Below are positions 1-64,000 of a stretch of DNA of 64,000 bases, in pieces; positions within the stretch are counted from its first letter, which is position 1; every line of letters starts with the position of its first letter. Source of the DNA: an uncultured Eubacteriales bacterium (GTDB lineage Bacteria; Bacillota; Clostridia; Oscillospirales; Oscillospiraceae); contig ONBX01000001.1 of assembly GCA_900316205.1 (NCBI GenBank), forward strand, positions 1 to 64,000. Direction: 5' to 3'. A model generated the notes under the pieces. The model saw nothing but the letters and a program-made list of their open reading frames with translations, was not told the origin of the DNA and did no database searches. Both the position numbers and the translations under genes were made by a program.

Positions 1-24
1 GATTTCCGGGTTCACTCTATTCCC

Positions 25-92
25 GGAACTTATTCTTGCAAGAATTCTCCAATCTGGAACTTACTTTTGCAAACTGGAACTTCGCTTTGCAA
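25..92. repeat. three 17-bp direct repeats (iteron-like)
   Basis: Three near-identical 17-mers begin at 25, 56 and 76. They share GGAACTT at the left and TTGCAA at the right, with a variable middle. The offsets are 31 and 20 bp, close to whole turns of the helix. They lie just downstream of a predicted minus-strand promoter and about 130-220 bp upstream of the inositol operon promoter. I infer a multi-site operator for a regulator encoded to the left of the window. No other function is visible. Confidence 0.5.
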
Positions 93-120
93 TTGAGCTA
101 TCCTCCGTGAGTTTGAAAAC

Positions 121-149
121 AGTATAACGCGACTTACCAAAATTGTCAA
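121..149 (-). promoter_or_regulatory. divergent sigma-70-type promoter
   Basis: On the minus strand TTGACA (144-149) and TATACT (121-126) are separated by exactly 17 bp. The transcript would run left out of the window, so a divergently transcribed gene, perhaps the regulator of the inositol operon, should lie to the left. No convincing coding start is visible within bases 1-120. Confidence 0.65.
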
Positions 150-218
150 CTTAATTGTAAATTCTGTGAAGTCTTGTAAAATAACAGGGCAAAATTCACA
201 ACAAAACCCCAAATCAAA

Positions 219-247
219 TTGACAAGCTATCGTCAGGATGATAAAAT
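219..247 (+). promoter_or_regulatory. promoter of the gap-pgk-tkt-lar-iol operon
   Basis: TTGACA (219-224) and TAAAAT (242-247) have a 17-bp spacer. The first gene starts at 320, giving a leader of about 65 nt. No other comparably good promoter was noticed before iolG ends at 11507, so the ten genes probably form one transcript. Confidence 0.65.
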
Positions 248-319
248 CACGGATGAGATCCACCGAGGGGGAACTGCGCCCTTCGGCAATTTACAAAACA
301 TGAAAGTGAGGAAAAGAAC

Positions 320-1375
320 ATGGCTAAGGTTAAAGTCGGCGTTGCGGGCTACGGAACCATCGGCACCCGCCTGGCAGACGGTGTTGCGCTGCAGGAGGAC
401 ATGGAACTCGTAGGTATCGTGGGACACTCTCCCTCTCTGGCCATCCGGGCCCTTGCGGAAAACGGCATGATCGGCGTGAACGGGGTGGAGTACAAGCTGT
501 ACCTGGTGGACATGGCCCTCAAGCCCAAGTTCGACGCACTGGGCATCCCTGTGGAGGGCAGCTTTGAGGAGCTGTGCGCCAAGGTCGACGTGATGCTGGA
601 CGCCTCTCCCGGCGGCACCGGCGCTGCCAACAAGGCCGTCTATGAAAAGATGGGCGTGAAGGCCATCTTCCAGGGCGGCGAGAAGAACAGCGTGGCAGAC
701 GTGTTCTTCCATGGCTATGCCAACTACGAGCTGGGCCTGGGCAAGCAGTTCCTGAAGCTCACCAGCTGCAACACCACCGGCCTCATCCGTGCCGTTGACT
801 GCCTGGACCGCAAGTTCGGCATCGAGAAGGTCGCCATCACCATCATCCGCCGCGTGGCCGATCCCGGCGATTATCACCGCGGACTTACCAACGCCCTGCA
901 GATGGAGAAGGCCCCCAGCCACCAGGCTGTTGACCTGATGACCATCATGCCCCACATCAATGCCACCGGCATTCTGGTCCACACCCCTGTGACCCACGGC
1001 CACATCATCACCGTTCTGGCCACCGCCAAGGACGGCAGGAAGATCACCCGCGAGGAAGCCATCGAGGCCTTCCGTGCGCATCCCCGTATCCGCACCGTCA
1101 CCATCGACGAGGGCTTCAAGGGCAACGCCAGCTTCTTCAAGTATGCCCGCGACCTGGGCAACCGCCGCGCCGACATGTATGAGATCGGCCTGTGGGAGGA
1201 CAGCGTTGTGGAGAGCGGCAACGACATCATGTTTGCCATCCACATCCCCCAGGAGAGCGTCACCATCCCTGAGACCATCGACGGCGTGCGCGCTGTGATG
1301 CAGATGCAGCCCACCAGCGCCGAGGCCACCGCCGCCACCAACAAGAACCTGAACATCGGCCGCTTCAAGAAGTGA
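320..1375 (+). CDS. gap: archaeal-type (type II) glyceraldehyde-3-phosphate dehydrogenase-like protein
   Basis: 351 residues, the usual length of the archaeal class of phosphorylating GAPDH, which oxidises an aldehyde to an acyl phosphate with NAD(P). A Rossmann GYGTIG lies at 10-15, the catalytic Cys150 is in SCNTTG, paired arginines are at 177-178, and the active-site histidines are 226 and 228. The segment that in archaeal enzymes reads roughly PSHHGxD, near the substrate phosphate, is PSHQAVD here (199-205). It is the first gene of an operon with a PGK-like gene, transketolase and iol genes. I infer the substrate may be D-malate semialdehyde rather than glyceraldehyde-3-phosphate. An ordinary glycolytic role cannot be excluded. 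Confidence 0.85.
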   Translation: MAKVKVGVAGYGTIGTRLADGVALQEDMELVGIVGHSPSLAIRALAENGMIGVNGVEYKLYLVDMALKPKFDALGIPVEGSFEELCAKVDVMLDASPGGTGAANKAVYEKMGVKAIFQGGEKNSVADVFFHGYANYELGLGKQFLKLTSCNTTGLIRAVDCLDRKFGIEKVAITIIRRVADPGDYHRGLTNALQMEKAPSHQAVDLMTIMPHINATGILVHTPVTHGHIITVLATAKDGRKITREEAIEAFRAHPRIRTVTIDEGFKGNASFFKYARDLGNRRADMYEIGLWEDSVVESGNDIMFAIHIPQESVTIPETIDGVRAVMQMQPTSAEATAATNKNLNIGRFKK

Positions 1376-1385
1376 GGGCAGGCCC

Positions 1386-2645
1386 ATGCGTTTTGGAATC
1401 AGAACCCTGGATGAGCTGGACGTAAAGGGCAAGACCGTCCTTTGCCGGGTGGACATCAACCAGCCGGTGGATCGGGCAACCGGCACGCTCAAGAGCATCA
1501 ACCGCATCCGCGCCTGCGTGCCCACCGTCCGGGAGCTTTCGGACAAGGGCGCAAAACTGGTGCTCATGGCCCATCAGGGAAGCGACATCGAGTATAAGAA
1601 TTTCTACACCACCAAGCCCCATGCCGCCGTGCTGACGGAGCTGCTGGGCCGGGAGGTCAAGTGGATCGACGACGTGTGCGGTCCCGCCGCCCGGGAGGCG
1701 ATCCGGAGTCTGAAGGAAGGGGAGATCCTGCTGCTGGACAACGTCCGTTTCGTCTCCGAGGAGCAGACGCTCTTTGAAACGAAGCTGCACCTGACCCACG
1801 AGCAGCAGGCCAAGACCCTGCTGGTGGAAAAGCTGGCGCCTCTGGGCGATGTCTACGTGTGCGACGCTTTTGCCGCCGCCCACCGGGACCAGCCCAGCCT
1901 CTGCGGCTTCGAGCAGGTGCTGCCCTCCGCCATGGGCCGCCTCTTTGAGCGGGAATACTGCACCGTCTCCCAGGTGATGGAGGAGCCAGTCCGCCCTTGC
2001 GTGTTCGTGCTGGGCGGCGCCAAGATCTCTGACGCCTTCCTGATGATGCAGACGGTCCTGTCCCGGGGTGTGGCCGACAAGATCCTCACCGGCGGTCTTG
2101 TGGGCAACATCTTCCTCACCGCGCTGGGCGAGAACATCGGCCAGGGCAGTGTGGACTTCATCCTGAAATCCAATTACGGCGAGTACATCGACCGGGCCAG
2201 GGAGCTCTACGCCCAGTACGGCGAGAAGATCCTGCTGCCGAAGGACCTGGCCTGGGTGGAAAACGGCGAGCGCAAGGAAGCAAAGCTCGGCTCCGTTCCC
2301 GCGGACATTGCCTCTGTGGACATTGGCAGCGAGACTGCCGCGGCCTACCGGGAGGAGATCCTGGCGGCCGGCACGGTCTTCGTCAACGGCCCCATGGGCG
2401 TCTTTGAGAAGGCTGAGAGCGAGCTTGGCACCAAGACCGTGTGGCAGGCCATCGCCGACACCAAGGGGCATACCGTTCTCGGCGGCGGCGACAGCATCAC
2501 CGCCACCGAAAAATACAAGCTGACCGAGCAAATGGACTATATCTGCACCGGCGGCGGCGCCCTGATCCGCTTCCTCAGCGGGGAGGAGCTGCCGGTGGTG
2601 AAGGCTCTGCGCCACGGCTCGACCATTCAGCCAAAGGGGGACTAA
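1386..2645 (+). CDS. pgk: archaeal-type phosphoglycerate kinase-like protein
   Basis: 419 residues aligning along the whole archaeal PGK fold. PGK transfers phosphate from an acyl phosphate to ADP. Substrate-site residues visible are Asp23, Asn25, Arg42, His63 and the arginines of DNVRF and AAAHRDQPS. The motif that normally reads H-x-G-R, whose arginine binds the 3-phosphate of phosphoglycerate, reads HQGS here, so Ser66 replaces that arginine. The C-terminal nucleotide region NGPMGVFE and GGGDS are present. The start is 10 nt after the GAPDH stop. With the altered GAPDH upstream I infer an acyl phosphate with a non-phosphate distal group, such as malyl phosphate. A plain glycolytic PGK is the alternative. 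Confidence 0.85.
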   Translation: MRFGIRTLDELDVKGKTVLCRVDINQPVDRATGTLKSINRIRACVPTVRELSDKGAKLVLMAHQGSDIEYKNFYTTKPHAAVLTELLGREVKWIDDVCGPAAREAIRSLKEGEILLLDNVRFVSEEQTLFETKLHLTHEQQAKTLLVEKLAPLGDVYVCDAFAAAHRDQPSLCGFEQVLPSAMGRLFEREYCTVSQVMEEPVRPCVFVLGGAKISDAFLMMQTVLSRGVADKILTGGLVGNIFLTALGENIGQGSVDFILKSNYGEYIDRARELYAQYGEKILLPKDLAWVENGERKEAKLGSVPADIASVDIGSETAAAYREEILAAGTVFVNGPMGVFEKAESELGTKTVWQAIADTKGHTVLGGGDSITATEKYKLTEQMDYICTGGGALIRFLSGEELPVVKALRHGSTIQPKGD

Positions 2646-2647
2646 TC

Positions 2648-3490
2648 TTGCAGGAGAACAACAAACTGAAGGCCTTTGCGGCCCAGATCCGCATGGCCGC
2701 CATCGAAGCGATCCATTCCATCGGCTCCGGCCACATCGGCGGCGCGCTGAGCATTGCGGATGTTCTGGCGGTGCTCTACGGCCATGAGATGCGCTACGAT
2801 CCCCAGAACCCCAGCTGGCCCGAGCGGGACAAGCTGGTCTGCTCCAAGGGCCACGCAGGCCCCGCGGTCTACGGTACCCTGGCGCTGAAGGGCTTCTTCC
2901 CCTATGAGGAGCTGAAGACCCTGAACCGCCCCGGCACCCATCTGCCCAGCCACTGCGACCGGAACAAGACCCCCGGCGTGGATATGACCACCGGCTCTCT
3001 GGGCCAGGGCACCTCCCTTGCCTGCGGCATGGCCCTGGGCGACAAGCTCCGAGGCCGTGATAGCCGAGTCTTCCTCATCGTGGGCGACGGCGAAAGCAAC
3101 GAGGGCCAGGTGTGGGAGGCTTTTGCCTTCGCCGCGGCCAAGAAGCTGGGGAACCTGGTGGTCCTGCTGGACTGGAACAAGCGCCAGCTGGACGGCTGGA
3201 CCAAGGACGTTTATCCTATGGGAGACTTTGTTGCCAAGTTTGAGGCCTTCGGCTTCGACACCGTGAAGGTCAACGGCAACGATATCGACGAGCTGGTCCC
3301 CGCCCTGGAGCGCACCCGCGCCGGCGGCGACAGGCCCTACGCCATCGTGATGGACACCGTGAAAGGTGCGGGCGTGGCCGAAGTGGCCGAGAAGGTCATG
3401 AACCACAGCCTGCCCGTGAACGACGAGCAGTACGAGCGCTGGACCGCCCAGCTCAAGGAAGAGATCAAGGCCCTGGAGGTGGAGAAATGA
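2648..3490 (+). CDS. transketolase, N-terminal (thiamine-diphosphate-binding) subunit
   Basis: 280 residues from a TTG start at 2648. I chose this start because AAAGGGGG lies 6-7 nt upstream and the previous gene stops 2 nt before it; an upstream in-frame extension would be buried in pgk. It has the thiamine-diphosphate/Mg motif (GDGESNEGQ followed by N) and the family motif GSLGQG. The usual GHPD motif at the catalytic histidine reads SHCD, as in the second split transketolase at 44556. It works with the next gene, with which it overlaps by 4 nt. Transketolase moves a two-carbon ketol from a ketose to an aldose. In this operon 5-dehydro-2-deoxygluconate is a plausible donor. Confidence 0.88.
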   Translation: MQENNKLKAFAAQIRMAAIEAIHSIGSGHIGGALSIADVLAVLYGHEMRYDPQNPSWPERDKLVCSKGHAGPAVYGTLALKGFFPYEELKTLNRPGTHLPSHCDRNKTPGVDMTTGSLGQGTSLACGMALGDKLRGRDSRVFLIVGDGESNEGQVWEAFAFAAAKKLGNLVVLLDWNKRQLDGWTKDVYPMGDFVAKFEAFGFDTVKVNGNDIDELVPALERTRAGGDRPYAIVMDTVKGAGVAEVAEKVMNHSLPVNDEQYERWTAQLKEEIKALEVEK

Positions 3491-4455
3491 AGATCGTATA
3501 TGATGGAAGCATGGATCCCCGCCTCTGCAAGGCCGTCCTGGGGGAGACCATCCCCGCCATGGCGGCGGAGGACCCGGATCTCATCTACCTGGACGCTGAC
3601 CTGATGAACTGCATCGGCACGGCCAAGTGGGCCGCTGCCAACCCCGACCGTGCCGTGAACTGCGGCATTGCCGAGGCCAATATGATCGGTGTGGCCGCGG
3701 GCCTGGCCTCCGCCGGCTTCAAGCCCATCGTGCACACCTTCGGACCCTTCGCGTCCCGCCGCTGCTATGATCAGCTCTTCCTCTCCGCGGGCTATGCGAA
3801 AAACGACATCACCGTCATCGGCACTGATCCCGGCGTCACCGCTACCCTCAATGGCGGTACCCACATGCCCTTTGAGGATGTGGCCCTGTATCGCGCCCTG
3901 CCCGGCTCCACCATCATCGATGTCACCGATCCCGCCATGCTCATCAGCGTCCTGCACCAGTGCAAGGACCGCCCGGGCGTGAAGTATATCCGCGTGGGCC
4001 GCAAGAGCTACGCCCGGGTGTACGAGGACGGAAGCGAGCTGCCCATCGGCAAGGCCGTCACCTTGCGGGAAGGCACGGATCTTGTGATCTTTGCCTGCGG
4101 CATCATGGTGCACGAGGCCTTGCAGGCTGCCGCCGCACTGGAGAAGGAGGGCATTTCCGCCGCCGTGCTGGACATGTTCACCATCAAGCCTCTGGACGCG
4201 GAAGCGGTCGTGGCCTGGGCGGAGAAGACCGGTGCTGTTGTTGTCGCGGAGAACCATAACCGCTTCGGCGGCCTCTGCTCCGCCGTCAGCGAAGTCCTGG
4301 CCGAGCGCTGCCCCACTCCCGCCGCTTTCGTGGCAGTGGAGGACCAGTTCGGCGAAGTCGGCCCCCAGGCCTATCTGCAGGAGCGCTTCGGCCTGACCGC
4401 CGCCCACATTGAGGAGGCGGCACGCAGCGTTCTGAAGAGGAAAGAAACGAAATGA
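3487..4455 (+). CDS. transketolase, C-terminal subunit
   Basis: 322 residues covering the pyrimidine-binding and C-terminal transketolase domains. The catalytic glutamate that activates thiamine diphosphate is in NCGIAEANM. It overlaps the N-terminal subunit gene (ATGA), which indicates translational coupling of a heterodimeric enzyme. Together the pair should cleave a D-threo ketose between C2 and C3 and pass the ketol to an aldose phosphate. Its position beside inositol genes, rather than pentose phosphate genes, is the unusual feature. Housekeeping pentose metabolism is the alternative. Confidence 0.88.
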   Translation: MKIVYDGSMDPRLCKAVLGETIPAMAAEDPDLIYLDADLMNCIGTAKWAAANPDRAVNCGIAEANMIGVAAGLASAGFKPIVHTFGPFASRRCYDQLFLSAGYAKNDITVIGTDPGVTATLNGGTHMPFEDVALYRALPGSTIIDVTDPAMLISVLHQCKDRPGVKYIRVGRKSYARVYEDGSELPIGKAVTLREGTDLVIFACGIMVHEALQAAAALEKEGISAAVLDMFTIKPLDAEAVVAWAEKTGAVVVAENHNRFGGLCSAVSEVLAERCPTPAAFVAVEDQFGEVGPQAYLQERFGLTAAHIEEAARSVLKRKETK

Positions 4456-5705
4456 AGCTGGAATTCGGATTCGGCACCGGCGTCCAGACCGTGGAGGTCC
4501 CGGACAGAAATCTGCGGGGAGTGCTGCGGGCCAATGAGGCCCCGGCCATCCCCTCGGAGGAGGAAGAGATCCGCCGCGCCCTGCGGGAGCCTGTGGGCTC
4601 CCCCCGGCTGCGGGAGATCGTCCGTCCCGGCAAGACCGTTGCCATCGTCACCAGCGACCTGACCCGCCCCATGCCCACGGCCAAGGTCATGCCCGCCCTG
4701 CTGGACGAGCTCTATGCCGGGGGCGTGCGGCCGGAGGATATCACCCTGGTCTTTGCCCTGGGCAGTCACCGGCACCAGACCGAGGCGGAGCAGAGAAAGC
4801 TCGCCGGCGAGCGTGCCTGGCAGGAGATCCGCTGCGAGGACAGTGACCCGGAGGACTGCGTGCCTCTGGGCGTCACCACCGCGGGCACCCCGGTGGACAT
4901 CACCCGGGCGGTGGCGGAGGCAGATATCCGCATCTGCCTGGGCAATGTGGAATACCACTATTTCGCCGGCTACTCCGGCGGCGCCAAGGCCATCATGCCC
5001 GGCTGTTCCACCCGGGCCGCCATCCAGGCCAACCACTCCATGATGGTGCGGGATGACGCCTGCGCCGGACGGCTGGAGGGCAACCCCCTTCGCATGGACA
5101 TCGAAGAGGCCGGGGACATCTGCGGCATCGATTTCATCCTGAACGTGGTGCTGGGCGAGCATAAGCAGATCCTGAAGGCTGCCGCCGGCGACGTGAAGGC
5201 AGCCCACAGGGAGCTCTGCGCTTTTCTGGACACCATTTATCTCAAGCAGCTTCCCGAGGCTGCGGACATCGTGCTCGTCAGCCAGGGAGGGGCCCCCAAG
5301 GACCTGAACCTGTACCAGACCCAGAAGGCTCTGGACAATGCCCGCCACGCGGTGCGCCAGGGAGGCATCATCATCCTCATCGGCTCCTGCAAAGAGGGCC
5401 TGGGCGAACGGGTTTTCCAGGAGTGGATGACCACCTCCCCCTCGCCGGAAGCCATGATCGAGCGCATCGGCCGGGACTTCCAGCTGGGCGGTCACAAGGC
5501 GGCCGCCATTGCCATGACCCTGCAGAAGGCGAAAGTCTATCTGATCTCGGACCTGGAGGAGGACTTTGTCCGCTCCATTTTCCTCAGCCCCATGCCCTCG
5601 GCCCAGGCGGCGCTGGACGCGGCCTTTGCTGAGCTTGGAGAGGATGCCAGCGTGCTGGCCATGCCCTTCGGCGGCTCCACGCTGCCCCGCATCATCGTTT
5701 CTTAA
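4452..5705 (+). CDS. larA: LarA-family nickel-dependent 2-hydroxyacid racemase
   Basis: 417 residues. All LarA catalytic positions are recognisable: Asp69 and Arg72 (SDLTRP), His106 (GSHRHQ), His169 (EYHYF), Lys179 (GGAKA, the nickel-pincer attachment lysine) and His195 (NHSMM). The family racemises or epimerises lactate, malate and sugar acids using a nickel-pincer nucleotide made by LarB, LarC and LarE, none of which is in the window. The start overlaps the transketolase stop (ATGA). In this operon I infer D-malate to L-malate conversion. Lactate or an aldonate are alternatives. Confidence 0.87.
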   Translation: MKLEFGFGTGVQTVEVPDRNLRGVLRANEAPAIPSEEEEIRRALREPVGSPRLREIVRPGKTVAIVTSDLTRPMPTAKVMPALLDELYAGGVRPEDITLVFALGSHRHQTEAEQRKLAGERAWQEIRCEDSDPEDCVPLGVTTAGTPVDITRAVAEADIRICLGNVEYHYFAGYSGGAKAIMPGCSTRAAIQANHSMMVRDDACAGRLEGNPLRMDIEEAGDICGIDFILNVVLGEHKQILKAAAGDVKAAHRELCAFLDTIYLKQLPEAADIVLVSQGGAPKDLNLYQTQKALDNARHAVRQGGIIILIGSCKEGLGERVFQEWMTTSPSPEAMIERIGRDFQLGGHKAAAIAMTLQKAKVYLISDLEEDFVRSIFLSPMPSAQAALDAAFAELGEDASVLAMPFGGSTLPRIIVS

Positions 5706-5719
5706 GAAAGGACGCAGCT

Positions 5720-6784
5720 ATGCATATCAATTACGAAGAAGAAAGAAACCTGGTCAAGGGCATCCTGACCGCGGCCAAGTTCCCCGAGGAGGACGCGGAC
5801 ATCATTGCCAAGGTCATTACCCATTCGGATTTCACCGGCGTCTATTCCCACGGCCTGTCCCGTCTGACCCGCTATATGCGGCAGATCAAGGCCGGTTCCC
5901 TGAACCCCCGCCCCAACTTCCGCAAGGTGCTGGACAGCGGCTCCGTCATGGTTTTTGACGGGGACAGCGGCTCCGGCATCGTCTCCCTGAACAAGGCCTA
6001 TGACGAGCTGCTGGCCCGGGTCAAGGAGACCGGCATCGCCATGGCCACCGGCCGCCACAACGCCAACATCGGCTGCGGCTCCTATTACGGCTGGCGCGCC
6101 GCGGCGGACAACATGGTGGCACTGGTGTGCTGCAATACCTATGCCTTCACATCTCCCTTCGGCGGGGCGGACCGGCTCATCGGCACGAACCCCATCATCC
6201 TGGGTGTGCCCGCGGGCAAGGAATACCCCATTGTGATGGACATCTCCACCACCTGCGTGGCCATGGGCAAGATCCAGGCTGCCGAGCGGGAGGGCCAGGC
6301 CATTCCCGCCGAGTGGGCCAAGGACTATGACGGCGCTCCCACCACCGATCCCGCCAAGGCCTTCTCCCTGTCTCCCATCGCTGGCCACAAGGGCTACGGC
6401 CTGGCCGTGATGGTGGACGTGCTCTCCACCATGTTCTCCGGCGCCTGCTTCGGCACGGACATCGGCCTCTTCTCCAAGCTGGAGAAGGAGAACACCGGCT
6501 TCTGCCTGATCCTGATCGATCCCAGCCGCTTCATGCCCCTGGAGGACTTCAAGGCCGAGGTGGACCGCTACGCCCGCATGATGAAGGACGGCCGCAAGGC
6601 TCCCGGCGTCAAGGAGATCTTCCTGCCCGGCGAGATCGAGTTCAAGAAGTTCGACGCCATGAAGGAGACCGGCTTTGAGGTGAGCGAGGCGCTCTCCAAA
6701 GAACTGACCGAGCTTTCCATCACCCTGGGCGCCGTGGAAGAGGGCACCGACTTTGCGGGCCTGGTGCGGCATTTCAACGCATAA
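5720..6784 (+). CDS. malate/L-lactate dehydrogenase family (Ldh_2) oxidoreductase
   Basis: 354 residues, full length for the NAD(P)-dependent Ldh_2 family, which is unrelated to Rossmann-fold malate dehydrogenases and includes L-malate, L-sulfolactate, ureidoglycolate and 2,3-diketogulonate enzymes. The catalytic histidine region VYSHGLSRL (about residues 40-48), the GTNP motif and AGHKGYGLA are present. AAGGA is 9 nt before the start and the gene follows larA by 14 nt. After a racemase I infer interconversion of L-malate and oxaloacetate. Reduction of a keto sugar acid is the main alternative. Confidence 0.83.
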   Translation: MHINYEEERNLVKGILTAAKFPEEDADIIAKVITHSDFTGVYSHGLSRLTRYMRQIKAGSLNPRPNFRKVLDSGSVMVFDGDSGSGIVSLNKAYDELLARVKETGIAMATGRHNANIGCGSYYGWRAAADNMVALVCCNTYAFTSPFGGADRLIGTNPIILGVPAGKEYPIVMDISTTCVAMGKIQAAEREGQAIPAEWAKDYDGAPTTDPAKAFSLSPIAGHKGYGLAVMVDVLSTMFSGACFGTDIGLFSKLEKENTGFCLILIDPSRFMPLEDFKAEVDRYARMMKDGRKAPGVKEIFLPGEIEFKKFDAMKETGFEVSEALSKELTELSITLGAVEEGTDFAGLVRHFNA

Positions 6785-6807
6785 AAGCGAAAAGGAGATA
6801 AAACTTC

Positions 6808-7710
6808 ATGTTTGATACCAAGAACGTTCATCTGGGCATTGCCCCCATCGGCTGGTGCAACGACGATATGCCGGAGCTGGGCGCTGAGAACACCTTCAAG
6901 CAGACCGTGAGTGAAATGGCTCTCGCCGGCTTCACCGGCTGCGAGATCGGCAACAAGTACCCCAGCGATCCCGTGGAGCTCAAAAAACAGCTGGACCTGC
7001 GCGGCATGCGCATCGCCAGCCGCTGGTTCTCCTCCTTCCTGCTGACCAAGCCCTATGAGGAAGTGGAAGCCGACTTCATCCGGGAGCTGGACTTTCTGGC
7101 CGCTGTTGGCGCCAACCGCATCAACGTCAGCGAGCAGAGCTACTCCATCCAGGGCAAGGTGGACGTCCCCATCCTCACCGGGGGCCACAAGTATGTGATG
7201 AACGACGAGGAGTGGGACCGCTTCTGCGACGGTCTCAACAAGCTGGGCCGCGTGGCAAGGGAACGGGGCTTCAAGCTCTGCTTCCACCACCACATGGGCA
7301 CCGTGGTGCAGACCTCCGAGGAGACCGACCGCATGATGTCGGGCACCGACCCCGAGGCCGTGTTCCTCTGCTATGACACTGGCCACTTCACCTTTGCCGG
7401 CGAGGATCCCCTGACCATGCTGAAAAAGTACGTGGACCGGGTGGGCCATGTGCATCTCAAGGACATGCGTCTCAGCGTGGTGGAGGAAGCCAGAAAGAAC
7501 AACTGGAGCTTCCTGACCTCCGTGCGCAACGGCGCCTTCACCGTCCCCGGTGACGGCGACGTGGACTTTGACCCCGTGTTCCAGGTGCTGGCCGAGGCCG
7601 GCTACCAGGGCTGGCTGCTGGTGGAGGCCGAGCAGGATCCCGCCAAGGCCGATCCTCTGGAGTACGCCATCAAGGGCCGCAGATACATCCGTGAGCACAC
7701 CGGACTGTGA
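6808..7710 (+). CDS. iolE: inosose dehydratase
   Basis: 300 residues with an AP-endonuclease-2-like TIM barrel. It dehydrates 2-keto-myo-inositol to 3D-trihydroxycyclohexane-1,2-dione, the second step of inositol catabolism. IolE-like features include GIAPIGWCNDDMPELG near the N terminus, the metal region CFHHHMGT, CYDTGHF, and HVHLKDMR. AAAAGGAGA precedes the start. It sits with iolB, iolD and iolG, which together give four consecutive steps of the upper pathway. Confidence 0.93.
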   Translation: MFDTKNVHLGIAPIGWCNDDMPELGAENTFKQTVSEMALAGFTGCEIGNKYPSDPVELKKQLDLRGMRIASRWFSSFLLTKPYEEVEADFIRELDFLAAVGANRINVSEQSYSIQGKVDVPILTGGHKYVMNDEEWDRFCDGLNKLGRVARERGFKLCFHHHMGTVVQTSEETDRMMSGTDPEAVFLCYDTGHFTFAGEDPLTMLKKYVDRVGHVHLKDMRLSVVEEARKNNWSFLTSVRNGAFTVPGDGDVDFDPVFQVLAEAGYQGWLLVEAEQDPAKADPLEYAIKGRRYIREHTGL

Positions 7711-7717
7711 GGCTGGT

Positions 7718-8518
7718 ATGACTTACCTGAACAAGAACGCCGAGCTGAAGCGGGGCTACAACAGCTATATCGACACCGCCGAGGACGACTACGGCACCAT
7801 GATGGATGTGGGCCTGCTGCTCATGGAGGAAGGGGACACCTTCTCCATTCATGAGGAGGAGAAGGAATGTGCGGTGCTGCTTTTCCAGGGCGAGGTGGAA
7901 ATCGCCTGGAACGGCAAGGCCGTTGAGGCTGAGCGTCCCGACTGCTTCCACCACGAGGCCTACTGCCTGCTGGCGCCCCGGCGCACCCAGATCCGTCTCA
8001 CCGCCCGCTGCCACAGCGAGATTTACATTCAGAAGACCCTGAACGAGCGGGACTATGAGGCCATCCTCTACACCCCCGAGACCGTGCAGACCCAGCACGC
8101 CGGCGCCAACGGCGAGCTGATGGGCGCCATGAAGCGGGAGATCAAGACCTTCTTCGACTATGACAACGCCCCCTTCTCCAACATGGTCCTGGGCGAGGTG
8201 CTCAGCTACCCCGGCAAGTGGTCCAGCTATCCGCCCCATCATCACCCCCAGCCCGAGGTCTACTTCTACCGCTTTGACTATCCCGACGGCTTTGGCGCCG
8301 GCTTTGCCAACGGCGAGATCTACAAGACCCAGCACAACGGCATGAGCGTCATCACCTCGGGCTTCCACTCCCAGGTCACCGCTCCCGGCTACGCCCTCTG
8401 CTACTCCTGGGGCATCCGTCACCTGGACGGGGATCCCTGGCTCAAGACCCGCATCGACGATCCCGAACACGCCTGGCTCTGGAAGCCAGACGCCAACGAC
8501 CACATCTTCAAGGGATAA
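7718..8518 (+). CDS. iolB: 5-deoxy-glucuronate isomerase
   Basis: 266 residues from ATG 7718, just after the iolE stop. An in-frame extension to 7550 would lie inside iolE and is not used. IolB is a bicupin that isomerises 5-deoxy-D-glucuronate to 5-dehydro-2-deoxy-D-gluconate. The metal-binding cupin motif [15 protein letters not shown] and the C-terminal [12 protein letters not shown] segment are visible. Its product is the proposed substrate of the operon's transketolase. Confidence 0.93.
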
Positions 8519-8529
8519 GGAGGAAGACT

Positions 8530-10455
8530 ATGAAAACCGTACGTCTGACTATGGCGCAGGCCCTGGTCCGCTTCCTGGAAAACCAGTACATCGCCTATGA
8601 CGGCATCGAGCATCCCTTTGTGGAGGGTGTGATCATGCTGCCCGGACACGGCAACGTGGTGGGCCTTGGACAGGCTCTGGGCCAGGAGGCACACCGGATG
8701 CACGTCTGGCAGGGCAAGAACGAGCAGGGCATGGCCCATACCGCCGTGGCCTTCGCCCGCCAGTGCAAGCGCAAAAAGATCATCGCCGTCACCAGCTCTG
8801 TCGGCCCCGGCGCCGCCAACATGGTCACCGCCGCCGCCACCGCCACCGCCAACAACATCCCCGTGCTGATCCTGCCCGGCGATGTGTACGCCTGCCGCCA
8901 GCCGGATCCGGTGCTGCAGCAGGTGGAGCAGATCCACGATCTGTCCCTCTCCACCAACGACGCCTTCCGTGCCGTCTGCCGTTACTGGGACCGCATCGTC
9001 CGCCCCGAGCAGCTGATGAGCGCCATGATCTCCGCCATGCGCGTGCTCACCGATCCCGCCAACACCGGCGCGGTCTGCATCGCCATGCCCCAGGACGTGG
9101 AAGGGGAGGCCTATGACTACCCCGAAAGCTTCTTCCGCAAACGGGTGCACCGTCTGGCCCGCCGTCTGCCGGAAGAGGAGGCCCTCAAGGAGGCTGCCGC
9201 CCTCATCCGCGCCGCCAAGCGCCCCCTGATGATTTGCGGCGGCGGCGTTCGCTACAGCGAGGCCCACGAGCAGTTCCGCACCTTTGCGGAGGTCACCGGC
9301 ATTCCCTTCGGCGAGACCCAGGCGGGCAAGAGCGCCGTGGTTTGGGATCATCCCCTGAACCTGGGCGGCATCGGCGTCACCGGCTGCTCCGCCGCCAATG
9401 AGATCGCCAAGGACGCGGATGTCATCATCGGCGTGGGCACCCGCTACACCGACTTTACCACCTCTTCCAAGTGGCTTTTCCGGGACGACGCCAAGTTCGT
9501 GAACATCAACGTCTCCGAGTTCCAGGCCCTGAAGATGGACGCGGCCGTCCCCCTGGTGGCGGACGCCAAGATGGCCCTGCCTGCCCTGCTCGAGGAGCTG
9601 GAGGGCTATAAGGCCCCCTACACCACCGAAGTGGACGAGGCCATCGCCCGCTGGAAGCAGGAGCTGAAGCGCCTGGACGGCATCAGCTTCGGCCCGGATT
9701 ACGTGCCCGAGGTGAACGACGCCAACGCCAGATCCGCCTTCCGCTTTGCGGAGGATCTGGGCGCCGAGCTGACCCAGACCGCGGTGCTGGGCGTCATCAA
9801 CGAGTGCATCGATCCCGAGGACGTGGTCATCGGCGCCTCCGGCTCCCTGCCCGGCGACATGCAGCGCATGTGGCGGCCCAAAGCTGTCGACACCTATCAT
9901 ATGGAGTACGGCTACTCCTGCATGGGCTATGAAGTGTCCGGCGCCCTGGGCGTGAAGTACGCCATCGGCGACAGGGACGTCTATGCCATGGCCGGCGACG
10001 GCAGCTTCATCATGCTCCACTCCGAGATGCTCACCGCTCTCCAGGAGCACAAGAAGATCAACATCTGCCTCTTCAACAACGCCAGCTTCGGCTGCATCAA
10101 TAACCTGCAGGTGGGCCACGGCAACGACACCCTCTGCACCGAGCTTCGCTTCCGCGGCGAGGACGGCGCCCACTCCGGCCCCTTCATGCCCGTGGACTTT
10201 GCCAAGATCGCCGAGGGCTACGGCTGCAAGGGCTACACCATCCACTCGCTGGAGGAGCTGCGCGCGGCCATTCGTGATGCCAAGAAGATCGAAGGCGTGC
10301 CCGTCCTGTTTGATATCCGGGTCCTGCCCAAGAGCATGACCGAGGGCTACGGCTCCTGGTGGCGCGTGGGCGACACCGAAGTCAGTGAGAATCCCCGGAA
10401 TCTGGAAGCTTACCGGGATACGGCAGCCCATGTGGAAACTGCCAGAAAGTTTTAA
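8530..10455 (+). CDS. iolD: 3D-(3,5/4)-trihydroxycyclohexane-1,2-dione hydrolase
   Basis: 641 residues, the normal length. This thiamine-diphosphate enzyme of the acetolactate-synthase superfamily opens the inositol-derived ring to 5-deoxy-glucuronate. The N-terminal region has the cofactor glutamate neighbourhood [13 protein letters not shown] and a GPGAANM segment. The C-terminal cofactor motif is [11 protein letters not shown] followed by NNASFG. AAGGAGGA lies before the start. It is one of three thiamine-diphosphate proteins in the operon. Confidence 0.94.
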
Positions 10456-10469
10456 GGAGGATAAAAACA

Positions 10470-11507
10470 TTGGATAAGGTTCTGAAAATCGGTCTGATCG
10501 GCTGCGGCGCCATTGGCAAGGATCACTGCCGCCGCATCATTGAAAAGGTCCCCGGCGCCACCGTGGTGGCTGTGGCCTCCAACACCGCCAAGAGCGCGGA
10601 TGATCTGGCTGCCAAGTACGGCATCCGCTCCTTCGGCAGCGACTGCAACGGCCTCATCGCCGATCCCGAGGTGGAAGCCGTTGTCATCACTTCCATCGAC
10701 TCCACCCATCACGACTACGTGATGGAGGTGCTCAAGCACGAGAAGTGGTGCTTCTGCGAAAAGCCCCTGAGCCAGAATGCCGCGGATTGCGAGGAGATCA
10801 TCGCCCGCGAGCTGGAGATCGGCAAGCGTCTGGTGCAGGTGGGCTTCATGCGCCGCTACGACCGCGGCTATGCCGAGATGAAGCGTATCATCGACTCCGG
10901 CGAGATCGGTGCGCCTCTGCTCATCAAGGCCTGCCACCGCAACGTCTCCCAGGGCCCGGGCTTCCAGACCGAGAACGGCATCACCAATGTGGCCATCCAC
11001 GAGCTGGACATCTGCCGCTGGCTGCTGGGCGACGAGTACGAGGATGCCCAGTGCGTCCGCGTCCGCCAGAGCGCCAACTCCACCAAGGGCTACGACAACC
11101 CCCAGGTGGTGCTGCTGCGCACCAAGAAGGGCTGCTTCATCGATGTGGAGGTCCAGGTGGCCGACGGTTACGGCTATGACATCCAGTGCGAGGTCGTCTG
11201 CGAGAACGGCACCGTGAAGCTCCCCGACCCCTACGCCGTGGTGCGCCGCTCCCGTCCCGCCGGCTGGGACAGCCTGAATCCCGCCGAGAGCATGCCCATC
11301 ATGACCGACTGGAAGGAACGCTTCATCGAGGCCTATGACATCGAACTCTGCGCATGGGTCGACTCCGTGAACAAGGGCAAGCTCACCGGCCCCTCCGCCT
11401 GGGACGGCTACGTGGCCTGCGTTGCGGGCGACGCCCTGAACGCCTCCCGCGGCACCTCTCAGTTCCTGAAGGTCCAGACCATCGAGAAGCCCGAGCTTTA
11501 CTGCTGA
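10470..11507 (+). CDS. iolG: inositol 2-dehydrogenase (Gfo/Idh/MocA family)
   Basis: 345 residues from a TTG start at 10470, chosen because AAGGAGG at 10454-10460 is well spaced. The N-terminal Rossmann motif is GLIGCGAIG and the Gfo/Idh signature EKP lies in CEKPLS. The catalytic region contains NVAIHELDICRWLLG. It oxidises myo-inositol to 2-keto-myo-inositol with NAD, the first step of the pathway. It is the last gene of the operon and is followed by a terminator. The exact inositol isomer cannot be read from sequence. Confidence 0.88.
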   Translation: MDKVLKIGLIGCGAIGKDHCRRIIEKVPGATVVAVASNTAKSADDLAAKYGIRSFGSDCNGLIADPEVEAVVITSIDSTHHDYVMEVLKHEKWCFCEKPLSQNAADCEEIIARELEIGKRLVQVGFMRRYDRGYAEMKRIIDSGEIGAPLLIKACHRNVSQGPGFQTENGITNVAIHELDICRWLLGDEYEDAQCVRVRQSANSTKGYDNPQVVLLRTKKGCFIDVEVQVADGYGYDIQCEVVCENGTVKLPDPYAVVRRSRPAGWDSLNPAESMPIMTDWKERFIEAYDIELCAWVDSVNKGKLTGPSAWDGYVACVAGDALNASRGTSQFLKVQTIEKPELYC

Positions 11508-11538
11508 GAGCAGCAGGGAAGAAAGCAAATCGAAGCTG

Positions 11539-11570
11539 CCCGGAGAGCCGAAAGACTCTCCGGGTATTCT
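11539..11570 (+). terminator. intrinsic terminator after iolG
   Basis: A 9-bp perfect stem (CCCGGAGAG with CTCTCCGGG), an 8-nt loop and a short T-containing tail. The T tract is weak, so termination may be partial. Confidence 0.6.
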
Positions 11571-11744
11571 TATGCAAGCGTGCAGCGCAAACGCAGCGCA
11601 AATCCGACGCAAACAGAGCGAAAACTTACGAAAAAAACGGCATAAAAAATGTGAAGTTTGAAAAACGCCTTTGTGAAAAATCACAGGAAATGGCCGTCAG
11701 ATTCGACGAATGACCCAAAAATAAAAAAGAATTGGAAGATTTCG

Positions 11745-11772
11745 TTGACGAAAACCCGGATTTTGTTATAAT
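11745..11772 (+). promoter_or_regulatory. promoter of the ABC transporter operon
   Basis: TTGACG (11745-11750) and a perfect TATAAT (11767-11772) have a 16-bp spacer. They lie in AT-rich DNA between iolG and the permease, whose start is 117 nt beyond the -10 box. The rest of 11571-11744 shows no gene. Confidence 0.75.
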
Positions 11773-11888
11773 ACATTTAGAGTGGAATAACGGAAACGTA
11801 TTCGTAAAATGCGGCAGCTGTATATGGCGGCAATTTTGGATGCTGTTCCGCTGCGGCCGGGTCTTCCGGCGAGAAAGGGGCCTGGAAT

Positions 11889-13715
11889 GTGAAAACCAAG
11901 AAAATACGAAGGCCATTCAGCTTGACAAGGCTGAAAAACCAGTTCCTGGGTGTCGTCAAAAATCCCTTCAATCTGGTGGTCATGATCAGCCTGATCGTGC
12001 TCTTCTGCCTGATCGTGATCCCTCTGCTGCAGATGATCGCCGCCACCTTCACGGTGGCCAAGGGCGAGCTGCGCAGGATCCCGGGTGCCAAGGTAGGGGA
12101 CTTCACCCTGTACTATTGGAAGTATCTGGTGGCCGGGCAAATGTCCAAAGCAACCCTGTGGGGCCCGCTGAAAAACTCCCTGATCTGCGGCTTCTTCACA
12201 GTGCTGGTCTCCGTCCCTCTGGGCAGCGTCCTGGGCTGGCTCGTCGCCCGCACCGATATCCCCGGCAAAAAGCTTCTGGGCATGCTGGTGGTCATTCCTT
12301 ACATGATCCCCTCCTGGTGCAAGTCCCTGGCCTGGCTGGCGGTGTTTCGCAACAAGACCTCCGGCTCTCTGGGCTTTCTGGAGGGCATGGGCTTGCACAT
12401 ACCGGACTGGCTGGCCTACGGACCGGTGGCCATTGTCCTTTGTATGTCCCTGCATTATTACGCATTTTCCTATATCCATGTGCAGTCGGCGCTGCGCTCC
12501 ATCAACTCGGAGCTGGAGGAGATGGGTGAGATCTGCGGCGCCACCAAGCCCCAGATCCTGAAATCCATCACCATTCCGCTGGTGCTGCCCAGCGTCCTCT
12601 CCGCCGTGGTCATGACCCTTTCCAAGTCCATCGGCACCTACGGCGTGGCGGCAAACCTGGGCAACCGCATCGGCTACTTTACCCTGGCCACCAAGATGAA
12701 GAACTTCATCAACGGCAGTCCCCAGAACGTGGGCTTTGCCATGAGCATCATCCTCATCGCACTGGCGGCCCTCATCATCTTTGCCAACCAGCGCCTCATC
12801 GGCGTGCGCAAGAGCTACGCCACCATCGGCGGCAAGGGTGGGCGCAGCACCGAGATGCGGCTCGGCAAGGCCAAGGCGCCGCTGATGGTTTTCCTGGTGG
12901 TGTTCCTGTTCTTCGCCATGGTCATGCCCATGTTCGTGCTGGTGATGGAGACCTTCCAGATCAACACCGGCGCGGGCTACGCCCTCAAGAATCTCACGCT
13001 CTATAACTGGATCGGCTCCAGCGAGGAGCTGGCGCCTTACTACACCAGCTATAAGGGCATTTTCTACAACAGCGAATTCGGCAAGTCCGTGTTCAATACC
13101 GTGCGCCTGACCCTGATCGCTTCGGTGATCACCGCCCTCTGCGGCCAGTTCCTGGGCTATATCACCACCCGCGGCCGCGGCAAGTGGTACGGCAACCTCA
13201 CCGAGCAGCTGGTTTTCATCCCCTATCTGATGAGCGGCATCGCCTTTTCCACCATGTATGTGGCCATGTTCTCCAAGCCCCACCTGGGCGGCCTGATCCC
13301 CTCGCTCTACGGCACCTTCACCCTGATCGTGCTTACCAGCGTGGTCAAGCATTTCCCCTTTGCCAGCCGCTCCGGCACCGCCAATATGATGCAGATCGCC
13401 GTGGAGCTGGAGGAGGCGGCGGAGATCAACGGCGCGGGCTTCGGCAAGAAGCTGACCCGCATCGTCCTGCCCCTTGCCAAGAACGGTTTCATCTCCGGCT
13501 TTATGCTGACCTTTATCAGCATTGCCAAGGAGCTTGACCTGATCATCATCATGATGGACAAGCGCACCACCACCATGTCCTACCTGGCCTTCACCTATTC
13601 CCAGGACGGCATGAACCAGATGGCGGACGCCATCTCCGTTTGTGTGCTGCTGTTCATCCTGGTCTGCTACATCATTGCCAACAAGTTCGGCGCCGACATC
13701 GGCAAGTCGTGGTAG
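11889..13715 (+). CDS. ABC transporter fused permease (FbpB/AfuB type)
   Basis: 608 residues from a GTG start preceded by AAAGGGG. Two binding-protein-dependent permease domains are fused in tandem, with about 12 membrane segments in all. Each half carries an EAA loop: EEMGEICGATKP in the first and EEAAEINGAGFG in the second. This fused arrangement is typical of ferric-ion, aminoethylphosphonate and hexose-phosphate importers. ATPase and binding-protein genes follow. The substrate is not determined by sequence; the adjacent iol operon suggests inositol or an inositol derivative. Confidence 0.85.
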   Translation: MKTKKIRRPFSLTRLKNQFLGVVKNPFNLVVMISLIVLFCLIVIPLLQMIAATFTVAKGELRRIPGAKVGDFTLYYWKYLVAGQMSKATLWGPLKNSLICGFFTVLVSVPLGSVLGWLVARTDIPGKKLLGMLVVIPYMIPSWCKSLAWLAVFRNKTSGSLGFLEGMGLHIPDWLAYGPVAIVLCMSLHYYAFSYIHVQSALRSINSELEEMGEICGATKPQILKSITIPLVLPSVLSAVVMTLSKSIGTYGVAANLGNRIGYFTLATKMKNFINGSPQNVGFAMSIILIALAALIIFANQRLIGVRKSYATIGGKGGRSTEMRLGKAKAPLMVFLVVFLFFAMVMPMFVLVMETFQINTGAGYALKNLTLYNWIGSSEELAPYYTSYKGIFYNSEFGKSVFNTVRLTLIASVITALCGQFLGYITTRGRGKWYGNLTEQLVFIPYLMSGIAFSTMYVAMFSKPHLGGLIPSLYGTFTLIVLTSVVKHFPFASRSGTANMMQIAVELEEAAEINGAGFGKKLTRIVLPLAKNGFISGFMLTFISIAKELDLIIIMMDKRTTTMSYLAFTYSQDGMNQMADAISVCVLLFILVCYIIANKFGADIGKSW

Positions 13716-13718
13716 CCT

Positions 13719-13982
13719 GACGGCGCCAATCCGAACACGGTTTTGACGGGCCGTTTTCCGCCAACTCCGCGTTAGGCGCCTTGACAATACAACAAGTATT
13801 CCCTGCGGCGCCCGCCTTGATTTGACGAAAATCGGCTCCGTCAAAACTCCTGCGGACTGAAAGCAAGAGATTTGAGGCATTTTCCGTCTTCGAGGGCGAA
13901 GGTGGGCTGACGCCCATCGAGACCGAAAGGACGGAAAAGGGCCAAAGATCGCCGCTTTCAGCGTGCTCGGATTGGTGCCGTC
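13719..13982. repeat. 264-bp inverted-repeat element A (MITE-like)
   Basis: The ends are 21-bp terminal inverted repeats with two mismatches (GACGGCGCCAATCCG at the left, its complement at the right). The interior has no gene but contains the core pattern GATTTTCGTC and GGGAATACnnnnnGTATT on the minus strand, shared with elements B, C1 and C2. It separates the permease and ATPase genes of one operon, so it is presumably transcribed through. Confidence 0.65.
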
Positions 13983-14004
13983 TGGCTTAAAGGAGAGAAG
14001 AATC

Positions 14005-15123
<1,119 letters not shown>

Positions 15124-15199
15124 ACCAAGTCCAACAGCGGCGGACGCCGCAAAAAATAAGAAGTTTACCCTGCAACAATTTGAAAGGAGTACGAAAAAG

Positions 15200-16540
15200 A
15201 TGAACAGCAAACGGATCCTGGCCCTGCTGATGGCCCTGTGCATGGTCTTCAGCTTCGCCGCCTGCGGCGAAAGCGCCGCCCCTGCCCAGCAGAGCGAAAC
15301 CGCTAAGGAGGAGGCTCCCGCTGCGGAGGCTCCCGCTGCCGAAGCCCCTGCTGCCGAAGCCCCTGCCGAGGAAGCCGCTCCCTCCGTGGAGGACTCCCAG
15401 TTCTTTGGCCCCATCTACGACGACTGGAGCAAGATGACCGACGAGGAGCTCTACGCTCTGGCCCAGGAGGAAGTGAAGGACGGCAGCGCCATCAACATCT
15501 ATGCCACCTCTTCCAAGATGCTGAAGGTGAAGGACACCTTTGAGGAAGCCTTCCCCGGCCTGACCGTGGACATCATGGACCTGGACAATGACGAAGTGCT
15601 GCAGAAGTGCCGCCTGGAAGCCAATGCCGGCAACGTCCAGGGCGACGTGCTGCAGGTGAAGGACGTCAACGGCGACGTGTTCTTCGGCGACTATGAGGAC
15701 GGCATCATTTCCGCCTTCTATCCTGAGGATATCTGCGCCCACATCGACGACGGCCTGCTCCGCTACGGCTATCCGCTGTACGCTTCCCAGTCCTTCTGGT
15801 TCTACAACACCGAAGCCTTCCCCGAGGGCCAGCCTGTTGACAGCTGGTGGCAGATCATCGAGAAGAACGAGGACGGCAGCCAGAAGTACCGCCTCTTCAC
15901 CAAGGAGATCGGCTCCGAGACCGCATACCTGTCCCTCTTCGCCAGCTTCATCGTGAACGCCGACCAGATGGCCGCCAACTACAAGGAAGTCTACGGCGAG
16001 GATCTGGAGTACACCTATGACGCCAGCGCCTTCCCCAACATCCCTGCGGACAACGCCGGTATTGAGTACCTGTGGCGCTTCAGTCAGATGAAGATCACCT
16101 TCATCGGCGACGGCGATGAACTGGTGGAAGCTGTCCACAACTCCACTGCCGAGGATCCCGCTCTGGCCCTGGCCTCTGCCGGCAAGATCACCAACCGGGA
16201 CGATTCCGGCTTCAACATCGGCTGGGTCGTGCTGAATCCCTACAACGGCCTGCAGAACCTGGAGTACCTGTACGTTGTCAACAACTGCAAGCATCCTGCC
16301 GGCGCCCGTCTCTTCATCCGCTTTGTCACCGGCGGCGCTGACGGCGAGAGCGGCGGCTTCAAGCCCTTTGCCAAGGAAGGCAACTGGCCCGTCCGCGACG
16401 ACGTGAAGGACAAGAAGAACGAGATGACCCTGGCCGAACTGAACGCTGCCGAGCCCGATCTCGCCTCCATCTACAACGTGTTCCTGGACGCCCAGGACCT
16501 GTGGATCTACTGGCTGGACCAGAACCCCAACATCGGCTGA
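15200..16540 (+). CDS. ABC transporter extracellular substrate-binding lipoprotein
   Basis: 446 residues from ATG 15200, with GAAAGGAG at 15182-15189. A lipoprotein signal ends at FSFAAC, so the mature protein starts at that cysteine. A low-complexity Ala-Pro-Glu linker built from repeats of APAAE follows, then a family-1 periplasmic-binding fold resembling iron- or sugar-phosphate-binding proteins. It captures the substrate for the two preceding gene products. A terminator follows, closing the three-gene operon. Confidence 0.85.
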   Translation: MNSKRILALLMALCMVFSFAACGESAAPAQQSETAKEEAPAAEAPAAEAPAAEAPAEEAAPSVEDSQFFGPIYDDWSKMTDEELYALAQEEVKDGSAINIYATSSKMLKVKDTFEEAFPGLTVDIMDLDNDEVLQKCRLEANAGNVQGDVLQVKDVNGDVFFGDYEDGIISAFYPEDICAHIDDGLLRYGYPLYASQSFWFYNTEAFPEGQPVDSWWQIIEKNEDGSQKYRLFTKEIGSETAYLSLFASFIVNADQMAANYKEVYGEDLEYTYDASAFPNIPADNAGIEYLWRFSQMKITFIGDGDELVEAVHNSTAEDPALALASAGKITNRDDSGFNIGWVVLNPYNGLQNLEYLYVVNNCKHPAGARLFIRFVTGGADGESGGFKPFAKEGNWPVRDDVKDKKNEMTLAELNAAEPDLASIYNVFLDAQDLWIYWLDQNPNIG

Positions 16541-16553
16541 TTTTGACTTAGGC

Positions 16554-16586
16554 AACTGCGGAGCGGCTTCGCCCGCTCCGTAGTTT
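16554..16586 (+). terminator. intrinsic terminator after the ABC operon
   Basis: The stem CGGAGCGG/CCGCTCCG encloses a short loop and is followed by TAGTTTTT. Confidence 0.75.
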
Positions 16587-16597
16587 TTGAAAACGCT

Positions 16598-17179
16598 ATG
16601 GACAAAAACCAAGTTTCCCGCGAGACCAGAGAGCTGGAGCGGGAAAGCCGCCGTCAGCAAAGACAGAAGAAGTGGGACGAGCGGGCCAGGAGCTTTTGGA
16701 AGACCTTTCTCTTTACCGAGAACGGCAAGCCCAAAAGCGGCTTTCTGGTCTATACCTTCAGCCTGAGCATCGTCTTCATCGCGCTGCTGCTGATCGGCTT
16801 CAACTTTATTGTAGACTGGCTCTCGCCTCTTACGGCGAGTTGGCCGGTGACGCTGGGGAATCTTTTTGCTTCCCTGTGCGTCAGCGCGGCCGTTATGCTC
16901 ATCGGTGCTGTGCTGCACCGGCTGCTGAGCGACAAGCGGCTGATGCTTGGAACCTATCTGTGGCTGCTGCTTTACCTTGTGGCTTCAGTCATCACCATGA
17001 CGCTGCTGCTCCGGGACTGGGAGACCATGCGCGTGTTCCTGCACTTTGTGCTGTGGTTCGCGGCGATCCCGGTGGGCCTGGGGCTGGTGCTGTTCACGCT
17101 GCTCTATCGGAGGGATCGTCCTGCGCCTGCGCCGGTGGAGGAAGAGCCTGCATGGAAAAAATATGTCCGCCGCAGCTGA
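16598..17179 (+). CDS. putative integral membrane protein of unknown function
   Basis: 193 residues. A charged basic N terminus (about 1-45) is followed by four hydrophobic segments: about 49-71, 82-106, 117-137 and 144-166. The tail is Pro-Glu-rich and probably cytoplasmic. I do not recognise a family. It starts 11 nt after the transporter operon terminator and ends 28 nt before a HAD gene. No clear promoter or strong ribosome-binding site is visible, so expression may depend on read-through. Confidence 0.6.
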   Translation: MDKNQVSRETRELERESRRQQRQKKWDERARSFWKTFLFTENGKPKSGFLVYTFSLSIVFIALLLIGFNFIVDWLSPLTASWPVTLGNLFASLCVSAAVMLIGAVLHRLLSDKRLMLGTYLWLLLYLVASVITMTLLLRDWETMRVFLHFVLWFAAIPVGLGLVLFTLLYRRDRPAPAPVEEEPAWKKYVRRS

Positions 17180-17207
17180 GTGCCGCGGATCGTAGGGAGG
17201 ATGACCC

Positions 17208-17963
17208 ATGATCACTTCGGTGATGTTTGATATGGGCGGAACGCTGGAGGACGTCTTTGTGGACGAGCAGTCCGAGCTTGCCGCCGTGGAAGAGCTGGAC
17301 CGGATGCTGAAGGCCGGCGGGCTGGACCCTGAGGTGGATCTTGCGGAGCTGAAGCGTCGGGTGGACGCCGGATGGAAGCGCTACGGCGCTTTCCGGGACA
17401 GCTGCGACGTGGAACTCAAGCCCATCCCCATCTGGTGTGACTATGCTCTGGCCGATTTTGGCTTTCCCCGGGAGGTCCTGGAGCCCCTCTGCGAGCCTAT
17501 CGCCCACATGTGGGAGCTGACCCACTACCACCGCAGTCTGCGCCCCCGGGTGCGGGAGATGCTGGAGGGCCTGCGGGATCTGGGACTGAAGCTTGGCGTC
17601 ATCAGCAATACCGCCGCCATGTACCAGGTGTTTGACAGCCTGGAGGAATACGGCATCCGGGATCTGTTCCTGGATGTGACGCTGTCCTCCGTCACCGGCA
17701 TGCGCAAACCTCTGCCGGATATTTTTGAAGTCTCCACCCGGCAGCTTCGGGTGAAGCCGGAAAACTGCGTCTATGTGGGGGACACGATCTCCCGGGATAT
17801 CATCGGCTCCAAGCGGGCGGGCTTTGCCTGCTCCATCCAGATCTGTTCCAAGCTGACACGGGAGAAGGACGCCGGCGTGAAGCGGGCGTTTGAGCCGGAC
17901 TTCGTGGTGGAAAACATCTATGATGTTCTGCCTGTGGTAAAGGGCCTTTTGGAAGAAAACTGA
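17208..17963 (+). CDS. HAD-superfamily hydrolase
   Basis: 251 residues. HAD motif I is FDMGGTLED with nucleophile Asp, motif II is ISNT, motif III lysine is in MRKPLPDIF and motif IV is VGDTISRD. The residue two after the nucleophile is Gly instead of the usual Asp, as in its four paralogues at 20.6-23.6 kb. GGGAGG precedes the start. The substrate is unknown, most likely a small phosphate ester. Confidence 0.83.
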   Translation: MITSVMFDMGGTLEDVFVDEQSELAAVEELDRMLKAGGLDPEVDLAELKRRVDAGWKRYGAFRDSCDVELKPIPIWCDYALADFGFPREVLEPLCEPIAHMWELTHYHRSLRPRVREMLEGLRDLGLKLGVISNTAAMYQVFDSLEEYGIRDLFLDVTLSSVTGMRKPLPDIFEVSTRQLRVKPENCVYVGDTISRDIIGSKRAGFACSIQICSKLTREKDAGVKRAFEPDFVVENIYDVLPVVKGLLEEN

Positions 17964-17982
17964 ATCAGAAAACGAAAATGCT

Positions 17983-18018
17983 GCAGGGCTCCGGTTTATC
18001 CCGGACCCTGCCTGCGTT
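17983..18018 (+). terminator. hairpin after the HAD gene
   Basis: GCAGGG-CCGG pairs with CCGG-CCCTGC around a short TTTAT loop, followed by CTGCGTTTTG. The T tract is modest, so this is a probable intrinsic terminator. Confidence 0.55.
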
Positions 18019-18044
18019 TTGCGATAGAAAAGGAAGGGATCAAA

Positions 18045-18773
18045 ATGACGCTGGTGCAGTATCTCAACAGTCAGTTCGCGCTGACGCAGTATCTGGATTT
18101 TATGGGAAGGCTGCTGCTGGCCTGCCTCTGCGGCGCGGTCATCGGCTATGAGCGGACCAAGCGCTTCAAGGAGGCCGGTATCCGCACGCACATCATTGTC
18201 TGCTGCGCCGCAGCGCTCTTCATGATGGTGTCCAAATATGGCTTTGCGGACCTGACGGCGGAAGGCGGGGCAGTCTTCAACGGTACCCGTGGCGCGGATC
18301 CGGCCCGTGTGGCAGCCCAGGTGGTCAGCGGCATCAGCTTCCTTTGCGCCGGTGTGATCTTCAAAAATGAGGGCATCGTCAAAGGCCTGACCACCGCGGC
18401 AGGACTCTGGCTCACTGCCGGTCTGGGCCTGGCCGTGGGCTCGGGGATGATCTTCCTTGGCATCAGCGCAACCGTGCTGATCAGTGCCATCCAGTACTTC
18501 ATGCATCGCTATGCCGTGGGTGCGGATGCCTATGCCGCCAACCGCATCCAGTTCACCGTGAAGAGCGACACGGACTTTTATGAGGCCCTGCTCCGGCAGC
18601 TGGAGCAGTGGAACGCCCAGGTGGCGGAGAGCAAGATCGCCCGCCGCCGGGATGGCACCACGGACTACGATCTGATCCTCCGTCGCCGCACCGAGATCGG
18701 TTACAGGGAACTGAAAACCTTTATGGATTCCCGTTCGGAGATCCTCAGCGCCAGCAACAGCCCTATTCGATAA
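18045..18773 (+). CDS. MgtC/SapB family membrane protein (paralogue 1)
   Basis: 242 residues. The MgtC core is visible: a first membrane helix with LLLACLCGAVIGYER, the RTHIIVCCAAALFMMVS helix, ARVAAQVVSGISFLCAGVIF and GLTTAAGLWLTAGLGLAVG. A cytoplasmic C-terminal domain follows. MgtC proteins are linked to magnesium limitation, acid stress and F-ATPase modulation. AAGGAAGGG precedes the start. A very similar paralogue lies at 28365-29102. Confidence 0.87.
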   Translation: MTLVQYLNSQFALTQYLDFMGRLLLACLCGAVIGYERTKRFKEAGIRTHIIVCCAAALFMMVSKYGFADLTAEGGAVFNGTRGADPARVAAQVVSGISFLCAGVIFKNEGIVKGLTTAAGLWLTAGLGLAVGSGMIFLGISATVLISAIQYFMHRYAVGADAYAANRIQFTVKSDTDFYEALLRQLEQWNAQVAESKIARRRDGTTDYDLILRRRTEIGYRELKTFMDSRSEILSASNSPIR

Positions 18774-18815
18774 AAACAGATGGATGTGGAATGATTTCAC
18801 ATCCATCTGTTTTTA
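18772..18815 (+). terminator. intrinsic terminator after MgtC paralogue 1
   Basis: A 17-bp perfect stem (AAAAACAGATGGATGTG and its complement, 18772-18788 with 18798-18814) around a 9-nt loop ends in TTTTT. The stop codon overlaps the stem base. Confidence 0.88.
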
Positions 18816-18846
18816 AGTTTCTAGTTTTTAGTTTTTAGAAAGAAAA

Positions 18847-18960
18847 TCAGTCCGCGTGATATACTTCAAGCGCCATCGGCATATTTGAAAGAACGCATTC
18901 CAGATTAAAATCGGGGTCCTCGCTGCGCAATTTCTCTTCAGCTGAGAAGGAAAGTCTTAG
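18847..18960 (-). pseudogene. possible gene fragment in the gap before element C1
   Basis: A short minus-strand stretch reads like the C-terminal end of a protein (about 38 residues ending ALEVYHAD), with no start or upstream body because element C1 abuts it. It could be a remnant truncated by that element, or chance. I do not recognise a family. Confidence 0.2.
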
Positions 18961-18974
18961 CTTTTTAACCCTAA

Positions 18975-19133
18975 GTAAACGCTGATCAAATCGCCTGCGG
19001 CGCCTCCCGGACAATTTGTGCCCTGATTTCGTCACTTTTTCTTGGAATACACAAAGTATTCCTGCGAAAAAGTGCCTTCATCAGAACTCAAATTCTCTCG
19101 GGATTCGCTCTTGCCGATTTAATCATCGTTTAC
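18975..19133. repeat. 159-bp inverted-repeat element C1
   Basis: Terminal inverted repeats of 19 bp (GTAAACGCTGATCAAATCG and its near complement, two mismatches). The interior contains CTGATTTCGTCAC and GGAATACACAAAGTATTCC. A longer copy, C2, lies at 55794-56029. Both copies are flanked by AGTTTTTAG-like runs. No coding capacity is seen. Confidence 0.65.
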
Positions 19134-19149
19134 CTAAAAACTAAAAACT

Positions 19150-19190
19150 GAAAAAGGAGTTGTGAGATTGTTTCTCACAGCTCCTTTTTC
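19150..19190. terminator. bidirectional terminator next to the lacI-type gene
   Basis: A 17-bp stem, GAAAAAGGAG..GTGAG with its complement and one G-U pair, around a 7-nt loop. A-rich and T-rich flanks let it work in both directions. It ends the minus-strand LacI transcript 6 nt after the stop codon. Confidence 0.8.
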
Positions 19191-19195
19191 AACGA

Positions 19196-20212
19196 TCAGA
19201 GCCGCTTGCGGTAGGGGGCGCAGGAGGAGCGCTCCACCAGGGTGGGGGAGAGAATCCGGTGGGAGTAGCCCGCCTGCTCGTTCTGGATCTTGTCCAGCAA
19301 GGTATCCACCGCCACGGAAGCCAGCATCTTCTTGGGCTGCTCGATGGTGGTAAGCTCGATGCGGGGCAGGCCGCTGTCCCGGATGTTGTCAAAACCCAGC
19401 AGCGACAGGTCCTCCGGGATGCGCAGACCGATCTCCTCCGCCGCCTGCATGATGCCCAGAGCATTGGTGTCGGTGGCGGCGAAGATGGCGGAGAAGCGCA
19501 GCTCCTGGGAGAAGAGCTGCTTTGCCAACTGGTAGCCGTACTTGATGGAGGAAGAGGAGAAGGTGTTGTTGCAGTAGCGTGGCGTCAGCCCAAAGTGCTC
19601 GCAGGCGGCGGCGTAGCCCTCCGCACGCAGCTGATGGGTGGTGCTGGCCCGGCGGCGGCCGAAGTAGAGGATGTCCCGGTGGCCCAGCTTGTAGAGATAC
19701 TCCATGCCGATCTGGGCGCCCCGGAAATTATCCACAGAGACGTAGCTCTCCGGCACCTCCCGCAGGTTTTCTCCGATAAAGACCGTGGGGATGCGGCTGA
19801 GGTAGGGGGAGAGCTTGTTGTAGCTCTCCATGCCGGAGGGGATCAGCAAGACCCCGTCCACCTGCCGGCCAATCATCAGCTCGAAGAGCTCCCGCTCCTG
19901 CTCCGGGTCCCGGGAGGAATTGCAGAGGATGATGTTGTAGCCCCTGGCTCGCACCTGCCGGTCGATGTGGTAGGCCAGCTCCGCCATGAAGGGGTTGTTC
20001 ACACTGGTGAGGATCAGCCCCAGGAGCTTGGTGCTCTTCATGACCATGGAGCGGGCCACGGTATTGGCTGTGTAGTTCATGTCCTTGCAGATCTGCAGGA
20101 TCCTCTCCCGGGTCTCCTGGCTGATCTCCGGGCTGCCCGTCAGGGCGCGGGAGACGGTGGAATAGGAGACGCCGGCGGCCTTGGCCACGTCTTTGATGGT
20201 TACATTTTTCAT
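19196..20212 (-). CDS. LacI-family transcriptional regulator
   Basis: 338 residues. The N-terminal helix-turn-helix is MKNVTIKDVAKAAGVSYSTV, followed by the hinge helix (NTVARSMVMKS) and a periplasmic-binding-like effector domain with GLILTSVNNPFMAELA and the dimerising C-terminal region. The gene is divergent from the HAD/mutase/kinase operon. A LacI-type half-palindrome centre (AAACGTTT) lies at the operon promoter, so it probably represses that operon until a sugar or sugar phosphate binds. On its own strand a TATAAT (plus-strand coordinates 20243-20248) lies upstream without a clear -35 box. Confidence 0.9.
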   Translation of the reverse strand: MKNVTIKDVAKAAGVSYSTVSRALTGSPEISQETRERILQICKDMNYTANTVARSMVMKSTKLLGLILTSVNNPFMAELAYHIDRQVRARGYNIILCNSSRDPEQERELFELMIGRQVDGVLLIPSGMESYNKLSPYLSRIPTVFIGENLREVPESYVSVDNFRGAQIGMEYLYKLGHRDILYFGRRRASTTHQLRAEGYAAACEHFGLTPRYCNNTFSSSSIKYGYQLAKQLFSQELRFSAIFAATDTNALGIMQAAEEIGLRIPEDLSLLGFDNIRDSGLPRIELTTIEQPKKMLASVAVDTLLDKIQNEQAGYSHRILSPTLVERSSCAPYRKRL

Positions 20213-20494
20213 AACGATCCCCTCGTGACGAAAATTTCCGGAATTATATCGAAAACATTGTACCCCATCCCTTCCAAAAACGCAAGGTCATTTTTGTGAA
20301 ATATCACGGAGAAGCCGCCAAAGATATTGGGCGATCCGGGCAAGCTTCTGGTGAAAATGACGGAGAAAAGGAAAAAACACTTCAAATGCCGGAAAAACCC
20401 GGGAATGAACCGGAAATATCCTGTAAAGAACGCGGAAAAGTTCCGAAAACGATTAAAAAAGCTTGAAAACTCTCAATATAAGGGAAACTAATGC

Positions 20495-20523
20495 TTGACG
20501 GATAGAAGAAAAAGCGGTATCCT
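20495..20523 (+). promoter_or_regulatory. promoter of the HAD/mutase/kinase operon
   Basis: TTGACG (20495-20500) and TATCCT (20518-20523) have a 17-bp spacer, 51 nt before the first start codon. The remaining intergenic DNA (20250-20494) is AT-rich and shows no gene. Confidence 0.65.
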
Positions 20524-20538
20524 GTTAGAGGAATGAAT

Positions 20539-20552
20539 CGGAAACGTTTGAG
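20539..20552. promoter_or_regulatory. putative LacI-family operator
   Basis: CGGAAACGTTTGAG contains the palindrome AAACGTTT with the central CG typical of LacI-family sites. It lies just downstream of the predicted transcription start, where binding would block transcription. Confidence 0.5.
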
Positions 20553-20573
20553 TATCAAGAAAGGAGCGCTGTG

Positions 20574-21317
20574 ATGATCAAAGCTGTGCTGTTTGACCTG
20601 GGCGGAACGCTGCACACGTCCTCCACCTCCCCGGAGAGAGACCTGTGGTTCTGCCGGCGTATCCTGGATCGGATGGGGGATTACGGCATCCATCTGGATG
20701 GCGGCGCAGAGCTGCTGGTAAGGCGCCTGCCTGTGAACAGCGAGATCTACAAGCATGAGTCGGAGCAGAGCCTGCGGGAGCTGCCCGCGGCGGAGATCTG
20801 GAGCAAGTATTATCTCCGGGAATACGGCCTCACGGCGGAGGAGCTTGCGCCCTTTGCCGAAGAGTTGAGCTTTCTCTATGACTATGAGCGGCCCCGCGTG
20901 ATGCGCAGGCCCCATCTGAAGGAGACGATGGAGGGACTCCGGGCCATGGGGCTTCGTATTGGGGTCATCAGCAACATCATCTCCCGTTCGGTGGTGCGCC
21001 ATTTCCTTGCGGAATACGGCATCGAGGAGCTGATGGACTGTGTCATTACCTCGGCGGAGACTGGAATCCGCAAGCCTTCGCCGGAGATCTTCCGCATTGC
21101 GGAAAAGACCATGGACCTGAAGCCGGAGGAGCTTGCCTATGTGGGGGACACCATCTCCCGGGATGTGATCGGCACCCGCAGAGCCGGCTGGGCCTGCATG
21201 ATCCAGATCAGAAACCCCTCCATTGCCCACCGGGATGTTGGCCTGGAGAACGCGGGCTGGGAGCCGGATTACCGCATCGAGGACCTGGCTGAGATCCCGG
21301 CGATCCTGAAACGATAA
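20574..21317 (+). CDS. HAD-superfamily hydrolase (tandem copy 1)
   Basis: 247 residues from ATG 20574; a GTG one codon earlier is closer to AAGGAG than usual. Motif I is FDLGGTLH, motif II ISNI, motif III IRKPSPEIF, motif IV VGDTISRD. It resembles the HAD at 17208 most closely in motif IV. It is the first gene of a LacI-controlled operon containing four HAD genes. The substrate is unknown. Confidence 0.83.
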   Translation: MIKAVLFDLGGTLHTSSTSPERDLWFCRRILDRMGDYGIHLDGGAELLVRRLPVNSEIYKHESEQSLRELPAAEIWSKYYLREYGLTAEELAPFAEELSFLYDYERPRVMRRPHLKETMEGLRAMGLRIGVISNIISRSVVRHFLAEYGIEELMDCVITSAETGIRKPSPEIFRIAEKTMDLKPEELAYVGDTISRDVIGTRRAGWACMIQIRNPSIAHRDVGLENAGWEPDYRIEDLAEIPAILKR

Positions 21318-21360
21318 GGAAAAATCGATAAAACAGATACAAAGAAAGGAAGGACGGAAC

Positions 21361-22089
21361 ATGCAGAATCTGGATGCCATTTTCTTTGACGTTGGCGCAA
21401 CGCTTCGCTATGTGGTGGAGGACAAGGAATTTGCCGCCGCCGCCGAGCGGGAGCTGATGGAACTGGTAGGCTCCACTGAAGAGCACGACGCTTTTTTTGA
21501 AAAGCTCAATAAAAACTGGAAGGCCTATCGCAAGTGGGCCAAGACCGAACTTTTGGACGTGTCCGAGATGGAGCTATGGCTCCAGTATCTGCTGCCGGAC
21601 TATCCTGCGGATAAGGTGGCGCCCAACGCCGCTCGGCTCACCCGGCTCTGGCGGGACCATGACGGCCGCCGCGTGGTACACGAGGGCACCCTGGAGACCC
21701 TGCGGGAGCTGCAGCGCCGGGGCTATAAGCTTGGCATCATCGCCAACACCATCACCGAGACCGAGATCCCCGACTGGATGTGCCGGGACCATGTGGCGGA
21801 CTGCTTCAAAACAGTGATCCTCTCCTCCAAGGTGCGTCTGCGCAAGCCGGACCCGGCGATCTATCTGCTGGGCGCCCGCTGCATCGGCTCCGCCCCGGAA
21901 GCCTGCGCCTACGTGGGCGACAACCCGGTCCGTGACGTGGAAGGAGCCAAGGCTGCAAACTTCGGCGCCATGGTGCTCTTCGAGGATGCCGGCACCGCCG
22001 ACCGGGAAGGCAAGGCCCCCACGGTCCTGCCGGACTATACCATCAAGTCCATCCCCGAGCTGCTGGATCTCTTCCCGCCCAGGACCTGA
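21361..22089 (+). CDS. HAD-superfamily hydrolase (tandem copy 2)
   Basis: 242 residues. Motif I is FDVGATLR, motif III LRKPDPAIY, motif IV VGDNPVRD. Motif II reads IIANT, with Ala where most HAD phosphatases have Ser or Thr, so this copy has diverged at a catalytic position. AAGGAAGGA precedes the start. Substrate unknown; it may be specialised or of low activity. Confidence 0.8.
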   Translation: MQNLDAIFFDVGATLRYVVEDKEFAAAAERELMELVGSTEEHDAFFEKLNKNWKAYRKWAKTELLDVSEMELWLQYLLPDYPADKVAPNAARLTRLWRDHDGRRVVHEGTLETLRELQRRGYKLGIIANTITETEIPDWMCRDHVADCFKTVILSSKVRLRKPDPAIYLLGARCIGSAPEACAYVGDNPVRDVEGAKAANFGAMVLFEDAGTADREGKAPTVLPDYTIKSIPELLDLFPPRT

Positions 22090-22099
22090 GGAGGGCGGT

Positions 22100-22831
22100 A
22101 TGAAAGAGATCAAGGGCGTATTCTTTGACCTGGGCGGCACCCTCCGTATCGCGGAGCAGGTGCCGGAGCACCAGGAGGCCGCCAAGCGCCGCATGGCGGA
22201 GCTGGCGGGATATGAGGATGTTCAGGCCTTCATCGACATGGTGGAGCAGCGCTATCTGCCCTACCGGGACTGGGCCCTGGGCGAGATGAAGGAGAGCAGC
22301 GATTTCGAGCTCTGGCACAAGTGGCTGCTGCCGGAGATGGATGAGGAGAAGGTCCGGGCGATCTGCCATGAGATGACCTATCAGTACCGCCAGGTCAAGG
22401 GCCTGCGCCATCTGGTGGAGGGCGGCCGGGAGGTCATCGAGACCCTGCACAGGCGGGGCTACAAGCTGGGCATCATCTCCAATCTCATCGGTGAATATGA
22501 GATCTACGACTGGCTGCGGGACGATGGCCTGGAGCAGTACTTTGACGCGGTGATCCTCTCGCCGGTGGTAGGCATCCGCAAGCCGGACCCCAGAATGTAC
22601 TGGCTGGGCTGCGAGAAGCTGGGCCTGGAGGCAGGGGAGTGTGCCTCCGTTGCCGATAATCTGGACCGGGACATCACCGGCGCCATCACGGCGGGCATCG
22701 GGGCCAATATCCTCTTCATCAGCCCTCAAAAGCTGGCAAAGAAGACCATTACCGACGCCAATCGACCCGATTACATCGTCCACCGGTTCCTGGACATTCT
22801 GGATCTGCCCATGCTGCAGGGAGGAAAATGA
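22100..22831 (+). CDS. HAD-superfamily hydrolase (tandem copy 3)
   Basis: 243 residues from ATG 22100, with GAGGAGGG overlapping the previous stop. Motif I FDLGGTLR, motif II ISNL, motif III IRKPDPRMY, motif IV ADNLDRD, in which the usual Gly before Asp is Ala. The cap region has RYLPYRDWALGEM, which is similar in copy 4. Substrate unknown. Confidence 0.82.
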   Translation: MKEIKGVFFDLGGTLRIAEQVPEHQEAAKRRMAELAGYEDVQAFIDMVEQRYLPYRDWALGEMKESSDFELWHKWLLPEMDEEKVRAICHEMTYQYRQVKGLRHLVEGGREVIETLHRRGYKLGIISNLIGEYEIYDWLRDDGLEQYFDAVILSPVVGIRKPDPRMYWLGCEKLGLEAGECASVADNLDRDITGAITAGIGANILFISPQKLAKKTITDANRPDYIVHRFLDILDLPMLQGGK

Positions 22832-23562
22832 TGGAACAGAACATCAACACCATATTTGTAGACCTGGGGGACACCTTCCGGGTCATTCGCAAGGATCCGG
22901 CCTATGAGCTGGAGGCCAAGACCGTGATCACAAAGTGCCTGGGCACAGACGAGGACCCCACGGAGTTTTACCGCCGGGTCATCGAACCCCGCTATGACAA
23001 GTACCGCGAATGGGCCCTGCACTTCTACTGCGAGGCCCCGGTGAAGGAACTCTGGACCCGCTGGCTGGCCTATGACTTTCCCCGGGAGCGGGTGGAGGCC
23101 GCGGCAGACGAGATGACCTATGCCTATCGCCGCACCAAGGGCGAGCGGGTGGTCACCGACGGCGGTATCGAGACCGTGAAGGAGCTTTATGCCCGGGGCT
23201 ACACCCTGGCCATCGTCAGCGACCTGGTGGGTACCAAGGAGGTGGACGAGTGGCTGGACCGGGACGGGCTGCGTCCCTATTTCAAGAGCGTGCAGCAGTC
23301 CTCCGTCTGCCTGATCCGCAAGCCCCATCCCGCCATTTACTATTACGCCCTGGCCGAGTGCGGCGCCGATCCCAAGCGCACCTGCTACGTGGGCGACAAT
23401 CTGAACCGGGACATCGTGGGCGCCAAGGCCGCGGGCCTGGGCATGACGGTGGCGGTGCAGTATCCCAACAAGAAACCCCAGACCGTGACGGACGAAAACC
23501 GCCCCGACCGGTTCATTACCCATTTTTCACAGCTGCTGGACATTTTCCCGCCGCTGCGCTGA
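22828..23562 (+). CDS. HAD-superfamily hydrolase (tandem copy 4)
   Basis: 244 residues, overlapping copy 3 by 4 nt (ATGA). Motif I is VDLGDTFR, motif II VSDL, motif III IRKPHPAIYYY, motif IV VGDNLNRD. It is closest to copy 3 over the cap (RYDKYREWALHFY). The four copies probably arose by tandem duplication and now differ enough to handle different substrates. Confidence 0.82.
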   Translation: MMEQNINTIFVDLGDTFRVIRKDPAYELEAKTVITKCLGTDEDPTEFYRRVIEPRYDKYREWALHFYCEAPVKELWTRWLAYDFPRERVEAAADEMTYAYRRTKGERVVTDGGIETVKELYARGYTLAIVSDLVGTKEVDEWLDRDGLRPYFKSVQQSSVCLIRKPHPAIYYYALAECGADPKRTCYVGDNLNRDIVGAKAAGLGMTVAVQYPNKKPQTVTDENRPDRFITHFSQLLDIFPPLR

Positions 23563-23578
23563 AGGAGGACAAGACAGA

Positions 23579-25147
23579 ATGTTTGACAAGAGCTTTCACG
23601 GCGGCGAGGCCCTGGCCAAGGCCGTAGAGAATGCCTATGTCCAGGGCCAGACCGATTACTCCCTGGAACCCATGGTCCTGGTGGACGAGAAGGAAGAGCC
23701 GGTGGGCAAGATCAAAAACGGCGACCATGTGGTGTTCTGCTGCCGCCGGGGCGAACGGGAGATCGAGCTTACCGAGGCCTTCACCGACAAAGACTTTCCT
23801 CATTTCCAGCGGGAGTACATGCCGGATCTGGACTTCGCCATCATGACCATGTATCACGAGAAGTTCAAGAACCTGCCTATCGCCTTTGCCCCCGAGCGGG
23901 TACAGAAGCCTCTGGCCCAGGTGCTCAGCGAGGCGGGGCTTAGGCAGTTTCACTGCTCCGAGTCGGAGAAGTATGCCCATGTGACCTTCTTCTTCAACGG
24001 CGGCTATAACCAGCCCTTCCCGGGGGAGACGGACCTCTGCATCCCGTCTCCCAAGGGCATCCCCTTCGATCAGCAGCCGGTGCTGAGCCTGCCCACCGTG
24101 GCGGAGAAGGTGCAGGGTGCCGTGGACGAGGGCTATGATTTCATCGTCACGAACTTCGCCAACGGCGACGTCATCGGCCACACCGCGAACAAGGACGCCA
24201 AGCTGGAGGCTGCCGCGGCGATCAGCCGTTATGTAAACCAAGTGGCCAACTACGCCAAAGACAAGGGCTATGTGGTGGCCGTCACGGCGGACCACGGCAA
24301 CATCGAGGCCCTCTATACTAAGGAGGGCAAGCCCCATGTGGCCCACACCACAAACCTGGTGCCCTTCCTGATCCTGGACCCCCAGGGCAGGGAAGTGACG
24401 CTGCGGGACGGCCGCCTGGGCGACGTGGCCCCCACCATCCTCTCGGTACTGGGGCTGGAGCAGCCGGAGGAGATGACCGGACACAGCCTCATCGAGACGC
24501 CCGACTTCCACAATGACAAGATGATGCTCATCATCCTGGACGGCTGGGGCTTCGGCACCAGGGACGAGGGCGACGCCATCTACCTGGCCGATACCCCCGA
24601 GTGGGACGCGATGCTGGCAAAGTACCCCCGCAGCAAGCTCCGCGCCTCCGGCGAGGACGTGGGTCTGAAGGCGGGCAAGGCCGGCAACTCCGAGGCCGGA
24701 CACAACAATCTCGGCGCCGGGCGGATCGTGGCCCAGGACGACGTGCGCATGGACCAGTCCATTCAGGACGGTTCCTTCAAGCGCAACCCCGTTTTCCTCC
24801 ACGCCATCGAATCGGCGAAGCGGGAGGGCACGGCCCTGCATCTGCTCTCCTATCTCACGGAGAAGTCCAGCCACGGCTGCATCGACTATCCCCTGATGCT
24901 CACCGAGATGGCCGAGGGGGTGGAGCAGGTCTACCTGCACATCATCTTTGACGGCCGCAGCACCGAGCCGGGGTCCGCGCCCGCCATGCTCCGGGCGCTG
25001 GACGAAAAGCTCGCCGCCATCGGCCGCGGCGTGATCGTGGACGGCGTGGGCCGGGGCGTAGCTCTGGACCGGGACAAGAATTATGCCAAGGTGAAGCGCG
25101 CCTACGACGCCATGACCATCGGCACCGGCACTCCCTACCGGGCCTGA
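23579..25147 (+). CDS. circularly permuted 2,3-bisphosphoglycerate-independent phosphoglycerate mutase-like protein
   Basis: 522 residues from ATG 23579 after GGAGG. Residues 1-305 match the middle and C-terminal parts of cofactor-independent PGM, ending with its normal C terminus (EMTGHSLI). A 9-residue linker follows, then residues 315-522 match the normal N terminus (LIILDGWGFG onward). All parts are present but in rotated order. Metal and catalytic residues remain: Asp321, Ser371 (GNSEAGH, the phosphorylated serine), Lys131, Asp197, His201, Asp238, His239, His256. Transferase-domain motifs that bind phosphoglycerate are changed: CCRRGERE for the usual NFRxDRAR, and SSHGCID for GGVHSHIxH. 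The exact substrate is therefore uncertain. Confidence 0.87.
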   Translation: MFDKSFHGGEALAKAVENAYVQGQTDYSLEPMVLVDEKEEPVGKIKNGDHVVFCCRRGEREIELTEAFTDKDFPHFQREYMPDLDFAIMTMYHEKFKNLPIAFAPERVQKPLAQVLSEAGLRQFHCSESEKYAHVTFFFNGGYNQPFPGETDLCIPSPKGIPFDQQPVLSLPTVAEKVQGAVDEGYDFIVTNFANGDVIGHTANKDAKLEAAAAISRYVNQVANYAKDKGYVVAVTADHGNIEALYTKEGKPHVAHTTNLVPFLILDPQGREVTLRDGRLGDVAPTILSVLGLEQPEEMTGHSLIETPDFHNDKMMLIILDGWGFGTRDEGDAIYLADTPEWDAMLAKYPRSKLRASGEDVGLKAGKAGNSEAGHNNLGAGRIVAQDDVRMDQSIQDGSFKRNPVFLHAIESAKREGTALHLLSYLTEKSSHGCIDYPLMLTEMAEGVEQVYLHIIFDGRSTEPGSAPAMLRALDEKLAAIGRGVIVDGVGRGVALDRDKNYAKVKRAYDAMTIGTGTPYRA

Positions 25148-25165
25148 GATCCTGCATACAAATTC

Positions 25166-25188
25166 CTCCCGCCCCATCGGGGCGGGAG
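25166..25188 (+). other. GC-rich hairpin before the kinase gene
   Basis: A 10-bp perfect stem CTCCCGCCCC/GGGGCGGGAG with a 3-nt loop but no T run. It may be an mRNA processing or stability element, or a weak attenuator, between the mutase and the kinase. Confidence 0.45.
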
Positions 25189-25219
25189 AGAAGCATTTTA
25201 TAAAGAGGTTAGGAAGCAG

Positions 25220-26104
25220 ATGAAAGAATACGATCTGATGATCCTGGGCCCGGCTACCCGGGACGTGAACATCGATTATACCGGGGCGGAGGACCGGAGC
25301 GCCGGCGGCGCTGTGACCTTCTGCACCCCCGCGGCCCGGGCCATGGGCGCCCGCGTCTTTGCGGCGGTGAAGATCGCCCCGGAGGACCGGGACATCATGG
25401 ATGTCTTCGACATGCCGGAGGAGGACAAGGCCCTCTTACCCTCGAAGCGCACCACCCTCATGCGCAATGAGTACTTCACCCCGGACCGGGAACGCCGCCG
25501 CTCCGGCTGCGCCGCCCAGTCCGACCCCATTCTGCCCGACGAGCTGCCTGAGATCTCCTGGAAGCTCTGCCACCTGGCGGGCCTGCTCTACGGGGACTTC
25601 CCGGAAGAGCTGCTGGAGGAACTGCACAAGAGAGCGCTGCTCTCCGCCGACGCCCAGGGCTTCCTGCGGCACAACGTGGGCGGCAGCATGTCCCTGCACG
25701 ACTGGGAAGAGAAGCTGCGTTTTCTGCCCTGGATGGACTTTTTCAAGACCGACGCCGCCGAGGCGGAGATGCTCACCGGCCTTTCCGACCGGGAGGCTGC
25801 GGCCCGGCAGCTCGTGGCCTGGGGCGCGAAGGAAGTCATGGTCTCCCACAACGCAGAGATGCTGGTCTGCGATGGGGAGCACATCGCCACCTGCCCGGTG
25901 AAGGCCCGGAACCTCTCCGGCCGCACGGGCAGGGGCGATACCACCTTTGGCTCCTATCTTGCCATGCGGATGACGGGACATGATATGGAAACCTCGCTGC
26001 TCTATGCCACCGCCTGCGTCTCGCTCAAGATGGAGACACCGGGGGTCTTCAAGGGCAGCATCCAAGATGTGGAGGATTATATTCGCGAATTCTATCAGGC
26101 ATGA
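25220..26104 (+). CDS. PfkB-family carbohydrate kinase
   Basis: 294 residues with a ribokinase-like fold. The N-terminal GPATRDVN and SAGGAVTFCTPAARAMG (di-Gly lid region) and the C-terminal catalytic motif SGRTGRGDTTFGSYLA (from about residue 232) are visible. The anion-hole motif, usually GAGD, is GRGD, with the catalytic Asp retained. It is the last gene of the LacI-linked operon. It phosphorylates an alcohol of a sugar, polyol or nucleoside; inositol kinases also belong to this family, but the substrate is not fixed by sequence. Confidence 0.83.
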   Translation: MKEYDLMILGPATRDVNIDYTGAEDRSAGGAVTFCTPAARAMGARVFAAVKIAPEDRDIMDVFDMPEEDKALLPSKRTTLMRNEYFTPDRERRRSGCAAQSDPILPDELPEISWKLCHLAGLLYGDFPEELLEELHKRALLSADAQGFLRHNVGGSMSLHDWEEKLRFLPWMDFFKTDAAEAEMLTGLSDREAAARQLVAWGAKEVMVSHNAEMLVCDGEHIATCPVKARNLSGRTGRGDTTFGSYLAMRMTGHDMETSLLYATACVSLKMETPGVFKGSIQDVEDYIREFYQA

Positions 26105-26183
26105 TACGAAAAAACTATTGGCAACAGCCTGTATGATATGATAGACTTTATGGTATAAGTGAATCACGGAGGGAGACAGAACG

Positions 26184-28271
26184 ATGGAAAAGTACTTTAT
26201 TCTCGGTTTTCTGGGTTCGATCCTGGCGCTGGGCTTTTCGGTGATCCAGCGGCGCAGGGTCCTGTCCGTTTCGGAAGGAAATGAGCGCATGCAGAAGATC
26301 GCCGCGGCGATCCGCTCCGGTGCCAATGCCTACCTGAAGCATCAGTACACCACGGTGTTCAAGGTTTTCGGCATCGTGTTCGTGCTGCTGCTGGTCCTGG
26401 CCTTTGCCTCCGGCGGCCGGATGCTCTCCCGGGTGACGCCCTTTGCCTTCCTCACCGGCGGCATCTTCTCCATGCTGGCGGGCTATATCGGCATGAAGAT
26501 CGCCACCTCCGCCAACGCCCGCACCGCCAACGCCGCCAGCGAGAGCCTGAACAAGGGGCTGCGGGTGGCCTTCTCCTCCGGCAGTGTCATGGGCTTCTCC
26601 GTGGTGGGCCTCGGCATGCTGGATGTGACCATGTGGTTCTTCCTCCTGCGCTATGCCCTGGGCTTCACCCAGCCGGAGCAGATCGGCTCCGTCATGGTCA
26701 TGAACGGCATGGGCGCCAGCTTCATGGCCCTCTTTGCCCGTGTGGGCGGCGGCATCTACACCAAGGCCGCCGACGTGGGCGCGGACCTGGTGGGCAAGGT
26801 GGAAGCGGGCATTCCCGAGGACGACCCCCGCAACCCCGCCACCATCGCCGATAACGTGGGCGATAACGTGGGCGACGTGGCCGGTATGGGCGCGGACCTG
26901 TACGAGAGCTATGTGGGCTCCATTCTCGCCACCTTCTCCCTGGGCGCCATCGCGGGCTACGGCTTCGCCGGCATGCTGCTGCCGCTGCTGCTGGCGGTGG
27001 TGGGCATCCTCTGCTCCATCCTGGGCTCCTTCCTGATCCGCACCAAGGAGGACGCCAGCCAGGAGGATCTGCTGAAGAGCCTGCGTACCGGCACCTACTC
27101 CGCCGCTATCCTCGCCGCTGTTCTCGGCGCACCGCTGACTTACTTCCTGCTGCACAGCTGGGGCGTCTACATCGCCATCCTCTGCGGTCTGGTGGGCGGC
27201 TGCGTCATCGGCTATTTTACCGAGTACTACACCTCCGATACCTATAAGCCCACCCGGGAGCTGGCGGCCGAGAGCGAAACCGGCAGCGCCACCATCATCA
27301 TCGGCGGCCTCTCCCTGGGCATGCGCTCCACCATGGTGTCCATCCTGGTGGTGGCCGCGGCGGTGCTGCTGAGCTTCTACTGCGCGGGCGGCGCCAAGTC
27401 CTTCAACATGGGCCTCTACGGCATCGGCATCGCCGGTGTGGGCATGCTCTCCACCCTGGGCATCACCCTGGCCACCGACGCCTACGGCCCTGTGGCCGAC
27501 AACGCCGGCGGCATCGCCCAGATGGCGGAGCTGCCCGAGGAGGTCCGGGAGCGTACCGACGCGCTGGATTCTCTCGGCAATACCACCGCCGCCACCGGCA
27601 AGGGCTTTGCCATCGGCTCCGCCTCCCTCACGGCCCTGGCTTTGCTGGTGAGCTATGTGGATATCGTCCAGTCCAAGACCGAAGAGGTGCTGGACCTGTC
27701 CCTCACCAATCCGCTGATGCTGGTGGGCCTCTTCATCGGCACCCTGCTGACCTTCCTCTTCTCCTCCCTCACCATGAACGGCGTGGAGCGGGCGGCCCAG
27801 TCCATCGTGGTGGAGGTCCGCCGCCAGTTCAAGGAGATCAAGGGCATCATGGATTACCAGGCGGACCCCGAGTACGCCAGATGCGTGGCCCTCTGCACCA
27901 AGGGCGCCCTGCATGAGATGATCGCCCCCGCGCTGATCGCCGTGGTCATGCCCATCCTCACCGGATTGATCCTGGGGCCTGTGGGCGTGGTCGGTATGCT
28001 GGGCGGCGTCTCCGTCTCCGGCTTTGCCATGGCGGTGTTCATGTCCAACGCCGGCGGCGCCTGGGACAATGCCAAGAAGTACATCGAAGCCGGCCACCAC
28101 GGCGGCAAGGGCAGCGAGCAGCACAAGGCGGCTGTGGTGGGCGATACCGTGGGCGACCCCCTGAAGGACACCTCCGGTCCCAGCCTGAACATCCTCATCA
28201 AGCTCTGCTCCACCGTCTCCATCGTCTTTTCCGGCCTGATCCTGGCCTTCAACCTGGTTGGGCTTCTGTAA
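26184..28271 (+). CDS. hppA: K+-stimulated membrane-bound pyrophosphatase (ion pump)
   Basis: 695 residues, about 16 membrane helices. Hallmark pyrophosphate-binding motifs are [39 protein letters not shown] and [24 protein letters not shown] carries the Ala that marks the potassium-dependent class; potassium-independent pumps have Lys there. It hydrolyses pyrophosphate to drive H+ or Na+ across the membrane, saving energy in anaerobes. GGAGGGAG precedes the start. It lies 79 nt after the kinase, so read-through from that operon is possible. Confidence 0.95.
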
Positions 28272-28283
28272 GGTCCGAAAGAT

Positions 28284-28312
28284 TTGCCTTTTGGCATCTT
28301 CTGTGGTAATAT
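28284..28312 (+). promoter_or_regulatory. promoter of MgtC paralogue 2
   Basis: TTGCCT (28284-28289) and TAATAT (28307-28312) are 17 bp apart, 52 nt before the start codon. Confidence 0.5.
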
Positions 28313-28364
28313 AGCATAAAATCTCACCACGGAAGAACGGAAAAGTTGTTGGAAAGGACGGAAC

Positions 28365-29102
28365 GTGATGAAAGAAACTTTGATCGCGTACATGAACTGC
28401 CAGTTCTCGCTCATACAGGTACTGGACTTCTGCGGGAGGCTGCTGCTGGCCTGCGCGCTGGGAGCGCTGATCGGCCTGGAGCGCAGCAAGCGCTTCAAGG
28501 AGGCCGGCATCCGCACCCATATCATCGTCTGCTGCGGCGCCGCTCTCATGATGCTCGTTTCCAAATACGGCTTTGCGGATCTGACCAACGCAGCGGGAGA
28601 CACGTTCAACGGCACCCGCGGGGCGGATCCGGCCCGCGTGGCGGCCCAGGTGGTCAGCGGCATCAGCTTTCTGGGCGCCGGCGTCATCTTCAAAAATGGC
28701 GGCACCATCAAGGGCCTGACCACGGCGGCCATGCTGTGGTTCACCGCCGGTGTGGGCCTGGCTGTGGGCTGCGGCATGATCTGGATCGCTATTCTGAGCA
28801 CCATCATCGTCTTCCTGGTCCAGGTCATCCTTCACCGCCATGCCGTGGGCGCCGACGCGTACTCCGGCAACCGTCTGCAGTTCACGGTGAAAAACGGCCA
28901 TGACTTCAACGCCGCCCTCACCGAGCAGCTGAAGAAGTGGGACGCCCAGATCACCGACAGCAAGGTGAACCGCCGCCGGGACGGCACCACCGAGTATGAG
29001 CTCACCATCCGCCGCCGTACCGAGATCAGCTATGACGAGATGAAGAGCTTCATGGAATCCCGGGAGGAGATCCTCAGTGCCAGCAACAGCCCCATGCGCT
29101 AA
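28365..29102 (+). CDS. MgtC/SapB family membrane protein (paralogue 2)
   Basis: 245 residues, closely similar along the whole length to the protein at 18045-18773. Both share RTHIIVCC, SKYGFADL, NGTRGADPARVAAQVVSG and the end EILSASNSPxR. The C-terminal domain after the helices is cytoplasmic. Two copies within 10 kb suggest duplication, possibly with divided regulation. A strong terminator follows. Confidence 0.88.
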   Translation: MMKETLIAYMNCQFSLIQVLDFCGRLLLACALGALIGLERSKRFKEAGIRTHIIVCCGAALMMLVSKYGFADLTNAAGDTFNGTRGADPARVAAQVVSGISFLGAGVIFKNGGTIKGLTTAAMLWFTAGVGLAVGCGMIWIAILSTIIVFLVQVILHRHAVGADAYSGNRLQFTVKNGHDFNAALTEQLKKWDAQITDSKVNRRRDGTTEYELTIRRRTEISYDEMKSFMESREEILSASNSPMR

Positions 29103-29117
29103 GCTGCATAAGATATG

Positions 29118-29147
29118 AAAATGCACCCCGAAAGGGGTGCATTTTTT
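29118..29147. terminator. bidirectional terminator between mgtC-type gene and citXG
   Basis: AAAATGCACCCC pairs with GGGGTGCATTTT around a GAAA tetraloop, followed by TT. The genes on either side converge on it. Confidence 0.88.
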
Positions 29148-29159
29148 GCGCGCGAAAAT

Positions 29160-30509
29160 TCAGACTTCCTTCCAGTCGAGGAGGAAATAGGCGGCGGCCA
29201 GCAGGTCCGCGCAGCCGCCGGGGGAGAGATCCTGCCGGATGAAGTCCCGGTCCAGCGCCTCGGCAAAGGAAAGGGGCGGGAAGGGCGTTTTGGCAAGCGT
29301 CTCCCGCAGGGCCTGGGACACGGCTTCCGCCTGCTTCGTCCCGCCGCGTTTGACCATGTTGCTGTCCTGCCCCAGAGCGATGAGATGCAGCAGCGCAGCC
29401 GCGCCGGCGTCATTCCGGTTGAGGCCGCGGGCCAAACCCTCCTCCAGCCGGGGCAGAGCGGTCTGCAGCAGCGAGGGGAGCCCCGCTGCCAGTTCGCCCC
29501 GGATGCCCCGGATACCGCAGGAGAGGTAGAGCCGTTCTCCCGCGCTGCGCGGGGCGGCACCCTGATCCAAAGCGGCAAAGTCAGCTTCGATCGCAGCGGT
29601 GCAAAGCTCTTTTGCGGCCTTGGCGATGGCATCCACGTCCCGGCAGGGCCCATCAGGCCTCCATAGCCTGCCGATGGCACCGCAGAGGGTCCCCAGGGTA
29701 AAGATGGCGCCCTTGTGGGTGTTGACGCCGCCGGTAGCATGGAACATGGCCGCCTCCGCCTGCAGGCCCAGCTGCCGCAGTTGCCGGAAGGCGGCGTCCG
29801 GCGGGTCTTTCGCGGTTTCCGCACCGGAGAGGAAGCAGTTCTTCCAGTAGCCGCGCAGGGCCTCTACGCTCTTGCGGAAGGTCTCCGGCGTCATGTCCCG
29901 GTGAGAGCCGTTGTTGTTTCGGTCCACCAGACCGGGCTTCGGGGTGGTGTCCACCTCGTCCAGCAGGGCTTTCGAGGCAAGCGCATCCAGCGCCTCGGCG
30001 TCTTCTGCCAGCAGGCCATTCCGCAGCAGTCCTGTGACGGCGGCGTCCAGCTCGGCGAGACTGTGCAGGCGGCGGGAGGCGCAGCCCCGGCCCTGCCTGC
30101 CGCAGACCAGGCAGCGGCGCTCTTCCTGCCGTGCCAGCTTCTGCCCGTCGGTTCCGATCACGTCCAGATCGAAAAGCCGCCCCAGGGGACTGCTTTCTTC
30201 GATCTCCAGGCAGAGCGCCTTGATCTCCTCCGCCTTCGCCTCCACGGCGCAGAGAAGCTCGCATCCCGTGGCTTCCCGGAGCTCTTCCCGGGAGAGAAGC
30301 ACAAAACCGGCGCCTCTCAGTGCCTTATCCAGGCGGCGAAGCCCCGCGTCAAAACCCCGGCGGATCAGGGGACTGTCCTTGACCGGCCCGGGGATATTCA
30401 TGGTGAAGGACAGGACCGGACGGTGAAACTGCCCCAGCAGCTCCCGCTGCTTCCAGGCCCGGCGTTCCCGGGTGTCCAGCACTTCCTGGAGACTGATCTC
30501 TCGCATCAA
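29160..30509 (-). CDS. citXG: fused CitX-CitG: apo-citrate lyase phosphoribosyl-dephospho-CoA transferase and triphosphoribosyl-dephospho-CoA synthase
   Basis: 449 residues. The N-terminal part (about 1-165) is CitX-like: MNIPGPVKD, FDLDVIGTDG and CLVCGRQGRGCASRR. The rest is CitG-like: TPKPGLVDRNNNGSHRDM, GGVNTHKGAIF and GQDSNMVKRGG. CitG makes the prosthetic group and CitX attaches it to CitD. It is the last gene of the cit operon and overlaps citC by 4 nt. Confidence 0.93.
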   Translation of the reverse strand: MMREISLQEVLDTRERRAWKQRELLGQFHRPVLSFTMNIPGPVKDSPLIRRGFDAGLRRLDKALRGAGFVLLSREELREATGCELLCAVEAKAEEIKALCLEIEESSPLGRLFDLDVIGTDGQKLARQEERRCLVCGRQGRGCASRRLHSLAELDAAVTGLLRNGLLAEDAEALDALASKALLDEVDTTPKPGLVDRNNNGSHRDMTPETFRKSVEALRGYWKNCFLSGAETAKDPPDAAFRQLRQLGLQAEAAMFHATGGVNTHKGAIFTLGTLCGAIGRLWRPDGPCRDVDAIAKAAKELCTAAIEADFAALDQGAAPRSAGERLYLSCGIRGIRGELAAGLPSLLQTALPRLEEGLARGLNRNDAGAAALLHLIALGQDSNMVKRGGTKQAEAVSQALRETLAKTPFPPLSFAEALDRDFIRQDLSPGGCADLLAAAYFLLDWKEV

Positions 30510-31543
30510 TAATGCCTCGCTTCTTCCATGGCGCGGATGGCGGCGATCACCGGGGCCGCCTCGGCGCTCTCAAAATATCGCAGGCTGCTCTCCGGCAGCA
30601 TAAAGGCCGCGGAAGCCAGATCCCCGTCGTGAATGGCCTGGCGCACCGAGCTTGCGCTGACGGTCTCTCCCCGCAGGGCAAGCCTTGGGATCTCCCGGAA
30701 GCGGATCCCCAGGGCGGGAAGCTCCCGTGCCATGGTCTCGTTGTAGAGCGCCGTAACATGGCTGCTCTTCTCTTCGCCCACATAGCGGCTCTCGATCCCC
30801 AGGGCCGCCGCGATCTTCCCGAACACCGCCAGATCCAGCCTGGCGTGGGCCAGGATGGCCGCGTCCTCATCCCGCAGAAAGTAGCTGGGGAAGGTGGCGG
30901 AGGAGATAATATAGGGACCGGAATCGTGGAGGATCACGTTGGGCAGGTCTTCTGTGCCTTCCCGCACCAGACGTCTGCGCACCGCAAAGGGGATGGGGCC
31001 CGCCTCCTCGCTGAGAAGAAAGAGATGGACCCAGTCGTTCTCCCTGGCGGCCTGCTCGATCAGGTGCCGGTGCCCCATGGTAAAGGGGTTGGCGTTCATC
31101 ACAACGGCGGCGCATGCGCCGGGCTGCCGGGTCTTGGCAAGGCCCTTCAGGCAGCGGTCGAAGCCATCCCGCCGGTTTTCCAGAAACACCAGCTCGCCCT
31201 CCACCCGGGCGATCTCATAAAAACCCAGGTCCGCGAAGATCCGGGCGTTTTTTGCTTTCGTATAGAGAAACACGTGACTGTTGCCCTGCTGCATCTGCCG
31301 CTCCAGCAGATGGCTCACCACCTGGTTCATGAGCCCCTCGCCCCGATGCTCCGAAGAGACGGCGAGGCAGCGCAGGGTATTTTTGAAGCTGCTGCCGGTG
31401 GCAATCAGCGTACCGTCGTCCTCAAAGACACCGCAGCTGTAGTCCAGGTTCTTGTCCCGCCGGATGCCCTCTGCCAGAAGGAGCGCGTCCATCTGCTCCT
31501 GGGAGCGGCGGTCATAGGAATAGATCTCGCCGAGAGATGCCAT
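30506..31543 (-). CDS. citC: [citrate (pro-3S)-lyase] ligase
   Basis: 345 residues from the ATG at 31543; another ATG at 31549 is too close to the GAGG box. An N-terminal GNAT-like region (about 1-110) precedes a nucleotidyltransferase domain with NANPFTMGHRHLIEQA. CitC acetylates the thiol of the citrate lyase prosthetic group with acetate and ATP, turning the enzyme on. It lies downstream of the transporter gene after a small hairpin. Confidence 0.92.
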   Translation of the reverse strand: MASLGEIYSYDRRSQEQMDALLLAEGIRRDKNLDYSCGVFEDDGTLIATGSSFKNTLRCLAVSSEHRGEGLMNQVVSHLLERQMQQGNSHVFLYTKAKNARIFADLGFYEIARVEGELVFLENRRDGFDRCLKGLAKTRQPGACAAVVMNANPFTMGHRHLIEQAARENDWVHLFLLSEEAGPIPFAVRRRLVREGTEDLPNVILHDSGPYIISSATFPSYFLRDEDAAILAHARLDLAVFGKIAAALGIESRYVGEEKSSHVTALYNETMARELPALGIRFREIPRLALRGETVSASSVRQAIHDGDLASAAFMLPESSLRYFESAEAAPVIAAIRAMEEARHY

Positions 31544-31565
31544 GGTCATACCTCACTTCAAAAAG

Positions 31566-31593
31566 GATCCCCCTGATGAAAACCAGGGGGATC
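31566..31593 (-). terminator. hairpin between the citrate transporter and citC
   Basis: A 10-bp stem GATCCCCCTG/CAGGGGGATC with an 8-nt loop and short T content. It probably acts as a partial terminator or mRNA stabiliser inside the operon. Confidence 0.45.
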
Positions 31594-31618
31594 GATTTGC
31601 TGTTGTGTTGCTCTGGGC

Positions 31619-33031
31619 TTACAGGGGCATTACGCCGATGATCACAGCGAAGAGCATGCAGAGGATGGAGAAGATCCACACATAGAAGAAGCTGTTCTTG
31701 ATGTGGTCCTTGATATCCACGTCCGCAAGACCGGTGCCAAGCAGGGTGGCGGGCACCATGGGACTGATGAAGGTGGCGCAGTTGCGGCAGACCACCATGG
31801 CCACGGCGATGGGCAGAGCCTCCACGCCGAAGGCGGCGCCGATGCTGATGATGACGGGCATGAGGCCGTAGAAGTAGGAGTCGGTATCGAAGGCCAGGGC
31901 CAGAGGCACGGACAGGAAGCCGATGACCAGAGGCAGATTCTGACCCAGGAACTCAGGCAGGATGCCGGAGATGATACCGGCCAGGCAGCGCACCACAGAG
32001 GGGACCGCATCCGCGGGCAGCTCCATGACCTTGGCGGAGATGACCTTGCCGTCGGCTCCGATGCTGGAGGTGAGCACGCCCATCAGGACGGCGGCGCCCA
32101 TCAGGGTGGAGCACATCATCAGAGCGGGGCCGGCATGGAGGTTGATGATCTTCTTGTGCATCTTGGCGGTGAAGCCGTAGTTGACGAAGAGTGCGATGGC
32201 GCAGCCGATCATGAAGGGGAAGTAGGAGGGCAGATCGAAGCCGTCGCCCCAGATCAGCAGAAAGATGACGCCGATGGTCAGGAGAATGTTGAACCAGAAG
32301 AGCTTGGGACGGGCCAGATCGTTCTGGGCCTCCTCGGAAGCCTCTTCCAGGTCCACAGTGCCTTCGATCTCAGCCAGCTTGCCGTTGAGGCCCGCGCCGC
32401 GCTTCTTCTCCTGCAGACCGGTGAGGAAAGCGTGGACCAGAGCCAGGACGATACCGAAGATCTGGATGGGCAGGATGGTCTGCCAAAGGCTGCCGGCCTC
32501 AATGCCGAGAACGGAGGCGGCACGCATGGTGGGGCCGGCCCAGGGCATCAGGTTCAGAACGCCCATGGCCAGGACTGCGATGCGCAGCAGGGAGGTCTTG
32601 CGCATGTGCATCCGCTTGAAGACGGGCAGCATGGCGGGGACCACGATGCAGAAGGTGGAGGCGCCGCCGCCGTCCAGGTGGCCGATCAGCGCGATGACCG
32701 CGGTCATGATGCACACGCCGATGACGCTGTCGCCCACCAGCTTCATGAGTTTGTTGATGATGACGTCAAACATGCCCGCGTCTGTCATGATGCCGAAGTA
32801 CAGCACCGAGAACACGAACAGCGCGGCGGTGGGGCCGGTGCTGGAGAAACCAGACTTGAGCATGGCGGAGAAGTTCTCGCCGGTGATCCGGCCGCCGATG
32901 ATCAGGATCAGGGCCAGGAGGGTGGGCCATACGATGAAGGCGATGGCCGGCTGGGTTTTGCTCTTGAACAGGGTGACAACGATGGCTATGATGGTCAGCA
33001 AGCCAAGGATGCCAACTAAGGTTTCGCTCAT
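31619..33031 (-). CDS. CitMHS-family citrate transporter
   Basis: 470 residues, about 12 hydrophobic helices with a charged central loop near residues 210-245. The family pattern includes ALIGHLDGGGASTF and LNLMPWAGPTMRAASVLG in the first half and FISPMVPATLLGTGLAD near the end. CitMHS proteins import citrate, often as a metal complex, with protons. Its place between citF and citC indicates citrate uptake for the lyase. Confidence 0.88.
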   Translation of the reverse strand: MSETLVGILGLLTIIAIVVTLFKSKTQPAIAFIVWPTLLALILIIGGRITGENFSAMLKSGFSSTGPTAALFVFSVLYFGIMTDAGMFDVIINKLMKLVGDSVIGVCIMTAVIALIGHLDGGGASTFCIVVPAMLPVFKRMHMRKTSLLRIAVLAMGVLNLMPWAGPTMRAASVLGIEAGSLWQTILPIQIFGIVLALVHAFLTGLQEKKRGAGLNGKLAEIEGTVDLEEASEEAQNDLARPKLFWFNILLTIGVIFLLIWGDGFDLPSYFPFMIGCAIALFVNYGFTAKMHKKIINLHAGPALMMCSTLMGAAVLMGVLTSSIGADGKVISAKVMELPADAVPSVVRCLAGIISGILPEFLGQNLPLVIGFLSVPLALAFDTDSYFYGLMPVIISIGAAFGVEALPIAVAMVVCRNCATFISPMVPATLLGTGLADVDIKDHIKNSFFYVWIFSILCMLFAVIIGVMPL

Positions 33032-33098
33032 GTTTTTCCCTCACTTTTCTATCAATTTGAAACGAGAAGGCGCTGCCTTCTTTTTTCACAGGGGGAGC

Positions 33099-34664
33099 TC
33101 AGTCTCTGTACAACGTATAGGGCCTGATCTTGCGAACCACGTCCAGAATGGTGCCGTCCCGGGCCTCCAGCACGGCCACGACTTCGTCCTCCCACTGCAG
33201 ATCGTCAGGCCGGCCTACCAGAGAGTAGGCCTTCTCCTTCAACTCCTCCACGGTGACGTGGGGGATGCCGGCCTTGTCCAGGCACTCGATCAGATCGGGA
33301 CGCAGGGGGTTCACGGCGATGCCGTAATCGGTGACCAGCACGTCCACGCAGTCGCCCGGGGTGGTGACGGTGACCACGTGCTCGCAGACCGTGGCCATAC
33401 GGCCGCGGATCAACGGAGTCACGATGATGCAACACTTGGCGCCGGCTGCGGTGTCCGGGTGGCCGCCGGGGGCGCCGCGGAGCACGCCGTCAGAGCCGGT
33501 GAGGACATTGACGTTGAAGCCGGTGTCGATCTCCAGAGCGGCCAGCACCACGAAGTCCAGCTTGTTGACGAAGGCGCCCTTGTTGGCGGGGTTGGCGTAC
33601 TGGGAGGCGGACATTTCAAAGTGGTTGGGGGTCTGGTTGATGGAATTCACCGCGTCCAGGTCGAAGTCCTGCACGTCGATGACCTTGCCCACCTTCCCCT
33701 TCTTGAGAAGCTCCACCATGGGGCCGCAGATGCCGCCGATGGCCCAGCCCATCTTGATGTTCCGCTCGTCCATGTACTTTTCCAGGAACAGGTTCGCCGC
33801 CAGGGAAGGACCGCCCACGCCGGTCTGGAAGGAGAAGCCCTCCTTGAAATAAGGCGTGGAAGCGATGACCTTGGCCACGTTCTCCGCCATCATCAGATCC
33901 CTGGGGTTCTGACTGATGCGGGCGGCGGCGGAGGCGATCTTCTTGGGATTGCCGATGGAGTCCACTACCACGACGGCGTCCACGTCGATGGCCTCCACAG
34001 AGGCGGGCATGTTGGGGAAGTCCACCAGACAGTCGGTGACCACCACCACGTGGTCGGCGTACTTGGCGTCGGTCATGGCATAACCCATGGAGCCGCAGTT
34101 GGACTTGCCGCCGATGCCGCGGCAGTTGCCCACGCAGTCACTGGTGGGAGCGGCGATGAAGGCGATGTCGATGTGGACCTCTCCGCCCTCAATGGCGCGG
34201 GGACGTCCGCCGTGGCTGCGGATGATGGCGGGGGTCTTCAGCTTGCCGGCGGAGACCACTTCGCCCATACGGCCGCGGATGCCGCTGGTCTGGATGCCGA
34301 TGACCTTGCCCTGTTCGATGTAATCGGCAATGGGGTCGTGGGCATTGCCCAGAGAGGATGCGGCGATGGTCAGATCCTCCAGACCCAGTTCCTCAATGGC
34401 GGCCTTCATGACCATGTTCACCACATAGTCGCCGTCCCGCAGGTGATGGTGGAAGGAGAAGGTCATGCCGCTTCTGGCGCCGCACTGCCGGAGCGCGTCC
34501 GCCAGCGTTTCCACCAGCTTGCTCTCCTGGGGCTTCTCATAGCGGCGGGTGCGGGGGGACGCCTTCTGGATGTACTTGCCATCCATGTAATTCTTGCCCT
34601 GATAGACTTCTCTGCCGTCCTTCAGCAGGAAGTCAGGGATCTCTCTGCCAACTGCGTTTTTCAT
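33099..34664 (-). CDS. citF: citrate lyase alpha subunit (citrate:acetyl-ACP transferase)
   Basis: 521 residues, full length. It begins MKNAVGREIPDFLL and contains TFSFHHHLRDGDYVVNMV, TSGIRGRMGE and GTILDVVRKI, typical of CitF. It exchanges acetyl for citryl on the acyl carrier subunit. The start overlaps the citE stop by 4 nt. Confidence 0.95.
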   Translation of the reverse strand: MKNAVGREIPDFLLKDGREVYQGKNYMDGKYIQKASPRTRRYEKPQESKLVETLADALRQCGARSGMTFSFHHHLRDGDYVVNMVMKAAIEELGLEDLTIAASSLGNAHDPIADYIEQGKVIGIQTSGIRGRMGEVVSAGKLKTPAIIRSHGGRPRAIEGGEVHIDIAFIAAPTSDCVGNCRGIGGKSNCGSMGYAMTDAKYADHVVVVTDCLVDFPNMPASVEAIDVDAVVVVDSIGNPKKIASAAARISQNPRDLMMAENVAKVIASTPYFKEGFSFQTGVGGPSLAANLFLEKYMDERNIKMGWAIGGICGPMVELLKKGKVGKVIDVQDFDLDAVNSINQTPNHFEMSASQYANPANKGAFVNKLDFVVLAALEIDTGFNVNVLTGSDGVLRGAPGGHPDTAAGAKCCIIVTPLIRGRMATVCEHVVTVTTPGDCVDVLVTDYGIAVNPLRPDLIECLDKAGIPHVTVEELKEKAYSLVGRPDDLQWEDEVVAVLEARDGTILDVVRKIRPYTLYRD

Positions 34665-35575
34665 ACCAGATCACCCTCCCAGAGCCCGCAGGCGCGGGCA
34701 AGCTTCAAGGTCCTCTCGGCACCGGGGATGAAAGCAATGTCGATCATCTTGCCGTCCACGGTAAAGACGCCCACGCCCGCGGCACTCTGCTCACGATAGG
34801 CGCGCACGATCTTCTCCGCCTGGCGGATCTCCTTCTCGGTGGGAGCGAAGACCTGGTGGACAAAACGGATCTGCTTGGGGTTGATGAGGCTCTTGCCGTC
34901 AAAGCCCATGGCCTTGTTCTGCAGCACCTCGGCCTCGAAGCCCTCCTGATCGTCCAGATTGGTAAACACGGTGTCAAAGCACTGGATGCCGGCGGCGCGG
35001 GCCGCAATCAGCATCTGTCCCCGGGCGACCATCATGTCCACGCCGTCCCGCTGGGGCGTGGTCTGCATGCACTTGCGGAAGTCGCCGCCGGAGATGGCCA
35101 CGCCGAACATCCGGGGAGAAGCGGCGCAGATCTCATAGGCGTTCAGGATGCCCTTGGGGCTTTCCAGGGCTGCCATCAGAAGGGTCCGGCCTTTCTCCAC
35201 GCCGAATTCTTCCTCGGCGGCTTCCACGGCCTTTTCCACGGTCAGCACGTCCTGGGCGCTCTCGCACTTGGCGATACGGATGCCGTCGGCCCCGCCGGCT
35301 ACGCACACGCGGATGTCCTCCTGCCAGTGGGGGGTGTCCAACCCGTTGATGCGCACGATCACTTCGGTATCACCGTAATCGATGGTTTTCAGCGCGTGAT
35401 ACAGGGAGAAGCGGGCCGCGTCCTTCTGATTCTCGGCAACGGCGTCCTCCAGGTCCAGCATGATGCTGTCACAGCCGTAGATGTAGGCGTCTTTGATGAG
35501 GCCCGGTTTCTGCGCGTTCATGAACATCATGGTCCGGCGCAGGCGGAAGCGCTCCGGTCTCGGTCTCGGGATCAT
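34661..35575 (-). CDS. citE: citrate lyase beta subunit (citryl-ACP lyase)
   Basis: 304 residues of the HpcH/HpaI-CitE aldolase fold. The N-terminal RRTMMFMNAQKPG, DSIMLDLEDAV, the metal ligand glutamate in LMAALESPKG, and SLINPKQI are recognisable. It cleaves citryl-ACP into oxaloacetate and acetyl-ACP. It overlaps citD and citF by 4 nt on each side. Confidence 0.95.
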   Translation of the reverse strand: MIPRPRPERFRLRRTMMFMNAQKPGLIKDAYIYGCDSIMLDLEDAVAENQKDAARFSLYHALKTIDYGDTEVIVRINGLDTPHWQEDIRVCVAGGADGIRIAKCESAQDVLTVEKAVEAAEEEFGVEKGRTLLMAALESPKGILNAYEICAASPRMFGVAISGGDFRKCMQTTPQRDGVDMMVARGQMLIAARAAGIQCFDTVFTNLDDQEGFEAEVLQNKAMGFDGKSLINPKQIRFVHQVFAPTEKEIRQAEKIVRAYREQSAAGVGVFTVDGKMIDIAFIPGAERTLKLARACGLWEGDLV

Positions 35576-35874
35576 CTGATCACACCTCCCCAGGGAATGT
35601 TGGCGTCAGAAGCGCCGCAGCTGCGGAAGACCGCGCATTCCACGCGTGCCTTGATGGTGCAGTCCAGCGCACCCTTGTCCAGCACGGTGATCCGGACTTT
35701 ATCCACGCCCAGACGCTCCAGCGTCTGGAGAACGGTGTCCTTGATCTGGCGTCCGTACTGGTTCATGACGCTGCTTTCCAGATAGATCTCGACCCCTTCT
35801 TCGATGGGTTCCACAGCTACCTGGACGTCACTGGATTCCAGAGTCCCGGCGATGGCCGGTTTCAGAATTTCCAT
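35572..35874 (-). CDS. citD: citrate lyase acyl carrier protein (gamma subunit)
   Basis: 100 residues from the ATG at 35874, with AAGGAGGAG just upstream; an in-frame extension to 36024 would include the promoter and is rejected. The prosthetic-group serine lies in GTLESSD near residues 11-17. It is the first gene of the cit operon, order D-E-F-transporter-C-XG. Confidence 0.93.
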   Translation of the reverse strand: MEILKPAIAGTLESSDVQVAVEPIEEGVEIYLESSVMNQYGRQIKDTVLQTLERLGVDKVRITVLDKGALDCTIKARVECAVFRSCGASDANIPWGGVIR

Positions 35875-35920
35875 AAGCCACTCCTCCTTTTGCAATTTAA
35901 CAGGTAAAATAACCGGAAAC

Positions 35921-35949
35921 ATTATAGCATATGCCGGCGGGATACGCAA
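35921..35949 (-). promoter_or_regulatory. promoter of the citrate lyase operon
   Basis: On the minus strand TTGCGT and TATAAT are 17 bp apart, with the -10 box about 46 nt upstream of the citD start. Confidence 0.7.
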
Positions 35950-36096
35950 TGAATTTTTGTGGGTATTCACCAAGCGGAAAAGGGAGCTTTCGGCATGTTT
36001 TTGTTGGGAATCCCGTACAGGCATCTTGCAAAAATCGTCAAGAAAATAACGATCAAGCGTGAAAAAAAGTGAAAAATGACATGGGGATAAATGGAA

Positions 36097-36145
36097 AACT
36101 GACAGAAAAAAACGTCGGTTTTCCGAAAGTTTTTTCTGTCAGTTT
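36097..36145 (-). terminator. long hairpin terminator after the lipoate ligase gene
   Basis: AAACTGACAGAAAAAA pairs perfectly with TTTTTTCTGTCAGTTT around a 17-nt loop. It abuts the stop codon. The rest of 35950-36096 is AT-rich with no gene seen. Confidence 0.75.
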
Positions 36146-37143
36146 CAGCTGCAAAGCAGGGAAAGGAACTGTTCTGTTTTCAATCCGATAAAGAAAGGGG
36201 AGACATCTAGTCCCTCCAGGGCGGAAAGGAGGGCCTCCCGATTCAGGGGATGACCCCTCAGCCGCCCTTCAAGCTCCTCCGGTTCCTCCATGCTGAAGAA
36301 GTCTCCGCAGAAGGAAATGGCGGCGATGCGCCCGTGCTCGATCTGCAGCCTGGCTTCCACTGTGCCGCAGCCTTCAAAGCGCTGCCGGCGCACAAGCGAG
36401 CAGGGCGGGGAAGCGCCCACGGTCCAATCCCAGCTGCGGTAGCGGTTCTCGCTGAGCCGGCCAATCTCCTCCAGCTGCTCCGGGGAGAGCGTCAGCTCCC
36501 CGCCGGGATGCTCTTTCAGCACTTCCTCCAGCAGCAGCTCCCGGAAGCGGGGCAGATCGATCTCCTCCGGCAGAAAGGGGCGCAGATTGGTCACCCGGCT
36601 GCGCACCGAGGACAGACCCTTGGAGCGGATCTTTTCCGGGTCCACCCGCAGGGCGCGGGAGACCACGCTCAGGTCTGAATCGATGAGCAGGGTCCCGTGG
36701 TGCAGCACCCTGCCTCTGTACAGATGCTGGGCGCTGCCGGAAAACTTCTGGCCGTTCACGGTCATGTCGTTGCGCCCGCTGAGCGCGGCCGGCACGCCGA
36801 GACGGTGGAGCAGACGCAGCACCGGCTCGCAGAACATGGCCATGTCCGGGGCCTTGCTGCCCCGAGCGTCGGTGATGACGGAGTAGTTGAGATTGCCCAG
36901 GTCGTGGTACACGGCCCCACCGCCGGAGAGACGCCGGACCAACTGGATGCCCTTGGTCTCCACAAAGGCCCGGTCGATCTCGGCCAAGGCGTCCTGATGG
37001 CGGCCGATGACCACGGCGCTGCGGTTCTGCCAGAGGAGAAAGCAGTTATGGCCCCTGGGCAGGGTGTCAAAGATCACCTGCTCCGTGGCCAGGTTCCGGG
37101 CAGCGTCGGTGCTTTTCAAGATGAGATAGGAGAAAGCGCTCAT
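36145..37143 (-). CDS. lplA: lipoate-protein ligase A
   Basis: 332 residues from the second ATG (37143), which has better spacing to AAGAGG than the ATG at 37152. The catalytic domain includes RRLSGGGAVYHDLGNLNYS, the conserved lysine in GQKFSGSAQ, and HHGTLLIDSDL. The C-terminal accessory domain follows. It attaches scavenged lipoate, via lipoyl-AMP, to dehydrogenase or glycine-cleavage proteins. No partner gene is adjacent. Confidence 0.9.
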   Translation of the reverse strand: MSAFSYLILKSTDAARNLATEQVIFDTLPRGHNCFLLWQNRSAVVIGRHQDALAEIDRAFVETKGIQLVRRLSGGGAVYHDLGNLNYSVITDARGSKAPDMAMFCEPVLRLLHRLGVPAALSGRNDMTVNGQKFSGSAQHLYRGRVLHHGTLLIDSDLSVVSRALRVDPEKIRSKGLSSVRSRVTNLRPFLPEEIDLPRFRELLLEEVLKEHPGGELTLSPEQLEEIGRLSENRYRSWDWTVGASPPCSLVRRQRFEGCGTVEARLQIEHGRIAAISFCGDFFSMEEPEELEGRLRGHPLNREALLSALEGLDVSPFFIGLKTEQFLSLLCS

Positions 37144-37220
37144 AGGTGCCATCCTCTTTCAAGCGGCATTCCGGGCGATGAAGCGCCGGGTTTCCTGCAG
37201 GTTTAGAACCATTTTCCTTT

Positions 37221-40298
<3,078 letters not shown>

Positions 40299-40327
40299 CT
40301 ATATGTTATAATGGTGATAGGGACAGG

Positions 40328-40363
40328 AAAAACGCTCCCCCGCCGGGGCAGGAGAGCGTTTTC
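40328..40363 (-). terminator. intrinsic terminator after the DUF937 gene
   Basis: On the minus strand AAAACGCTC pairs with GAGCGTTTT around a GC-rich inner stem, followed by TTTC. It lies between the DUF937 stop and the lacZ start. Confidence 0.7.
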
Positions 40364-40385
40364 TTGTCGAAGAATGTGGGGCAGA

Positions 40386-40997
40386 TCAGCCCTTGAAGCT
40401 CAGCAGGGCGGACAGCAGGTCGTTGCCGTTGAGGCTGTTGTCCTTCTCGTTCTTCTTGTTGGCCTTGCCGGCGCCGGTCAGGCTGCTCAGCAGACCGAAG
40501 GGACTGGCGGAAACCTTGCCGCCGCCCAGAAGGGCCGCCACATCGCTGAGATCCAGCCCGTCGGAGAGATCCACCTTGCCGGCGTTTCCGGCGGAGGCGG
40601 TGGCGGAGCTCAGGGAGCTCAGCAGGGCCGGGGCAAGGCTGCCCAGAGCGGTATTGACCTGAGTGCCGGAGAGGCCGGACTGGCTGGCCAGGCTCTGCAC
40701 GGCCTGGTCGTTGTCCTTGCCCAGAATGTGCAGCAGGATCTTGCCGCCGTCGGTCTGATCGGCCTCGGCGATCTGCTCGGGCAGGGGCTTCTTGCTGGTG
40801 TGCTGGCCCAGCGCGCCCAGCAGGGAGAGGGCGCCGGACTGGTTGGAGGCGTTGCCGGTCAGGTACTTCAGCAGCAGGGGCAGCGCCAGGGGGATCAGCT
40901 TCTTGAGCTGGGATGCGTTCAGGCCGGTCTTCTTGGCCAGAGCGGTCAGCGTGGACTTGCCCAGCAGGGCTTTCAGCAGAATACTCAGAAGATTCAT
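40386..40997 (-). CDS. DUF937 domain protein
   Basis: 203 residues from ATG 40997, with GGAGG 7 nt upstream. It is rich in Leu, Ala, Ser and Gly, starts MNLLSILLKALLGKSTLTALAKKTG, and shows the helical DUF937 pattern with LIPLALPLLLKYL and SGLSGTQVNTALGSLAPALLSSL. There is no signal peptide or clear membrane helix. The function of DUF937 proteins is not established. Confidence 0.78.
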   Translation of the reverse strand: MNLLSILLKALLGKSTLTALAKKTGLNASQLKKLIPLALPLLLKYLTGNASNQSGALSLLGALGQHTSKKPLPEQIAEADQTDGGKILLHILGKDNDQAVQSLASQSGLSGTQVNTALGSLAPALLSSLSSATASAGNAGKVDLSDGLDLSDVAALLGGGKVSASPFGLLSSLTGAGKANKKNEKDNSLNGNDLLSALLSFKG

Positions 40998-41047
40998 GTT
41001 ACATCCTCCAATTTCGATTTGATGGGAAATCATGATACGCTGAAAAA

Positions 41048-41076
41048 AGTATACCGCGCCTTTCGCCGTTTTTCAA
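41048..41076 (-). promoter_or_regulatory. promoter of the DUF937 gene
   Basis: On the minus strand TTGAAA and TATACT are separated by 17 bp, about 50 nt upstream of the start codon. Confidence 0.65.
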
Positions 41077-41165
41077 GATAAAACGACCCGTGGAAAGAGA
41101 TCGGTGAAAAAACTTTTTTTCCTTAGGTTCGTCTAAGGCTTGAGGAATATGATGGGACCACAACA

Positions 41166-41439
41166 TAGGGTGAGCGGTATAATCCGAACCCGCCAAAACG
41201 GCGATCTTTCAGCGCTTTTGGGCTTGTCGTCATTGACTTGCGTTAGCAAGTCTGCTTCCTCCGCACCCAAAATCATCCGAAATCTCATCCGTTTTGGTCA
41301 AAGAGTTTTGCCAGAGCAGGATTTCGTCCAGCCAAGGCAAAAACACAGGGAATACCTGCTGTATTCCCGAGTATTTTAGCGAAGGATGGGCGTAATCCTG
41401 CCTGGCAAAACCGTGGTTCGGATTATACTGCTCACCCTA
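41166..41439. repeat. 274-bp inverted-repeat element B (MITE-like)
   Basis: Terminal inverted repeats of 24 bp with one mismatch (TAGGGTGAGCGGTATAATCC at the left). The interior shares with element A the order CGGCGATCTTT, GATTTCGTC, AGGGAATAC with GTATT, and CCGTG(G)TTCGGATT. It has no coding capacity. It lies immediately upstream of the carbohydrate-binding lipoprotein gene, so its right end may influence that gene's expression. Confidence 0.65.
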
Positions 41440-41461
41440 CAGAAAGGACGGTTGAACCGAT

Positions 41462-42745
41462 ATGAAAACCAGAACCATCACCAAAGCCATCGCGCTGGCC
41501 CTCGCCGTCAGCGGCTGCGCCATCTTCACCCTGCAGGCCTGCGCCCCCGCCGCCTCGGCGGACAGCGAGGTCCTGACGGAAAGCAGCCTCGTTTCCGCAG
41601 TTGCCCAAAGCGTGAGTGCCCTTTCCAACGGCAGCACGCTGCTGAACACCGAGGAACTCTTCACCACCCGGGATCTGGAGCAGACCGCGGATCTCAGCGA
41701 GGCCCAGACCATTACCGTGAGCGACGGGAAGCAGATCAGCATCAGCAGCGAGGGCGTCTACCTCCTGCAGGGCAGTGCCAAAAATGCCACCGTCACCGTG
41801 GAGGCGGATTCCTCCGCCAAGATCCAGCTGGTGCTGGACGGACTGAGCATCACGAACGAGGATGCCCCCTGCATCTATGTAAAGAGCGCGGATAAGGTCT
41901 TTGTCACCACCCTCTCGGACAGCAGCCTCAGCGTTACCGGAAGCTTCATTGCCGATGGCGACACCAACACGGACGCCGTGATCTTCTCCAAAGATGACCT
42001 GACCCTGAACGGCAGCGCCACGCTGACCATCTCCTCCACCGACAACGGCGTGAGCTGCAAGGACGACCTGAAAATCACCGGGGGCAGCTACGTCATCAGC
42101 GCCTCCGCCAAGTGCCTGGAGGCAAAGGACTCCATCCGCATCTCCGACGGCGTCTTCACCCTCACCGCGGGCACCGACGGCATCCACGCCGAAAATGAGG
42201 ACGACGACACGCTGGGCTATGTCTACATCGGCGGCGGCAGCTTCGCCGTCAGCGCTACGGACGACGGCATCCACGGCAACGCCTTCGTGCAGATCGACGG
42301 CGGCAGCATCCAGATCGCGGCGGCCGAGGGCATCGAGGCAAGCTTTGTGCAGATCAATGACGGCAGCATCAGTATCCAGAGCTGGGACGACGGCATCAAC
42401 GCCTCCAACAAGTCCGGGGCTTACCCCATCTGCGTGGAAATCAACGGCGGCGACATCAGCATCGCCATGAGCGCCGGAGACACCGACGGCATCGACGCCA
42501 ACGGCAGCATTGTGGTAAACGGCGGCACCATCAACATCACCGGCAATTCCAGCTTTGACTATGACGGCACGGCCCAGCTCAACGGCGGCACCCTCATCGT
42601 CAACGGCCAGACCCTGGACTATATTCCCAACCAGATGATGGGCGGCGGCATGGGCGGCCAAATGGGCGGAGGCTTCGGCGGCATGGGCGGCCAGCCCGGC
42701 GGATTCGGGGGAGGCTTCGGCGGCGGCCCCGGCGGCAGACACTAA
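41462..42745 (+). CDS. carbohydrate-binding domain lipoprotein (Cthe_2159-like beta-helix)
   Basis: 427 residues. The N terminus is a secretion signal with possible lipobox cysteines at SGC and QAC. The body has repeated short beta-strand units such as GVSCKDDLKITGGSYVIS and DDGIHGNAFVQIDGGS, typical of the right-handed beta-helix family with calcium-binding Asp residues. The last 38 residues are a Gly-Met-Phe-rich tail (GGGMGGQMGGGFGG). It is probably a surface protein that binds acidic polysaccharide. GAAAGGACGG precedes the start. Confidence 0.75.
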   Translation: MKTRTITKAIALALAVSGCAIFTLQACAPAASADSEVLTESSLVSAVAQSVSALSNGSTLLNTEELFTTRDLEQTADLSEAQTITVSDGKQISISSEGVYLLQGSAKNATVTVEADSSAKIQLVLDGLSITNEDAPCIYVKSADKVFVTTLSDSSLSVTGSFIADGDTNTDAVIFSKDDLTLNGSATLTISSTDNGVSCKDDLKITGGSYVISASAKCLEAKDSIRISDGVFTLTAGTDGIHAENEDDDTLGYVYIGGGSFAVSATDDGIHGNAFVQIDGGSIQIAAAEGIEASFVQINDGSISIQSWDDGINASNKSGAYPICVEINGGDISIAMSAGDTDGIDANGSIVVNGGTINITGNSSFDYDGTAQLNGGTLIVNGQTLDYIPNQMMGGGMGGQMGGGFGGMGGQPGGFGGGFGGGPGGRH

Positions 42746-42762
42746 AGAACCAAATAAAAAGG

Positions 42763-42988
42763 ACTCGTTGCGAAAGAAGTGCATAGCCCAGTCAGCACCG
42801 TAGGGGAGGGGCTTGCCCCTCCCGGCAACAGGGAACACAGATCCAAGAAAAGGTTCGGTGAATTCGCAGATTGTACGAATTCACCGAACCTTTTCTCAAA
42901 AAACAGCCAGGTTCCGCCGGGAGGGCACAAGGCCCTCCCCCTACTTTATGACCAGGGGTTTGCGCTCTTCTTCGTGTTTGCAACGAGC
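42763..42988. repeat. nested palindromic element D
   Basis: Outer CTCGTTGC/GCAACGAG ends, middle GTAGGGGAGGGG and CCCTCCCCCTAC arms (42800-42825 with 42917-42944), and a central palindrome with 21-bp perfect arms around a 9-nt loop (42846-42896). It fills most of the gap between the lipoprotein and isomerase genes. Similar in plan to element E. No coding capacity. Confidence 0.65.
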
Positions 42989-43047
42989 TCTTCTATGATT
43001 ACATGAAGAAAATGAAGGACATTCGCGAAGAGACTTCATTCTCCGAA

Positions 43048-44388
43048 TCAGTATCTGCAGACCGCCGCGCCCAGCATTTTGGCAAGCTGCTCCAGGGTCC
43101 TGCCGTGGCGGCCCTTCATCACCACAAAGTGGGGCTCGAAGCCTGCCAGCACGCTCTGCTCCACCAGCGTCCGACTGTCGTTCTCGGTGCGGATGACGAG
43201 GGAGGTGCCGATGAACTGCCTGGGCTTATCCAAAGCCTCACCCTCGGCGATGAAGAAGCGGAAGCTGCCGTCCGGCTCTCTGCCGATGCGGAAAATGGTG
43301 GCTTCTGGGAAGGCCTCGCAGCCGAAATTCATGGCAGGGCCGATCTTCCGGTTGGGGTGCACGCCGATCTCGGCACCGGTGTCCTTCCGCGCGAGAGAGC
43401 AGGCGGCGGCGCCGCAATGCCAGAAGGTCAGGCTGTTTTCCCCCTCGTCCAGGGAGACCGGGTCGCCAAAGAACACCGGCTCGCCGCTGAGCCGCATCCC
43501 CACCCACATGGAGAGAGCGCCGTAGATATCTGCCTCGCAGGCGGCGGCCACGCCATCGTCATTCAGCAGGCTCAGCACCGTGCAAACCGGGGTGCCGAAG
43601 GCGGTGAAGAAGTCCGGCCAGCAGCGGCTGGCCAGAGCGCCGATGCCGTTTGCCTGCACATAGTCGCTGTAAGCCTTGTAGAGCCGGGCATGGTCCAGAC
43701 GGTTGCGCTCGGGAGTCTTCTCCAGCCCGCAGGTGGCGCAGGCGGTCTTTTCCAGGTAAGCGGCGCATTCCTCGTCCGTGTAGCCCTTGGCCCGGTCGAT
43801 GAGCTCTCTTGCCTCAATGGCCTCCAACTCCACGCCGAAGGACTGCATCAGCTCCCCGTCCAGCGCCCGGCCAAAGCCGAAGCCCTGGGGCGTGTGGCCG
43901 ATGGCCGCCATTTTGAGGCTGCGCATTTCCTTTTTGACCCGTGCAGCGGCCACGCTTGCCCGCAGGACCCTGCCGACTTCTTCTTCCTCCGGCGCGCCGA
44001 AGGTATAGGAAAAGGCCCGCCCGCCGAAGGCGCGGAGGGTGTTGGCGGCGGAATAAGCGCCCGTGAGGGAGTTGAGGCGCAGGCGGCCCCCGTCAATCAC
44101 CGGCTCCCGCAGGGTCCAGAGCAGCACCGGGCAACCAAAGCGGCGCAGCACCTCGGACATGTAGGCGGCGTTGGCAAAGGTCAGGTTCTGGAACACGATC
44201 AGGTCCGGCTGCAGCGAGTCCAGATAGGCGCGGAGCTTGTCCAGGGAGAGGAGCATCTCCTCCGGGCAGACAAAGCCTTCGTCGATGCTTTTCAGCACCC
44301 GGATGCTGCGCTCAAACTGGTCCTGAGCGCTCTCCAGATGGAAGGTGGGCACACCCACCGGAACATAGACAGGGGTGAATGGATGCAT
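43048..44388 (-). CDS. L-fucose isomerase-family (COG2407-like) sugar isomerase, possible sulfoquinovose isomerase
   Basis: 446 residues. The metal-binding region of the fucose/arabinose isomerase family appears as ACEADIYGALSMWVG, and FWHCG carries a likely metal or catalytic histidine. AGGAGG lies 9 nt before the start. The family interconverts aldoses and ketoses. It is divergent from transketolase, RpiB-like, iron-ADH and EamA genes. That set matches the transketolase route of sulfoglycolysis, in which the first step is sulfoquinovose to sulfofructose. Another deoxy-sugar substrate remains possible. Confidence 0.7.
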   Translation of the reverse strand: MHPFTPVYVPVGVPTFHLESAQDQFERSIRVLKSIDEGFVCPEEMLLSLDKLRAYLDSLQPDLIVFQNLTFANAAYMSEVLRRFGCPVLLWTLREPVIDGGRLRLNSLTGAYSAANTLRAFGGRAFSYTFGAPEEEEVGRVLRASVAAARVKKEMRSLKMAAIGHTPQGFGFGRALDGELMQSFGVELEAIEARELIDRAKGYTDEECAAYLEKTACATCGLEKTPERNRLDHARLYKAYSDYVQANGIGALASRCWPDFFTAFGTPVCTVLSLLNDDGVAAACEADIYGALSMWVGMRLSGEPVFFGDPVSLDEGENSLTFWHCGAAACSLARKDTGAEIGVHPNRKIGPAMNFGCEAFPEATIFRIGREPDGSFRFFIAEGEALDKPRQFIGTSLVIRTENDSRTLVEQSVLAGFEPHFVVMKGRHGRTLEQLAKMLGAAVCRY

Positions 44389-44421
44389 AGCATGATCCTC
44401 CTGATCAACGATTTTTAATTC

Positions 44422-44450
44422 ATCCTAATCCACCGGCGGGTGATTGTCAA
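44422..44450 (-). promoter_or_regulatory. promoter of the isomerase gene
   Basis: On the minus strand TTGACA and TAGGAT have a 17-bp spacer, 34 nt upstream of the start codon. Confidence 0.6.
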
Positions 44451-44470
44451 GGACCGGGGGCGAAATGCTG

Positions 44471-44499
44471 TTGACAAAGCAGGGGAGCGGGAATAAAAT
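44471..44499 (+). promoter_or_regulatory. promoter of the second transketolase operon
   Basis: TTGACA (44471-44476) and TAAAAT (44494-44499) have a 17-bp spacer. It is back-to-back with the isomerase promoter, 20 bp away. Confidence 0.7.
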
Positions 44500-44518
44500 T
44501 CTTTTGTTGAGCATTTTT

Positions 44519-44533
44519 CATGATTCTATCATG
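44519..44533. promoter_or_regulatory. putative operator palindrome
   Basis: CATGATTCTATCATG is a 6-bp perfect inverted repeat with a 3-bp centre, just downstream of the plus-strand promoter. A repressor bound here would block the operon. The regulator gene is not in the immediate neighbourhood. Confidence 0.4.
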
Positions 44534-44555
44534 CGATCGGAAAGGAGATCTGGAT

Positions 44556-45383
44556 TTGGACTGTGATCTGAAAGCCATCTGCAGGGAGATCCGCTGCGAT
44601 ACCCTCGCAGCCATCGGCCACCTGGGCGTAGGGCACCTGGGCGGCTCTCTCTCCCTGGCGGAGCTGCTGGCGGTGCTGTATTTCAAGGAAATGCGCATCG
44701 ACCCGAAGAACCCCAAAATGCCCGGGCGGGACCGGCTCATCTGCTCCAAGGGCCACGCGGGCCCTGCCATCTACGCGGCGCTGGCAAACCGGGGCTACTT
44801 TGAAAAGGATCTGCTCATGACATTGAACCAGGGCGGCACCCGCCTCCCCAGCCACTGCGACAGCAATCTCACCGTGGGCATCGACATGACCACCGGGTCT
44901 CTGGGGCAGGGCTTCAGCTGCGCTGTCGGCGCGGCGCTGGGCTCCAAGCTGGAGGCGGACGGCGCCACCATCTATACCATCATCGGCGACGGGGAGTCCC
45001 AGGAGGGTCAGATCTGGGAGGCTGCCATGTTTGCCGCCGCCAAGAAGCTGGATAACCTCATCGCCTTTACCGACCGCAACAAGCTCCAGCTGGACGGGCC
45101 GGTGTCCCAGGTCAACGACATCTCCCCTCTGGCGGAAAAGTGGGCCGCCTTTGGCTGGAACGTCATCGACGTGGAGGACGGCAACGACGTGGACCAGGTG
45201 GAGGCCGCCGTGGCCCATGCCAAGCTGGGCCGGGAGAGCGAAAGACCCACCATGGTCATTCTGAACACCCGCAAGGGCTGCGGCGTCCCCTGGATCGAGG
45301 AACTGGGCGCCGCCAACCACAACACCAACATCACCGAGGAGCAGGCCCTGGCGGCCATCGCGGCGATCCGAGAGGAGGGCTGA
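44556..45383 (+). CDS. transketolase, N-terminal subunit (second copy; possible sulfosugar transketolase)
   Basis: 275 residues from TTG 44556, chosen because AAAGGAGA lies 7 nt upstream. The thiamine-diphosphate motif is GDGESQEGQ and GSLGQG is present. Like the copy at 2648 it has SHCD instead of GHPD at the conserved histidine, so both belong to one subfamily. With the isomerase, RpiB-like and iron-ADH neighbours it fits the N-terminal subunit of a sulfofructose/sulfoerythrulose transketolase. A pentose phosphate role is the alternative. Confidence 0.87.
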   Translation: MDCDLKAICREIRCDTLAAIGHLGVGHLGGSLSLAELLAVLYFKEMRIDPKNPKMPGRDRLICSKGHAGPAIYAALANRGYFEKDLLMTLNQGGTRLPSHCDSNLTVGIDMTTGSLGQGFSCAVGAALGSKLEADGATIYTIIGDGESQEGQIWEAAMFAAAKKLDNLIAFTDRNKLQLDGPVSQVNDISPLAEKWAAFGWNVIDVEDGNDVDQVEAAVAHAKLGRESERPTMVILNTRKGCGVPWIEELGAANHNTNITEEQALAAIAAIREEG

Positions 45384-45386
45384 GAC

Positions 45387-46310
45387 ATGGAAATGAGAGC
45401 GGTTTATGCCGAATGCCTGGCCCGGCTCATGGAGCAGGACAGGCATGTGGTGGTGCTGGACGCGGACCTTGCCCGGGCCAGCGGCACCCTGAAGCTTTAT
45501 GAGCGCTTCCCCCGGCAGATGTTTGACTGCGGTATTGCCGAGCAAAACATGGCCTCCATTGCGGCGGGCCTTTCCAGCTACGGCTTTAAGCCCTGGATCG
45601 AGAGCTTTGCCCCCTTTGCCACCCGGCGGATCTGCGACCAGATCGCCATCTCCATCTGCTATGCCAAACAGAACGTGAAGATCGTGGGCACAGACCCCGG
45701 CATCTCCGCGGAACTCAACGGCGGCACCCACATGAGCATGGAGGACATGGGCGTTGTCCGCTCCATCCCCGGCATGGTGATCTACGAGCCGGTGGACGAG
45801 CGGCAGCTGCGCGCCGCCATGCCGGTGCTGAACGCCTATGAGGGGCCGGTCTACATCCGTCTCTTCCGCAAGGCCCAGCCGGATGTGTTCCCCGAGGGCT
45901 ACAAGTTCGACCTCTTCAAAGCGGACCTTCTGCGGGAGGGCAAGGACCTGAGCATCTTCGTCACCGGAATGATGACGAAGGACTGCCTGGACGCAGCTCA
46001 GATCCTGGCGGAGAAGGGCATCGACGCCGAGGTCATCAACGTGCATACCGTGAAGCCTGTGGACCGGGAGACGGTGCTTGCCTCCGCGAGAAAGACCGGC
46101 GCGGTGCTCACTGTGGAAAATCACAACGTCATCGGCGGCCTCCACTCCGCCATTCTGGAGACCCTGGCCCGGGAGAAGATCCCGGCCATGGCCGTAGGTG
46201 TTATGGATCGCTTCGGCGAGGTGGGCAAGCTCCCATACCTCCGCGAGGCTGTGGGCCTCACGGTGGAGAACATCGTGAAAACCGCCGAGGAAGTGGTAAA
46301 GCTGAAATAA
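45387..46310 (+). CDS. transketolase, C-terminal subunit (second copy)
   Basis: 307 residues, 3 nt after the N-terminal subunit gene. The catalytic glutamate is in DCGIAEQNM, and the pyrimidine-binding and C-terminal domains are complete. It forms the heterodimer with the previous product. A 567-bp repeat-rich gap follows before the next gene. Confidence 0.88.
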   Translation: MEMRAVYAECLARLMEQDRHVVVLDADLARASGTLKLYERFPRQMFDCGIAEQNMASIAAGLSSYGFKPWIESFAPFATRRICDQIAISICYAKQNVKIVGTDPGISAELNGGTHMSMEDMGVVRSIPGMVIYEPVDERQLRAAMPVLNAYEGPVYIRLFRKAQPDVFPEGYKFDLFKADLLREGKDLSIFVTGMMTKDCLDAAQILAEKGIDAEVINVHTVKPVDRETVLASARKTGAVLTVENHNVIGGLHSAILETLAREKIPAMAVGVMDRFGEVGKLPYLREAVGLTVENIVKTAEEVVKLK

Positions 46311-46865
46311 GACTGCAGGGGCGGCTATCAGCCGCCGGCAAAGCCTTCCCCGCGCACGGGGAAGGTGCTCCAGTGCTCACACTGGGGCGGATGAGGTGCT
46401 TCGCGTAGGGAGCGATCCCCTGATCGCTCCGCTTTTCGCTGGTCAGGGGAGCCTAAGATGAAAGGAAGACCCCTCAGTTTGCCGCCTTGCGTGAGACGGC
46501 GTCAAACAGCGTCCGCTTTGCGGTGCCCGAAAAACGCTGCGGGCTTACGCTGTTCCTTGCGTTTTTCGACCGCTGCAGAAATTCCGGGTTCCCTTCTTCC
46601 GCCACTGGCGGCGGGAACCCGCAATTCCCTTTAGACAAGGGGGCCGAAAAGGAAGGAGCACCTCATCCGTCATCCGCCTCGCGGGGGATCGGCGGATGCC
46701 ACCTTCCCCTGAGGGGGAAGGCTATAAGGAAAGGAGAACCTCATCCGTCCGCTGACGCGGACAGCTTCCCCGGAGGGGAAGCCTACAAGGAAGGAAGACC
46801 CCTCAGTTTGCCGCCTTGCGTGAGACGGCGTCAAACAGCTCCCCTTTACAGGGGAGCCTACATGG
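46311..46865. repeat. repeat island F (multiple short palindromes)
   Basis: No convincing gene. Contents: a perfect 47-bp direct repeat (46464-46510 and 46793-46839) starting GGAAGACCCCTCAGTTTGCC; several CTCATCCG...GGGGAAGGCT-type units (about 46640-46780); and a hairpin module (46521-46579) with stem GAAAAACGC/GCGTTTTTC that recurs in island G. It separates transketolase from the RpiB-like gene but may still be transcribed. Confidence 0.6.
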
Positions 46866-46877
46866 AAGGAGATTTAT

Positions 46878-47354
46878 ATGAAAATTGCCATTGGAAGCGA
46901 TAAATCCGGTTTTTCCGCCAAGGAAGCCATCAAAGCGTATCTCACCGAGTCCGGCGCGGACTTTGAGGATCTGGGCACCGTGGACCTGAACGAGGTGCAC
47001 CCCTATTACCAGGTGGCCGATACCGTGGCCCCCCTGGTCCAAAACGGGACCTTTGACCGGGCCATCCTCATCTGCGGCACCGGCGCCGGCATGTGCGTGG
47101 TGTCCAACAAGTATAAGGGCGTTTACGCTGTGGCCTGCGAGGGCGTGTATTCCGCCAAAATGGCCCGGGCCATCAACAATGCCAACATCCTCTGCATGGG
47201 CGGCTGGATCGTGGGGCCTGAAATGGCCGTGGAGATGACCAAGACCTTCCTGGCCACCGACTGGTGCCAGGACCTGGAGGACTGGCGTGCCGCCAACATG
47301 CACAAGTTTGCAAAGCACCTCTCCGCCATCGAGGACAAGATCTATGACAGGTGA
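46878..47354 (+). CDS. RpiB/LacAB-family sugar isomerase
   Basis: 158 residues. The catalytic base Cys66 is in LICGTGAGM. Residues used by ribose-5-phosphate isomerase B for phosphate binding and ring opening are changed: GSDK for GSDH near the N terminus, Ile99 in place of the ring-opening histidine, and Leu133 in place of an arginine, while Arg137 remains. A substrate that cannot form a furanose ring would not need His99. 4-deoxy-4-sulfoerythrose is such a compound. GAAGGAG precedes the start. The next gene overlaps its end by 11 nt. Confidence 0.83.
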   Translation: MKIAIGSDKSGFSAKEAIKAYLTESGADFEDLGTVDLNEVHPYYQVADTVAPLVQNGTFDRAILICGTGAGMCVVSNKYKGVYAVACEGVYSAKMARAINNANILCMGGWIVGPEMAVEMTKTFLATDWCQDLEDWRAANMHKFAKHLSAIEDKIYDR

Positions 47355-48444
47355 GTTTGTCTATGCCCAGCCGGTGAAGATCTTCTTCGGCCAGGGCGAA
47401 TTCAAAAAGCTGGGCAACCTGCTGGAGGAGTTTGGCATCACCCGGGCGGTGCTCTGCTGCGGGCGGCATTTTGCCCCCGAGGCGGAGAAGCTCCTGGCGG
47501 AGGATACCCGCATCGTCGCTGTTTTCTCCCAGGTGGAGCAGAACCCCCAGCTCTCCGGCATCGAGGAGACCACCCGCCTTTGCCGGGCCTATAACGCGGA
47601 CGGCGTCATTGGCATCGGCGGCGGAAGCTCTCTGGATACCGCCAAGTTCGCCGCCGCCGTGGCCCCCAACCCCGGGGAGCCGCTGGACTATTATGAGGGC
47701 CGCCGCGCTCTCGTGAAGGAGAACCGCCTGCCTGTCATCGCCGTGCCCACCACCGCCGGCACCGGCAGCGAGGTGACCCGGGTCTCCGTGGTGAGCCACG
47801 GGACCGAAAAGAAGACCATCAACAACCCCGCCTTCATGCCCGCCGCCGCCATCGTGGACCCGGCAATGACCCTGGGCGTGCCCCCGCGCACCACCATGAA
47901 CACCGGGCTTGACGCCATGGCCCACGCCCTGGAGGGCTACTGGAGCCGTAACCACCAGCCAATCCCCGACCTGATGGCCATCGAGGCCGTGCGCCTGATC
48001 CTGGAAAATCTGGAAAAGGCCTGGCGGGACGGCAGCGACCTGGAGGCCAGGACCAAGATGTCCTATGCGGCCCTTCTGGGCGGGCTTAGCTTTGCCCTGC
48101 CCAAGACCGCGGCCAGCCACGCCTGCAGCTATCCGCTCTCCGAGGACTATCATCTGCCCCATGGGGAGGCCTGCGCCTTCACTCTGGACAGCTTGGTGCG
48201 CATCAACGCCGACGCTAGGCTGGAGGAGCTCTGCCGCCGGGTGGGACTCAGCGGCACGGAGGAGCTGGCGGAGCGGATCCGGGAGCTCAAAAAGCTGGGT
48301 GGCCTGCACAGCCGTCTCTCCGACCTGGGCGAGGTGGACCTGGACAAGCTCTGCCGGGACTGCGCCGCCCATCCCCTCATGAACAACAACCCCGTGAAGC
48401 TGGACGAAGCGGCCCTGCGCCGGATGTTTGAAGCCCTGGCATGA
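47344..48444 (+). CDS. iron-containing alcohol dehydrogenase
   Basis: 366 residues from ATG 47344, inside the end of the RpiB-like gene. Nucleotide-binding GGGSSLDTAK and PTTAGTGSEVT are present, with iron-ligand residues in MAHALEGYWS and the later SHACSYPLSEDYHLPHG. The family reduces aldehydes with NAD(P)H. In this cluster I infer reduction of sulfolactaldehyde to dihydroxypropanesulfonate. Other short aldehydes are possible. Confidence 0.85.
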   Translation: MTGEFVYAQPVKIFFGQGEFKKLGNLLEEFGITRAVLCCGRHFAPEAEKLLAEDTRIVAVFSQVEQNPQLSGIEETTRLCRAYNADGVIGIGGGSSLDTAKFAAAVAPNPGEPLDYYEGRRALVKENRLPVIAVPTTAGTGSEVTRVSVVSHGTEKKTINNPAFMPAAAIVDPAMTLGVPPRTTMNTGLDAMAHALEGYWSRNHQPIPDLMAIEAVRLILENLEKAWRDGSDLEARTKMSYAALLGGLSFALPKTAASHACSYPLSEDYHLPHGEACAFTLDSLVRINADARLEELCRRVGLSGTEELAERIRELKKLGGLHSRLSDLGEVDLDKLCRDCAAHPLMNNNPVKLDEAALRRMFEALA

Positions 48445-49343
48445 AGCAGAGCCTGAAAACCGCCTTCCTGTTTGGCGGCATGATCCTGTCCTGGTCCGTG
48501 TACTACGCGGCCAGCAAGGTCCTGGTGGGGGAGACGGGCTCTGCGCTGCTGGCAGGTTTCCTGCTGCGCGCGGCGGCGCTTCTGTTCCTCACGGCACAGC
48601 TTTTGCTGGACGGCAGCTTCTCACGCCTGTTCCACCAGGGCAAGGCGGTGAAGATCCTACTGATGATCGGCGTCTTTGGCTTTTTGCTGGACCTCTTCGC
48701 GAACCTTGGCTACGCCGGGGGCAGCCTCTCCACCGGTACGGCGCTTTTGAAGACCGACGTGCTGATGGTGAACCTGGTCACGGTGATCCTCTATAAGAAG
48801 AGGCTCTATCTCTCGGACTGGCTTGGCACCGCCGTGATGCTCCTGGGCGTGCTGCTGGTGCTGGGAGTGGACTTTGGCAGCATGAGCATCCATGTCACGG
48901 ATCTCTTCTTCCTTCTCTCCGCCGCCTGCGTCACTGCCAATGCCTTCATCATCAAGCGGGCCCAGGAGAAGTACCATGAGGACGCGGACATGATCTCCTA
49001 TTACAACAACTTCGTGGTGCTGCTGCTCTTCGGCCTCTCTGCCGGTCTTGCTGGGGACATGAAGACCCTGCCGCAGCTGCGCCTGGGCAGCCTCTGGTGG
49101 CTGATCCTCCTGGGCGGCCTTGCCCAGACCGGGATCTATTTCTTCTATTACCGAAACCTGAAAAGCCACGAGGTCTGGGAGGTAAAGCTGGCCCTGCTGC
49201 TGATGCCCGTGGTGAGCTGTTTCATCGGCGTCCTCTTCCTGCAGGAGGAGATGACAATGAGCAAGCTTCTGGGCATCGCCGTTGTGCTCCTGGGCGCGGC
49301 CCTGCTGCTTTTGCGCGGCAAGCTCCACCCGGAAAAAGAATGA
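48441..49343 (+). CDS. EamA/DMT-family transporter
   Basis: 300 residues with about ten membrane helices in two EamA repeats (the second starts near residue 145). It overlaps the dehydrogenase gene by 4 nt. Drug/metabolite transporters commonly export metabolites, so export of the reduced end product of the cluster is a reasonable inference. Substrate not shown by sequence. Confidence 0.83.
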   Translation: MKQSLKTAFLFGGMILSWSVYYAASKVLVGETGSALLAGFLLRAAALLFLTAQLLLDGSFSRLFHQGKAVKILLMIGVFGFLLDLFANLGYAGGSLSTGTALLKTDVLMVNLVTVILYKKRLYLSDWLGTAVMLLGVLLVLGVDFGSMSIHVTDLFFLLSAACVTANAFIIKRAQEKYHEDADMISYYNNFVVLLLFGLSAGLAGDMKTLPQLRLGSLWWLILLGGLAQTGIYFFYYRNLKSHEVWEVKLALLLMPVVSCFIGVLFLQEEMTMSKLLGIAVVLLGAALLLLRGKLHPEKE

Positions 49344-49396
49344 ATGATCTATTACAAAAATGACAGCCATCATGAGCAAAGGCCGACCTCCTGGAC

Positions 49397-49540
49397 GTAG
49401 GGGCGCATCACGATGCGCCCGGCGCTCCGGATGGGAATGATACAAAAGGGTCAGGCGAATTCGTACTTGTTTCGAGTTCGCCTGGCCCTTTGTGATTCTA
49501 TTCCGTTCTGCTGCACGGGCGCATCGTGATGCGCCCCTAC
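49397..49540. repeat. nested palindromic element E
   Basis: Perfect 25-bp terminal inverted repeats (GTAGGGGCGCATCACGATGC at the left) enclose a central palindrome (49445-49491) with 19-bp arms and two mismatches. The plan matches element D. The rest of 49541-49735 has no gene seen. Confidence 0.75.
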
Positions 49541-49735
49541 GCTTTGCGAAGCGTTGAGCGCCTGATCCATGGTACAGTTCTTTTTTGCAGGACGTCTTTT
49601 TGAGGAACGATTGTAGTAACATGGCGGCGTGGAGTTCTTGATTCAGCCTGTCTGTTTTGCCAAAAGCGGGGAATACTGGGAGATGCGGGAAATGCCGTGA
49701 GGGTGAGGGCGTGAAAGTGGAGAACAGAAACAGAG

Positions 49736-49811
49736 AGTTAAATATATCTAACTCCTATCTTGACAATGGGAGATCTGTGTGGTATAAACAAAGCGGTTAG
49801 AGTAATCTAAC
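49736..49811 (+). promoter_or_regulatory. promoter with two flanking metal-repressor-like operators
   Basis: TTGACA (49760-49765), a 17-bp spacer and TATAAA (49783-49788). Two inverted repeats flank it: GTTAAATATATCTAAC upstream and GTTAGAGTAATCTAAC (about 49795-49811) downstream. The half-site TTAG/CTAA resembles boxes of DtxR/MntR-type metal repressors. The downstream flavodoxin supports iron control. Confidence 0.6.
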
Positions 49812-49834
49812 TACGAAGCAAAGGAGGCGAAACT

Positions 49835-50386
49835 GTGAGTACGGAGCTCTTGATCCGCTGCTGTGCGCCCACCCTCGCGGGCATGAAAACCGGCAGCATG
49901 TATTCCTGTCCCTGCGCCGATCGGAAGACCCTTCTGCGGGAGCTGCAGGGGATGAACCGGCTTCTTTCCCCCAAGGGCCTGTGCATCCTTCCCCTTCGCT
50001 TTGACGAGGAGCGCGCGCTGCTGTATCTGTTTCGCCCCGGGGAGCTGGAGCGGGACCTGCAGTGTCCCGTTGCGCGCCGGATCCTCCGGGAAGCAGGTTA
50101 CGAGGACCTGCGGCTTGGAAAATGCCTTCGCTGCCTGGTGCATAAGCTTCAGCAGCGGCAGGATTTTCCTCATGAGGTGGGCCTCTTCCTCAGCTATCCG
50201 CCGGAGGATGTGCGGGGCTTTATCCAGAACCGTGCCCAGAATTACAAGCGCGTCTGCGCCTGGAAGGTGTACGGAGACGAGGAGCTGGCCCAGCGGACCT
50301 TTGCCAGATATCTGAAATGTACCGAATCCTACTGCAGGGCCTTCCGGGCCGGAAGAAAGCTGGAAGAGCTTGCAGTGGCAATATGA
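49835..50386 (+). CDS. DUF3793 family protein
   Basis: 183 residues from a GTG start, with AAGGAGG at 49821-49827. It shows the DUF3793 pattern: a cysteine-containing N terminus (RCCAPTLAGMKTGSMY), LSPKGLCILPLRF, and HEVGLFLSYPPEDVRGFI near the C-terminal third. The biochemical function is unknown. It commonly sits next to flavodoxin, as here, and is probably part of an iron-limitation response. Confidence 0.85.
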   Translation: MSTELLIRCCAPTLAGMKTGSMYSCPCADRKTLLRELQGMNRLLSPKGLCILPLRFDEERALLYLFRPGELERDLQCPVARRILREAGYEDLRLGKCLRCLVHKLQQRQDFPHEVGLFLSYPPEDVRGFIQNRAQNYKRVCAWKVYGDEELAQRTFARYLKCTESYCRAFRAGRKLEELAVAI

Positions 50387-50401
50387 CAGGAGGTTTTCAG
50401 C

Positions 50402-50818
50402 ATGAGTAAAACAGCAGTGATCTATTGGAGCGGCACCGGCAACACCGAGGCCATGGCCAAGGCAGTCCTGAAGGGCGCCGGACTCGGAGCTCAGCTTTTT
50501 GCCGTTTCGGATTTTGATGCTTCCAAGATCGGCGCCTTTGGCGCCTTCGCTCTGGGCTGCCCTGCCATGGGCAGCGAGGCCCTGGAGGACGGCGAATTCG
50601 AGCCCCTCTTCAACGAGATCAAGGGACAACTTGCCGGCAAGAAGGTCGCGCTCTTCGGCTCCTATGGCTGGGGCGACGGCGAGTGGATGCGCTCCTGGGA
50701 AGACGACGGCGCCGATGCGGGCATCAACCTTGCCGCCGAGAGCGTCATCTGCAACGACGCGCCGGATGAGGAAGCCTTGGAAGCCTGCCGCGCCCTGGGC
50801 GAGACCCTGGCGCAGTAA
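50402..50818 (+). CDS. flavodoxin
   Basis: 138 residues. The FMN phosphate loop is WSGTGNTEAMA near the N terminus and FGSYGWGDGEWM forms a later flavin loop. This small electron carrier can replace ferredoxin when iron is short. AGGAGG precedes the start. It ends in a strong terminator and shares the promoter with the DUF3793 gene. Confidence 0.92.
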   Translation: MSKTAVIYWSGTGNTEAMAKAVLKGAGLGAQLFAVSDFDASKIGAFGAFALGCPAMGSEALEDGEFEPLFNEIKGQLAGKKVALFGSYGWGDGEWMRSWEDDGADAGINLAAESVICNDAPDEEALEACRALGETLAQ

Positions 50819-50846
50819 AATCGATAACCCTCCCTCTTTTCTGCCG

Positions 50847-50884
50847 GAGGCGTCTGGTTCTCATGGCCAGGCGCCTCTTTTTTT
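50847..50884 (+). terminator. intrinsic terminator after flavodoxin
   Basis: GAGGCGTCTGG pairs with CCAGGCGCCTC with a minor bulge, followed by TTTTTTT. Confidence 0.85.
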
Positions 50885-50898
50885 GATGGATCACGCTC

Positions 50899-50927
50899 TT
50901 GAAGGATGCCTGTTTCCCGATTATAAT
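50899..50927 (+). promoter_or_regulatory. promoter of the orphan gene
   Basis: TTGAAG (50899-50904) and perfect TATAAT (50922-50927), 17-bp spacer. The leader to the start codon is about 108 nt. Confidence 0.65.
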
Positions 50928-51041
50928 GATATCAAATACAGGGGGATCGGCGGCCGGTCAGTCAACAGAAGGTGGTGCAACGAACCGTCCCACTGCCCCA
51001 TTCGTGTCCCATCCGGATTGTCATAACAGGAGGACTGTTTC

Positions 51042-51614
51042 ATGCTTCCAACCGACAAAGCATTTCATGGCAGGCAAAGTGTTGAAGTTGATGGGAATGT
51101 ATATTACCGGTCATACAGGATTGAGAGAAAAGGGAAATATCGCTTGCTTATCCGTGTTATTTCGATCAATTCTGAATATGATCAGGGTATTGCTTTTACC
51201 TTCTCCAGAACTCCGAGATTTATAGGAACCCTTTTTTTGAACGGACAAATGTTCGTTCCGGATAAGAGGCAACAACATTATGTTGTTCCTATTGCATATC
51301 CGGAAAAGAACGAGCTTGTAATGGATCTCGATGTGTTTGAAGGGTATTTTGTATTGGCAAATGCATCTGACTATTTGGATGACTACCCTGCTTTGATCGA
51401 TCGAATATCTCAGCAGACAGGCAGATCAAGGGATCAGTTTAGAGGCAATAGCTATACCTCCGGTTTTACAGCGTCGAATCTATATGGCAATGCCTTTTGG
51501 ATAGAAGCGTTGTCGGAGAACCGCGATCGCTTTCATTGCAACGATCATCGGATGGATGATGATTTTGATGATTTGATTTTCGATTTGGAAATCCAAAGCT
51601 TTTCTGCAGAATAA
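51042..51614 (+). CDS. hypothetical protein, AT-rich orphan
   Basis: 190 residues, with AGGAGG before the ATG. The codon use is much more AT-rich than in all neighbours, which suggests recent transfer. There is no signal peptide or membrane helix. The C terminus is acidic (DDDFDDLIFDLE). The sequence is otherwise globular with many aromatic residues (YYRSYRIERKGKYRLL). I do not recognise a family. It has its own promoter, and repeat island G lies downstream. Confidence 0.65.
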   Translation: MLPTDKAFHGRQSVEVDGNVYYRSYRIERKGKYRLLIRVISINSEYDQGIAFTFSRTPRFIGTLFLNGQMFVPDKRQQHYVVPIAYPEKNELVMDLDVFEGYFVLANASDYLDDYPALIDRISQQTGRSRDQFRGNSYTSGFTASNLYGNAFWIEALSENRDRFHCNDHRMDDDFDDLIFDLEIQSFSAE

Positions 51615-51689
51615 GAAGTCAGCGGGACGGGGTCAGATCCCGTCCCGCTTGGTTCAGTACAAATGAATCTATAGTCCACTGCACCCCGA

Positions 51690-52515
51690 GGGCGAGTCTC
51701 ACGGGGTGCTCTTGATGCGGCGGAAGGAGACTCCCTCAGTCATCCGGCTGGGCGTGACACGCCGGATGACAGCTCCCTAAGAGAGGGAGCCAGGGAACGC
51801 CGGGGCGGGATCCTTCGTCGGCTTTGTCTCCTCAGGATGATACCCCTTCCGGTTCCGGGCTGCAGGAAGCCCGGAACCACCTCCACAGAAGGAGAGGCGA
51901 GGAGACCCACCGGGGAGCCTGCGGCCGGGCCCCTGCAAGAGAATTGGGCAGAGCATCCGGCCTGTTCTTCCCCCAGCGGGGGAGGATGTCGCGAAGCGAC
52001 AGGTGAGGGAGAAAAATGCAAAGCCTCCGCGTCACGAGATTTCCAACCGCCGGTGATGATCCGAGCTTCTCCCTCATCCGCCCCAGTGTGCGCACTGGGG
52101 CACCTTCCCCCGCTGGGGGAAGGACGGCGGAGACAGGGAGCGCGGGGACTTCATCCGGCACTTCGCGTCACCTATCCACCTTGCGGTGCCCGAAAAATGC
52201 TGCAGGCTTACGCTTTCCTTTGCATTTTTCGACCGCTGCGGAAAAGGAGCCCTCGCTTTATCCGCCCCTGGCGGCGCGAGGACTCCTTTCCCCCGTGCGA
52301 GGAGAAGGCTTTTGCCGGGCGGCCCCTCTCCGTCGCTTTGCGACACCTCTCCCCGACGCGGGGAGAGGCAAGCGGTGCGAAATCGGGATTCCCCGTGCGC
52401 GGGGAAGGCTTTTGTCGGGCGGTCCCTCTCCGTCGCTTTGCGACACCGCTCCTCGACGCGGGGAGAGGCAAGCGGTGCGAGACCGGGATTCCCCGTGCGC
52501 GGGGGGAGACGAGGG
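51690..52515. repeat. repeat island G with 100-bp tandem units
   Basis: About 1 kb without a convincing gene. It has two 100-bp tandem units (52291-52390, 52391-52490) and the start of a third, each beginning CCCCGTGCG and ending CGGGATT. Upstream are ATCCGGCTGGGCGTG / CACGCCGGATGAC palindromes (about 51740-51770), a CTCATCCGCCCCAGTG unit near 52072, and a hairpin module (52181-52242) with stem GAAAAATGC/GCATTTTTC shared with island F. Confidence 0.6.
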
Positions 52516-52606
52516 CGACGCTGATGACACAGTAGAATTGTCGTTTCTTTATGAGCACATGGATCACATTTCCTCCTTCTGTCTAAACTTTTCCGCGCTG
52601 CCTTCC

Positions 52607-52635
52607 TTGCTTTCTTTTCTCTGCTCATGTATAAT
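52607..52635 (+). promoter_or_regulatory. promoter of the iron-sulfur flavoprotein-hypA operon
   Basis: TTGCTT (52607-52612) and TATAAT (52630-52635), 17-bp spacer, 64 nt before the start codon. Confidence 0.65.
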
Positions 52636-52699
52636 AACTATAAGCGTGCATTTTTGCGCTTTGCTATGAGAAATTACATTTTGAGGGAGAGATCATATC

Positions 52700-55381
52700 A
52701 TGGCTGAACTGAGACCGAAAATCGTCAAGCTCTGTCATATCGTCGGCGGCCTGACCGGCGTGGTGAACAAGATCGACGAGAACGCCCCCGAGTACTATTC
52801 CCTGGCCAGCATCGTCACCGATGACGAGGCTGATGTTGCCATCGCCGCAGGTCTCCGCAAGGAGCGCACCGTGGGCTATCTGGCCAAGAAGGTCGGCAAG
52901 CCCGTAGAAGAGGTGGAGAAGCTTGCCAAGCACCTGGCCTGGATCGGCGTTTTCCGCTGCACCTACGATGAAAAACTGGGGCAGGACGTGTACTTCATGC
53001 AGATCTTCGCCCCCGGCATCATGGAGATGCTGGTGAATAACCAGGAACTGCTGGACACCCATCCGGAAGTGGGCAAGGCCTTTGAGGAATACACCCGCAT
53101 CCGCATGCAGACCATGTCCCCCCTGATCCCCAACGGCTACGGCCTGATGCGCGTGGTCCCCGTGGAGAGTGCCATCAAGGATCTCCCCGGTGTCCACCCC
53201 TATGAAAAGCTCAGCTACTATCTGGACAAGTATGACACCTTCTCCGTGTCTCCCTGCTCCTGCCGTGCCTCCCGCACCTCCATCGGCGACGGCTGCGGCC
53301 ACCTGGCCGAGGAGATGTGCATCCAGATGGGCAAGGGCGCGGAGCACTACATCCGCTCCGGCCGTGCCCGCAAGATCAGCAAGGAAGAGGCGCTGGAGAT
53401 CATCGCCCGCGCCGAGGCCAACGGTCTCATGCACGACATCCCCAACATCGAAGAGGCCGGTGACAGCGCCGCCATCTGCAACTGCTGCTCCTGCGCCTGC
53501 TTCGGCCTGCGCGTGGGCCTGATGTTCGGTGCCCGGGACGCCATCCGCTCCAACTTCCAGGCGGAAGTGGACGAGGCCAAGTGCGTAGCCTGCGCCCAGT
53601 GCGTGGAGGTCTGCCCCGCCAACGCCCTGAAGCTGGGCCAGAAGCTCTGCACCACCGTGAACATCGCTCCCGCCAACTATGTGAAGCTCTCCGATCACCT
53701 GGTCTCCAAGGCTGCCTGGAATCCCGATTACCGGGAGAACCGGGAGGACGTGGTCCCCAGCGGCACCGCCCCCTGCAAGGTGGCCTGCCCCGCCCACGTT
53801 CCCATCCAGGGCTATCTGAAGCTGGCCGCCCAGGGCCGCTACAAGGAAGCTCTCGAACTCATCAAGACCGAGAACCCCCTGCCCGCCGTCTGCGGCCGCA
53901 TCTGCAACAAGCGCTGCGAGGCGGAGTGCACCCGCGGCGGCGTGGACGAGGCCGTTGCCATCGACGAGGTCAAGCGCTTCATCGCCGACCATGACCTGCA
54001 GAGCGAGCACCGCACCGTTCCCAAGATGCTCAACCAGACCGGCAAGCCCTTCACCGAGAAGATCGCCATCATCGGCGCCGGCCCCGCTGGCCTGAGCTGC
54101 GCCTACTACCTGGCCCTCAAGGGCTACCCCGTCACCGTCTTCGACCGCAACCCCGTCCCCGGCGGCATGCTCACCATGGGCATCCCCAACTTCCGCTTGG
54201 AGAAGGACACCCTGAACGCCGAGATCGACATCATCCGCGAGATGGGCGTGGAGTTCAAGTGCGGGGTCGAGGTCGGCAAGGATGTGACCATCGAAGAACT
54301 GCGGCAGCAGGGCTTCAAGGGCTTCTACCTGGCCATCGGCGCCCAGAAGAGTGCGAAGATCGGCGTCCCCGGCGAGGAGCTGGAGGGCGTGATCGGCGGC
54401 GTGGACTTCCTGCGTGAAGTAAACCTTGGCCATGAGGTCAAGATCGGCAAGAACGTGGCCGTCGTCGGCGCCGGCAACGTGGCCATGGACGTCTGCCGCA
54501 CGGCAGTGCGTCTGGGTGCCGAGAACACTTACATCATTTACCGCCGTTCCGAGGCTGAGATGCCCGCCGATCCCGAGGAAGTGGGCGAGGCCAAGGAAGA
54601 GGGCGTTGTCTTCAAGTTCCTCTCCGCTCCCGTGGAGATCCTGGGCGAGGACGGCAAGGTCAAGGCTCTGAAGGTGGAGCGCATGACCCTGGGCGAACCC
54701 GACGAGAAGGGCCGCCGCAAGCCCGTTGGCACCGGCGAGTTCGAGGAGATCCCCGTGGACACCGTCATCGGCGCCATCGGCCAGCGTGTGGACTTCGGTT
54801 CTCTGGATCTGGGCGAGATGAAGCTGGACAAGAAGGGCCTGGCCGAGGCCGACGCCCTGACCTATCAGACCGCCCAGCCCGACATCTTTGTGGGTGGCGA
54901 CTGCTACACCGGCCCCAGCTTTGCCATCAACGCCATTGCCGCCGGCAAGGAGGCCGCCATCTCCCTGCACCGCTACGTCCATCCCGGCCAGACCCTCACC
55001 ATGGGCCGTGACCGCCGCGTCTACCGCGCTCTGGACAAGGAGCACGTGCAGCTCACTGTGGGCAGCTATGACAAGGAGCACCGCCAGGAGCGGGGCTACA
55101 ACGCCGAAAAGGCCAAGACCTTCTCCGACGCCCGCGTGACCTTCACCGAGGAGCAGGTCCGCAAGGAGACCGCCCGCTGCCTGGGCTGCGGCGCCACCAA
55201 GGTGGATCCCTACCTCTGCATCGGCTGCGGCATCTGCACCACCCGCTGCAAGTTTGACGCCATCCACCTGAAGAAGGTCCGCGATTGGCACGCTGGCTCC
55301 TTCGAGACCATGCCCATCAAGGCGGCAGCCGGTCTTGTAAAGAAGGCGGGCAGCATCGTCAAGCGCAGCGTCACGAAATAA
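52700..55381 (+). CDS. FAD-dependent, GltD-like NAD(P)H oxidoreductase with multiple iron-sulfur clusters
   Basis: 893 residues. The N-terminal region has cysteine clusters CSCRAS...CGH (near 185) and CNCCSCAC (near 259), then ferredoxin-like CVACAQCVEVCP (near 293). A GltD-type module follows: CKVACPAH (near 360), CGRICNKRCEAEC, FAD motif GAGPAGLSCAYYL (near 458) and NAD(P) motif VVGAGNVAMD (near 588). The C terminus carries CLGCG and CIGCGICTTRC (near 827). It should move electrons between NAD(P)H and iron-sulfur carriers. No glutamate synthase large subunit is present, so it is probably not for glutamate synthesis. GAGGGAG precedes the start. Confidence 0.85.
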   Translation: MAELRPKIVKLCHIVGGLTGVVNKIDENAPEYYSLASIVTDDEADVAIAAGLRKERTVGYLAKKVGKPVEEVEKLAKHLAWIGVFRCTYDEKLGQDVYFMQIFAPGIMEMLVNNQELLDTHPEVGKAFEEYTRIRMQTMSPLIPNGYGLMRVVPVESAIKDLPGVHPYEKLSYYLDKYDTFSVSPCSCRASRTSIGDGCGHLAEEMCIQMGKGAEHYIRSGRARKISKEEALEIIARAEANGLMHDIPNIEEAGDSAAICNCCSCACFGLRVGLMFGARDAIRSNFQAEVDEAKCVACAQCVEVCPANALKLGQKLCTTVNIAPANYVKLSDHLVSKAAWNPDYRENREDVVPSGTAPCKVACPAHVPIQGYLKLAAQGRYKEALELIKTENPLPAVCGRICNKRCEAECTRGGVDEAVAIDEVKRFIADHDLQSEHRTVPKMLNQTGKPFTEKIAIIGAGPAGLSCAYYLALKGYPVTVFDRNPVPGGMLTMGIPNFRLEKDTLNAEIDIIREMGVEFKCGVEVGKDVTIEELRQQGFKGFYLAIGAQKSAKIGVPGEELEGVIGGVDFLREVNLGHEVKIGKNVAVVGAGNVAMDVCRTAVRLGAENTYIIYRRSEAEMPADPEEVGEAKEEGVVFKFLSAPVEILGEDGKVKALKVERMTLGEPDEKGRRKPVGTGEFEEIPVDTVIGAIGQRVDFGSLDLGEMKLDKKGLAEADALTYQTAQPDIFVGGDCYTGPSFAINAIAAGKEAAISLHRYVHPGQTLTMGRDRRVYRALDKEHVQLTVGSYDKEHRQERGYNAEKAKTFSDARVTFTEEQVRKETARCLGCGATKVDPYLCIGCGICTTRCKFDAIHLKKVRDWHAGSFETMPIKAAAGLVKKAGSIVKRSVTK

Positions 55382-55384
55382 GCT

Positions 55385-55726
55385 ATGCACGAACTTGGAA
55401 TCTGCGATGCCCTGCTGAAAATGGTGCGGGGCATCATGAAGGACGAAGAGCTGACGGAAGTGGAGAAGATCACCGTTGAGGTCGGATCCCTCAGCGGTGT
55501 GGTCCCCAGATTTTTGGCGGACTGTTGGGAAGCGGTGGCCGACGGTACGGAGCTGGAGAAGACGGAATTCGTCATCGAGGAGCTCCCCGGTACCGCCCGG
55601 TGCATGGACTGCGGAGAGCAGTTCATTGCCGACTTGAACGACCTCACTTGTCCTGCCTGCAAAGGCAAAAAGCTCCTGCCCCTCACCGGCCGGGATCTGA
55701 CCCTGAAGGAGATCCTGGCTCCATAA
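55385..55726 (+). CDS. hypA: hydrogenase nickel metallochaperone HypA
   Basis: 113 residues. The N-terminal MHE with nickel-binding His2 and the two zinc CxxC motifs (CMDC and CPAC) are present. It starts 3 nt after the flavoprotein gene. HypA delivers nickel to NiFe hydrogenase or urease, but neither is in the window. It may serve enzymes elsewhere. Confidence 0.93.
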   Translation: MHELGICDALLKMVRGIMKDEELTEVEKITVEVGSLSGVVPRFLADCWEAVADGTELEKTEFVIEELPGTARCMDCGEQFIADLNDLTCPACKGKKLLPLTGRDLTLKEILAP

Positions 55727-55730
55727 CAGC

Positions 55731-55766
55731 AAAAAACCATGAGAGCTTTGGCTTTCATGGTTTTTT
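55731..55766 (+). terminator. intrinsic terminator after hypA
   Basis: AAAAAACCATGAGAGC pairs with GCTTTCATGGTTTTTT around a 4-nt loop. Confidence 0.88.
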
Positions 55767-55793
55767 GGTATAGTTTCAAGTTTCTGTTTTTAG

Positions 55794-56029
55794 GTAAACG
55801 CTGATCCAATCATCTGCGGCGCCTCCCGGATAATTTGTGCTCTGATTTCGTCACTTTTTCTTGCAATACACAAAGTATTCCTGCGAAAAAGTGCCATCAT
55901 AATTTCGGCTTTCAATTTTCAGCTTGAGAAGCAAGCTGAAAATGCACAGCGTAAGCTGTGCCCAGCAAAGCAATGCTTTGCTGAAAGCCGGAATTGGGAT
56001 TCGCTCTTGCTGATTTCATCATCGTTTAC
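55794..56029. repeat. 236-bp inverted-repeat element C2 with internal hairpins
   Basis: The ends match element C1 (GTAAACGCTGATCCAATCA and near complement, three mismatches), as does the first 100 bp, including CTGATTTCGTCAC and AATACACAAAGTATTCC. It contains an extra block (about 55907-55997) of three hairpins, TTCAGCTT/AAGCTGAA, CACAGC/GCTGTG and CAGCAAAGC/GCTTTGCTG, enclosed by TTTCGGCTTTCA/TGAAAGCCGGAA. Confidence 0.65.
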
Positions 56030-56050
56030 ATAGTTTTTAGGATTCAGGTT

Positions 56051-57241
56051 TCAGGCTTCCAGGAAGCGGAGAAGCCAGCGGGAAAACTTAGAGCAGGGCG
56101 CTTCCACATATTTCTGGAACAGCGCGGAGAAGAGCAGCACGGCCAGCAGCGTCACCACAGCGGTGAGAAAGCTCATCAGGTCATAACTTTGGACCCCCCA
56201 GCGGGAGAGCAGCACCGCGAAGCCTGTCCCAACAGAGAGAAGCACCGGCACATGCACCAGATACAGGCTGAAGCTGATTTTTCCCAGCCACTGGAGCGGG
56301 CGGCAGGTGAGGGCGCGCTGCAGCGCGGGAGAGAGGCAGAGCCCGGTCATCAGCATGGCGGCGCCGAGCACATGCCAGACGCCAAGCACGTCCTCTACCC
56401 CCGGCAGGTTCAGATACCGGTAAAAATTGGTGGGCTCGAAGAAAGTGGGGTAAGCACCCAGCACCAGTCCGGCCAGGATCAGAAGCCCGGCGGCGCAGCT
56501 GCGCAGGGGAGAGGCAGCGGGCTGTTTCCCATACACCGACCACCAGGCCAGCATCGTGCCGATGGGGAAGCAGCCCATCATGCACAGGTCCAGTCCGCAG
56601 AAGAGACTTCCCACTGCCAGAAACAGATAGACCCAGAGGATGCGCTTGTTGCGGCCCCAGCTCATCTGTGCCAGAAGAATGGAGACGAAATAGCCGTAAA
56701 ACAGCAGGCGGATGCTCCAGAGCACCATGACGTATTTTTCCGTGCCCACAAAGCAGAGCTTCACAAAGGTCTCCAGAATCAGAGAGGGGAAGGTGTAGAA
56801 GTCCTCCGCATAGGTGAGAGCGGACCAATAGATATAGTAGGTCTCAAAGAAGGCGCGGTTTGTAAAAAGCTGCAGCTTTACCATGATCAGAACCGCAAGG
56901 GAGATCCAGAATACCGGAAGCACCATGCGGAAATAGCGGTTCAAAAGCTGCCCCGAGAAACGCCGGAGGGAGATGCCGTCTTCTCCGGGAGGGGTAAAAT
57001 GACTGCGGGCAGCCACAAAGCCCGCGATGACGCAGAACACGCAAACCCAGAAATTGCCGTTGAGCAGCACTGCCAGGGGCGACTGCGCCAGGGCGATGGA
57101 GGCAGGCGTGGCCCAATCCCCATCCGGCCCGTATTGAGTCACCGGATAGAAGCAGCAGCCAAAGTGATGGGCGAAGATGGCGAGACAGGCGATGCCCCGC
57201 AGCCCGTCGATCCAGAGGACGCGGCCGTTTGCTTTTTGCAT
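56051..57241 (-). CDS. acyltransferase 3 family membrane protein
   Basis: 396 residues with about ten membrane helices. The family N terminus is WIDGLRGIACLAIFAHHF, in which the conserved arginine and histidine are visible. A conserved segment GKISFSLYLVHVPVLL lies near residue 315. These enzymes O-acylate surface sugars or peptidoglycan, or exported small molecules. AAAGGAGG precedes the start. It is a single gene with a long leader. Confidence 0.87.
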   Translation of the reverse strand: MQKANGRVLWIDGLRGIACLAIFAHHFGCCFYPVTQYGPDGDWATPASIALAQSPLAVLLNGNFWVCVFCVIAGFVAARSHFTPPGEDGISLRRFSGQLLNRYFRMVLPVFWISLAVLIMVKLQLFTNRAFFETYYIYWSALTYAEDFYTFPSLILETFVKLCFVGTEKYVMVLWSIRLLFYGYFVSILLAQMSWGRNKRILWVYLFLAVGSLFCGLDLCMMGCFPIGTMLAWWSVYGKQPAASPLRSCAAGLLILAGLVLGAYPTFFEPTNFYRYLNLPGVEDVLGVWHVLGAAMLMTGLCLSPALQRALTCRPLQWLGKISFSLYLVHVPVLLSVGTGFAVLLSRWGVQSYDLMSFLTAVVTLLAVLLFSALFQKYVEAPCSKFSRWLLRFLEA

Positions 57242-57463
57242 GTGCGTTCCTCCTTTCTATAAGGCAATTGCGAAACTCGTTTCGCAATGGAAGACTCGCG
57301 CATATCGCATCGGCTTTTGGCCGCTTTGGTTGGCGCGAGGCCTCGCACAGCTCGGCTCAAGGTGTTTTTGAGAAAGCAGAGCTCCCTCAAAAACGGAGTC
57401 TATTTCCCTTCGGGACATGTGACCAAGCCCGGCTGTCAATGATGCAAAGCGCTTGTTGTCCGC

Positions 57464-57492
57464 AGTATAACACGGGAAGGGGAGGTCGGCAA
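57464..57492 (-). promoter_or_regulatory. promoter of the acyltransferase gene
   Basis: On the minus strand TTGCCG and TATACT have a 17-bp spacer. The start codon is about 215 nt downstream, so the leader is long. It contains hairpins ATTGCGAAAC/GTTTCGCAAT, GCGAGGCCTCGC and GTTTTTGAG/CTCAAAAAC. No known riboswitch was recognised. Confidence 0.5.
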
Positions 57493-57515
57493 GAGAGAAG
57501 AGGCGGAATTTTGTG

Positions 57516-57544
57516 TTGTAAAGTTCGGGCAGTTTCGGTATAAT
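57516..57544 (+). promoter_or_regulatory. promoter of msrC-rhodanese, predicted leaderless
   Basis: TTGTAA (57516-57521) and TATAAT (57539-57544), 17-bp spacer. The expected transcription start (about 57551) falls at the start codons 57552-57555, and no Shine-Dalgarno site is present. Confidence 0.6.
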
Positions 57545-57554
57545 ATCCCCGGTG

Positions 57555-58019
57555 ATGAAAATGACAGACTACGCCATCCTTTGCGAACAACTGAAAAGCC
57601 TGATCGAAGGGGTGCCCTTTCAGACGGCCAATCTGGCCAATGCCTCGGCTTTGCTCTGGCAGGAGCTTCCGGACTTGAACTGGGCCGGCTTTTATCTCCG
57701 GCGGGGGCAGGAGCTGGTGCTGGGACCCTTCCAGGGCAAGCCTGCCTGCATCCGCATCCCCTGGGGCAGGGGCGTCTGCGGCACGGCTGCAGAAACCGGC
57801 CACACCCAGCGGGTGGAGAATGTCCACGACTTCCCGGGACATATCGCCTGCGACTGCGCCTCCAATTCCGAGATCGTGGTGCCCATTTTCCACTGCGGAG
57901 AGGTGGCCGCGGTCCTGGATCTGGACAGCCCCCTCTTTTCCCGCTTCAGCCCCGGGGATCAGCAGGGCCTGGAGGCCTTTGTCCATATCCTGGAGGCGGA
58001 ATGGGGGAACATGGCATGA
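57555..58019 (+). CDS. msrC: free methionine-(R)-sulfoxide reductase, GAF domain
   Basis: 154 residues from ATG 57555; GTG 57552 and ATG 57561 are alternatives. It is a single GAF domain with the enzyme's cysteines in GRGVCGTAA and HIACDCASNSEIVVP. It reduces free methionine-R-sulfoxide, repairing oxidative damage. The next gene overlaps its stop by 4 nt. Confidence 0.88.
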   Translation: MKMTDYAILCEQLKSLIEGVPFQTANLANASALLWQELPDLNWAGFYLRRGQELVLGPFQGKPACIRIPWGRGVCGTAAETGHTQRVENVHDFPGHIACDCASNSEIVVPIFHCGEVAAVLDLDSPLFSRFSPGDQQGLEAFVHILEAEWGNMA

Positions 58020-58324
58020 TCCGGAAAATCGGCTTTGCCGAAGCCAAAAAGCTGCTGGACTCCCGCCCGGATGCGATAATGCTGGATGTGCGGGAGGAAG
58101 AGGAATACATCACGGGCCACGCGGTGAACGCCAGGCTCCTTCCCGTGGACGAACTCAGCGACGAGACCGCCATGGATGTGATCCCGGAGCTTTCCACCCC
58201 CGTGCTGGTCTACTGTCGTTCCGGCTATCGCAGCAATGTGGCGGCCCATAAGCTGGAGGACTTCGGCTATGAGGAGATCTACGACCTGGGGAGCCTCATC
58301 GGCTGGCCCTATGGTCTGGAATGA
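58016..58324 (+). CDS. rhodanese-like domain protein
   Basis: 102 residues from ATG 58016 (ATGA overlap). LDVREEEEYITGHAVNARLLP and the active-site loop VYCRSGYRS with its catalytic cysteine are typical. It carries sulfane sulfur or acts in thiol redox chemistry. Coupling to methionine sulfoxide reductase suggests a sulfur or redox-repair role. Confidence 0.9.
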   Translation: MIRKIGFAEAKKLLDSRPDAIMLDVREEEEYITGHAVNARLLPVDELSDETAMDVIPELSTPVLVYCRSGYRSNVAAHKLEDFGYEEIYDLGSLIGWPYGLE

Positions 58325-58336
58325 TGCAATTTTTTG

Positions 58337-58364
58337 TTGCTTTTTGCGAAAAATAAGGTATAGT
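58337..58364 (+). promoter_or_regulatory. promoter of the DUF1508 gene
   Basis: TTGCTT (58337-58342) and TATAGT (58359-58364), 16-bp spacer, 57 nt before the start. Confidence 0.5.
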
Positions 58365-58420
58365 AAAAACAGAACAAGTTTAGCCACAAGTCAGAACACA
58401 TCGAAACAGGAGGAATAAAA

Positions 58421-58828
58421 ATGGGTAAATTCATCGTCAAGACCACCAAGACCGGCTTCCGCTTCAACCTGCTGGCCACCAACGGTCAGGTCATCGCCGT
58501 CAGCGAGACCTACTCCAGCGAAGACGCCTGCCTCAACGGCATCGAGAGCGTCCGCAACAGCTGCCAGGGCCCTGTGGAGAACCAGACCGTCGAGAACTTC
58601 GAGGTCCTCACCCACCCCAAGTTCGAGGTGTATATGGACAAGGCCGGGGAGTACCGCTTCCGCCTGAAGGCCCGCAACGGCCAGATCATCGCCACCGGCG
58701 AAGGCTATAAGCAGCTGGCCGGCTGCCTCAACGGCGTGGACAGCATCAAGCGCAACGCCCCCGAGGCCGAGATCGTCCGGGAGGATCCCGTTCCCCACGC
58801 CGCTCCCGAGACCCCCACGCTGAACTGA
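58421..58828 (+). CDS. DUF1508 (YegP-like) protein with two repeats
   Basis: 135 residues containing two copies of the about 55-residue DUF1508 unit: TGFRFNLLATNGQVIAVSE..ACLNGIESV and GEYRFRLKARNGQIIATGE..GCLNGVDSI. The family is small, beta-rich and of uncertain function. AGGAGG precedes the start and a terminator follows. Confidence 0.87.
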   Translation: MGKFIVKTTKTGFRFNLLATNGQVIAVSETYSSEDACLNGIESVRNSCQGPVENQTVENFEVLTHPKFEVYMDKAGEYRFRLKARNGQIIATGEGYKQLAGCLNGVDSIKRNAPEAEIVREDPVPHAAPETPTLN

Positions 58829-58847
58829 TTCCTATTTCGGCAGCCCG

Positions 58848-58879
58848 CAAGCAAGCGCCCAACGGCGCTTGCTTGTTTT
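58848..58879 (+). terminator. intrinsic terminator
   Basis: A 12-bp perfect stem CAAGCAAGCGCC/GGCGCTTGCTTG with a 4-nt loop, then TTTTA. Confidence 0.85.
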
Positions 58880-58914
58880 ATGCCATGTTTCGGAAGGGAA
58901 TTGCCAAATACCTA

Positions 58915-58943
58915 TTGACAAGGTAGGATTTTAGCAGTATCAT
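58915..58943 (+). promoter_or_regulatory. promoter of cysK
   Basis: TTGACA (58915-58920) and TATCAT (58938-58943), 17-bp spacer. The leader of about 113 nt contains a GGCGGCGCGATCGCC hairpin; no known riboswitch or T-box was recognised. Confidence 0.65.
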
Positions 58944-59063
58944 AAGCCCATCCCATCAGAAAGGCGGCGCGATCGCCATGTTTTTGCTGCACGAGCGATG
59001 TTGATCTCCTCCCGAACTGAGGACATAAACTATTTTGAAACAATCTGAAGGAGGAAAACAACA

Positions 59064-59996
59064 ATGGCTCATATCTATACATCCGCGGATCAGCTGATCG
59101 GCAAGACTCCGCTGCTGGAGCTGAAGAGACTGGAAGAGAAGGAAGGGCTGGAGGCCCGGGTCCTGGCAAAGCTGGAGTACTTCAATCCCGCCGGCTCCGT
59201 GAAGGACCGCATCGCCAAGGCCATGATCGACGATGCCGAGGCCCGCGGCCTTCTGAAGGAGGGCTCCGTCATCATCGAGCCCACCTCCGGCAACACCGGC
59301 ATCGGCCTTGCCTCCGTGGCGGCCGCCCGGGGCTACCGCATCATCATCGTCATGCCGGACACCATGAGCGTGGAACGCCGCCAGCTGATGAAGGCCTACG
59401 GCGCGGAGCTGGTGCTCACCGAGGGAGCCAAGGGCATGAAGGGCGCCATCGCCAAGGCGGATGAGCTGGCAAAGGAGATCCCCGGCGGCTTCATTCCCGG
59501 CCAGTTTGTGAACCCCGCCAATCCCGCGGCCCACAAGGCCACCACCGGCCCGGAGATCTGGGAGGATACGGATGGAGAGGTGGACATCTTCGTGGCTGGC
59601 GTCGGCACCGGCGGCACTGTTACCGGCGTTGGCGAGTATCTGAAGGAGCAGAAGCCGGAAGTCAAGATCGTGGCGGTGGAGCCTGCAAGCTCCCCGGTAC
59701 TCAGCAAGGGCACTTCCGGCGCCCACAAGATCCAGGGCATCGGCGCGGGCTTCGTGCCGGAGGTCCTGAATACCGCCGTGTATGACGAGATCATTGCCGT
59801 GGAGAATGAGGACGCCTTCGCCGCCGGCCGCATCCTGGGCAAGACCGAAGGCGTGCTGGTGGGCATCTCCTCCGGCGCGGCGCTCCACGCGGCGATCCTT
59901 TTGGCCAAGCGCCCGGAGAACAAGGGCAAGACCATCGTGGCCCTGCTGCCCGACACCGGCGACCGCTATCTCTCCACCGCGCTGTTTGCCGAATAA
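59064..59996 (+). CDS. cysK: cysteine synthase A
   Basis: 310 residues. The PLP lysine is in NPAGSVKDR, the substrate loop is TSGNTG and the PLP phosphate loop [12 protein letters not shown] follows. It makes cysteine from O-acetylserine and sulfide. GAAGGAGG precedes the start. It is a single-gene unit with its own promoter and terminator. Confidence 0.95.
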
Positions 59997-60012
59997 AACC
60001 GAATCAGATCCC

Positions 60013-60050
60013 AACGGAAGTATGAGACCTCTCATGCTTCCGTTTTTTTT
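60013..60050 (+). terminator. intrinsic terminator after cysK
   Basis: AACGGAAGTATGAG pairs with CTCATGCTTCCGTT (one G-U) around a 4-nt loop, then TTTTTT. Confidence 0.88.
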
Positions 60051-60119
60051 CGGAGAAGATGGTCATCTTAGCTTGCTCTAAGGAAACGCTGCTATGCTGT
60101 GGACAAAGGAGGTGATCGG

Positions 60120-61034
60120 ATGAAAGCATCCGTGAAAGTATTTCGTATCCTGTCTGGCCTGTTTTTGCTGGCCTTCAGCGTCTATGCGCTGCTGGATACC
60201 TTCCTGATCCCGCGGGTATATGCCAGCGTGGAGAGTGTGGCCGCGGCGGCAGAGGAGAGCTGCCAGACTCAGACGCTCTCCGGTACCGTGGGCGGGAGCG
60301 AGTCGGTCCCTGAGATCACAGAGACCAGCTATTCCGACGGCTCCCTCAGTGTGGAGATCAGCAGCTATCGGGTGGAGGATACCACCGTCTATGTGGCAGA
60401 CATCCTCACGGAGGAGCCCCAGGCTCTGCTGGCCGCCTTCTCCCAAAACAGCTATGGGCGCAACATCACCGCTGTGTCCTCGGAGACCGCGGAGCAGGTC
60501 GGAGCGATCCTGGCCGTGAACGGGGATAACTATGGCTCCCGGGAAAAGGGCTATGTGATCCGAAACGGCGTGCTGTACCGGGAGACACCTGCTTCTGATC
60601 AGGAGGATCTGGTGATCTGGTCCGACGGCAGCTTTTCGATCATCCGGGAGTCGGAGATCAGCGCCAGAGAATTGCTGGAGCAGGGGGCCTGGCAGGTCTT
60701 CTCCTTCGGCCCCGGGCTCCTGGAGGAGGGAGAGCTCCTGGTGGATGCGGAGGATGAGGTGGACCGGGCCAAGGCCAGCAATCCCCGCACGGCCCTGGGC
60801 CAAATCGGGGAGGGACACTATGTGCTGGTGGTCTCCGACGGGCGCAGCGATGAGAGCGAGGGGCTGAGCCTCTACGAGCTGGCGCAGTTTCTGCAGCAGC
60901 TTGGGGTACAGACCGCCTACAACCTGGACGGCGGCGGTTCCTCCACCATGGTGTTTCTCGGTCAGGTGGTCAACCAGCCTGTGGGCAGCCGGGGCAGCGG
61001 GCAGCGGGCGGTGACGGATATCGTCTATGTGTGA
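60120..61034 (+). CDS. phosphodiester glycosidase (NAGPA domain) family protein
   Basis: 304 residues from ATG 60120, chosen because AAAGGAGGTGATC is directly upstream. One N-terminal membrane anchor (about 9-30) is followed by an extracytoplasmic domain with VNGDNYG, the conserved NPRTALG, and LDGGGSSTM near the end. The family cleaves GlcNAc-phosphodiesters in animals; in bacteria it is linked to the cell envelope. It overlaps the next reading region slightly and is probably co-transcribed with it. Confidence 0.83.
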   Translation: MKASVKVFRILSGLFLLAFSVYALLDTFLIPRVYASVESVAAAAEESCQTQTLSGTVGGSESVPEITETSYSDGSLSVEISSYRVEDTTVYVADILTEEPQALLAAFSQNSYGRNITAVSSETAEQVGAILAVNGDNYGSREKGYVIRNGVLYRETPASDQEDLVIWSDGSFSIIRESEISARELLEQGAWQVFSFGPGLLEEGELLVDAEDEVDRAKASNPRTALGQIGEGHYVLVVSDGRSDESEGLSLYELAQFLQQLGVQTAYNLDGGGSSTMVFLGQVVNQPVGSRGSGQRAVTDIVYV

Positions 61035-61050
61035 AAAGGGGGGAGAGAGC

Positions 61051-61455
61051 ATGAAAAAAGAACTGTTGCGAATTCGGGACCGCTGGCTGGTGGCCACGGT
61101 GAGCACGGTGTTTTTTGCCGCGGTCTATGAGTGCTTCAGCCATCAGGTCTATTCCCGGGCCATGATCCTGGCCTTCCTCTATCCGCTGCTGGGCGGCCTC
61201 ATGCCGACAACGCTGCTGATGCTGGCGAAGGCAAAGCTGAAGCCGGGGGAGTGGACACGCAGTCTCTGGGACGCGGGGATCGCGTCCCTCACGCTGGGCA
61301 GTTTGTTCGGTGGAGTGCTGGAAATCTACGGCACCACCAGCCGCCTGAGCGCGGTCCTTCCCGTTCTGGGCTGGACGCTGCTGGCGCTGGGACTCCTGCT
61401 CTGGATCCTGGAGCTGTGCCGCCGGGAAAAAGCGGCCGCATCATACGGAAAATGA
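61051..61455 (+). CDS. small integral membrane protein of unknown function
   Basis: 134 residues from ATG 61051 with GGGGGGAG upstream. Four hydrophobic segments: about 13-30, 36-60, 72-92 and 98-122. Both ends are basic and probably cytoplasmic. I recognise no family. It is 16 nt after the NAGPA-domain gene and ends at a terminator, so the two form an operon. Confidence 0.65.
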   Translation: MKKELLRIRDRWLVATVSTVFFAAVYECFSHQVYSRAMILAFLYPLLGGLMPTTLLMLAKAKLKPGEWTRSLWDAGIASLTLGSLFGGVLEIYGTTSRLSAVLPVLGWTLLALGLLLWILELCRREKAAASYGK

Positions 61456-61460
61456 ATGTG

Positions 61461-61490
61461 ACACAGGGGATTTTCAGTCTCCTGTGTTTT
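61461..61490 (+). terminator. intrinsic terminator
   Basis: ACACAGG pairs with CCTGTGT around an AT-rich loop, followed by TTTCTTCT. Confidence 0.65.
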
Positions 61491-61509
61491 CTTCTGTAGG
61501 CTTTACCAA

Positions 61510-61539
61510 TTGACATGGGGAACGGCGCGGCGGTATAAT
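61510..61539 (+). promoter_or_regulatory. promoter of glyA
   Basis: Perfect TTGACA (61510-61515) and TATAAT (61534-61539) boxes with an 18-bp spacer, 33 nt before the start codon. Confidence 0.75.
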
Positions 61540-61572
61540 GACGCGAAATCTATCGAAGCGGAGAGAAATGAT

Positions 61573-62814
61573 ATGAGTTACGATATTATCAGGAAACAGG
61601 ACCCTGAGGTCTACGCCTCCATGATGCGGGAACTGGAGCGGCAGCGGGATCATATCGAGCTGATCGCCTCGGAAAACTTTGTGAGCCCCGCCGTGCTGGA
61701 GGCCATGGGCAGCCATCTCACCAACAAATATGCCGAGGGCTATCCCGCCGCCCGCTATTACGGCGGCTGCCAGTATGTGGACGAGATCGAGAATCTGGCC
61801 ATCGAGCGGGCCAAGAAGCTCTTCGGCGCGGAGCACGCCAACGTCCAGCCCCACTCCGGCTCCAATGCCAATATGGCGGTGTATATCGCCCTGCTCCAGC
61901 CTCATGATACCATCTTGGGCATGGATCTGACCCACGGCGGTCACCTGACCCACGGCTCCAGGGCCTCCATCTCCGGAAAGTACTTCAATGCCCAGTTCTA
62001 CGGCGTGGAGAAGGATACCGAGACCATCAACTATGACAAGGTCCTCCAGAAGGCGGAGGAGTGCCGCCCCAAGCTCATCATTGCCGGCGGCAGCGCCTAC
62101 CCCCGCTTCATCGACTTTGAAAAGATGCGCCAGATCGCCGACGAGGTTGGCGCCTATCTGATGGTGGACATGGCCCACATCGCGGGCCTTGTGGCCGCCG
62201 GCCTTCACCCGAACCCGGTGCCCTATGCCCATGTGGTCACCACCACCACCCACAAGACCCTCCGCGGGCCCCGGGGCGCTCTGATCCTCTGCAAGGAGGA
62301 ACTGAAAAAGAAGATCAACAGCGGCGTCTTCCCCGGCACCCAGGGCGGTCCCCTCATGCACATCATCGCCGGCAAGGCCGTCTGCTTCGGCGAGGCCCTG
62401 ACCCCCGAGTTTCACGCCTATCAGGAGCAGATCCTGAAAAACGCCGCGGCCCTGGCCGAAACCCTCCAGAGCCATGGCGTGCGCCTGGTCTCCGGCGGCA
62501 CGGACAATCATCTCATGCTGGCCGATACCATGAGCCGCGGCAAGACCGGCCACGAGGTCCAGGTCCTGCTGGACGAGGCCAACATCACCGCCAACAAGAA
62601 CACCATCCCCTTTGATACACAGTCCATGCGCCTGACATCCGGCATGCGCTTCGGCAGTCCAGCCATCACCAGCCGGGGGATGAAGGAGCCGGAGATGCGC
62701 CAGATCGGCGAGGCCATTGCCCGCCTGATGGAGGAGGGGGAGAGCGCCGTGCCCCAGGTGCGGGAGGAAATGATCGCGCTTTGCCGCCGCTTCCCCCTGT
62801 ACCCCGAGCTTTGA
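61573..62814 (+). CDS. glyA: serine hydroxymethyltransferase
   Basis: 413 residues from ATG 61573; an in-frame extension to 61510 would include the promoter. [25 protein letters not shown] and the PLP lysine in [13 protein letters not shown] are diagnostic. It converts serine and tetrahydrofolate to glycine and methylene-tetrahydrofolate. The acetyltransferase gene follows after 9 nt. Confidence 0.96.
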
Positions 62815-62823
62815 GGAGCCCTT

Positions 62824-63432
62824 ATGAACCAGAAGGAACGGATGCTCCGAAATCTTCCCTATAAGGCCTGGATGGACGGCCTTCCGGAAGAGCGTCTCGA
62901 TTGCCAGAAAAAACTCTGGGAGTATAACAACCTTCCTCCCCAGCGCTGGGAGGAACTGCCCGCGCTGCTCAAAAACATCCTGGGCGGCCTGGGGGAGGGC
63001 TCCGGCATCCTGCCGCCGCTGCGCTGCGACTATGGCACCAACATCTTCCTGGGCGAACATGTGGAGGTCAATTATAACCTGACGGTCCTGGACGTGGGCA
63101 GGGTCACCATCGGGGACCGGGTGCTCATCGCGCCGAACGTCAGCATCTATACCGCGGGGCACCCCGTCCATCCCCGGTCCCGCCGCTCCGGCTATGAGTA
63201 CGGCATCGACGTCAGCATCGGGGACGATGTGTGGATCGGCGGCAACGTCACCATCCTGCCCGGGGTGCACATCGGCAGCGGTTCGGTCATCGGCGGCGGC
63301 AGCGTGGTGACGAAGGACATCCCGGCAAACGTCATCGCGGCGGGAAACCCCTGTCGGGTGCTGCGCCCCATCACCGAGGAGGACCGGGACTTCTATTTCC
63401 GGGACCGGCGCTTTGATGTGGAGGACTACTGA
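62824..63432 (+). CDS. maltose/galactoside O-acetyltransferase family protein
   Basis: 202 residues. An N-terminal Maa-type helical cap (ERMLRNLPYKAW) precedes a left-handed beta-helix built from hexapeptide repeats (for example VTILPGVHIGSGSVIGGGSV). The active-site histidine lies in YTAGHPVHP. It transfers acetyl from acetyl-CoA to a sugar. It is probably co-transcribed with glyA. Confidence 0.9.
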   Translation: MNQKERMLRNLPYKAWMDGLPEERLDCQKKLWEYNNLPPQRWEELPALLKNILGGLGEGSGILPPLRCDYGTNIFLGEHVEVNYNLTVLDVGRVTIGDRVLIAPNVSIYTAGHPVHPRSRRSGYEYGIDVSIGDDVWIGGNVTILPGVHIGSGSVIGGGSVVTKDIPANVIAAGNPCRVLRPITEEDRDFYFRDRRFDVEDY

Positions 63433-63454
63433 TCCCCGGAATACAAAAACGGAA

Positions 63455-63490
63455 CACGGCGGAGCCCGGGCGGCCCCGCCGTGATTTTTA
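63455..63490 (+). terminator. intrinsic terminator after the acetyltransferase
   Basis: CACGGCGG pairs with CCGCCGTG around a GC-rich loop and is followed by ATTTTTAAAA. Confidence 0.75.
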
Positions 63491-63504
63491 AAAAGGGAAA
63501 GACA

Positions 63505-64000
63505 ATGATCCATCTTGTTATTTGTGATGACGACAGGGACTTTGCCCTGCGCTTGAAGACAGAGCTGGAGAAGCTGCTGGCGGAGCGGAGCGTGCCTGCA
63601 AGGATCCGCGCCTTCGCTTCGGCGGAAGAGATCGGGCAGGAGACGCTTGCGGACTGCGAAATCGCGTTCCTGGATATCGACTTTGCGGGAAAACGCTACA
63701 ACGGCATCGATATCGCCCGCAGGATGCGCCGGAGCGGGAGCGAGGCTGTGATCGTCTTTGTCAGCAATTTCGTGGAATACGCCCCGGAGGGCTATGAGGT
63801 CCAGGCCTTCCGCTATCTGCTGAAGGACGAGCTGCCGCGGAAGCTGGCGGCCTGTCTGGACCAGATCCTGGAGCAGATGCGGAAAAAGAAGCTGACCGTT
63901 CGGATCCAGTCGGAGGGAGAGCAGATCTCCCTTGCGCTCTGCGATATCCTTTATCTGGAGTCCATGGGTCATACGCTGCTGTATCATGTCCTGCAGAAGG
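63505..64000 (+). CDS. LytTR-family response regulator, 3' end outside the window
   Basis: At least 165 residues; the gene runs off the right edge. The receiver domain has acidic CDDD at 7-10, phospho-acceptor Asp57 (FLDIDF) and Lys107. A LytTR DNA-binding domain begins near residue 125 with QISLALCDILYLES. AAAGGGAAAG precedes the ATG. Such AgrA/ComE-like regulators usually pair with a HPK10-type sensor kinase, expected just downstream. Confidence 0.88.
   Translation, partial: MIHLVICDDDRDFALRLKTELEKLLAERSVPARIRAFASAEEIGQETLADCEIAFLDIDFAGKRYNGIDIARRMRRSGSEAVIVFVSNFVEYAPEGYEVQAFRYLLKDELPRKLAACLDQILEQMRKKKLTVRIQSEGEQISLALCDILYLESMGHTLLYHVLQK

Follow-up and report, generated by a model that had tools for sequence, protein, structure and literature searches.

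The window, by which we mean the whole 64,000-nucleotide stretch of DNA that was analysed, carries ten tightly packed genes at positions 320 to 11507 that form one operon, with intergenic distances of -4 to 23 bp and all genes on the plus strand. The order is GAP2 (a type II GAPDH), PGK, a split transketolase (TK), LarA, Ldh_2, IolE, IolB, IolD, and IolG. An earlier note on this DNA had described these ten genes, and profile searches found all of them in place, each matching its family. The start of the window is the end of contig C40, so that just 319 bp are visible 5' of the GAPDH gene. The features are as follows.

320..1375, plus strand, archaeal-type GAP2 homologue, predicted phosphorylating D-malate-semialdehyde dehydrogenase (NF003251, 388 bits; cut-off, 185)
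1386..2645, plus strand, PGK homologue, predicted D-malyl-phosphate:ADP phosphotransferase (PF00162, 388 bits)
2648..3490, plus strand, N half of the split transketolase (PF00456, 168 bits); a TTG start at 2648 is likely, and the frame is open further 5'
3487..4455, plus strand, C half of the split transketolase (PF02779 and PF02780), predicted donor 5-dehydro-2-deoxy-D-gluconate
4452..5705, plus strand, LarA nickel-pincer malate racemase (NF052593, 557.8 bits; cut-off, 500), predicted to convert D- to L-malate
5720..6784, plus strand, Ldh_2 dehydrogenase (PF02615, 349 bits), predicted to convert L-malate to oxaloacetate
6808..7710, plus strand, IolE, myo-inosose-2 dehydratase (TIGR04379, 405 bits; cut-off, 290)
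7718..8518, plus strand, IolB-like 5-deoxyglucuronate isomerase (PF04962, 158 bits; TIGR04378, 96.6 bits, under its cut-off of 205)
8530..10455, plus strand, IolD, trihydroxycyclohexane-dione hydrolase (TIGR04377, 897 bits; cut-off, 715)
10470..11507, plus strand, IolG-like inositol dehydrogenase with a TTG start (NF052679, 358 bits, under 540; TIGR04380, 189 bits, under 355)
11889-13715, 13963-15123, and 15113-16540, plus strand, three open frames 3' of the operon

The IolB and IolG proteins fall under the NCBIfam cut-offs, yet both are clear Pfam family matches. The genes iolC, iolJ, and iolA, reported missing from the operon in the earlier note, were not found there, and the operon holds no other sugar-acid gene. 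From the appearance of their sequences, the frames at 11889..16540 possibly encode an ABC transporter for substrate uptake; a 79% relative of the first of them likewise stands after iolG at locus L029.

We propose, with a probability of about 0.82, that this operon degrades inositol to oxaloacetate without a kinase, by way of transketolase, GAPDH, PGK, LarA, and Ldh_2, and it is predicted to encode a new variant of inositol catabolism. The IolG-like, IolE, IolD, and IolB-like proteins would lead to 5-dehydro-2-deoxy-D-gluconate, from which transketolase would shift the C5-C6 ketol to an aldose phosphate, leaving D-malate semialdehyde (3-hydroxy-4-oxobutanoate). By analogy with the sulfo-TK, the acceptor would be glyceraldehyde 3-phosphate and the product xylulose 5-phosphate. 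The GAPDH homologue would oxidise D-malate semialdehyde in a phosphate-dependent step, forming 1-malyl phosphate, from which the PGK homologue would derive ATP and D-malate, so that ATP is likely gained where the classical inositol route spends it. LarA would then yield L-malate and Ldh_2 oxaloacetate, while the malic enzyme encoded by relatives would give pyruvate instead. The three predicted C4 acids mirror glyceraldehyde 3-phosphate, 1,3-bisphosphoglycerate, and 3-phosphoglycerate, with carboxylate in place of phosphate. The stereochemical argument behind this proposal was worked through independently from known configurations and agrees: the acid is the carboxylate counterpart of D-xylulose 5-phosphate, and the product would be D-malate.

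The classical myo-inositol pathway (IolG-E-D-B-C-J-A), known from Bacillus subtilis and Salmonella, has the IolG, IolE, IolD, and IolB steps in common with the window, and the predicted end of the upper half is identical. The two differ below that point. IolC over the cut-off is absent, IolJ and IolA are absent from the operon, and the acid is predicted to be cut between C4 and C5, which would leave a C4 acid once the C2 ketol is removed, whereas the classical route yields malonate semialdehyde and DHAP. The Thermotoga maritima-type inositol pathway (IolM, IolN, and IolO) runs without IolE and IolD, both of which are encoded here.

A normal iolC elsewhere in the genome would speak against the proposal, but none was found: the top iolC match in the whole genome (96.4% complete) scored 147 bits, where 300 is the cut-off. 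Ten PfkB-family matches were found in the genome, two of which are pieces of one frame. One PfkB kinase lies in the window at 25220-26104, next to HAD phosphatases and a permuted phosphoglycerate mutase; it is a weak candidate for a hidden 5-dehydro-2-deoxygluconate kinase, all NCBIfam kinase models scoring far under cut-off. Two class II aldolases are encoded on other contigs, one FBA-like and one adjoining an FGGY kinase, and the family match does not assign either as IolJ. The whole-genome search for iolA gave no match at E 1e-80.

The earlier note had suggested looking for genomes in which this gene set goes with the absence of iolC. In a class-wide sample of 391 genomes, 27 had iolE and 16 had GAP2. 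The iolE genomes divided into 11 with GAP2 only, 11 with iolC only, 5 with neither, and none with both, so that GAP2 and iolC are mutually exclusive among the iolE genomes (Fisher p = 3.5e-4 for the exclusion and 6.6e-11 for the association of GAP2 with iolE, both uncorrected for kinship). GAP2, PGK, LarA, malic enzyme, and TK were found in none of the 11 stretches around iolC. With one iolC protein as the query, the lone match among 112 other loci was a weak one, a 28% kinase at L117. The absence of iolA was discarded as evidence because 9 of the 11 iolC genomes also lack it by the same test; iolA exceeded its cut-off in 1 of 11 GAP2, 2 of 11 iolC, and 3 of 4 transaldolase-only genomes.

The transketolase of the operon has Lys-Cys-Asp-Asn at the aligned positions of human R318, S345, H416, and D424, and the altered motif (His to Asp) is the one present in sulfo-TK-like enzymes. 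Indeed, the His-to-Asp and Asp-to-Asn active-site changes occur in 40 of 41 linked transketolases, which share them with the sulfofructose-type clade. In the tree, the linked enzymes join, with a node support of 0.996, a clade that includes a member in the window from a sulfoquinovose-type cluster. The Asp-Asn motif was accordingly dropped as an exclusive mark of inositol clusters, as it belongs to this wider clade, the window's sulfoquinovose-type TK included. The donor of the sulfofructose-type clade is a non-phosphorylated anionic ketose, and a published sulfofructose transketolase is reported to have the identical His-to-Asp change in its phosphate-orienting motif (PMC11659671). The donor of the operon's transketolase is predicted to be 5-dehydro-2-deoxy-D-gluconate. 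Among seven tested loci with no nearby transketolase, four had a 68 to 73% relative elsewhere in the genome; the L039 and L044 genomes had relatives of 40 to 45% at most, with the motif unchanged, and the L026 genome gave only a DXS-like hit. In genome G322, which gave six hits, the Asp-Asn pair was absent from the three that were inspected.

The GAPDH homologue retains the SCNTT motif with its Cys and differs from three solved archaeal GAPDHs at 21 columns. The closest solved relative of the PGK homologue is Pyrococcus horikoshii PGK (2cun), which makes the label "archaeal-type" that the earlier note gave it a fair one. In this PGK, the HxGR/K motif reads HQGS, Ser replacing the basic residue, which we take to be a residue of the 3-phosphoglycerate substrate site. 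The same position holds Ser in 66, Asp in 5, and a gap in 1 of 72 linked PGKs, R/K being lost in 71, and a second PGK in the same genome keeps its Lys. PGK and GAP2 stand together in one stretch at 71 of 80 loci.

The prediction of a malate-type racemase was borne out: LarA exceeds the cut-off of the curated family NF052593, "nickel-dependent malate racemase, LarAH6." Its top solved relative is the malate racemase Mar2 (6d6z, 385 bits), with whose AHK its GHK motif aligns; this agrees with the LarAH6 rule that the residues aligned with W358 and T359 of LarA are H or Q and K, respectively (PMC11770544). Among 58 linked LarA proteins, LGGHKA occurred in 44, LGSHRA in 3, and LGGIKA in 1, and the pattern was absent from 10. 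Of the nickel-pincer cofactor genes, LarC was searched for, and contig C52 carries a LarC-type match to Ni_insertion (E 1.8e-139). LarC was absent from 2 of 11 genomes with GAP2 and iolE; the nickel cofactor genes were dropped as a discriminator, LarC being present in 20 of the 27 iolE genomes, of every type. A malic enzyme cluster, identified by a family search on one representative, occurs in 28 of 80 related loci, and at six of these related loci the malic enzyme lies exactly between LarA and iolE, the position of Ldh_2 in the window. Taken together, these sequence comparisons (the LarA type, the malic enzyme swap, the exclusion of GAP2 and iolC, and the transketolase and PGK sites) support the proposed pathway.

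The GAP2 module is not confined to inositol loci, which weighs against the proposal. Of the 80 GAP2 loci, 67 are in genomes with iolE (42 in the locus and 25 elsewhere), and 43 have iolE or iolD in the same stretch. A cultured carrier, Oscillibacter valericigenes An411, has GAP2-PGK at L032, with iolE-iolB-iolD on a separate contig. We dropped the notion that all GAP2 modules serve inositol, as 13 of the 80 loci are in genomes with no iolE over the cut-off. The same holds for 5 of the 16 GAP2 genomes of the class, although in one of the five (G383) iolB and iolD adjoin the module. In light of these genomes, the module likely serves further pathways besides inositol. At L056 it stands beside UxuA and mannitol-dehydrogenase-type genes, and at L102 beside a mannonate-oxidoreductase-type SDR and a zinc dehydrogenase. 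Conversely, L172 has a TK-iol cluster with an altered transketolase and a permease gene, and GAP2 and PGK are absent.

Three other accounts of the operon deserve weighing. An unrecognised kinase and aldolase elsewhere might process 5-dehydro-2-deoxygluconate, leaving the GAPDH, PGK, and transketolase of the operon as ordinary enzymes of glycolysis and the pentose phosphate pathway, co-expressed for the triose product. The genome does offer the PfkB-family proteins, one within the window, and the two class II aldolases described above, but none of the kinases reaches the iolC cut-off, a second PGK is already present, and the substrate sites of the PGK and transketolase are altered. This account also leaves the malate racemase with Ldh_2 or malic enzyme unexplained, and the mutual exclusion of GAP2 and iolC stands against it. 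We consider it very unlikely. Slightly less likely still, in our view, is that transketolase, GAPDH, PGK, and LarA act on another acid (for example, a tartrate-like one derived from 5-keto-hexonate or fructuronate), with the iol genes as a separate input under the same regulon. Here the different upper genes at L056 and L102 are in its favor, as is the report that tartrate is also a substrate for malate racemases (PMC11770544), but iolE or iolD shares the stretch both in the window and at 43 of 80 loci, the window operon brings no other sugar-acid gene, and NCBIfam groups its LarA with malate racemases.

The route could also be correct as far as malate semialdehyde, with a GAPDH homologue that is non-phosphorylating or reversed and a PGK otherwise used, so that no ATP is made at this point. 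L172 fits such an arrangement, and carnitine breakdown is reported to oxidise malic semialdehyde to D-malate in a phosphate-free manner (PMC11353897). The D-malate of A. baumannii comes from an ordinary aldehyde dehydrogenase in that account; a GAPDH-PGK pair is therefore not required for malate semialdehyde, a point that also counts against the main proposal. However, GAP2 and PGK occur together at 71 of 80 loci and the Cys of SCNTT is present, and we regard this account as highly improbable, the least probable of the three.

Several known systems resemble parts of the proposed inositol route. The sulfo-TK sulfoquinovose pathway (SqwGH) likewise has a split transketolase with His to Asp. It uses an unphosphorylated anionic ketose as donor and transfers the ketol to glyceraldehyde 3-phosphate, both of which we infer for the window. 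The predicted substrate here is a carboxylate rather than a sulfonate, and the C4 aldehyde would undergo ATP-yielding oxidation by GAPDH and PGK, whereas the sulfo-TK pathway proceeds by isomerisation and a second cleavage. Lower glycolysis uses the same GAPDH and PGK families and the same acyl phosphate-to-ATP chemistry predicted here, but with a triose phosphate in place of the predicted carboxylate and with the basic residue of HxGR/K that the window PGK has lost. LarAH6/MAR2 of Thermoanaerobacterium thermosaccharolyticum belongs to the same curated family as the window LarA, with AHK aligned to GHK; unlike it, the window enzyme is predicted to link inositol-derived D-malate to enzymes of L-malate. 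Carnitine breakdown was shown with purified enzymes to run from malic semialdehyde through D-malate to pyruvate, the same conversion as predicted here, but that report describes a carnitine-derived aldehyde, an aldehyde dehydrogenase with no acyl phosphate or ATP, and oxidation of D-malate without a racemase (PMC11353897). An E. coli TktA mutant, altered at this His and two Arg residues, is reported to convert 5-ketogluconate to tartaric semialdehyde (PMC12016104). In that Gluconobacter route, an engineered enzyme cuts the same bond in the 2-hydroxy analogue of our proposed substrate, whereas the window would encode a natural enzyme set.

A 2022 survey that spanned 193,757 genomes placed iolC among four core genes, attributed a missing fourth gene to incomplete genomes, assembly errors, or frameshifts, and located that gene elsewhere in 810 of 1,024 three-gene cases (PMC9430895). 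In a 2026 culture study, 40 isolates were reported to grow on inositol, of whose genomes just 19 carried the known cluster, and its authors suggested an unidentified route (PMC12838507). The bacteria named in that study are E. coli, B. subtilis, Paenibacillus, and Lysinibacillus; these do not necessarily follow the route proposed here. Literature searches on inositol with transketolase, malate racemase, transaldolase, or type II GAPDH, and on Clostridia that lack iolC, found no description of the pathway among the papers listed, subscription papers and preprints lying outside their scope. Of the papers listed on malyl phosphate, malate semialdehyde, or related terms, those with abstracts on the subject concerned an engineered 2,4-dihydroxybutyrate route or carnitine breakdown, and none of those listed concerned inositol. 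If true, inositol breakdown without a kinase in Clostridia, Spirochaetes, and other groups would alter the set of bacteria regarded as inositol and phytate users, and the products would differ, namely, malate, oxaloacetate, or pyruvate. It would also provide a further substrate-level phosphorylation, by way of 1-malyl phosphate, and mean that the GAPDH and PGK families had been recruited for a carboxylate substrate.

We lean toward a wider reading, in which several phyla possess a carboxylate mirror of lower glycolysis, with a dedicated, energy-conserving GAPDH-PGK pair, fed by an anionic-ketose transketolase from inositol in most of the genomes examined and from other acids in some. Inositol breakdown would then be split, like sulfoglycolysis, into kinase-aldolase, transaldolase, and transketolase versions. 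In four iolE genomes that lack both iolC and GAP2, the iol cluster includes a transaldolase-like gene, and the lower half of inositol breakdown has thus likely diversified as sulfoglycolysis did. The iol clusters at L107-L110 encode such a transaldolase-like protein. In genome G179, GAP2 lies about 157 kb from an iolE that has a transaldolase-like neighbour, and an iolC-like match there reached 208 bits, short of the cut-off of 300.

Family searches bore out the ten-gene inositol operon described in the earlier note, which contains none of the classical lower-half genes (iolC kinase, iolJ aldolase, iolA).

320-11507, forward strand: ten consecutive genes with intergenic gaps of -4 to 23 bp, encoding a type II (archaeal-type) GAPDH (GAP2), PGK, the N and C halves of a transketolase (TK), LarA, an Ldh_2 protein, IolE, IolB, IolD and an IolG-like dehydrogenase.

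IolB and IolG matched their Pfam families and stayed below their NCBIfam cut-offs. The LarA protein scored 557.8 bits against the curated cut-off of 500 for the nickel-dependent malate racemase LarAH6, and its closest solved relative is the malate racemase Mar2. The window is the opening 64 kb of contig C40. The lack of iolC in the operon extended to the whole genome (2.78 Mb, 88 contigs, completeness 96.4%), where the top match to the iolC model reached 147 bits against a cut-off of 300. The genome has ten PfkB-type matches, two of them pieces of a single frame and one inside the window (25220-26104); eight PfkB-type proteins compared with NCBIfam exceeded no kinase cut-off. Two class II aldolases lie outside the operon, one FBA-like and the other adjoining an FGGY kinase, and a genome search for IolA found nothing at E 1e-80. 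Besides the operon PGK, the genome carries a second one.

The predicted product of the upper genes, 5-dehydro-2-deoxy-D-gluconate, is as a ketose D-threo, like xylulose and fructose, and its CH2-COO- takes the place of the CH2-OPO3 of xylulose 5-phosphate. The proposed D-threo ketose and D-malate stereochemistry agreed with a separate derivation from known configurations. Removal of the ketol by TK would leave 3-hydroxy-4-oxobutanoate with the D-glyceraldehyde configuration, and its oxidation by the GAPDH and PGK homologues would yield D-malate, which would explain the need for a racemase. A natural step from malic semialdehyde to D-malate is described, in the part of the source available, for carnitine breakdown, where an ordinary aldehyde dehydrogenase carries it out (PMC11353897). 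Of the evidence that the preceding steps yield D-malate, the strongest is a malate racemase followed, in the same slot, by either of two malate-using families. The slot between LarA and iolE holds Ldh_2 in the window and in related loci L013, L015 and L016, and a malic enzyme in L019, L020, L021, L023, L024 and L025. In L017 it holds Ldh_2 by tblastn, the ORF picker having taken another frame, and in L027, L029, L034, L040, L043 and L071 no gene separates LarA from the iolE that follows it.

With an alignment of 29 GAP2 proteins as query, we took the best 80 of 455 relatives, the closest ones, as 80 loci. Their carriers are mostly Clostridia (Oscillospiraceae, Lachnospiraceae), together with Treponema, other Spirochaetes, a Chloroflexi MAG, an Anaerolineaceae MAG and one planctomycete MAG, and many come from rumen or gut. 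On the same stretch as these 80 GAP2 genes we found PGK in 71, LarA in 57, iolE in 42, iolD in 40, the C and N halves of TK in 39 and 36 respectively, an iolG-like gene in 36, iolB in 35 and malic enzyme in 28, the malic enzyme cluster being identified by a family search on one representative. Absence of a gene from a stretch is weak evidence because many stretches are short contigs. Of these loci, 25 of the 38 lacking iolE in the stretch have iolE over the cut-off elsewhere in the genome, and GAP2 and iolE therefore occur together in 67 of these 80 genomes.

The earlier note proposed a search for genomes that combine this gene set with absence of iolC or iolJ; for iolE, GAP2 and iolC we ran it on a sample of 391 genomes of the class. 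There, iolE exceeded its cut-off in 27, GAP2 was present in 16 and iolC exceeded its cut-off in 13. The 27 iolE genomes comprised 11 with GAP2 and no iolC (nine families), 11 with iolC and no GAP2 (five families), none with both and 5 with neither. The exclusion among these 27 (Fisher p = 3.5e-4) and the association of GAP2 with iolE (p = 6.6e-11) are both uncorrected for kinship. Seven of the 11 GAP2 genomes have GAP2 and iolE on a single contig, at most about 11 kb apart; in genomes G098 and G340, contig ends carrying further pathway genes suggest the same linkage; in G322 the two genes are on two contigs, and in G179 they are ~157 kb apart. None of the 11 stretches around iolC (18-19 kb each) held GAP2, PGK, LarA, malic enzyme or TK. 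One iolC protein used as query against 112 other loci (80 + 20 + 12, including L107-L111 of the genomes with neither gene) gave one weak match, of 28%, in L117.

G179 and four of the five genomes with neither gene have sub-cut-off matches to the iolC model (206-228 bits). A transaldolase-like gene (~358 aa) stands within the iol cluster of G179 and of four of those five (G037, G065, G082, G093); the iolC-free iol clusters with such a gene are L107, L108, L109, L110 and L118. Other relatives of it are found at 63% identity or more on further contigs of G155 and at another place in G179, and at 29% in G322. An IolA homologue over the cut-off is close to the cluster in G037, G065 and G093. From 5-dehydro-2-deoxygluconate a transaldolase would produce malonate semialdehyde, and the dihydroxyacetone unit would go into fructose 6-phosphate. 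The gene may represent a third version of the lower inositol pathway. Sulfoglycolysis likewise has a kinase-aldolase, a transaldolase and a transketolase version, the triplet that we infer, as regards the transaldolase, for inositol. The fifth genome, G169 (L111), has an iolE over the cut-off (49% to the nearest in the set) and several iolG-like genes, and iolD was not found in stretch L111.

The active site of the TKs linked to GAP2 is altered. In 40 of 41 C halves, His is replaced by Asp (human H416) and Asp by Asn (D424), the sole exception being the second TK of L056; Arg is replaced by Lys (R318) in 38 and Ser by Cys (S345) in 32, with Ser kept in 5, and the Arg of R474 is kept in 40. We checked seven loci with no nearby TK for one elsewhere in the genome: L025, L027, L040 and L071 have a relative (68-73%) with the same Asp-Asn motif, L039 and L044 have relatives of only 40-45%, also Asp-Asn, and L026 has only a DXS-like match. 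In the TK tree, the linked TKs together with some relatives join, at a node with support 0.996, a clade containing a second split TK of the window (44520-46310), which reads R-A-D-R at these active-site positions and belongs to the following feature.

43048-49343: sulfoquinovose-type sulfo-TK cluster, containing the split TK with R-A-D-R, all its proteins under their curated equivalog cut-offs.

The TK has as neighbours a sulfoquinovose isomerase-like protein (NF048012, 385 bits, cut-off of 700 not reached), an RpiB-like protein, a transporter-like protein and an iron-containing dehydrogenase. The R-A-D-R matches the RAFDR motif that the consulted part of one report gives for the sulfofructose transketolase of Faecalicatena, versus RSFHR in phosphate-using enzymes (PMC11659671). 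In a further source, as far as its available text goes, E. coli TktA R358I/H461S/R520Q converts 5-ketogluconate to tartaric semialdehyde (PMC12016104); the third Arg is mutated in that engineered enzyme (R520Q), whereas the linked TKs retain it.

In GAPDH, 21 columns uniform in three solved archaeal enzymes share a different residue in at least 93% of the 81 linked proteins, and some of these columns adjoin the SCNTT motif or fall in the RGLTN segment. The linked PGKs keep D21, N23, R36, H59, R118 and R151 (Thermotoga labels), presumably the substrate-contacting residues of the Thermotoga enzyme, in 71 or 72 of 72. In place of the Arg of HxGR, 66 of the 72 have Ser, 5 have Asp and 1 has a gap; the other PGK of the genome has Lys there.

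Some GAP2 modules stand beside other genes: UxuA and mannitol-dehydrogenase-type genes in L056, an IolB-like protein, dehydrogenases and an EutH-like protein in L101, and a mannonate-oxidoreductase-type SDR (over the cut-off), a zinc dehydrogenase and a TRAP transporter in L102. This suggests that their GAP2-PGK-LarA-malic enzyme modules serve other substrates, and malic semialdehyde might come from other sources. Conversely, L172 (5203-11837) of genome G336 combines iolD-iolE-iolG-iolB with an Asp-Asn split TK and a permease-like gene, with no GAP2, and G336 additionally has an iolC cluster. Given these modules beside other upper genes and L172, the TK and the GAPDH-PGK module are therefore separable in use.

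Among the papers listed by the literature searches, none describes the proposed pathway, and two LarA papers (PMC7583248, PMC11770544) mention neither inositol nor transketolase. A 2022 survey, in the part available, required three of iolB, C, D and E and blamed data quality for a missing gene; clusters of the present type could pass on B, D and E and be taken as incomplete (PMC9430895).

Elsewhere in the window, 19196-26104 encodes a LacI regulator, HAD phosphatases, a phosphoglycerate mutase and a PfkB kinase. The mutase (23579-25147) is a circularly permuted 2,3-bisphosphoglycerate-independent enzyme, its residues 15-305 matching 219-509 of 1ejj and 315-521 matching 6-214. A protein of L040 has the same permuted match, and nine loci (L023-L027, L034, L040, L043, L071) have its cluster upstream of iolG-GAP2. 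Families of the 19196-26104 genes also adjoin inositol genes in related loci, and such genes possibly act on an inositol phosphate. On the reverse strand, 30506-37152 has the look of putative citrate lyase subunits with their ligase, a citrate-type transporter and a lipoate-ligase-like protein.
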